From a virus: a DNA stretch of 21,449 nt. The position numbers and the translations under genes are program-made. Below are positions 1 to 21,449 of the stretch, one piece after another (positions within the stretch are counted from its first letter, which is position 1; the number at the start of each line of letters is the position of its first letter). The notes under the pieces were generated by a model, which worked only from the letters and a program-made list of their open reading frames with translations, had not been told where the DNA came from and did not search any database. The stretch lies in the IMG/VR virus record IMGVR_UViG_3300036770_004167, positions 1 to 21,449 of that record; one strand, written 5' to 3'.

Positions 1-27
1 TCCATTCCCGACACCGTCGGCGCCTGA
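1..27 (+). CDS. 3' end of an upstream gene (partial)
   Basis: Frame 1 reads eight codons and then TGA at 25-27, just before the next start at 32. Nothing about function can be said from so few residues. The tight spacing resembles the rest of the operon, so this is probably the tail of the preceding phage gene, but other frames are also open here. Confidence 0.3.
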   Translation, partial: SIPDTVGA

Positions 28-31
28 ACTT

Positions 32-238
32 ATGTCCAACAAAATGCAATACGAAGGACCGACCCTCAAGTCCTTCTACGGTTGGCTTCAAATCCTGTTC
101 ATCGCCTACAAGCTCGCCGGCATCATCGACTGGTCTTGGTGGTGGGTGCTAACCCCCGCAATCGCTGTCTTCTGCCTGCGCTTCTTTCACGAGCTGGGAG
201 CCAGCCTAAAGGCTCGGTTCAAAATCAACGTCAAGTAG
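32..238 (+). CDS. small phage membrane protein
   Basis: A 68-residue protein with two closely spaced hydrophobic stretches, about residues 16-31 and 35-51, separated by a Trp-rich turn (IDWSWWW). It ends in a basic tail (KARFKINVK), which suggests an inner-membrane hairpin with a cytoplasmic C-terminus. Short two-span proteins with a W-W-W turn are common in tailed phages and have no settled function. A holin role is possible from size and topology, but no lysin is visible beside it. The ATG at 32 has no Shine-Dalgarno motif. The next gene starts two bases after its stop, so the two are probably co-transcribed. Confidence 0.7.
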   Translation: MSNKMQYEGPTLKSFYGWLQILFIAYKLAGIIDWSWWWVLTPAIAVFCLRFFHELGASLKARFKINVK

Positions 239-240
239 TC

Positions 241-426
241 ATGGCAAAGTGCCAGGAGATGACCACGCGCAACCGCAAGTCCAGCGCGTCCAGCCTCACG
301 CCCGAGCAGATTCAGTCCGCTCACAGGTCGGGAATCAACCCCCGCCGCCTAGCGTGGATTCTCAAGTGCCCCCACGGCGGACACGCCAACCCCGGCTGCA
401 AGACCTACAGCCGCAAGACCTCATGA
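241..426 (+). CDS. small basic protein, possible zinc-binding knuckle
   Basis: A 61-residue unrecognised protein. The start is placed at the ATG at 241, directly after the previous stop; ATG 259 is an alternative. The middle (LTPEQIQSAHRSGINPRRLAWIL, residues about 19-41) looks like a short helical segment. The C-terminal part has Cys43, His45, His48 and Cys53 in a C-x-H-x2-H-x4-C arrangement that could bind one zinc ion. It overlaps the phosphoesterase gene by an ATGA junction, so the two are translationally coupled. DNA or RNA binding is a guess from the basic charge and possible knuckle. Confidence 0.6.
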   Translation: MAKCQEMTTRNRKSSASSLTPEQIQSAHRSGINPRRLAWILKCPHGGHANPGCKTYSRKTS

Positions 427-1256
427 GCTCAAGCCACCGCCCCTACCTCCCCGCGCCTGTCAAGGGCGTCGAGGCCCCGGCCATCATCCGCAAGTGGCAG
501 CGCTTCCTGGTCGTCGGCTGCATCCACTCGACCCGCGCGTGCCCTGTGGCCGTCCAGTCCATCGTCGACTTCATCCTCCGCTGGAAGCCCGACGTGGTCG
601 TCGTCAACGGCGATCTCCTCGACCTCGAGGCCTTCATGGGCTCCGTCAAGGACAGAGACGGCGTCGAGCCTGTCGCCGACGACGTGGACGAGGGGATACG
701 CATCCTCAACCTCTTCGCCAATGCCTGCCTGGAGGCCGGCTCCTACCTCGTCTTCAACGAGGGAAACCACGAGGCTCGGCTGTGGCGCGCCATCGCCGGA
801 AACAACGAGGCCGCCGCCTTCGCCGCATTCCGCATCCAGTCCGAGATGAAGGCGGTCGTCCGCCGCGCCGGCGGGACCTACGTCGAGTACCGTGGGATCT
901 GGACAGGCTACCTTCTCGGCGAGACCCTGCTCATCACCCATGGCTCGGTATTCAACGTCAACGCCGCCCGCGACATGGCCCAGGCCTACGCTCGCGGGGG
1001 CATCTCGACCGTAATCTTCAACCACACGCACAGCCCGGGCTGGGCAATCGGGAACCGTGACGACGCTCCGATGGGCATCAACGCCGGCACCCTACAGCGC
1101 CGCGCATCGCCCCTCGCCTCCTACGCCGACGGCCGCCTCAAGACCTTCTCGTGGATGCCCGGCTGCGCCTACGGCGAGTTCGCCGACGACGTAGCCGTGC
1201 CGTCCCTGTACGTCCACCCCCTCGCCCTCGAGGGACAGCCCTGGAGACTGCCGTGA
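423..1256 (+). CDS. calcineurin-like metallophosphoesterase
   Basis: A 277-residue protein with most of the metallophosphoesterase signature in order: NGDLLD (62-67), GNHE (114-117), THG (172-174) and NHTH (200-203). These normally hold two metal ions and hydrolyse phosphomonoesters, phosphodiesters or nucleotides. The first motif, usually D-x-H, reads G-C-I-H at 32-35, so the first metal-binding Asp appears to be Cys33. The last motif has Asn where Gly is usual. The start is the ATG at 423 in an ATGA overlap with the previous gene; a longer in-frame reading would bury that gene. Phage members often sit in replication modules, as here. The substrate is not predictable, and the Cys may alter metal choice or activity. 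Confidence 0.85.
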   Translation: MSSSHRPYLPAPVKGVEAPAIIRKWQRFLVVGCIHSTRACPVAVQSIVDFILRWKPDVVVVNGDLLDLEAFMGSVKDRDGVEPVADDVDEGIRILNLFANACLEAGSYLVFNEGNHEARLWRAIAGNNEAAAFAAFRIQSEMKAVVRRAGGTYVEYRGIWTGYLLGETLLITHGSVFNVNAARDMAQAYARGGISTVIFNHTHSPGWAIGNRDDAPMGINAGTLQRRASPLASYADGRLKTFSWMPGCAYGEFADDVAVPSLYVHPLALEGQPWRLP

Positions 1257-1552
1257 GCGACCAGACCTCAGGCCACCGCCCCTCGACCAAGGAGCTTATA
1301 CAGATGCTCCGCCAGCCTTACGTGGACACCGTCCCGCCGGGCTGGTACTCGTCGAAGGACATCCGCCTAGCACTCCGCATCTCGCAAGGCTACGTCAACC
1401 AGGCCATCAGGCGCATGATCGAGAACGGCCAGATTACGGAGATTCGCAAGTACAGGGTCGCGCACGACGCCCGGGGGCCGACCCCTGTCCCGCATTACAG
1501 GTTCACCCAGGAAGCCGAGAATGTCCTATCCTTGACCCGCTCGCCGCAATAG
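1253..1552 (+). CDS. winged-helix DNA-binding protein
   Basis: A 99-residue protein starting with GTG at 1253, inside a GTGA overlap with the phosphoesterase stop; a GGAG lies seven bases upstream, one of the few SD-like sites here. Residues about 30-85 look like a winged helix: WYSSKDIRLAL, a turn, a recognition-like helix (GYVNQAIRRMIENGQI), then a basic beta-hairpin wing ending at HYRF. Such proteins act as replication accessory factors or repressors. Its place just before the helicase gene favours a replication or early regulatory role. ATG at 1304 is an alternative start but would remove the first helix. Confidence 0.6.
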   Translation: MSDQTSGHRPSTKELIQMLRQPYVDTVPPGWYSSKDIRLALRISQGYVNQAIRRMIENGQITEIRKYRVAHDARGPTPVPHYRFTQEAENVLSLTRSPQ

Positions 1553-1604
1553 CACAAAACCCTCCCCGGGGCTGCCACCCCTAACCCTCCCCACAAATCC
1601 CCAC

Positions 1605-3005
1605 ATGAGCAACGCACACACGCAACGCTTCCCTGTCGACGCCGAGCGACACGTCCTCGCCTCCGCCTTCTGCGACCAAGACTGGCTGGCCACCGCCCGC
1701 CACGAGCTCGAGCCGCGCCACTTCTCCGAGCCTGTCCACCGCATCCTCTGGGAGGCCGTCCTTGCGACCTACGCCGACGGCGCGCCGGCCGACGAGATTA
1801 GCGTCCTCGAGCACCTCCGCCGAGACGGCAACGTGGACGCGGTCGGGGGCGTGGCCGGCGTCAACTCCATAAGCTCGACCCTGTACGCGCCCAACCCGAA
1901 CGTCCGCCGCTGGCAGGAACAGGTCGTCGAGGGTCACAAGCTGCGCAGCCTCTCGTCCGCCCTCGAGCGCCTCAAGCAGATGTCCGACGCCTCGGTCGTC
2001 TCCGCCGAGGAGATAGCCCGCGAGGCCGCCGCCATAGCCGACCAGGCAGGCCACCGTCGCAAGCCCGGCGACTCCGGCCCCCAGCGTTTCGACTGGCGGC
2101 AGATGCTAACCTTCGACCCCAAGCAGGACCCCGACTGCATCTTCGGCGACCGGTGGCTCTCCCGAGGCCACTCCGCGATGTTCATCGCCGGCACAGGCGT
2201 CGGCAAGTCGACCTTCATCAACGGCGCCGCCTGCCACTGGGCGCTCGGCAAGGACTACTTCGGCCTGCGTCCCAAGGTCGGCCCGCTCCGAACCCTCATC
2301 GTGCAAAGCGAGAACGACCAGTCGGACACGGCGGAGACGGTCCAGGGCGCCCTGCACGGCATGGGCATACCCCTCGGCTCCGAGACCGCCGACCAGATCG
2401 GCGAGCGCGTCGCCTTCTTCCGCGAGTCCGTCCGCACCGGCGAGGAGTTCGCCAAGGTCCTTCGCGGCCTCATCCTCGACCACCGAGCCGACGTCACGGT
2501 AATCGACCCGGTTCTCGGTTTCAGCGGAATAGACATGACCAAGCAGGACCAGCTCTCCCGATGGCTCCGAGGCATCCTCCAGCCCATCCTCTCCGAGACG
2601 CGCACCCTGCTCTTCAACGTCCACCACACGAACAAGCCGCGCCCGGCCTCCGAGTCCGCCGTCCTCAACTTCGACAACATGGCCTATCTGGGCGCGGGCG
2701 GCGCCGACCTCGCCAACTGGCACAGGTCCACCCTCTCGCTCTTCAAGGACCCCACCCCCGACGGCGAGGACGAGCAGCCGCACTACTCCCTCATCGCCGG
2801 CAAGCGCGGGGGCCGCTCCGGCCTCACCGACAGCCAGGGGAACTTCACCCGCGTCGTCCGCCTCCGGCACTCCCGCACCCCGGGCATCGTCCGCTGGGAA
2901 AGGCGCACCGACGACCTCGCCATCCCCGCCGCCAGCCCGACCCCATCGAAATCGTATTCTAAGGCCTCTGGACACCCTAGGGGCGGTCCTACCCTTCCCG
3001 CCTAG
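1605..3005 (+). CDS. replicative helicase: DnaB-N domain plus RepA-like ATPase
   Basis: A 466-residue protein. Residues about 8-110 resemble the DnaB N-terminal domain (ERHVLASAF...F..P.HR.I..A, then LE.LRR). Residues about 160-435 are a RecA-fold ATPase of the RSF1010 RepA/AAA_25 type, with Walker A GTGVGKST (196-203), Walker B VTVIDP (297-302) and the HHTNK motif (340-344). It should form a hexamer that unwinds DNA at the phage replication fork. The leader before ATG 1605 is C-rich with no SD. The last about 22 residues are low-complexity and basic, and the overlapping +1 frame stops at 2962, so the true C-terminus is less certain. It is followed by a possible origin region. Confidence 0.85.
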   Translation: MSNAHTQRFPVDAERHVLASAFCDQDWLATARHELEPRHFSEPVHRILWEAVLATYADGAPADEISVLEHLRRDGNVDAVGGVAGVNSISSTLYAPNPNVRRWQEQVVEGHKLRSLSSALERLKQMSDASVVSAEEIAREAAAIADQAGHRRKPGDSGPQRFDWRQMLTFDPKQDPDCIFGDRWLSRGHSAMFIAGTGVGKSTFINGAACHWALGKDYFGLRPKVGPLRTLIVQSENDQSDTAETVQGALHGMGIPLGSETADQIGERVAFFRESVRTGEEFAKVLRGLILDHRADVTVIDPVLGFSGIDMTKQDQLSRWLRGILQPILSETRTLLFNVHHTNKPRPASESAVLNFDNMAYLGAGGADLANWHRSTLSLFKDPTPDGEDEQPHYSLIAGKRGGRSGLTDSQGNFTRVVRLRHSRTPGIVRWERRTDDLAIPAASPTPSKSYSKASGHPRGGPTLPA

Positions 3006-3097
3006 GGAAACCCCCCGCAGAATAGAAGCCAGACCCCGCCGTCGAGGCCTCTAGTCCGCCCACCTCCTCCCAATCCCGCCATGACCACCACCCGAAC

Positions 3098-3136
3098 CCA
3101 GTTCACACTGCCAGTTCACACTGCCAGTTCAGACGT
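3098..3136 (+). repeat. 13-bp tandem repeat, iteron-like
   Basis: The unit CCAGTTCACACTG occurs exactly at 3098-3110 and 3111-3123. A third, partial copy starts at 3124 and matches for CCAGTTCA before diverging. The direct head-to-tail array lies about 90 bases after the helicase stop. It could bind a replication initiator or a repressor. Confidence 0.75.
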
Positions 3137-3146
3137 AGACAATACA

Positions 3147-3239
3147 CTCCCCCCTAAAGGGGGAGAGTGCTATTGTGTGCGAGATACCTCGCTCTCCCCC
3201 CTGCGGGGGGCTCGGTACTCGCAGGTGCCCCCAGGGGCA
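3147..3239 (+). promoter_or_regulatory. overlapping alternative GC hairpins in the leader of the 3257 gene
   Basis: Several perfect stems share arms. CTCCCCC 3147-3153 pairs with GGGGGAG 3159-3165. GGGGGAGAG 3159-3167 can instead pair with CTCTCCCCC 3192-3200. CCCCCC 3196-3201 can pair with GGGGGG 3205-3210. Inside the long form, GCGAG 3179-3183 pairs with CTCGC 3188-3192. A last stem is TGCCC 3226-3230 with GGGCA 3235-3239. No T-run follows, so none is a standard terminator. Confidence 0.5.
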
Positions 3240-3256
3240 AGGAAGCGAGGCCCGAG

Positions 3257-3613
3257 ATGAGCAGGCCCTATCGGAAGTCCTGGGCCGTCAAGCGGAACGC
3301 AATCCGCTTCGCCCAGCATTGGCGCGAGCGATGGGCCAAGGACGACGGAACGATGCGATCCAACCTGGAGAGGATTAACTCCGGCAGGAAAAAGACAGCG
3401 AGGGAGCGCACCGACAGGCTCGCCAAGATCCTCTCGACCATGCCGGCCACGGTCAAGTCATCCGAGCTCAGGGAAGAGCTGTCGAAGGCTTTCCAGCGAC
3501 AGGGACTCACGCTCGACCCCCAGCGCTTCAACTCGATGCGCGTCGCGCTCTGGCGAAGGAAACTAATCGAGCACGACGCGGCCTCGCTCTCGTGGCGAAT
3601 CCTGCCGAAATAA
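3257..3613 (+). CDS. basic protein of unknown function
   Basis: A 118-residue, strongly Arg/Lys-rich protein that I do not recognise. The start is ATG 3257, preceded by GCGAGGCCCGAG with a weak SD-like GAGG; a longer in-frame reading would run into the hairpins. The N-terminal half is helical and basic (KRNAIRFAQHWRERWAKDD). The C-terminal half (TVKSSELREELSKAFQRQG, then a hydrophobic strand and RMP-like basic ends) could be a small winged helix. Charge and location beside the possible origin suggest nucleic-acid binding. It is followed within 50 bases by the next small gene. Confidence 0.6.
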   Translation: MSRPYRKSWAVKRNAIRFAQHWRERWAKDDGTMRSNLERINSGRKKTARERTDRLAKILSTMPATVKSSELREELSKAFQRQGLTLDPQRFNSMRVALWRRKLIEHDAASLSWRILPK

Positions 3614-3658
3614 TTCCGACTGTTGCCTCGCGAAAACAAACCGCTTTTGTGTCAAGCC

Positions 3659-3955
3659 ATGTCGCAGGAAAACGATGACAGGACGCTCGACGAGCGCCAC
3701 CGCCAGGAACAGGCGGAGGCCGCTTTCCAAGAGGCCTGCGAGACGCTCAGCTACCACTCGCAGAACTTCCTCGTCTTCGTCCGCACAGGGAAGGGAAGAT
3801 ACCTCCGGCACATCGAGGGAAAGAACCACGCCGAGCGGATCTGCCTCGCCTCCGGCGTCGCGACGCACCTGAACGACATCATCGCCGAGCTCGGACTCCT
3901 CGCCGCCGAGCGCGTCGACATCGAGGACGAGGAGAGGGGGATGCGGGATGCCTAG
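3659..3955 (+). CDS. hypothetical protein, acidic and helical
   Basis: A 98-residue unrecognised protein. ATG 3659 is preferred over an upstream in-frame TTG at 3623. The sequence is mostly helical: an acidic N-terminus (DDRTLDERHRQEQAEAAFQEA), a central basic segment (RTGKGRYLRHIEGKNH), and a C-terminal acidic helix (EDEERGMRDA). No catalytic motif is visible. Its end overlaps the following HTH gene by eight bases, and a purine-rich stretch (GGAGAGGGGG) in its last codons can act as the downstream ribosome site. Linked expression with that regulator is likely. Confidence 0.6.
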   Translation: MSQENDDRTLDERHRQEQAEAAFQEACETLSYHSQNFLVFVRTGKGRYLRHIEGKNHAERICLASGVATHLNDIIAELGLLAAERVDIEDEERGMRDA

Positions 3956-4718
3956 GCGGGACGACCCCATGCCCGACCCGGAGAAGGTCTACGACTCCTG
4001 GTTCCGCAAGCAGCCCAAGCGGGCGCAGGCCGAGCTGAGGGCCAAGGGCCTCGGGCCTCACTGCGAGATGCCGGGCAGCCCGAACGTCTTCCCGGTCATC
4101 GAGAACCACGCCGCGTTCGGCGTCCAGCCAGACCTCGTCGGCGCCCAGCCCGAGCCTGAGACCGAGGAGTTCATCTCGGCGACCGAGCTTCGACACCGAC
4201 TGCAGCTCGTCTTCGAGGCGCTCGAGCAGTACGCCTCGCCCGAGATGCTGACAAACCTCCGCTTCATCCGCGCCCTCCTGGGCGGCCATGCCTCGGGCAT
4301 GTCGCTCGCCTCGCTCGCCAAGGAACTCGGCATCAGCAAGCAGGCTGTGGCCTGGCGCTCTCGCCGGATCCTCGCCGCGCTCGGCCGCGTGTCCAAGTCG
4401 TCAGCCATCGCCCGCGAGATTGAGCAGGCGACAAAAGGACAGCCACCCATCGAGCCCGAGCCGTCAACAGCGCCGGCTGGAACCGTGGCGGTGGGCCCCT
4501 ATCTCATTTTTAAGCAAACCAAGGCACCGCCTCGGAATTATACAGGCAAAAGTGTAGAAAAACCAGCAAAAGTGCCTCGGGGAGGGGTGGCTAAGGCATC
4601 TCTTTGCACAAAAGTACGCAAACGCGTGGTCATCGACCCCGCTGTTTTTACGAAAAAGCGGGTTTTTCGCGGAGGGCGTTACCCGGCCATGCCGAAAAAA
4701 CGACAGGGGCGTGTATAA
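3948..4718 (+). CDS. HTH protein resembling sigma-70 region 4; candidate late regulator
   Basis: A 256-residue reading frame. Residues about 116-146 (GMSLASLAKELGISKQAVAWRSRRILAAL) form a convincing helix-turn-helix like sigma-70 region 4 or RinA/ArpU-type phage late activators. It has one of the few good SD sites in the window (GGAGAGGGGG before ATG 3948); ATG 3969 is an alternative start. Its position just before the terminase genes suits an activator of late transcription. The tail from about residue 185 is basic, is coded by AT-richer DNA, and crosses a strong terminator-like hairpin at 4638-4667. Either the tail is translated through the hairpin or the annotated C-terminus is not the functional one. 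Confidence 0.7.
   Translation: MPRRDDPMPDPEKVYDSWFRKQPKRAQAELRAKGLGPHCEMPGSPNVFPVIENHAAFGVQPDLVGAQPEPETEEFISATELRHRLQLVFEALEQYASPEMLTNLRFIRALLGGHASGMSLASLAKELGISKQAVAWRSRRILAALGRVSKSSAIAREIEQATKGQPPIEPEPSTAPAGTVAVGPYLIFKQTKAPPRNYTGKSVEKPAKVPRGGVAKASLCTKVRKRVVIDPAVFTKKRVFRGGRYPAMPKKRQGRV
4529..4543 (+). repeat. left arm of a 15-bp inverted repeat
   Basis: GCCTCGGAATTATAC at 4529-4543 is the exact reverse complement of 4713-4727. It contains TATAAT on the minus strand (4537-4542). The first seven bases (GCCTCGG) recur at 4574-4580. The arm lies inside the 3' part of the HTH gene, 169 bases from its partner. Confidence 0.85.
4638..4667 (+). terminator. intrinsic terminator before the terminase operon
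   Basis: CCCGC 4638-4642 and TTTTT 4645-4649 pair with AAAAA 4653-4657 and GCGGG 4658-4662 (loop ACG, two-base bulge TG), followed by TTTTT at 4663-4667. This is a textbook Rho-independent form. An alternative stem, CGAAAAA 4651-4657 with TTTTTCG 4663-4669, is mutually exclusive with it. It lies within the 3' end of the preceding reading frame, so translating ribosomes would interfere with folding. Confidence 0.7.
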
Positions 4719-4727
4719 TTCCGAGGC
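4713..4727 (+). promoter_or_regulatory. right arm of inverted repeat containing a TATAAT box; candidate late promoter
   Basis: GTATAATTCCGAGGC ends directly against the ATG at 4728. TATAAT at 4714-4719 is a perfect -10 hexamer preceded by TG. Transcription would start at or within a few bases of the ATG, giving a leaderless terminase mRNA. No good -35 hexamer is seen at 16-18 bases, so an activator may be required. The arm is the reverse complement of 4529-4543. Confidence 0.55.
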
Positions 4728-5330
4728 ATGCTGAAGAACTCCGACATCGCGAAGGCCCTGGGCGTCACGCCGCAGCGCGTCATCGCGTTGAAGCGGCGAG
4801 GCATGCCGGACGGCCCGGACATCGAGACGATTCTCCGCTGGCGGGAGGAGCGAATAAAGACGCACGGCTCGGGAGCGGGTACGGCGCCGAAGGTCGATGC
4901 GGCTCGGCCCGAGACGATCGCGGGCGGCTCCCTGGAGGAGCGCATCGAGAGGCACAAGCTGCGGGTCGACGAGGCCGAGCGCGTGTGGCAGGCGTCGATG
5001 CTCAACGGCGACAGCAACTCGAGCAAGTTCCAGTCGGCCTACAACCAGTCGCTTAAGACCCTGGTCTCCCTCGAGAACGAGGTCTTCGACCGAAAGGTTA
5101 AGGCGGGCGAGTTCATCCGGCGGTCGGACGCGGAGCAGTCGATGCTCGCCCTGGCCAACGTGGTCATAACGCTCGCCGAGAAGCTGCCGATGGAGCAGGG
5201 GGACAAGTGCAACCCCGACCAGCCGGCGAGGGCGGTCAAGGCCCTCGAGGAATGGGTGCTCGCCTTCCGCCGCTCCGTGTCCGACTCGGCCTGCACGCTG
5301 GCGCTGGAGGAGGACGGCAAGGGTGATTGA
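4728..5330 (+). CDS. terminase small subunit (Nu1-like)
   Basis: A 200-residue protein. Residues about 3-40 form an HTH like lambda Nu1 (SDIAKALGVTPQRVIALKRRGMP, then DIETILRWREE), which recognises the packaging site. A helical, charged middle (residues about 68-150) and a C-terminal segment follow, suited to oligomerising and docking the large subunit. The gene is immediately followed, with an eight-base overlap, by the GpA-type large subunit, which supports the call. ATG 4728 has a GAGG only one base away, too close for a normal SD, and is better explained by leaderless initiation from the TATAAT box just upstream. Confidence 0.8.
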   Translation: MLKNSDIAKALGVTPQRVIALKRRGMPDGPDIETILRWREERIKTHGSGAGTAPKVDAARPETIAGGSLEERIERHKLRVDEAERVWQASMLNGDSNSSKFQSAYNQSLKTLVSLENEVFDRKVKAGEFIRRSDAEQSMLALANVVITLAEKLPMEQGDKCNPDQPARAVKALEEWVLAFRRSVSDSACTLALEEDGKGD

Positions 5331-7140
5331 CTCCCGGCTGCTCGAGGTCGCCGCCGCCGCCATCGTCCCGCGCACGACCGGCGACCCGCTCGACTGGTTC
5401 GAGGCGAACATCGAGTCGATTCCCGGCGCGCTGAAGGCCGGCCACTTCGACAGGCGCACCCTGCCCTGGGTATCGAAGGCGCTGCAGATCACGCTCGACC
5501 ACGAGACGCGGGTGCACGTCATGATGTGGGGGACGCAGCTCGGGAAGTCCTTCACGCTCTCCGCCGCATCGGCCTATCTGGCTGTCAACTACGGAGCCCC
5601 GATTCTGGTCCTGCAGGATGTCCAGAAAAACGCCGACGACTTCAACCTGTTGAGCCTCCGCCCTCTGCTCGCCAAGTGCAAGCCGGCGCGGGAGCTCATC
5701 ATCCCCGAGAACGAGAAGAGCGAGGTCATCCGCTTCCGCAACGACTCGGTCATCTGGGTCCTCTCGGCGAACAACGAGAACAACCTCCAGCGGCGCACGA
5801 TCCGCTACGTCATCGCGGACGAGGTCTGGGAGTACAAGCCGAACCGGGTCGACCAGGTGAAGAAGCGCGTCGACGCGTACCGCCACCTCGGGCGCTGCGT
5901 CTTCGCCTCGCAGGGCGGCGTGGTCGGCGACCAGATGGACTCGCTCTGGAACGGCACCGACCAGCGCGAGTGGCACTTCGCCTGCCCGGCCTGCGGGGAC
6001 GGACGGCTGCAGCCGTGGATGTGGGAACAGGTTCGCTTCCCGGAGGAGGCGAGGAAGGGCGGGGGCTGGGACAAGCTGGCGGTCTCGCAGGGCACGACGT
6101 ACGAGTGCGTCCACTGCAGGACGCGACTGCCTGACCGCGACAGCGTTCGCGCCGAGTGCAACGCCAAGGGGGACTTCGTGGCCATGGCCCCGCTGCAGGA
6201 GGCCGGGGTGATAGGGACGAGGGTGCCGGCGCTGGCGCACCTGTCCTGGGGCAAGCTTGGGGTCGAGATGCTCAAGGCGTCCGAGGCCTTCGAGCAATAC
6301 GGCGATGCCGAGGGCCGTAAGATTTTTAAGATGAAGCGGCTGGCGATGTCATGGTCGGAGGACGGCGGGTCGATGATCTCGGACTTCAAGGCGGCCGACT
6401 ACAAGATGGGCGAGGGGTTCGCGGACGTGGCCTGGCTCAACGCCGGCGGGCGGTTCGTCACCGTCGGCCCCAACGCCGAGACGAAGGACCTCATCCGCCT
6501 TCGCGTCATGTTCGTCGACAAGCAAAAGGACAGGTTCTACCTCGAGGTGCGGGATTTCTCGCGGGACGGACGGAGCCATCAGGTCCACGCCTGCGAGGCG
6601 CACGGCTGGCACGAGCTCGACCAGATCGCCGCCCGCTTTAACGTGCACCCCGCGATGATAGGTGTCGACTCGGGCTGGGACCACGCCGAGGTCTACAGGG
6701 AGACGGCGGCTAGGAACTGGAAGGCCATGAAGGGTTTCGGCCAGGACGACTTCGCAATCCCCGGCAACAAGCGCCGCTTCTATTCCGAGCCCGAGCGAAT
6801 CCTGATGCCAGGGGGCAAGCAGGCCCGGCTGGTCAAGTTCTCGAACCTCGCCTTCAAGGACATGCTCTACGGCATGAGGGTTCGAAAGCTCTTTACCTAC
6901 GCCTCGGACGCTCCGGCCGAGTACGGCGAGCACATGGACGCCGAGGTCCGGCTCAAGGACTCGCGGACAGGCAAGCCGATGTGGGTCCTTCCGCAGGGGA
7001 AGGAGAACCACTATTACGACTGCGCGGTCGGCAACCTGGTGCTCGCCGTGCGCTGGGGAGTCGGGGGCCGGGAGGTCGCGTCGCCCCAGCAGGCCGAGAC
7101 CGGCGGCGAGTCGGTGGGCAGTTTTCCCGCCGGCCAATAG
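5323..7140 (+). CDS. terminase large subunit, lambda GpA family
   Basis: A 605-residue packaging motor and nuclease. The ATPase half has Walker A GTQLGKS (70-76) and Walker B YVIADE (162-167). A zinc-ribbon-like pair, CPAC (221-224) and CVHC (262-265), follows. The RNase-H-like nuclease half shows VDSGWDHAEVY (448-458), with Asp449 and Asp453, and a final acidic site near YYDC (564-567). It cuts concatemers and pumps DNA into the prohead with the Nu1-like partner. The start is GTG 5323, overlapping the small subunit stop by eight bases. Length and motif spacing suit the GpA family (lambda A is about 640 residues). Confidence 0.95.
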   Translation: MIDSRLLEVAAAAIVPRTTGDPLDWFEANIESIPGALKAGHFDRRTLPWVSKALQITLDHETRVHVMMWGTQLGKSFTLSAASAYLAVNYGAPILVLQDVQKNADDFNLLSLRPLLAKCKPARELIIPENEKSEVIRFRNDSVIWVLSANNENNLQRRTIRYVIADEVWEYKPNRVDQVKKRVDAYRHLGRCVFASQGGVVGDQMDSLWNGTDQREWHFACPACGDGRLQPWMWEQVRFPEEARKGGGWDKLAVSQGTTYECVHCRTRLPDRDSVRAECNAKGDFVAMAPLQEAGVIGTRVPALAHLSWGKLGVEMLKASEAFEQYGDAEGRKIFKMKRLAMSWSEDGGSMISDFKAADYKMGEGFADVAWLNAGGRFVTVGPNAETKDLIRLRVMFVDKQKDRFYLEVRDFSRDGRSHQVHACEAHGWHELDQIAARFNVHPAMIGVDSGWDHAEVYRETAARNWKAMKGFGQDDFAIPGNKRRFYSEPERILMPGGKQARLVKFSNLAFKDMLYGMRVRKLFTYASDAPAEYGEHMDAEVRLKDSRTGKPMWVLPQGKENHYYDCAVGNLVLAVRWGVGGREVASPQQAETGGESVGSFPAGQ

Positions 7141-7143
7141 TGT
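7122..7143 (+). promoter_or_regulatory. TTTTCC upstream element, copy A
   Basis: TTTTCC at 7122-7127 lies 22 bases before ATG 7144, at the 3' end of the terminase gene. The flanking GGCA and the downstream CCAATAGTGTATG closely match copy B at 11569 (19 of 23 aligned bases). It may be a promoter or a translation signal. Confidence 0.45.
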
Positions 7144-7404
7144 ATGGCAAAAGGGCTGTTCACCGTAGGCTTCACCGTGCAGGATGTCCTCGACATCCAG
7201 GCCAAGGCCAAGGCCGACCTGAAGCGCGGCCAGACGATCTCGTCCTATTCCGTTGCCGGAGCCTCGTTCAGCAAGACGCAGACCGCCCCTGTGATGGAGA
7301 TTCTCGACGAGTGCCGGTACGCCCTGCAAGTCCTCGACCCCGCGCGCTTCGGCTCGCCGAGGAACATCATCCGCACCTCGTGGCGAAACTTCAATGGCTA
7401 CTAA
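7144..7404 (+). CDS. gpW-like head-tail joining protein
   Basis: An 86-residue protein between the GpA-type terminase and the lambda-type portal, the slot of lambda W. Residues about 12-70 show the gpW pattern: an initial helix (VQDVLDIQAKAKADL), G-Q-T-I followed by a strand (SSYSVAGASFSKTQ), and a second helix (PVMEILDECRYALQVLD). gpW closes the portal channel and gives the site for tail attachment. ATG 7144 follows the terminase stop by three bases; GTG 7177 is a shorter alternative if the nearby TTTTCC element is a promoter whose transcript begins after 7144. The family call rests on context and pattern rather than invariant residues. Confidence 0.6.
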   Translation: MAKGLFTVGFTVQDVLDIQAKAKADLKRGQTISSYSVAGASFSKTQTAPVMEILDECRYALQVLDPARFGSPRNIIRTSWRNFNGY

Positions 7405-8941
7405 GCGAACCTCGTCCCGCAAGTCATCCGCGACCGCCCCCGCGCGGCGCAAGCCCGGGAAGGCCCGGGCCGGCATCCCGGCCGGCGGCTCCCTGCGCCC
7501 TCGCGCCGGCCTGACCGCCCAGGAGTACTTCAACTCGGCGGGGGACGGCAACGACGTTCGCTCTGACCTCCGCCTTCCGCAGCCACGCGACTACAAGAAG
7601 GACCTCACGCCGACGGTGCGGAAGGACCTCGTGTCCAAGATGCGCCACGGCATGCGGAACAGCGGCGAGTTCCGCCAGATCGTGGGGGACTTCGTCAACT
7701 ACGGCGTCGGCTCGGGCATCACCCCGCAGTCGCACGCCGAGGACCCCGACGTGGCCAAGGAGCACACGGCCTACTTCATGGAGTGGGCGAAGCGCTGCGA
7801 CATCACGAACCGCTTCTCGTTCTGGGACGTGCAGCGCCTGAGCGAGCGTGGCCGCTCCACAGATGGGGACTATTTTGAGGCGGTCGTGCGGGACGAGCGA
7901 GGGGACATCAAGGTCCAGCTGATAGAGAGCCACCGGGTCGCGACGCCCTACGACGCGAAGGACCCCCGCTCGGTTGACGGCGTCAACTTCGACGCCTTCG
8001 GGCGTGTCGTCTCCTACTCCGTCCTGCTCGACGACGGAACCTACTTCCCTGTGCCGGCCTCGCAGATGCTGCACATTTTCGACCCCGAGTCCTGCAGCGG
8101 GACGCGCGGACTGCCAATGCTCCAGCACGCTTGGAATGGGACGCAGGACCTCATGGAGATTCTCGCGCTGGAAGCCCAGGCAGTCAAGGTGCATGCCGAC
8201 CAGGTTGCAGTCCTGAAGAAGGCCGGCGGCGAGTTCGGGGCCGAGCAGTCGGACGAGCTTCGGACCGGCCCCCAGCGGGACAGCGGGTTCCCCAGCGGGA
8301 AGGGCGGCAAGCTGATTTCCCTCGAGCCCGGCGAGGACCTCGACCTGAAGGCGAGCCAGCGTCCCAACAGCAACTTCGTTTCCTACGTCGAGTTCCTCAA
8401 GCGCGACATCGCGCAGGGCACGATTCCCTACGAGTTCGTCGACGACGCCTCGAAGCTGGGCGGCGTGTCGATGCGCCTCGTCGGCAGCAAGGCTGCCCGC
8501 GCCTTCTCCCGCGTGTCCGACATCCACATCGAGCGCGAGTGCAACCCCTGGTGGTTCATCGTCATCGGCGACGCCATCGAGCGCGGGCTCGTCCGCCGCG
8601 ATCCGAAATGGACCTCCGTCTCGTGGACCGCCCCCAAGCAGCTCACGATGGACGCCGGGCGCGAGGCCGGGAACGACCGCGAGGACATCGCCGCCGGCCT
8701 GCTCACCTTCACCGAGCACTTCCGCCGGCAGGGCTCGAACCTCGACGAGGAGGCCGAGCAGCTCGCCCGCGACTACGCAAGGTTCTACGCACTCGAGAAG
8801 CAGTACGGCCTGCCCGAGGGTCTGCTAACCGCCGGACTCCGAAAGGGTGTCGCCTTCATGCAGGAGCCCCTGGACGTCAACACCGCCCGGGTCGAGGCCG
8901 GCGCCGAATCCACCGAACAAGCCCCCGAACCCAACCCCTGA
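7394..8941 (+). CDS. portal protein, lambda GpB family
   Basis: A 515-residue protein that forms the dodecameric portal vertex through which DNA enters and leaves the head. After a basic, low-complexity N-terminus (residues 1-38), lambda-portal features appear: RKDLVSKMRHGMRNSGEFRQ followed by a strand ending GVGSGITPQ (about 76-112), the RSTDGDYFEAVV segment (about 155-168), and LIESHRV. The long alpha region and the acidic C-terminal tail also fit. ATG 7394 overlaps the gpW-like gene by eleven bases. Length is close to lambda B (533 residues). Confidence 0.9.
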   Translation: MATKRTSSRKSSATAPARRKPGKARAGIPAGGSLRPRAGLTAQEYFNSAGDGNDVRSDLRLPQPRDYKKDLTPTVRKDLVSKMRHGMRNSGEFRQIVGDFVNYGVGSGITPQSHAEDPDVAKEHTAYFMEWAKRCDITNRFSFWDVQRLSERGRSTDGDYFEAVVRDERGDIKVQLIESHRVATPYDAKDPRSVDGVNFDAFGRVVSYSVLLDDGTYFPVPASQMLHIFDPESCSGTRGLPMLQHAWNGTQDLMEILALEAQAVKVHADQVAVLKKAGGEFGAEQSDELRTGPQRDSGFPSGKGGKLISLEPGEDLDLKASQRPNSNFVSYVEFLKRDIAQGTIPYEFVDDASKLGGVSMRLVGSKAARAFSRVSDIHIERECNPWWFIVIGDAIERGLVRRDPKWTSVSWTAPKQLTMDAGREAGNDREDIAAGLLTFTEHFRRQGSNLDEEAEQLARDYARFYALEKQYGLPEGLLTAGLRKGVAFMQEPLDVNTARVEAGAESTEQAPEPNP

Positions 8942-8950
8942 CACCTTCCC

Positions 8951-9754
8951 ATGCGCTTCCTTCGCAACGCCCTAAGCGGCCGAGAGCCGCTCCTCCTCGA
9001 GCCCTCCCGGGCCGTCGACCACGCCCGCCAATGCGAGAAGGTCGGCTTCACCGACGCTATCGAGATGATTTTCGGCAAGGCGCCGCAGGCCTACGTCGAG
9101 GACGGCGTGGCTGTGATACCTGTCGCCGGCGTGATCGGCAAGGGTCTCTCGGCGTTTGACCGCATGACCGGCGGCTTCGACCTCGAGCAGCTCGCCCAGG
9201 ACATCGAGGCGGCCAAGTCTAACCCCGAGGTCAAGGCCGTTATCTTCAAGGTCAACTCCCCCGGCGGGACGGTGACTGGCGTCGAGGAAGCCGGGAACCT
9301 CATCGCCAGCCTCGGCAAGCCCACCTTCGCCTTCACGGACGGAGAGATGGCCAGCGCCGCATACTGGCTCGGCTCGCAGGCCGACCGCGTGGTCGTCACG
9401 CCCTCCTCGTCCGTCGGCTCCGTCGGCGTCTACTCGGTCTACTACGACTTCCGCGAGGCTCTCGAGTCCGAGGGCATCAAGGCCAAGGTCTTCTCCGCAG
9501 GCACCTACAAGGGCATGGGGATTTACGGAACCTCGCTAACGCCCGAGCAGGAGGCCTTCCTGCAGGCCGACGTCGTCGCGATCTGGGACGACTTCAAGGC
9601 CGCCGTCACCCGCAAGCGGTCGATGGTCAAGCCCGAGGACATGGAGGCCCAGGTCTTCTCCGGCAAGGTCGCCGCGCAGAAGGGCCTCGCCACCGGACTC
9701 GTCAACTCCTTCTCCGAGCTGCTCTCCGCCGTCAAGCAGGCGGTCGCCGCCTGA
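8951..9754 (+). CDS. S49 family head maturation protease (lambda GpC-like)
   Basis: A 267-residue serine protease of the SppA/SohB fold. Visible parts are the oxyanion-hole segment NSPGG (102-106), the nucleophile Ser135 in GEMASAAYWLGS, and the general-base Lys187 in AGTYKGMG. The strand GSVGVYSVYYD (156-166) is typical of the family. It should cleave scaffold and portal during prohead maturation. Lambda C carries the scaffold Nu3 at its own 3' end; here the protease ends soon after the catalytic domain, and the scaffold-like sequence lies in the next gene. The leader before ATG 8951 is C-rich with no SD. Confidence 0.9.
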   Translation: MRFLRNALSGREPLLLEPSRAVDHARQCEKVGFTDAIEMIFGKAPQAYVEDGVAVIPVAGVIGKGLSAFDRMTGGFDLEQLAQDIEAAKSNPEVKAVIFKVNSPGGTVTGVEEAGNLIASLGKPTFAFTDGEMASAAYWLGSQADRVVVTPSSSVGSVGVYSVYYDFREALESEGIKAKVFSAGTYKGMGIYGTSLTPEQEAFLQADVVAIWDDFKAAVTRKRSMVKPEDMEAQVFSGKVAAQKGLATGLVNSFSELLSAVKQAVAA

Positions 9755-10623
9755 TGCCCCGCGTCGTCTCCGACATCGACGGCACCGTGCTCGAGGACGG
9801 CCAGCCTGTGCAGGCCGTGGTCGACTACATCAAGGCGAACTCCGAGGAGGTCGTCTTCCTTACCGCCCGCCCCGAGTCGGAACGCGGCAGGACGGAGGCG
9901 GACCTCGGGCGCGTGGGCATCGAGTACGAGCGCCTGATAATGGCGCCCGACGACCTGTCGATGCCTGTCGCAGAGTTCAAGGCCGAGGAGGTCAAGAAGA
10001 TGCTCGAGGACGACATGCGGGTCGACGAGTTCATCGACGACAACGCCGACAACCGCCGCGCGGTCGAGGCCCTGGGCGTAAAGGTCACGGACCCCAAGCA
10101 GATCGGCGAGCCCGGCGACGATTCCGCCTCCGCTTGGGCCGGCGCGTTTTCCGCCCCGCTCATCTTTAGAAACATGGAACCCAACCTCGCGAATCTCCAG
10201 CAGACCCCCGAGCAGCTCGCCGCCGACCTCGCGTCCAAGGCCGCCGCCCTCTCCGCCGAGTCCGCCGCCAAGGACGCCGAACTGACCGCCGTCCGCCAGT
10301 CCCTCGCCGACGCCACCGCCGCCCACGAGGCCGCGCTGGCCGCCGTCACCGCCGAGCTCGAGACCGTCAAGGCCCAGCTCGCCGACGCCCTCTCCAAGGC
10401 CGCCTCGCTCGAGGAAGCCAAGGTCGACGCCGCCGACGAGGCCGCGAAGCTCGCCTCCCAGATGGGCATCGCCCCGCTGGCCGCGACCCCCGCCGCCGAG
10501 CCCGAGGCCATCAAGCCCGAGAACATCCTCGCGAAGTACGAGGCCCTCTCCGGCGACGAGCGCCAGGCCTTCTACCGCGCGAACAAGCGCGCCATCTTCG
10601 CCGCCCGAAACAAGGCCGACTGA
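9754..10623 (+). CDS. HAD-phosphatase-like domain fused to scaffold-like coiled coil
   Basis: A 289-residue two-part protein in the scaffold position. Residues 1-118 look like a HAD hydrolase: DIDGTV with Asp7 and Asp9 (motif I), FLTAR with Thr37 (motif II), a possible motif III Lys near 76-82, and EFIDDNADN (92-100) as the acidic motif IV. T4 polynucleotide kinase 3'-phosphatase is the nearest comparison I can suggest. Residues about 142-289 are Ala/Glu-rich coiled coil ending in a basic C-terminus (FYRANKRAIFAARNKAD), typical of scaffolds. It starts in a TGATG overlap with the protease. An internal ATG at 10174, with its own upstream element, may release the scaffold alone. Activity is not proven. 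Confidence 0.75.
   Translation: MPRVVSDIDGTVLEDGQPVQAVVDYIKANSEEVVFLTARPESERGRTEADLGRVGIEYERLIMAPDDLSMPVAEFKAEEVKKMLEDDMRVDEFIDDNADNRRAVEALGVKVTDPKQIGEPGDDSASAWAGAFSAPLIFRNMEPNLANLQQTPEQLAADLASKAAALSAESAAKDAELTAVRQSLADATAAHEAALAAVTAELETVKAQLADALSKAASLEEAKVDAADEAAKLASQMGIAPLAATPAAEPEAIKPENILAKYEALSGDERQAFYRANKRAIFAARNKAD
10147..10173 (+). promoter_or_regulatory. TTTTCC upstream element, copy E (intragenic)
   Basis: TTTTCC at 10147-10152 lies 27 bases before the internal ATG 10174. The 25 bases 10146-10170 match 13381-13405 (copy C) at 21 positions, although this copy sits inside a coding region. That argues for a conserved signal driving the nested gene. Confidence 0.55.
10174..10623 (+). CDS. 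nested scaffold protein (internal start)
   Basis: A proposed 149-residue product starting at ATG 10174, in frame with and inside the HAD-scaffold gene. It would contain only the scaffold part: LQQTPEQLAADLASKAAAL and following heptad-like Ala/Glu/Lys repeats to about residue 95, then a Pro/Ala linker and a basic helical C-terminus that could contact the capsid protein. Lambda makes Nu3 in the same way, from an internal start within C. Support comes from the HAD/scaffold boundary at this Met and from the upstream element at 10146-10170. Whether the long form is also made, or only the short form assembles, cannot be seen. Confidence 0.5.
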   Translation: MEPNLANLQQTPEQLAADLASKAAALSAESAAKDAELTAVRQSLADATAAHEAALAAVTAELETVKAQLADALSKAASLEEAKVDAADEAAKLASQMGIAPLAATPAAEPEAIKPENILAKYEALSGDERQAFYRANKRAIFAARNKAD

Positions 10624-10657
10624 CCCCTTTCCCTAACCCACCCTCTAACCTCCCATC

Positions 10658-11512
10658 ATGTCCAACACCATCGACACCGCTCTGATCGTGGACTCCGTCA
10701 CGGAAGCCACGCAGACCAAGCTCGCGAACCGCCTCGCCGCCCTCAACCTCTTCTCGACCGACTTCTCGTCCGACGTGAAGCGCGCCGGGGACGTCGTCCA
10801 GGTCGCCCTCGCCACCGCCGGCTCCACCACCCAGGTCAACCCCACCAGCTTCAACAGCATCGGCGGGTCCACCCTCGACAACGCCGCCGTCACCCTCGAG
10901 CACATCTACCAGCCCTTCGGCCTGGCCTACGCCGACATCAAGAACGGCATCCGCCTCGAGCGCCTCATCCAAGTCAACGTCGACGCCTTTGCCGACAAGA
11001 TCTGGGAGAAGGTCACCACCCACGTCACCGTCGCCAACTACGGCGCCGCCGTCTCCACTGGCGCTGACTCCACGTTCACCGTCGGCTCCGCTGGCGTCAA
11101 GGCCCTCTGGGCTGGCGTGAGCAAGTCCGGCCGCAAGGGCCTCGTGGCCAACGCCGGGATCTACTCCAACTTCATCCCGACCTCGACGACCAGCCTGCCC
11201 CTGCAGGCCGGCGCCTACGGCTTCGACAACGGCGTCCACTACGCGACCTCCTTCTCCGGCGAGACCAAGCTGGCCGCTTTCGCCTGCTCGCCCGAGGCCG
11301 TCGCGATCGCCAGCTCGGCGCCCGCCCTCGACGGCATCGCCGGCGACCTCCTCGTCAACGAGGCCATCGCCCTTCCCAACCTCGGCATGACCGCCTTCTG
11401 GACCGTCTGGTCCGACAAGTCGACCCGCAACATCATCGGCGCGGTCGAGGTCATGTTCGGCTCGGCGCCCGGCATCAAGACCGGCACGATGGCGCTCGCC
11501 CTCAACCCCTGA
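10658..11512 (+). CDS. major capsid protein, HK97-fold type
   Basis: A 284-residue protein directly after the scaffold and before the connector genes, the usual capsid place. The N-terminal helix (TEATQTKLANRLAAL), the GDVVQVALAT strand, the EHIYQPFGLAYADIKNG segment and the central helix RLIQVNVDAFADKIWEKVT match the layout of small HK97-fold coats. The C-terminal half is beta-rich (TAFWTVWSDKSTRNIIGAVEVMFG). It should form the icosahedral shell. No protease cleavage site is evident, so processing by the S49 enzyme probably concerns the scaffold. ATG 10658 follows a C-rich leader without SD, and a strong terminator follows the stop. Confidence 0.75.
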   Translation: MSNTIDTALIVDSVTEATQTKLANRLAALNLFSTDFSSDVKRAGDVVQVALATAGSTTQVNPTSFNSIGGSTLDNAAVTLEHIYQPFGLAYADIKNGIRLERLIQVNVDAFADKIWEKVTTHVTVANYGAAVSTGADSTFTVGSAGVKALWAGVSKSGRKGLVANAGIYSNFIPTSTTSLPLQAGAYGFDNGVHYATSFSGETKLAAFACSPEAVAIASSAPALDGIAGDLLVNEAIALPNLGMTAFWTVWSDKSTRNIIGAVEVMFGSAPGIKTGTMALALNP

Positions 11513-11533
11513 GGTTGAGTCGAGTCCCGAACG

Positions 11534-11562
11534 CAGCCCCCCTCACCGGGGGCTGTTTTTTT
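11534..11562 (+). terminator. intrinsic terminator after the capsid gene
   Basis: CAGCCCCC 11534-11541 pairs perfectly with GGGGGCTG 11548-11555 (loop of six), followed by seven T at 11556-11562. It ends the head operon 22 bases after the capsid stop. Copy B of the TTTTCC element begins seven bases later, so transcription probably restarts here. Confidence 0.9.
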
Positions 11563-11568
11563 GGCAAG

Positions 11569-11590
11569 TTTTCCAACCCGCCAAAAGTGT
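11569..11590 (+). promoter_or_regulatory. TTTTCC upstream element, copy B
   Basis: TTTTCC 11569-11574 is followed by CCGCCAAAAGTGTATG and lies 22 bases before ATG 11591, immediately after the capsid terminator. A new initiation signal is expected at this point, which favours a promoter reading. TATGCT at 11590-11595 would be its -10. Confidence 0.5.
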
Positions 11591-11980
11591 ATGCTGTACT
11601 CGGAGATGCTGGAGGATGCGAAAGCCATCGTCGGCGACATGGCCGACTTGGCGCAGACTTGGACGGCCCCGGGCGGAACCCCCTCTTGGAAGGTGCTCAT
11701 GGACGTCCCGACGGTCGGGCAGGAGCTCGTGGCCGGCGGATTCAAGGAGACCCTATCCCACGTCGTGATGATCGTCGCCACGGACGCAGCCTGGACGACC
11801 TCCACCGGGGCGGCCTGCGCCGCGTCCCTGTCCGCCGGCCAGCCGGTCACCCAGCTCGCCATCGGCAAGCGCCTTGTGGCCGTGCCCCAGGGCAGCAAGG
11901 TCTACCGCATCATGGACTCGACCTACCTTCCCGGCTCGGCTTGGGTCGCGCTCCGCGTGCAGGCGGACGACCAGTTCTGA
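11591..11980 (+). CDS. head-tail connector protein (lambda FII position)
   Basis: A 129-residue protein following the capsid gene and preceding the tail-completion gene, the slot of lambda FII or equivalent head-closure proteins. It begins with a helix (residues 1-22), then a beta-rich domain (SWKVLMDVPTVGQE, TLSHVVMIVATDAA, RLVAVPQGSKVYRIM, WVALRVQADDQF) as expected for the small beta-barrel connector. No single diagnostic residue is visible. ATG 11591 is used. ATG 11606, five codons in, is an alternative if TATGCT at 11590 is a -10 box. It joins the next gene in a TGATG overlap. Confidence 0.55.
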   Translation: MLYSEMLEDAKAIVGDMADLAQTWTAPGGTPSWKVLMDVPTVGQELVAGGFKETLSHVVMIVATDAAWTTSTGAACAASLSAGQPVTQLAIGKRLVAVPQGSKVYRIMDSTYLPGSAWVALRVQADDQF

Positions 11981-12936
11981 TGGCGGTCCGGCCCGGAGGC
12001 GTCTCGATCGCGGTCATTCCCACGACCGCCCAGCGGGTCGCGTCCTCGCTCGGCGGGATGAGGTCCTACCTTAACGCCTTCACGCGGGACATGCTGTTCC
12101 AGGAGGCCGCGCTGTGCGCGAAGGCCTTCATGATGTTCTCCCCTCCGTTCCCGAAGGGCGGGGGCTCCTCGTTCACCAAGGAGGCCCGCAGGGCTGGCGA
12201 GAACGCCGTCAACGCCGACATCCGCTCCTTCGTCGTGCCGGCCACGTCGAACGCGATGGCCATCGCCTCAGACCCCTCGGCCGAGTTCCGCACGTTCCTC
12301 GAGTGGAAGGCGAAGCCGCTCGCCGGGAACATCGGCTCGATTCTGCAGAAGATCCACGCGGACCAGGACGCCGAGCGCGCCTTCCGCAAGGCCCGCAACC
12401 TCGCGGGCAAGTACCCTTTCGAGGAGCGGAACCTGAAGGACAAGTCGCAGCTGCGCGAGGTCCACGACGGTCTCCGCAAGCGCTACCGTGGCCGAATCCG
12501 CAAGATGGGCGGGCCTCCGCAGACCCTGCGCGCGCGGCCGTTCACCCTGGACGAGAAGGCCATCAAGGCCTACGTCAAGGAACGGAAGGCCAAGGTGGGC
12601 ATGCTCAACTCCGGCTGGTGGTCAGTTATAACCAAGGTTCCCGCGATTCGCATCCGTGGGGCCGACCGCTTCGCCGGCAGGACCGGCATCCCGCAGTGGG
12701 TCAAGCGCCACTCGGGGGCCCTGGGCGTCTTCCACAACGGCGTCGGCGCCGTGACCACGACCCAGTCCTACGTCGAGATCATCAACCGAATCGGCGACAT
12801 CAACGGCATTGCGACCGAGGTCCGCTCGCGGGAGAAGGTCATCGGCTACCGAAAGAGCCAGATCGCGCGCCGCCCTTGGCAGCGATTCATCGACCAGGCT
12901 TGCCTTGCGGCGAGCAGGGGACAGCGTCCAACTTAA
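11980..12936 (+). CDS. probable tail-completion or minor tail protein (lambda Z position)
   Basis: A 318-residue protein that I recognise only by context. It begins with a helical segment about 15-48 containing FTRDMLFQEAALCAKAFM. A basic, Arg/Lys-rich middle follows (about 130-165: RAFRKARNLAGKYPFEERNLKD, RKRYRGRIRK). The last third contains GWWSVITKVPAIR and RTGIPQWVKRHSG, reminiscent of tail-completion proteins with a conserved Trp/Pro segment. Position between the connector and the gpU-like gene fits lambda Z. The start is ATG 11980 in a TGATG overlap; the frame is open further upstream only because it overlaps the connector gene. Confidence 0.5.
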   Translation: MAVRPGGVSIAVIPTTAQRVASSLGGMRSYLNAFTRDMLFQEAALCAKAFMMFSPPFPKGGGSSFTKEARRAGENAVNADIRSFVVPATSNAMAIASDPSAEFRTFLEWKAKPLAGNIGSILQKIHADQDAERAFRKARNLAGKYPFEERNLKDKSQLREVHDGLRKRYRGRIRKMGGPPQTLRARPFTLDEKAIKAYVKERKAKVGMLNSGWWSVITKVPAIRIRGADRFAGRTGIPQWVKRHSGALGVFHNGVGAVTTTQSYVEIINRIGDINGIATEVRSREKVIGYRKSQIARRPWQRFIDQACLAASRGQRPT

Positions 12937-12937
12937 C

Positions 12938-13381
12938 ATGGGAACCAAATCAATTAGGGAAATCGTCGAGGCCGCGTGCGTCTCGCACCTGTCGGCCCAG
13001 GGCATCACAGGCTACCAAATCCTGCCCGGCATGAATCTCGCCATTATCGACCCGCCCTTCGTGGTCGCGAGCGTCGAGGCCGTGTCGAACATCCCCGACA
13101 TTCCAGAGGGTCTGGGAAACTACCTCGTCACCCTGACCGTGCAGATCATGACACCCACCGGGGACCCCGGCACCGAGGCGACCGTCCTCGCCGCCCACCG
13201 TGCGGTCTCCGAGAAGGTGGCCAGCGCCTTCGACGACCTCGCCGGACTGCAGGCAGTATTCACCTCGCAGGGGGACGCCTCCCTGTACGACATCACCTTC
13301 GGAACCATCTCGGACGGCCGGGCGGAGAGGTTCCTCGGGACCACGGTCAACTACGAGGTCGAGTGCGTCCTCGCCGGGTAG
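12938..13381 (+). CDS. tail terminator-like protein (lambda U position)
   Basis: A 147-residue protein starting at ATG 12938, one base after the previous stop. The pattern of N-terminal helix, hydrophobic strands (YLVTLTVQIMTP), a long helix (TVLAAHRAVSEKVASAFDDL) and a C-terminal strand with Cys (TVNYEVECVLAG) is the alpha/beta layout of gpU and other tail terminators, which cap the tail tube and join it to the head. No single signature residue is diagnostic, so the call relies on size, predicted fold and order. Its stop overlaps the TTTTCC element that precedes the next gene. Confidence 0.6.
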   Translation: MGTKSIREIVEAACVSHLSAQGITGYQILPGMNLAIIDPPFVVASVEAVSNIPDIPEGLGNYLVTLTVQIMTPTGDPGTEATVLAAHRAVSEKVASAFDDLAGLQAVFTSQGDASLYDITFGTISDGRAERFLGTTVNYEVECVLAG

Positions 13382-13410
13382 TTTTCCGTCCGGCTCATTT
13401 GTAGACCACC
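13381..13410 (+). promoter_or_regulatory. TTTTCC upstream element, copy C
   Basis: TTTTCC 13382-13387 lies 29 bases before ATG 13411. Bases 13381-13405 match the intragenic copy E (10146-10170) at 21 of 25 positions, including GCTCAT and TAGA. The TAGA block ends five bases before the ATG, so a transcript from here would be leaderless or nearly so. Confidence 0.55.
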
Positions 13411-13764
13411 ATGCCCTCTCCCACTATCAAAGGTACGGCCTTCGCCCGGGGCATCACCGGGACGGTGACCGGGATTCGCCTCCAGTCCTACTCGATCTCC
13501 GTCGCTCCCGCCAATACCGAGGAAATCCCCGACCAGGACGGCTACGTCGAGGGCGTCATCATGTACGACACCCGGAAGACCTTCACCTTCGAGGGTTTCG
13601 TCCCTACCCCCGAGGCCGTCAACCTGAGCTACGGCACGGACCTCTCCTTCACCGGGCAGGCCGGCGAGTCCTTCTCCGGCTTCCTCGTGAGCTACGAGGA
13701 GCGCGGACAGGTCAAGGGCCAGACGGTCGTCTCCGGCACCGCGACCGAGTACGAGGGCATCTAA
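13411..13764 (+). CDS. small tail protein, possible tail tube (lambda V position)
   Basis: A 117-residue, almost entirely beta protein (TVTGIRLQSYSISVAP, FTFEGFVPTPEAVNLSYG, SFSGFLVSYEERGQVKGQTVVSGTATEYEG). It lies between the tail-terminator-like and chaperone-like genes, where tube proteins are coded. It is set apart in its own unit: a TTTTCC element upstream and a strong terminator downstream, as expected for a product needed in high amount. It is shorter than lambda V (246 residues) and lacks an Ig-like domain, so a small minor tail protein remains possible. Confidence 0.55.
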   Translation: MPSPTIKGTAFARGITGTVTGIRLQSYSISVAPANTEEIPDQDGYVEGVIMYDTRKTFTFEGFVPTPEAVNLSYGTDLSFTGQAGESFSGFLVSYEERGQVKGQTVVSGTATEYEGI

Positions 13765-13794
13765 CCCGCTTCGGGGCCGGTAAACTGGCTCCAG

Positions 13795-13835
13795 CCCCTC
13801 GCCGGCTTGTGTGCTCCGGCGGGGGGTTTTCTTTT
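13795..13835 (+). terminator. intrinsic terminator after the small tail protein gene
   Basis: CCCCTCGCCGG 13795-13805 pairs with CCGGCGGGGGG 13816-13826 (11 pairs, one a G-T), loop of ten, followed by TTTTCTTTT at 13827-13835. It lies about 30 bases after the stop at 13764. Confidence 0.88.
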
Positions 13836-13953
13836 GGCTGGCTGGCGGACTTGACTGTTGCCTGACTCCCCTTGCCTTGGGAATGTCGATTCCCCTGCAG
13901 AGATTCCATTCTGCGGGGGGTATCCCACCCAATCCGACACAACACCCGCACAA
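13836..13953 (+). promoter_or_regulatory. leader of chaperone gene with overlapping hairpins
   Basis: Two stems share bases. GGGAAT 13879-13884 pairs with ATTCCC 13889-13894 (loop GTCG). CCCC 13892-13895 plus GCAGA 13897-13901 pairs with TCTGC 13910-13914 plus GGGG 13915-13918 (one bulged T). Because CCC 13892-13894 is in both, only one full stem can form. No T-run follows. They sit 35 bases before ATG 13954 and could tune expression of the chaperone and tape measure. Confidence 0.45.
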
Positions 13954-14520
13954 ATGGACAAAAGGTTTCTGAGGGCATTTTTGACCCCTTCCGAGACGGT
14001 CATCGAGGGATACCGTCTTTACCCCTGGTGCCTCAAGCACCGTATCTGGCTGGACGGCATCGAGTCCCCGCTGATGCGCCCCGAGGAGCCTCTGAGCGTG
14101 GCCGACCTCATCCTGGCCCTGCAGATCTGCTCCGAGCGCCCAGTCGGCCGGCTGAGCCTTCGGGAGCGCTGGTTGGCCTACCGACTGCACGCCGACCGGG
14201 AGAGGTTCAAGCGGGCCTGCGCCGCCTTCGTCGACCACATGGACACGGCCCAGCGCTGGCCCAAGTTCCTCGAGAGGAAGCGCACCGGGGAGCCCGGGGA
14301 CGGCGGGGTGCCTTGGCAGCTCGGGGTAGTGACAAACCTCGTGAAGAATGGGGTCAGCCTGGAGGACGCCCTGCAGATGCCGGAGCCCAAGGCCATATGG
14401 CTTTCGTCCGTCTTCGCCATTCAGGCAGGCGCCAAGCTGGACATTCTCTCGACCGAGCTCGAGGAGCTCATCGACTCGGGGGCGTTTGACGAACCGCCAC
14501 AGGTACAGGAGAACAAATGA
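13954..14520 (+). CDS. probable tail assembly chaperone
   Basis: A 188-residue helical protein between the small tail protein and the tape measure, where siphophages code tail assembly chaperones (lambda G/GT). The C-terminal segment NGVSLEDALQMPEPKAIWLSS followed by an acidic tail resembles chaperones that end in a DALxM-P helix. The start is ATG 13954 (CACAAATGGAC, no SD); upstream in-frame codons run through the leader hairpins and are rejected. It overlaps the tape measure in an ATGA. No second frame is open past the stop and no slippery heptamer was noticed, so a programmed frameshift product like lambda GT is not expected. Confidence 0.6.
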   Translation: MDKRFLRAFLTPSETVIEGYRLYPWCLKHRIWLDGIESPLMRPEEPLSVADLILALQICSERPVGRLSLRERWLAYRLHADRERFKRACAAFVDHMDTAQRWPKFLERKRTGEPGDGGVPWQLGVVTNLVKNGVSLEDALQMPEPKAIWLSSVFAIQAGAKLDILSTELEELIDSGAFDEPPQVQENK

Positions 14521-15764
14521 GCCAGTCCCTCAATTTCCGCATCACAGCAAATGACCAAGCGTCGAGGGTCGTGACCGAGGTTCAGAAGAAGGTCCTCGAC
14601 TTCGGGAAGGACATCGGCCGCTCAATCACCGCAGTCGTCGGGCCTATGGCAGTTGTAGGCCTAGCCTTCTCGAAGGTGCAGCAGAAGATGGCCGACATGA
14701 AGCAGGCAGCCGATGACGCGTTTAAGTGGGGCGCCGGACTAACGCGTCAGGCCGCGAATCTAGGCCTTACGGTCGAGCAGTTACAGAAACTGCAACAGGT
14801 GGCGGACGCGACAGGCGTCCCGCTTGAGAAGGTGGCCGAGGCCTTCAAGGAGTCGCAGAGGGTCATCGAAGCCGCCAAGCGCGGCAACGCCGAAGCCATC
14901 GAGGGGCTAAACGCCCTCGGCATCTCGGCGCAAGACCTGGCTGACTTGACTCCAGAAAAGGTAATCGAGGCCATGGGCAAGGCCCTTGTGACCATCGAGG
15001 ACCCGACCAAGAAGGCCACCGCAGCCTTCGCCCTTTTCGGCGAGCAGGGAAAGAAGCTGGTCGACACTCTCGAGAGGCTTAGAAAGTTAACAGAGGTTCC
15101 GGTGATGCCTGGTCTGACTCCCGAGGAGGCCGAGTTCCTTCGCGATCAGGAGTTGGCAGAGGAGGGTGAGAAAAACAAAGAGCGACTCAGGCTTGCAAGG
15201 CAGTCGGCCGTTGAAAGGTTTTTGGAGACGGACGAAGGGAAGAAAATTGTTGAGCGTGAGCGCTCCAAGGAAAGACGTCAGGCTCCACTCGGGGCTGGTA
15301 TGCCTGGTGGCGGCGCCTTATCTGCCAGCGGGTCTCTAAGCGTCTCAACCCTAGCCCAAAGGAAAGAAATCCAAGACGAGGCTCTTCGCAGGCTAAAGAA
15401 AGGTCCGGAGGCCCCTCCCACACCCGAGGAAACCGCAGCCGGCGAAGGTCTGGTCACCCTCGGCGAGGAGCGCCAGGCCAAGCCCGAGAAGGTCGCCAAG
15501 CCGGCGAAGCCCGAGGAGCCTGTCCGCCCCGAGGCCGAGGCCGTCACCGTTTCCTCCCTTCGCCAGATCGGCGGCGCGCTGGCCGGCGAGGTCGTCGGCG
15601 GCGTGGACTACCAGCAGCTACAGGTCGACCTCCAGCGCGAGATGGTCCGCCTTCTCTCCGAGGTCTCGAACAACCTCAAGCCCGGCACCGACCCGACCAA
15701 GGGCTCCTTCGATAACGTCAACCCCGCAGCCGTGGGCCCCAACGCCAAGATCGGCTTCGCATAA
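14517..15764 (+). CDS. tape measure protein (short)
   Basis: A 415-residue protein with the usual opening (SLNFRITANDQASRVVTEVQ), a hydrophobic stretch (about 36-51, SITAVVGPMAVVGLAF), long helices, and the tape-measure segment LNALGISAQDLADLTPEKVIEAM...AALFGEQGKKLVDTL (about 131-186). A Pro/Ala/Glu-rich stretch (about 298-340) and a C-terminal helix follow. It sets tail length and is carried to the host membrane. Length is short compared with many siphophages, implying a tail of roughly 60 nm if about 1.5 angstrom per residue holds. ATG 14517 has a clear AGGAG SD, unusual here. DNA from about 14540 to 15400 is visibly AT-richer than its neighbours. Confidence 0.8.
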   Translation: MSQSLNFRITANDQASRVVTEVQKKVLDFGKDIGRSITAVVGPMAVVGLAFSKVQQKMADMKQAADDAFKWGAGLTRQAANLGLTVEQLQKLQQVADATGVPLEKVAEAFKESQRVIEAAKRGNAEAIEGLNALGISAQDLADLTPEKVIEAMGKALVTIEDPTKKATAAFALFGEQGKKLVDTLERLRKLTEVPVMPGLTPEEAEFLRDQELAEEGEKNKERLRLARQSAVERFLETDEGKKIVERERSKERRQAPLGAGMPGGGALSASGSLSVSTLAQRKEIQDEALRRLKKGPEAPPTPEETAAGEGLVTLGEERQAKPEKVAKPAKPEEPVRPEAEAVTVSSLRQIGGALAGEVVGGVDYQQLQVDLQREMVRLLSEVSNNLKPGTDPTKGSFDNVNPAAVGPNAKIGFA

Positions 15765-15773
15765 TTTCCAATC

Positions 15774-16496
15774 ATGCCACTAATCAAGAAAGGCGACCTC
15801 TCCCTGAAGCCGATTCCCGGCTGGGTAATCGACGAGGACGGCGAGGGACTCGTGACCTCCCGAGTTATTTTCAAGGGGCAGAAGTCCGCCGCCGGCTCGA
15901 AGCCTCGGCAGCTCGACCCTCACCCCTTCGACCCGACCCTGCTCTGCTACAAGTGCTCGACGCAGAGCGACGGCCAGACCGTCACGGTGACCGCCGAGTA
16001 CGTCGGCATCGCCTCTGGAACGACGACCGGCATCCGCTGGGGCTCCGACACCTCGTCGAGCGTGAACCCCATCCAGGCGCACCCGAACTTCAGCAAGGCG
16101 ACATGGTCTCCCAAGCCCTTGCGCGACTACGGCTGGGACGACGAGAAGGGGCTCTTCCCAGACGGCGACATCGAGGCCGGCACGGCTGGGCTCCTCGGCG
16201 TCCGCTCGTTCCTCGCCCCCGAGCAGACCGTCTCCGGCTTCTTCTACACCTCCGACAAGGAATGGCTGCAGAAGTGGCTGGACGGCGTGGCCTGCACGGT
16301 CGAGGCGCTGCCGGGAGACGAGGGCGCGGTCGTCACGAAGAACTTCAAGCCGGCCTCGGCGAACCACGACCGCAAGGCCTTGCTGGCCAGCGTCAGCTAC
16401 GAGCAGTACGCCCACGTCTACAAGGTCAACTTCACGGTCCGCATCGCTAGCGGGGGCTGGAACAAGCTTGTTTATAACCGAGCCCCGACCCAGTAA
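15774..16496 (+). CDS. tail-tip or baseplate protein of unknown family
   Basis: A 240-residue unrecognised protein, placed just after the tape measure where distal tail and tip proteins are coded. It is beta-rich (SRVIFKG, TVTVTAEYVGIA, VNFTVRIASGGWNKLVY) with aromatic turns (WSPKPLRDYGWDDEKGLFPDG, DKEWLQKWLDG). A C-x2-C pair is present (about 58-61, CYKC) with no obvious partner cysteines. No enzyme motif is seen. The start is ATG 15774 with no SD; it ends in a TAATG overlap with the next gene, forming a compact block of three co-translated genes. Confidence 0.55.
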   Translation: MPLIKKGDLSLKPIPGWVIDEDGEGLVTSRVIFKGQKSAAGSKPRQLDPHPFDPTLLCYKCSTQSDGQTVTVTAEYVGIASGTTTGIRWGSDTSSSVNPIQAHPNFSKATWSPKPLRDYGWDDEKGLFPDGDIEAGTAGLLGVRSFLAPEQTVSGFFYTSDKEWLQKWLDGVACTVEALPGDEGAVVTKNFKPASANHDRKALLASVSYEQYAHVYKVNFTVRIASGGWNKLVYNRAPTQ

Positions 16497-16975
16497 TGGC
16501 GCTCATCAACCCAGGCGTCGGGCTGGTTCACTCGGTGGGCCGGGACGGAATCGGCATCGAGATTCTGCCTGTCGGCGGAACCGGCTATCACCCCTTCTAC
16601 GTGCGGCTGGTCAAGATCGCTAGCGCCTGGCACTTCAAGGTTACTCCCGGCACGGTCAACAGCCAAGTCCCGACGCTGGACGGCACCCTGCTCGACGCTA
16701 ACCCCGCTCCCTCAAAGTCCATCGGATCGGCCTCCGGCTACGTCTACCTGGACATGACCTACACCGAGGGCTCGGGATTCCCCGACACCTTCACCGTCGA
16801 GTACGACACCGCAGTACCCGCAGACACCGACACAAAGGCCCACGTCGCGCTGGCCTACATCGACTTCTCGGCGGCCACCCCCAAGAAGACCGCGCAGTAC
16901 GTCTCGACCTCCCTGTGGGGCGAGAGGCTGAAGTGCGGCTCGAGCACCGCCGAGTACTACTTCTCCCGCGCCTAA
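16496..16975 (+). CDS. small beta-rich virion protein of unknown family
   Basis: A 159-residue unrecognised protein overlapping both neighbours by TAATG junctions. The sequence alternates short strands (GIGIEILPVGG, FYVRLVKIASAWHFKV, SGYVYLDMTYTEG, HVALAYIDFSA) and has a Pro/Ser/Thr-rich middle. The ending YYFSRA is aromatic. It looks like a structural jelly-roll or tip component. There is no signal peptide and no catalytic motif. Context in the tail-tip block is the only guide to role. Confidence 0.5.
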   Translation: MALINPGVGLVHSVGRDGIGIEILPVGGTGYHPFYVRLVKIASAWHFKVTPGTVNSQVPTLDGTLLDANPAPSKSIGSASGYVYLDMTYTEGSGFPDTFTVEYDTAVPADTDTKAHVALAYIDFSAATPKKTAQYVSTSLWGERLKCGSSTAEYYFSRA

Positions 16976-18210
16976 TGGGCACGATTGTCTCCGGCAACCT
17001 GTTCGCAAAGACCTTCGCCAACGGAGGCCGCAGGACGGCGGGAGCCTTCACCTATCTGTCGCAGGCGCCCATCACCTCGCAGGTGACCGACTCGGTGGAC
17101 ATCCCCTCGCTTGCCCCACAGCATCGGACCATCGACGGCAACTCCCGGCACCTGTTCAAGAACTACCCCGGCGAGGTCGTCCGCAAGATAAGGACGGACA
17201 GGCCCGACCGACCCAGCGAGGCCGTGCCGGCGGAAAACATCGGCACGCTGGCGCTGCGCCTCACCTCCTCGAGCACCTGGAGGTACGCGAACTTCACGAC
17301 CCCGGACAGCGACTACGAATCCGTCCTGCTTTCCCTGGACACGCTCGACTCGGTGGTCCAGCGGTCGGACTATTGGACAGGCGGGGACGACGAGCACTAC
17401 GACGCGGTGACGCTCTACCAGTCAATCTACAGCCCGACTTACCCTGGCGACCCGACGCCCTACGAGCTGAGGGAAACCCAGATTTCCCGGGACGCGGACG
17501 CCACCGGGCCGAGCACAGTCTCCTTCTCCTCGTCGCGTGTTTCCGTGCCTGTGACGACCGGCATCGCCTGGGCCTACAACGGCACGACCGGCCCGGGCGG
17601 GGGTGACTACACGGACTACACGATCTACGCCGTCTTCACGAGCAAGGCCGACTACCTCGACCTAGTGGGAAGCGGAGTCGACTACACCGAGCAGTACGAG
17701 ATACTCGCCCGCCACGACACCCAGTCGGCGCAGGGCCTGGCAGCCTTCCCGGCCTTCAAGCCTCAGACCGCCGACTACCCCAGCTGGGGCTCCCCGCAAA
17801 CCGAGGACACGATACCCTTCCCGAAGCCGACCCCTGTCGCGCCCTACACCTTCACCCCGGACGCGACCTGGAAGGGCGCCGGGATGGTCTTCAAGTCCGA
17901 GGTCTCCGCGCAGTTCGTCTACACCAGCCCGGCCTCCTGCGACCGCCGCTGGTTCGATGGGACGGAAATCGAGGTCAAGGTGAAGTACAAGAAGGCCGAG
18001 GTCACGCGCGGCACCTTCGGCTTTGTGCAGGGGGTCGGGGGATTCCCCGCCGTCATCGGCTCGTGGGTCGACGCCGGCGAGGAGACGAAGACCCTCACCC
18101 TTCCGGCCTATTCATCCTCCAAGCAGACCGTCGGCGCCTCGTGGGACCTCCCCGAGATCACAGGCTACATCGTGGCCGTCGACGACATCATAATCGAGTC
18201 TGTCACCTAG
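16975..18210 (+). CDS. large beta-rich virion protein of unknown family
   Basis: A 411-residue unrecognised protein beginning at ATG 16975 in a TAATG overlap. It is rich in Ser, Thr, Tyr and Asp with many predicted strands and a Gly-rich turn (NGTTGPGGGDYTDYTIYAVF, about 203-222). A Pro-rich segment (TIPFPKPTPVAPYTFTP, about 298-314) divides it from a C-terminal beta domain ending YIVAVDDIIIESV, which resembles a carbohydrate-binding-module-like sandwich. A baseplate or host-contact role is inferred from place and composition. A short gap with a TTTTCC element follows. Confidence 0.5.
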   Translation: MGTIVSGNLFAKTFANGGRRTAGAFTYLSQAPITSQVTDSVDIPSLAPQHRTIDGNSRHLFKNYPGEVVRKIRTDRPDRPSEAVPAENIGTLALRLTSSSTWRYANFTTPDSDYESVLLSLDTLDSVVQRSDYWTGGDDEHYDAVTLYQSIYSPTYPGDPTPYELRETQISRDADATGPSTVSFSSSRVSVPVTTGIAWAYNGTTGPGGGDYTDYTIYAVFTSKADYLDLVGSGVDYTEQYEILARHDTQSAQGLAAFPAFKPQTADYPSWGSPQTEDTIPFPKPTPVAPYTFTPDATWKGAGMVFKSEVSAQFVYTSPASCDRRWFDGTEIEVKVKYKKAEVTRGTFGFVQGVGGFPAVIGSWVDAGEETKTLTLPAYSSSKQTVGASWDLPEITGYIVAVDDIIIESVT

Positions 18211-18213
18211 GCA

Positions 18214-18247
18214 TTTTCCTAAACCCCATAAGTAGCGACAACCCTCG
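18214..18247 (+). promoter_or_regulatory. TTTTCC upstream element, copy D
   Basis: TTTTCC 18214-18219, preceded by GGCA, starts four bases after the previous stop and 34 bases before ATG 18248. The following CCCCATAAGTAG resembles the second block of copies A-C. It is the most divergent of the five copies. Confidence 0.35.
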
Positions 18248-19297
18248 ATGGCCATCAACACGACCCACCGCCTATTCATCGACGCCGAACGCAACGTCGC
18301 GTACGCGGCTTGGAACAACTTCAGCCAGGCGCCGGTGCCTGTCTTCTACCACGGCGACACCGCCCGCTTCGAGCTGCACCTCGTCCGCTCGACCGGCAGG
18401 GGCGACTTCCCGATGGAGGACGTCGGCTTCCAGACCGGGACTGTGACCGTGGCCGTGGGCCGCATCAACGCCGTGCCAACCTCGGGCAAGTTCCACCTCT
18501 CCTACGGCGGCTCCGAGACCACCGGCCTCGACTACAACGCGACCGCCGCCCAGGTGGCCGCCGCCCTCAACGCCCTCGCCACGGTGACCTCCGACGGCGG
18601 GTTGACCGTCGACAAGGTCGGCGAGGTCTACCGCGTCAAGTGGACGACCTACGGCAACAAGTCCAACATCTCCGGCCGATCGTCCTCCCTCGCGCCCACC
18701 TCAACCGTCAAGGTCGAGCACGCCGTCGAGGGCACAACGACCCACCACGAGCTCGTCTACATCCACCTCGTCCAGGAGCCCGCCGGCGAGGGGAACAGCT
18801 TCTCGGCCCTGTCGGCCCCAGCCGCCACCGTCTCGAGCGGCGTCCTTACCGTCCCGCAGACCGCAGTCGCCGGTTCCTACACCCTCTCTCTGACGAACGG
18901 CTCGCCCTCCCTCACGGCGACCACCCTCGCGATTCCCTATAACGCCTCCGAGCAGGCCATCGCCGAGGCCATCGTCGCCGCCGTCAACGGCCAGTCCGGC
19001 TGGTCTGACGCCGCCGCGACCGTCACCCGCACGTCCGCCGAGAAGCGGTCAATCTCAGTGACAGCCGTCAACTCGACCACGACCTACACCCTGACCGTCG
19101 CGCTCGGCGCCTCGTCCCTTGTCGGCGTCTCCGGCCTTGTCGGCGACGTGGACTTCGACGGCGCCCAGGCCTTCGTCTACCTCGACGGCGAGGAGCAGAC
19201 CGAGTGCTTCCTCGAGGTCGAGTTCAAGGACGCCGGGAACCTCGCCCAGACCTACCTTCAAATCCCCTGCCTCCTCCGAGGCCAGGTCATCACCTGA
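18248..19297 (+). CDS. tail/baseplate protein with two internal repeats
   Basis: A 349-residue protein with two related beta-alpha units, about residues 79-148 and 208-292. Each opens with G-x-[FY]-x-L-S (SGKFHLSYGG; AGSYTLSLTNG), then a strand ending YNA[TS], a helix of Ala-rich residues (AAQVAAALNAL; EQAIAEAIVAAVNG), and a strand-rich half. Such duplicated adhesion-like repeats occur in large surface and phage fibre-associated proteins. The ends differ: an N-terminal domain (1-78) and a C-terminal domain (about 300-349). The start is ATG 18248 after a short gap with a TTTTCC element. It probably supports or joins the fibre coded downstream. Confidence 0.55.
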   Translation: MAINTTHRLFIDAERNVAYAAWNNFSQAPVPVFYHGDTARFELHLVRSTGRGDFPMEDVGFQTGTVTVAVGRINAVPTSGKFHLSYGGSETTGLDYNATAAQVAAALNALATVTSDGGLTVDKVGEVYRVKWTTYGNKSNISGRSSSLAPTSTVKVEHAVEGTTTHHELVYIHLVQEPAGEGNSFSALSAPAATVSSGVLTVPQTAVAGSYTLSLTNGSPSLTATTLAIPYNASEQAIAEAIVAAVNGQSGWSDAAATVTRTSAEKRSISVTAVNSTTTYTLTVALGASSLVGVSGLVGDVDFDGAQAFVYLDGEEQTECFLEVEFKDAGNLAQTYLQIPCLLRGQVIT

Positions 19298-19303
19298 TAA
19301 ACA

Positions 19304-19645
19304 ATGCCCACCATCTACGAGCCCCAGTTCGAGCAGATCGCCGGCGCCGACTTCTACGCGACCGCCGTCTACGCGCCCCCGGTCGGCGGGCTGGCGAACC
19401 TCATCGGCTGCACCCTCACGACCTCCATCCAGGACACGGTCGGCACCGAGCACGAGCTGGTCGCCTCGATTGACGTCACCGGCCTCAACCTCACCTTCTC
19501 CGCCTCCGAGACCGAGACCTGGAAGTGGGCCGGCGGGCTGGCCTACTGGGACATCAACGTCTCCAAGGACGGCCTGTCGATTTACACGAACAAGATTCCC
19601 TTCACGGTCACCCGCCCTGTCACCACGCCGCCCTTCGCGAAATGA
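19304..19645 (+). CDS. small fibre-associated protein of unknown function
   Basis: A 113-residue protein starting six bases after the previous stop. It has a beta-rich pattern (FEQIAGADFYATAVYAPP, HELVASIDVTGLNLTFSASETETWKWAGGLAYWDINVSKDG, IPFTVTRPV) that is similar in style to small baseplate-upper or fibre-attachment proteins, though I cannot name a family. The end overlaps the fibre gene in an ATGA, so the two are coupled. A role as adaptor between the baseplate and the fibre is inferred. Confidence 0.5.
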   Translation: MPTIYEPQFEQIAGADFYATAVYAPPVGGLANLIGCTLTTSIQDTVGTEHELVASIDVTGLNLTFSASETETWKWAGGLAYWDINVSKDGLSIYTNKIPFTVTRPVTTPPFAK

Positions 19646-21108
19646 GCCTCACGATCACCGTCAACGGCGGGGGCACCTTCACCGCTGGCATCACGAGCGG
19701 GCCCGCCACCTTCACCGCGAACTTCGGCTCGGTCCCCGGCCCGCAGGGTGACACAGGCCCCGCAGGCCCGACCGGCCCCGCAGGAGCCGCCGGCACGGCC
19801 GCCTCCGTCACCGTCGGCTCGGTCGTCACGCTCGGCCCCGGAGACCCCGCGACAGTCGTCAACTCCGGCACCAGCTCGGCGGCCATCCTCGACTTCGGAA
19901 TCCCCGAGGGCATCCAAGGCGCGCCCGGCGTCGTCGCCGCCACCGCCCCTCTCAGCTACACGGCGGGCACCCAGACGGTCAGCATCGACACCTCCGGCTT
20001 CCTGCTCAAGGCCGACAACCTCTCGGGGCTTGCGAACCTCGCTACCTCCCGCACCAACCTCGGGCTGGGGACGACGGACACGGTAAGCTTCGGCGAGGTT
20101 CGCATCCCCTCGCCCGACAATCACGCCAAGCTGGACGTGTACATGTGGCGTCCGTTCAGCGCCGCCCACGGCGACTTTGGCATCGAGTACCGCGGGGACA
20201 AGATCAAGTTCGCCGACGCCAGCGAGCAGACGAGCGCCTATGTCGGAGGCGACCTCAAGGCGGCCTCCAACCTGTCCGACCTCGCCTCGGCCTCGACCGC
20301 CCGCACGAACCTCGATGTCTATTCCAAGTCGGAATCGGACGGACTAGTCCCCGACGCCTCGACGACCGCCAAGGGCAAGGTCGAGCTCGCGACCGACGCG
20401 GAGGCCGTGGCGGGGACAAGCTCCACGCTGGCGGTCACGCCCGCCGCCCTCCGTGCGATGGTCACCTATCCGGGCCTCACCGCCATCACGACCTACTCGC
20501 TCACCGCCGCGACCAGCGGGGCAAGCGCATCGTCCTTTAGGCAAGGAACGAGCAACGGCTGGGTTGTTCGAGGCCCGACCACGGCAATAGGCTACGCCGT
20601 CGGCAAAACAGGGTTGGTCAACAGCCGCAGGGGCGGCGAGTTCACATCCCGCCTCGATTGGTCGAAGCCTTGCGCCATCACCGCCCGCTGCACGCTCAAC
20701 CCCAACGGAACCATCGACGCCAACTCAATCTTCCGGATGTCGGTCGGAAAAGGCACAGCCGACAACGCAGGGGACATCTCGAGCGGTGACGGCATTCAAA
20801 TCAAGGTCGCAGGCGGCGGGGCCATCCAGCTCCTAGCATGTGCTAGCGGAACGGTCACCACCGTAACCTCCTCCTTCACGCCGGTCAACGACGAGACGTT
20901 CGATGTCGGCATCCATTCCGACGGCAGCGGCAATGTGACCCTTTATGTCAACGGCTCGTCCGTCGCCACCACAACCGGCGGCCCTACCACCTCCTCTGCC
21001 CTGGCCTACAACAACGCCTGGCACATCGAGGTCGAGAACATCAACACGCTGACCGACTCCTTCGCCGCCTACTGCGTCAACAACGCCTACATTCACTCCG
21101 AAGGCTGA
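19642..21108 (+). CDS. collagen-like tail fibre with C-terminal lectin-like domain
   Basis: A 488-residue probable receptor-binding fibre. Residues 1-30 are an N-terminal attachment part. A G-x-y collagen-like stretch spans 33-51. The segment VTVGSVVTLGPGDPATVVNSG...ILDFGIPEGIQGAPG (about 57-96) is common in phage fibres. Repeats of the NLSDLA...ARTNL type occur at 126-142 and 210-225, and TTAKGKVELATDAEAVAGTSSTLAVTPAAL (241-270) is a typical fibre repeat. From about 290 a beta-sandwich follows, with GNVTLYVNGSSVATT (430-444) like a laminin-G or concanavalin fold. DNA for this last part is AT-richer, suggesting exchange. The start is ATG 19642 in an ATGA overlap. Confidence 0.85.
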   Translation: MSLTITVNGGGTFTAGITSGPATFTANFGSVPGPQGDTGPAGPTGPAGAAGTAASVTVGSVVTLGPGDPATVVNSGTSSAAILDFGIPEGIQGAPGVVAATAPLSYTAGTQTVSIDTSGFLLKADNLSGLANLATSRTNLGLGTTDTVSFGEVRIPSPDNHAKLDVYMWRPFSAAHGDFGIEYRGDKIKFADASEQTSAYVGGDLKAASNLSDLASASTARTNLDVYSKSESDGLVPDASTTAKGKVELATDAEAVAGTSSTLAVTPAALRAMVTYPGLTAITTYSLTAATSGASASSFRQGTSNGWVVRGPTTAIGYAVGKTGLVNSRRGGEFTSRLDWSKPCAITARCTLNPNGTIDANSIFRMSVGKGTADNAGDISSGDGIQIKVAGGGAIQLLACASGTVTTVTSSFTPVNDETFDVGIHSDGSGNVTLYVNGSSVATTTGGPTTSSALAYNNAWHIEVENINTLTDSFAAYCVNNAYIHSEG

Positions 21109-21314
21109 TGAAAACCTACCGCATCACCAACCTGCTCGGCGGCATCGACGCCTCGACCTGCCCGCCCGCGATCGTCTCCGCCCTCTGGCCCTCCTTCGAC
21201 GGCTCCTGGCCCGTGACCCTCTCGCCCTCCGAGTGCCTCGTCACCGTCCCCGACTCGGCCCCCGCCCCCGCCGACCTCGGCCCGCTGGTCAAGGTCGAGC
21301 TCGTCACCGCCTAA
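21108..21314 (+). CDS. small protein after the fibre, unknown function
   Basis: A 68-residue protein in a TGATG overlap with the fibre gene. It begins MKTYRITNLLGGIDAS and has a Pro/Ser-rich body (SFDGSWPVTLSPSECLVTVPDSAPAPADLGPLVKVELVTA). No signal peptide or membrane span is clear. Small proteins at this place are often fibre chaperones or minor fibre parts, but nothing in the sequence proves it. Codon use matches the high-GC core genes rather than the AT-richer fibre tip just before it. Confidence 0.5.
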   Translation: MKTYRITNLLGGIDASTCPPAIVSALWPSFDGSWPVTLSPSECLVTVPDSAPAPADLGPLVKVELVTA

Positions 21315-21437
21315 CCAAAATACGGCCCACCTTAAAACGGTCTAAACCGATTCAAAACAGCCTTTAAATCAGCCAGCCCAAGACTTCAGATTAGCCAGAC
21401 TCGATAAAGCCGACTAACTTCCACATAACTCCCTCCC
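21315..21437 (+). other. AT-rich non-coding gap with short imperfect repeats
   Basis: This 123-base gap is much AT-richer than the coding DNA. It holds a small inverted repeat (CGGTCTAAACCG, 21340-21351 by my count) and loosely repeated AAAAC and AGCCAG motifs, but no stem followed by a T-run. It probably holds the control region of the gene starting at 21438; no clear promoter hexamers were found. Confidence 0.35.
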
Positions 21438-21449
21438 ATGCTCTACCTC
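21438..21449 (+). CDS. 5' end of a further gene (partial)
   Basis: ATG at 21438 follows a C-rich leader (ACTCCCTCCC) like those of several genes here, and reads four codons (MLYL) to the window end. The leader type is the only evidence that this is a real start. Confidence 0.4.

Follow-up and report, generated by a model that had tools for sequence, protein, structure and literature searches.

Does a short T-rich word that recurs ahead of start codons in the late genes of a phage constitute a genuine signal, and if so, of which kind? The window analysed here, a stretch of 21,449 nt from the record of an uncultured phage, carries the hexamer TTTTCC on its plus strand at 7122, 10147, 11569, 13382 and 18214 and nowhere else, with an ATG 22, 27, 22, 29 and 34 nt further on, respectively, as originally observed. 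Copy A (7122–7144) is composed of TTTTCC (7122–7127), six spacer nucleotides, CCAATAGTGT (7134–7143) and A7144, which is the first base of the ATG of an 86-aa gene in the terL/portal interval; it overlaps the terL stop codon TAG (7138–7140). Copy B (11569–11591) has the same layout (TTTTCC 11569–11574, N6, CCAAAAGTGT 11581–11590) and likewise ends with the first base of an ATG, A11591, where a connector-like gene without family match begins soon after the terminator of the major capsid protein (MCP) gene. Copy C (13382–13403; TTTTCC 13382–13387, N5, GCTCATTTGT 13393–13402, A13403) precedes the ATG of a tail-tube-like gene at 13411, and copy D (18214–18234; TTTTCC 18214–18219, N4, CCCCATAAGT 18224–18233, A18234), the weakest copy, precedes that of a 349-aa tail protein at 18248, one gene ahead of g26. 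Copy E (10147–10168; TTTTCC 10147–10152, N5, GCTCATCTTT 10158–10167, A10168) lies inside an ORF (9754–10623), 6 nt upstream of an internal in-frame ATG at 10174 from which the scaffold part would be read. All of these genes are on the plus strand.

The hexamer alone is not enriched (nine occurrences on both strands of the window, 5.9 expected). In all five plus-strand copies, however, a second block with the consensus [GC]C[CT][CA]A follows 4–6 nt downstream, which is absent from all four minus-strand occurrences. The combined pattern TTTTCC-N4-6-[CG]C[CT][CA]A thus occurs five times on the plus and never on the minus strand, with about 0.04 (0.043) matches expected per strand. As this pattern was composed after inspection of the copies, a leave-one-out test was added, in which the second blocks of the omitted copies ranked in the top 0.06–1.9% of all positions, D being the weakest; scores were +9 to +14 for the five copies and -4 to -9 for the minus-strand hexamers. 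The chance that four of five copies fall 22–34 nt ahead of called gene starts is ~5e-7, or 1.5e-4 if a loose zone of 5–60 nt is allowed; the fifth copy (10147) precedes an internal methionine codon and not a called start. Placement and second block of the copies are non-random. Copies E and C (10146–10170 versus 13381–13405) are identical at 21 of 25 positions, as claimed before, and A and B reach the same value. Pairs of 25-mers with equal identity also exist elsewhere in this GC-rich window.

The surrounding transcription units had been described correctly. Copy B follows straight after the strong intrinsic terminator that closes the major capsid gene (11533–11556, plus strand; -19.1 kcal/mol), leaving ~35 nt up to the ATG, and an equivalent arrangement is present in every clade of relatives. 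Copy C opens a single-gene unit that is closed by a further intrinsic terminator (13793–13828, plus strand; -25.5 kcal/mol). None of the five copies contains a standard -35/-10 pair, in agreement with the original prediction.

To place the copies in context, we compared ~80 related phages. Equivalent junctions recur in them, namely terL/small head gene, MCP terminator/connector, tail tube, tail-fibre module and nested scaffold start, and other lineages carry a differing element there. One clade uses TTGCC-N4-5-CCGCAG with four to five copies per genome, another CAAC-N7-CTAAARRTA, and two further clades (2 and 3) have TTTGACA ~13 nt upstream of the start codon. The junction of copy A holds TTGCC-N5-CCGCAG or CAAC-N7-CTAAA elements in relatives, that of copy B has each clade's own element, and possession of an element at the copy C junction is shared by clade 1, the L055 group and clade 3. 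For copy D, relatives place their own element one gene later, ahead of g26. A parallel to copy E is seen in L004, where TTTGACA (8030) lies within the protease-scaffold ORF ahead of an internal scaffold ATG. Between window and clade 1, junctions match exactly in three of five cases. The blocks agree at 14.1 of 17 positions among copies within one phage and at 7.0 of 17 for the same junction across lineages, both values being slightly optimistic since the blocks were aligned on their anchors; for L021 and L053, the third site in this comparison is the TMP copy rather than the tube copy. The exact element of the window returned only two low-GC chance matches in other contigs, and this version is so far confined to one species. 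In relatives, it is the junctions that are kept and not the sequence TTTTCC; as the element is lineage-specific, a search of relatives for TTTTCC would have dismissed the signal wrongly. The proposal that the starts of A and B lie further in is not borne out: orthologues start at the same ATG, abutting their lineage's own element.

Longer clade 1 records carry four exact copies of their element, all on the late-gene coding strand, at 4 to ~45 nt from the ATG. Off-site matches are absent from the 18–38 kb records of this clade except for one in G002. The latter record looks chimeric. In clades 2 and 3, TTTGACA is found 290 times on the plus strand (29 expected) and never on the minus strand (34 expected). 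We considered the minus-strand avoidance as proof of action at the DNA level, but clade 1, where TTTGACA is not in use, has only one minus-strand occurrence versus 13 expected; since this clade is also near-devoid of it, the lack must partly reflect codon usage, which weakens the argument. A Chthoniobacter MAG showed no N13 peak over 396 kb, so that the element does not belong to the signals of host genes. Searching genome contigs for the MCP returned three MAG contigs only and no clear integrated prophage.

What does the element do? At sites where no start codon stands in the usual position, a pyrimidine-purine step is present at position 19/20 or 20/21 in 45 of 54 cases, compared to ~13 per offset elsewhere. 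Its persistence without a start codon resembles a transcription start. Moreover, the Verrucomicrobia phage isolate P8625 carries TTGACA-N17-T(5)-N7-ATG at six gene starts on the plus strand and none on the minus strand, including those of the gene ahead of portal and of the gene that follows the capsid-region terminator. This layout reads as that of a textbook leaderless promoter of the sigma-70 type, although the genome paper of P8625 does not mention promoters (PMC4642752). The fixed pyrimidine-purine step together with these canonical promoters at equivalent junctions favours a late promoter giving rise to leaderless or short-leader mRNAs. Since relatives have another short signal at the same junctions, the two-part signal probably serves as a switch that every phage lineage has rewritten, and its most likely role is to mark a transcription start. 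We consider it fairly likely that the five copies represent the form which a late promoter has taken in this lineage, where it starts sub-operons within the structural gene cluster. In such a promoter, the 5' block would be located ~20 nt and the 3' block ~10 nt upstream of the conserved pyrimidine-A step, the two being spaced by one helical turn. The conserved A would be the first transcribed base; in copies A and B it is the A of the ATG, which would yield leaderless mRNAs, and in copies C, D and E it lies 6–14 nt ahead of the ATG. The original idea of a phage-specific late promoter with leaderless mRNA is hence the best of the explanations considered and gains from the relatives, even though the promoter role is deduced and TTTTCC itself is not conserved. 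Judged by sequence, the element shows what late promoters generally show, a repeated strand-specific motif at the starts of late transcription units, and also, as T7-type promoters do, a repeated, strand-specific core of ~20 bp that ends at the predicted start. Against a promoter count its geometry, which matches no characterised bacterial sigma factor and is GC-rich where a -10 box would be, and the lack of a detected RNA polymerase gene, so that an additional factor must be invoked.

The blocks could instead function at the mRNA level: as a signal for translation initiation, as the site of a phage RNA-binding regulator or as a processing site generating new 5' ends at the start codon. Copies are always on the coding strand close to start codons, and most of them reside within a late operon, where read-through is conceivable. 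In addition, Shine-Dalgarno-like motifs are rare in the window (four of 27 genes) and in the host-type MAG, so that other initiation signals must exist. However, a distance to the ATG varying from 4 to ~45 nt is unlike a ribosome-binding signal, the pyrimidine-purine step persists without a start codon, most genes lack the element and must nevertheless be translated, inspection by eye revealed no hairpin common to the lineages, and P8625 has promoters at equivalent junctions, all of which makes an RNA element rather unlikely. We regard as less probable still a DNA operator, at which a regulator bound to the two blocks would control read-through or a weak promoter close by, either blocking or releasing it, without transcription starting at the element itself. 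The spacing by one helical turn, the sequence differences between lineages, the proximity of a phage HTH gene and a GTATC..ATAC dyad over the P8625 promoters would suit it, but not the fixed position of the pyrimidine-purine step, nor the ~35 nt between terminator and ATG at copy B, which leave no room for a separate promoter.

Poorly conserved host sigma-70 promoters are very improbable: P8625 does have TTGACA-N17-TATTGG ahead of equivalent genes, and terS of the window has GTGTATAAT 8 nt upstream of its ATG, but the window copies lack a -35/-10 pair, and in clades 2 and 3 the AT-rich hexamer is absent 17 nt past TTTGACA, from where transcription would start inside the gene. Finally, a purely accidental similarity of T-rich words close to starts could appeal to the unremarkable frequency of TTTTCC and to the equally identical 25-mer pairs; contradicted by the second block, the placement, the orthologous junctions and the 290:0 strand bias in relatives, it is hardly credible. 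Other motif readings were also dropped. A hairpin xGG..TTTTCCx' can be drawn at each window copy, whereas the relatives' copies have no such pairing, and a sigma-28-like GTTT-N8-GCCAA has the wrong spacing and is missing in relatives. Direct reading of the window copies and of each clade's consensus revealed neither a sigma-54 GG-N10-GC at -24/-12 nor an AR9-type AACA-(6N)-T[A/G].

Returning to the late promoter, its sequence changes as a set between lineages while the junctions stay, and the recogniser should therefore be phage-encoded and co-evolving; probably it is a DNA-binding factor directing the host RNA polymerase. A first candidate is the HTH protein encoded at 3948–4718 (plus strand), the last gene ahead of terS, which may be the cognate reader. 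Other clades have remote orthologues or counterparts at the same place whose recognition helices differ. Its AlphaFold model (mean pLDDT 58.8) was too poor for a fold search. A single-subunit RNA polymerase (PF00940) was not detected in nine family records of 29–38 kb, which may be incomplete (T7 control, E=1e-109), and no large unassigned ORF of the multisubunit kind was evident in G003. As a tentative generalization, somewhat less likely to be right than wrong, small (~30-kb) verrucophages may employ an HTH or sigma-like phage factor to redirect host RNA polymerase to a minimal promoter with its core at -20 to -5 and its start at the A of AUG, the factor-promoter pair being re-invented per lineage (TTTTCC, TTGCC/CCGCAG, CAAC/CTAAA, TTTGACA).

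Known systems offer partial parallels. P8625 shares the equivalent late junctions, the restriction to the plus strand and a predicted start at the A of the ATG, but has a -35 TTGACA, a 17-nt spacer and a TA-rich -10, whereas in the window and among its nearer relatives there are only lineage-specific blocks at ~-20/-10. The late promoter of the jumbo phage AR9, AACA-(6N)-T[A/G] with the last base as start, is likewise short, two-part, close to the start, terminated by T-purine and present in many copies, some within ORFs; AR9, however, has its own multisubunit RNA polymerases and leaders of 26–491 nt (PMC5312081). The verrucophages studied here measure ~30 kb, lack a detectable single-subunit polymerase and have predicted leaders of zero to a few tens of nucleotides. 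T7-type promoters have their core within ~20 bp upstream of the start, and their sequence co-diverges with the reader (T7/T3/SP6). Both features are mirrored here, but without a PF00940 polymerase in the nine records. T4 late promoters consist of TATAAATA, read with the sigma-like gp55. A short phage-specific core used by host polymerase plus a phage factor would be common to both, but the window lacks TATAAATA, and its core is further upstream and contains GC.

Within the literature searched, gene expression of Verrucomicrobiota phages appears unstudied. A family that keeps its late-operon junctions while the signals turn over in concert lets promoter-factor co-evolution be studied in a natural experiment, much as in T7/T3/SP6 but with no phage polymerase detected. 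If the element is a promoter, its geometry would be unusual for host RNA polymerase, and leaderless translation would be routine, extending to the start of a scaffold gene that lies within another ORF. TTTGACA-N13-start, given its strand bias, also provides a simple marker with which starts and transcription units can be annotated in many uncultured phages. In lambda, the scaffold gene Nu3 is nested in C and expressed from an in-frame internal start. The scaffold is apparently produced likewise here (window, 9754–10623; L004, 7434–8555), with the difference that a separate copy of the late element precedes the internal start.

The five plus-strand copies of TTTTCC in the window (A at 7122, E at 10147, B at 11569, C at 13382 and D at 18214) were recovered at the positions and distances to an ATG given in the original prediction. 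The word TTTTCC alone is not over-represented in the window. Four of the five copies stand at called gene starts (P ~5e-7; 1.5e-4 if the zone is drawn loosely) and the fifth stands ahead of an in-frame Met inside an ORF. All are followed after 4-6 nt by a second block, [GC]C[CT][CA]A[AT].., which is missing from all four TTTTCC copies of the minus strand. This combination of start placement and second block is not due to chance. On the plus strand, the copies read TTTTCC-CGCCGG-CCAATAGTGT-A(TG) (A), TTTTCC-AACCCG-CCAAAAGTGT-A(TG) (B), TTTTCC-GTCCG-GCTCATTTGT-A (C), TTTTCC-GCCCC-GCTCATCTTT-A (E) and TTTTCC-TAAA-CCCCATAAGT-A (D). In the alignment, TA forms the last two bases of all five, and in copies A and B the final A opens the start codon.

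The window, a linear IMG/VR record (21,449 bases, 65.7% GC), encodes, in order, a DnaB-like helicase, a helix-turn-helix (HTH) protein, terS, terL, an 86-aa protein, portal, an S49-type protease, a HAD/kinase-like plus scaffold ORF, the major capsid protein (MCP), connector-like proteins, tail tube, tape measure (TMP), and tail and fibre proteins; scaffold, connector and tube are named by position, not by family match. L001, 100% identical in terL, portal and MCP, looks like a second contig of the same species, and among phage isolates Verrucomicrobia phage P8625 is closest in terL (22% identity). Relatives comprised ~80 viral contigs reached via MCP alignment, and the MCP also matched two MAG contigs, one from Verrucomicrobiota and one from Chthoniobacter.

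A literal search of the relatives revealed that the TTTTCC pattern is absent from the equivalent junctions, where a different repeated element replaces it. In the window as well as in the other lineages, an element stands ahead of three genes: the small one preceding portal, the connector that follows the MCP terminator, and the tube, whose junction could be resolved in all but clade 2. The nested scaffold start carries one in the window (copy E) and clade 3. Copy D lies one gene ahead of g26, and the corresponding copy in clade 1 and the L055 group lies before g26 itself. The clade 1 element (loci L021-L053) is GTTGCC-N4-5-CCGCAG-NNNY-A, exemplified by TTGCCTAGACCCGCAGATTTATG ahead of the gene that separates terL from portal, TTGCCCGACTCCGCAGATTTATG downstream of the MCP terminator and TTGCCCGTTCCCGCAGTTTCAAAGACTATG ahead of the tube, with additional copies before TMP and g26. 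Longer clade 1 records hold four exact copies, to which a near-consensus copy ahead of g26 adds a fifth, and each lies on the late coding strand. Controls with the reversed pattern gave none except one in a single record, and the 38-kb record G002 has one extra off-site match. Beyond ~29 kb (late-gene orientation), the reading frames of this record (loci L085/L086) are poor and not phage-like, and it looks chimeric. In the L055 group, CTAAARRTA stands ahead of the corresponding four genes (small head gene, connector, tube and g26), and direct reading of the sites places CAAC exactly 7 nt upstream at three of them. Clades 2 and 3 use TTTGACA, found 290 times on the plus strand and never on the minus strand of 42 loci (657 kb; 29 and 34 expected from dinucleotides), codon usage accounting for part of the antisense absence; it lies most often 13 nt from the start codon, and 101 sites remained after redundancy removal.

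In-frame fusion of scaffold behind another domain recurs in the window (9754-10623), L002 (2519-3310) and L004 (7434-8555), the leading domain being HAD/kinase-like in the former two and a protease in L004. The internal start is conserved or likely in these ORFs; in the single protease-plus-scaffold ORF of L004, TTTGACA at 8030 lies just 5' of an in-frame ATG. Lambda C/Nu3 likewise has scaffold in frame behind another domain with an internal start.

Within one phage, copies agree at 14.1 of 17 block positions, as compared to 7.0 for the same junction in different lineages and 6.7 for different junctions in different lineages. Position is inherited and sequence is common to the copies of one phage, as expected of a shared trans-acting reader co-evolving with its sites, which argues for a phage-encoded reader. 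A Chthoniobacter MAG has no TTTGACA peak 13 nt before starts, and hence the element does not belong to the general signals of the host. Neither the window nor the other phage records searched, of which several span 29-38 kb, yielded a single-subunit RNA polymerase (T7 control positive), and the annotation of the complete 32.9-kb P8625 genome lists none. Directly 5' of terS, the window (3948-4718, +), clade 1, L005 and the L055 group each encode an HTH protein; these proteins are divergent and remotely similar. The counterpart in clade 3 is weaker and lies 5' of the terminase region, its HTH matching sigma-70 region 4 and HTH_3 weakly, under curated cut-offs. The recognition helices differ between lineages (SKQAVAWRSRRI in the window, SKQAIHKRAKLM in clade 1, TRDNICHMVRRK in L005, GRDSISKYVKAQ in the L055 group, TRALISHYVVGI in clade 3), a correlation that makes this protein a lead as candidate reader; the certainty of its structure model was too low for use.

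Taken together, the element is real and repeated, differs by lineage and sits at the starts of late genes. From sequence, it is most likely a late promoter yielding leaderless or short-leader transcripts, and it would act in the manner of a phage-specific late promoter, as the original prediction suggested; TTTTCC itself is not kept in relatives. Several observations count for a promoter rather than an RNA element: the distance to the ATG varies in clade 1 from 4 to ~45 nt; of 54 clade 2/3 sites where position 20 holds no start codon, 45 still have a pyrimidine-purine step at 19/20 or 20/21, as compared to ~13 per offset elsewhere; a strong MCP terminator precedes copy B and another strong terminator ends the unit begun by copy C; and P8625 has promoter layouts at equivalent junctions. 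Against it count a geometry that fits no known sigma and the part that codon usage plays in the absence of antisense TTTGACA. Judged on testable features only, the element falls outside the sigma-70, sigma-54, T4-late, T7-type and AR9-type classes.

In P8625, TTGACA/TTGCCA/TTGCAA-N17-T(5)-N7-ATG occurs at six gene starts on the plus strand (TTG[AC][CA]A at 5412, 9620, 10736, 15558, 17505 and 22406) and at none on the minus strand. Among the six are the genes that precede portal and follow the capsid-region terminator. Most layouts are overlapped by a GTATC..ATAC dyad, and their transcripts are predicted to be leaderless; the genome paper (PMC4642752) does not mention these six layouts. The TTG at 9620, annotated as the gp13 start, probably belongs to the -35 element TTGCCA in a promoter (9620-9656), the ATG ~36 nt downstream being the more likely true start.

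Elsewhere in the window, g20 begins ~125 nt after the tube terminator, and the gap (13830-13953) contains hairpins and no recognisable element copy. At 4640-4728, a terminator-like hairpin that shuffled sequences show to be weak (z -0.2) is followed by GTGTATAAT, which ends 8 nt before the terS ATG and may be a sigma-70-like -10 starting the late operon. The gap that separates g06 from the helicase gene (3098-3200) holds short tandem CAGTTCACACTGC copies together with C-rich/G-rich inverted repeats.

Follow-up and report, generated by a model that had tools for sequence, protein, structure and literature searches.

A PNKP-like phosphatase domain as an optional fusion partner of the prohead scaffold in environmental phages

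In engineered P22 encapsulation, an enzyme fused to the scaffold loads the capsid, and in phage lambda the Nu3 scaffold arises from an in-frame internal start of gene C, which provides a model for dual products of one gene. Passages of a published account identify the lambda C product as an S49 peptidase and the nu3 product as a scaffolding protein (PMC10695390). Enzymatic domains linked to phage head proteins, and proposed to be packaged and injected, are described in passages on MuF polymorphic toxins (PMC5576092) and on polyvalent proteins (PMC5512222); neither "scaffold" nor "phosphatase" occurs in the main text of either paper.

The locus analyzed here lies on a linear viral fragment of 21,449 bases (IMG/VR record IMGVR_UViG_3300036770_004167), the whole of which is referred to as the window. 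A preliminary description had reported, on the basis of DIDGT, FLTAR and IDDNADN motifs, a HAD hydrolase domain joined to the front of a scaffold in a gene flanked by those of a protease and a capsid protein. This observation is real: the ORF at 9754-10623 encodes a HAD domain, with the three motifs at residues 7-11, 35-39 and 94-100, fused ahead of a scaffold domain and located between the S49 protease and capsid genes. The end then assigned to the feature, 10176, is the last base of an internal ATG that appears to start the scaffold; the internal start, the optional occurrence of the HAD domain and the fusions to S78 proteases described below were absent from that description. The features are as follows.

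8951..9754, + strand: S49-family prohead protease (head maturation protease); PF01343 E 2.1e-26, PHROG 53 E 1.7e-54
9754..10623, + strand: HAD-scaffold fusion gene, 289 aa, a single ORF
9754..10107, + strand: HAD phosphatase domain, residues 1-118, cap-less, PNKP 3'-phosphatase-like by family matches, conservation and AF2 fold
within 9754..10107, + strand: catalytic residues of the HAD domain, D7, D9, T37, K76 and D95 (plus D96)
10108..10173, + strand: linker, residues 119-140, disordered, variable and of low confidence (pLDDT <50 at residues 122-142)
10174..10176, + strand: internal ATG (M141), proposed second translation start yielding bare scaffold
10174..10623, + strand: scaffold domain, 149 aa if begun at M141, by AF2 helices and a homologous stand-alone gene in 40 loci
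10658..11512, + strand: putative major capsid protein, by position and by homologues that match PHROG 283/544 (major head protein)

Upstream of the S49 gene, Pfam identifies a terminase large subunit (PF05876) and a lambda-type portal (PF05136). S135 and K187 of the S49 protease, which we take to be its probable catalytic dyad, are invariant in an alignment of 13 relatives. The ATG of the HAD-scaffold gene overlaps the S49 stop codon (TGATG, 9752-9756), and the capsid gene begins 34 bases past the end of the HAD-scaffold ORF. The capsid gene itself has no family match in Pfam or PHROG; all five homologues examined (L103, L186, L024, L034 and L006) match PHROG major-head-protein families, with E from 4e-27 to 4e-4. 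The coiled-coil protein thus sits between protease and capsid genes, as expected for a scaffold beside an S49 protease (lambda Nu3-like).

The locus resembles lambda C/Nu3 in that the scaffold is encoded beside or within an S49 protease gene, and bare scaffold would likewise come from an internal start, but the N-terminal partner of the scaffold is an enzyme, or a domain termed NDOM, rather than the protease. It resembles the MuF and polyvalent proteins in that an enzymatic domain and a head protein form one polypeptide, but the carriers are the scaffold and the prohead protease. Unlike the engineered P22 system, the HAD-scaffold fusion is natural, is widespread in environmental phages and has an apparent internal start. 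Among open-licence PMC papers, judged by title and the start of the abstract, we recognized no HAD-scaffold or HAD-prohead-protease fusion. Enzyme domains on phage head proteins are themselves already known.

Family, fold and catalytic residues of the HAD domain

The HAD domain of the window passes the cut-off of the Pfam family Acid_phosphat_B (HAD subfamily IIIB; E 3.8e-7, 30.3 bits vs. a cut-off of 27), in a match that spans only profile positions 128-206 of 230. Its score against HAD_PNKP, 17.8 bits, is below the Pfam cut-off of 27.6, and we therefore class the domain, from these profile scores, as PNKP-like and not as a HAD_PNKP member; relatives fused to S78 proteases (L079, L081 and L084) pass that cut-off. 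The window protein also matches PHROG 415, "polynucleotide kinase" (E 6.8e-16), and PHROG 505, likewise polynucleotide kinase. A profile built from 33 HAD domains finds Pnkp1 (E 2.8e-10), P4 acid phosphatase (1.2e-4) and T4 Pnkp (2.3e-4).

An AF2 model computed with 44 aligned relatives predicts a Rossmann-like HAD fold, as the motifs had suggested, with block-mean pLDDT of 94-98 for residues 1-110; in the scaffold part it predicts a long helix at residues 152-236 and three C-terminal helices within residues 255-288. The top Foldseek match in the PDB is the T4 Pnkp 3'-phosphatase (5uj0, E 1.5e-5). By VIA-align, the T4 Pnkp phosphatase superimposes over 115 residues at 1.8 Å with Z 17.2, followed by Pnkp1 (16.1), Nir2 (14.3), AphA (10.4-10.5) and mammalian PNKP (10.3). 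The likeness to T4 Pnkp and Pnkp1 extends from the fold to the DxD of motif I, the SGR/TNR...R..T signature, the motif III Lys and the motif IV acid, and a TxR-x-E-x-x-R-x-x-T-x-x-x-L stretch aligns with SGRENAYREPTERFL of Pnkp1. The differences are that the phage HAD domain lacks a kinase domain and is joined to a prohead scaffold, that the second motif IV acid is often Asn, and that neither ligase nor kinase was found in the phage fragments.

Conservation was assessed in 67 distinct HAD domains (87 before removal of duplicates), comprising 43 scaffold-fused and 24 other domains. The catalytic Asp pair of motif I (nucleophile and acid/base), D7 and D9, is kept in all 67, as are T37 of motif II, R39 and T47; R44 is present in 66/67. 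The motif III residue K76 is found in 65/67, the exceptions being a gap and a Leu. The motif IV acid D95 is present in 43/43 scaffold fusions, and the other 24 domains have 13 Asp, 9 Glu and 2 gaps at this position. At position 96, the second motif IV acid, the scaffold fusions have 29 Asn and 14 Asp; the window has DD, as do T4 Pnkp and Pnkp1 in the alignment. Pooled pN/pS was 0.243 for HAD, 0.233 for capsid, 0.185 for scaffold and 0.176 for S49, from 162 close pairs in 41 loci that were chosen on S49 divergence and are not independent; an earlier dN/dS run (medians: S49 0.379, HAD 0.393, SCAF 0.681, MCP 0.973) was discarded because synonymous sites were saturated. From the conserved catalytic residues and the pN/pS values, we conclude that the HAD domain is probably an active phosphatase; the frequent Asn at position 96, unlike the DD of T4 Pnkp and Pnkp1, calls for caution on activity.

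As to substrate, the fold similarity to T4 Pnkp and Pnkp1 makes removal of polynucleotide 3'-terminal phosphates the likeliest chemistry, in keeping with an initial suggestion of a nucleic-acid end phosphatase; nucleotidase-type chemistry is possible. Action on small molecules, in the manner of class B/C acid phosphatases or nucleotidases, instead of on nucleic-acid ends is a lesser but real possibility: the best Pfam family is Acid_phosphat_B, and P4, a class C acid phosphatase whose TNR...T motif is similar, appears at the E value given above; but T4 Pnkp (Z 17) and Pnkp1 (Z 16) are much closer in structure than AphA (Z about 10), and the R-x-E-x-x-R-x-x-T pattern is common to Pnkp1.

A chance motif was rejected in view of the Pfam and PHROG matches, the conservation of catalytic residues in 67/67 domains and the AF2 fold. 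A complete PNKP was rejected, since there is no kinase domain and the kinase family PF13671 occurs in 0/9 virus records, all of them fragments. An RNA-repair operon was rejected on the absence of RNA ligase (PF09414) from 9-10 records, a weak argument since all the virus records are fragments. With neither kinase nor ligase in the nine virus records, a full end-healing pathway is not encoded in these fragments, and any healing of ends would depend on the host for the other steps.

Occurrence of the HAD module in related cassettes

A scan of viral contigs with a three-sequence alignment (A1) returned 121 relatives, and 55 of the best 80 carry all or part of a terminase-portal-S49-[NDOM]-HAD-scaffold-capsid cassette. 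A scan with an S49 alignment returned 566 relatives. Among the best 80 of these, S49 is followed by bare scaffold in 40 loci, NDOM+scaffold in 19, HAD+scaffold in 8, NDOM+HAD+scaffold in 3, HAD and then the contig end in 1, and NDOM and then the contig end in 1; in the remaining 8 the contig ends with no downstream module. The HAD domain is therefore present in 12/72 readable S49 cassettes among the best 80 of 566 (one of the 12, L105, being a near-identical copy of the window) and absent from 60/72. We conclude that the assembly cassette is common to these phages while the HAD domain on it is optional and, because these 60 cassettes lack it, that it is not needed for assembly; its candidacy as an essential head gene was accordingly rejected.

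Taking together all 122 S49+scaffold loci, which are of mixed sampling, there are 45 loci with HAD+scaffold (32 distinct proteins), 14 with NDOM+HAD+scaffold (10), 4 with HAD+scaffold and a separate NDOM gene (4), 40 with bare scaffold (33) and 19 with NDOM+scaffold (19). The HAD-scaffold frame is open in all 48 distinct genes, which rules out a frameshift or a mis-called fusion. On an S49 tree there are at least 4 changes of HAD and at least 21 of NDOM, in a quick reconstruction with long branches, an arbitrary root and sampling biased by the many rows fetched with a HAD query. For NDOM, neither Foldseek nor VIA-align gives a clear match in the PDB, which is not in itself evidence of a new fold.

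Scanning with the capsid protein yielded 20 loci. One is the near-identical copy of the window, three (L004, L005 and L007) have HAD-scaffold, and in the other 16 a ClpP-type protease replaces S49 and HAD is missing. By eye, the ClpP-type proteases of L006 and L008-L022 have a scaffold-like tail; the scaffold profile does not match them, and we do not claim the resemblance. The annotated phage collection yielded no HAD-scaffold fusion: the window protein has matches in five records, each covering the HAD part and each in a gene annotated as PNKP or phosphatase, and the L005 protein has matches in ten, none over 80% of its length.

Optionality also bears on the suggestion, made in the preliminary description, that the HAD domain has become a structural domain. 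By this account the domain would now serve in dimerization or core packing, enzymatic function having been lost. According to passages of PMC4411300, the phosphatase domains of Pnkp1 and T4 Pnkp dimerize, and mutations at the T4 interface abolish activity; V22, which aligns with an interface Val of Pnkp1, is invariant in 43/43 scaffold fusions. Both points are compatible with a structural role, but the catalytic set is conserved in full and the majority of cassettes assemble without HAD, and we regard loss of enzymatic function as very unlikely. The same two points allow an analogy that accommodates activity: dimerization through the scaffold could also promote phosphatase activity.

The junction methionine and the bare scaffold

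Bare scaffold genes begin MTIEEQL..., MKKTIEEVL... or MKPTIEELL.... All 48 distinct HAD-scaffold proteins have a Met at the equivalent junction, defined as a Met located after the end of HAD and before the start of the scaffold, with T-[IPLV]-E within the next 15 residues, although the preceding linker is variable. In many fusions, moreover, the leader of bare genes, which is short and untranslated there, is recognizable as translated linker. With a matrix built from bare-gene leaders, the true position scores top of the gene in 10/35 HAD+scaffold and 5/9 NDOM+HAD+scaffold genes (15/44 HAD-containing genes), and in 9/13 NDOM+scaffold genes; the leader of the window ranks 8th of 272 positions, with 7 of 271 control positions scoring higher.

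The RNA around the junction Met is open. The 40-nt minimum free energy has a mean percentile of 0.074 over 48 genes, 38 of which fall in the least-structured decile, and the value for the internal ATG of the window is 0.015, the 1.5th percentile of its gene. In comparisons with synonymous-codon shuffles, 17/48 genes have p<=0.05, vs. 7.3% of 288 control positions, with p = 0.005 for the window; the rows are related, and these counts overstate independence. Because these genes lack a clear Shine-Dalgarno sequence, an open RNA region may mark the start. By eye, a clear Shine-Dalgarno sequence is also lacking at the capsid start.

Conservation of the junction Met, recognizability of the bare-gene leader and openness of the RNA together make a strong but not conclusive case, from which we infer that the internal ATG at 10174 is used, and that the gene yields both bare and HAD-tagged scaffold.

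Proposed carriage of the phosphatase into the prohead

Ten proteins of the weaker-scoring group were tested. Every one of the eight that carry HAD and NDOM together also carries Peptidase_S78 (PF04586, E 2.2e-38 to 1.8e-46), with matches to PHROG 80 (head maturation protease); Peptidase_S78 is absent from the remaining two, which come from L083 and L078. Foldseek against BFVD places entries named "Prohead protease [uncultured Caudovirales phage]" at ranks 1, 2, 4 and 5. The prohead protease of Pontimonas phage phiPsal1 has NDOM and no HAD match. The fusion of HAD to different carriers in two phage groups, the scaffold in the first and the S78 prohead protease in the second, fits the early suggestion of carriage inside the prohead.

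The reading that we favor, with moderate confidence, is that the scaffold carries an optional enzyme, that the gene makes two products which both co-assemble, and that an active phosphatase is thereby brought into the prohead. Translation from the ATG at 9754, coupled to that of the protease, would give full-length HAD-linker-scaffold; the internal ATG at 10174, in the same frame, would give bare scaffold. HAD-scaffold and bare scaffold would co-assemble into the prohead core, such that a fraction of scaffold subunits would deliver to the prohead a PNKP-like, Mg-dependent phosphatase in active form. During maturation the scaffold would then be removed by the S49 protease, and the compact HAD domain, on its flexible linker, could be freed, be retained in the head and leave it together with the DNA at ejection; alternatively, it could act on nucleic-acid ends or nucleotides inside the prohead. 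Its action on nucleic-acid ends would most likely take place either within the head or once ejection has occurred.

Phage PNKPs normally act in the cytoplasm, and stand-alone HAD genes are found in L083 and L078. Both facts would suit a HAD domain that works in the cytoplasm late in infection, in nucleotide salvage or end repair, with the fusion an accident of in-frame insertion and most scaffold supplied from the internal start. We consider this unlikely. The fusion frame is kept in every distinct gene (48/48), and HAD is independently fused to the S78 prohead protease, another component of the prohead. Separate genes would be the simpler arrangement; NDOM is separate in the 4 HAD+scaffold loci noted above, and a stand-alone HAD gene occurs in no S49 cassette read. 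Our preference for a prohead-loading role over a cytoplasmic one rests chiefly on the fusion of HAD to two different proteins of the prohead interior.

A broader scheme, which we regard as tentative and rather unlikely, treats the proteins inside the prohead, namely the scaffold and the S49 and S78 proteases, as a modular cargo platform. The modules swapped on it would be NDOM and the PNKP-like HAD, and the protease may bear one more, an Fe-S-like Cys module. The internal start would set the ratio of bare to loaded scaffold, and the protease would free HAD in the head, from which it would be injected with the DNA and would heal, at entry, 3'-phosphate ends left by host nucleases or ribotoxins.

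The likely host is a member of the Verrucomicrobiota. Among one-genome-per-species contigs, the sole match lies in an uncultured Opitutae MAG, on a 28-kb contig (L103) that has the same cassette and could be mis-binned. In 286 genomes of that MAG's class, 28 have some match to HAD-scaffold: the Opitutae MAG alone matches both domains, six match the HAD part alone, and the rest match the coiled-coil part alone or nearly so, some within long unrelated ORFs. All seven other loci retrieved from that bacterial class adjoin S49 and/or capsid genes and are without HAD. In prophages of the related bacterial class, S49 and scaffold are adjacent or, in three loci (L186-L188), lie in one ORF.

For annotation, the results imply that scaffold genes in such cassettes may hide within larger ORFs labelled HAD hydrolase. 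The same HAD add-on lies near two prohead proteases that are unrelated to each other, which implies that a phosphatase is needed repeatedly, either in the head or for delivery from it. Should HAD-tagged scaffold reach the prohead, the fusion would be a natural counterpart of the scaffold-fusion enzyme loading used in engineered capsids, with dose control, by the internal start, and a release step, by the prohead protease, both built in.

Domain NDOM and stand-alone HAD genes

NDOM, the second optional domain of these head proteins, is a highly conserved domain of ~100 aa that is found fused to scaffolds and to S78 prohead proteases, and that carries the conserved sequence RGLxWHxxGKSGDG...FPGAGAVAWALWGG. 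The PNKP-like HAD domain also has relatives of the same family that are encoded as single genes, without fusion to head proteins, in two loci retrieved by homologue searches, L083 and L078.

L005:2737-3063, NDOM (48 more copies in alignment A5)
L083:5001-5387, stand-alone HAD, 128 aa
L078:3894-4289, stand-alone HAD, 131 aa

The AF2 model of NDOM has a pLDDT of 96, and searches of the PDB with Foldseek and VIA-align found no clear match to it. On the S49 tree (92 proteins), NDOM undergoes at least 21 changes.

Other features of the window and of locus L154

249-1256, calcineurin-like metallophosphoesterase (PF00149, E 1.1e-6)
1605-3005, DnaB-N/AAA_25 helicase-like gene
11530-11565, terminator-like sequence: GC-rich inverted repeat, then a T run (by eye)
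19525-21108, ORF with collagen-like GPAGPTGPAG repeats (by eye)

The metallophosphoesterase is a second phosphoesterase in the window and adjoins the helicase-like gene; the terminator-like repeat lies directly 3' of the capsid gene; and the collagen-like ORF probably encodes a tail-fibre-type protein. In the related locus L154 (1-6593), minus-strand portal and terminase genes adjoin a second, plus-strand portal-S49 cassette, an arrangement that possibly reflects a chimeric contig or two phages.

Exchange and extension of the prohead protease

In sixteen related loci (L006, L008-L022), with capsid identity of 50-57%, S49 is replaced by a ClpP-type protease. These loci hold the same head cassette with its protease displaced.

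L034:4354-4989 and L035:4354-4989, Glu/Asp-rich S49 tail
L108:5128-5502, S49 C-terminal extension with four Cys

The very Glu/Asp-rich C-terminal tail comprises ~210 aa, and a HAD-scaffold gene lies downstream. The second extension, ~125 aa and present in L108, L110, L111, L117, L120, L124, L125, L134, L158 and L161, has four conserved Cys in the pattern CxNCxxxxGxRxCxxVxGDIDPNxxCKLW; its top Pfam match, in 4 of the 5 tested, is HIPIP [4Fe-4S], under the cut-off (E 0.02-0.2). The four-Cys extension is possibly one more module added to the prohead interior.
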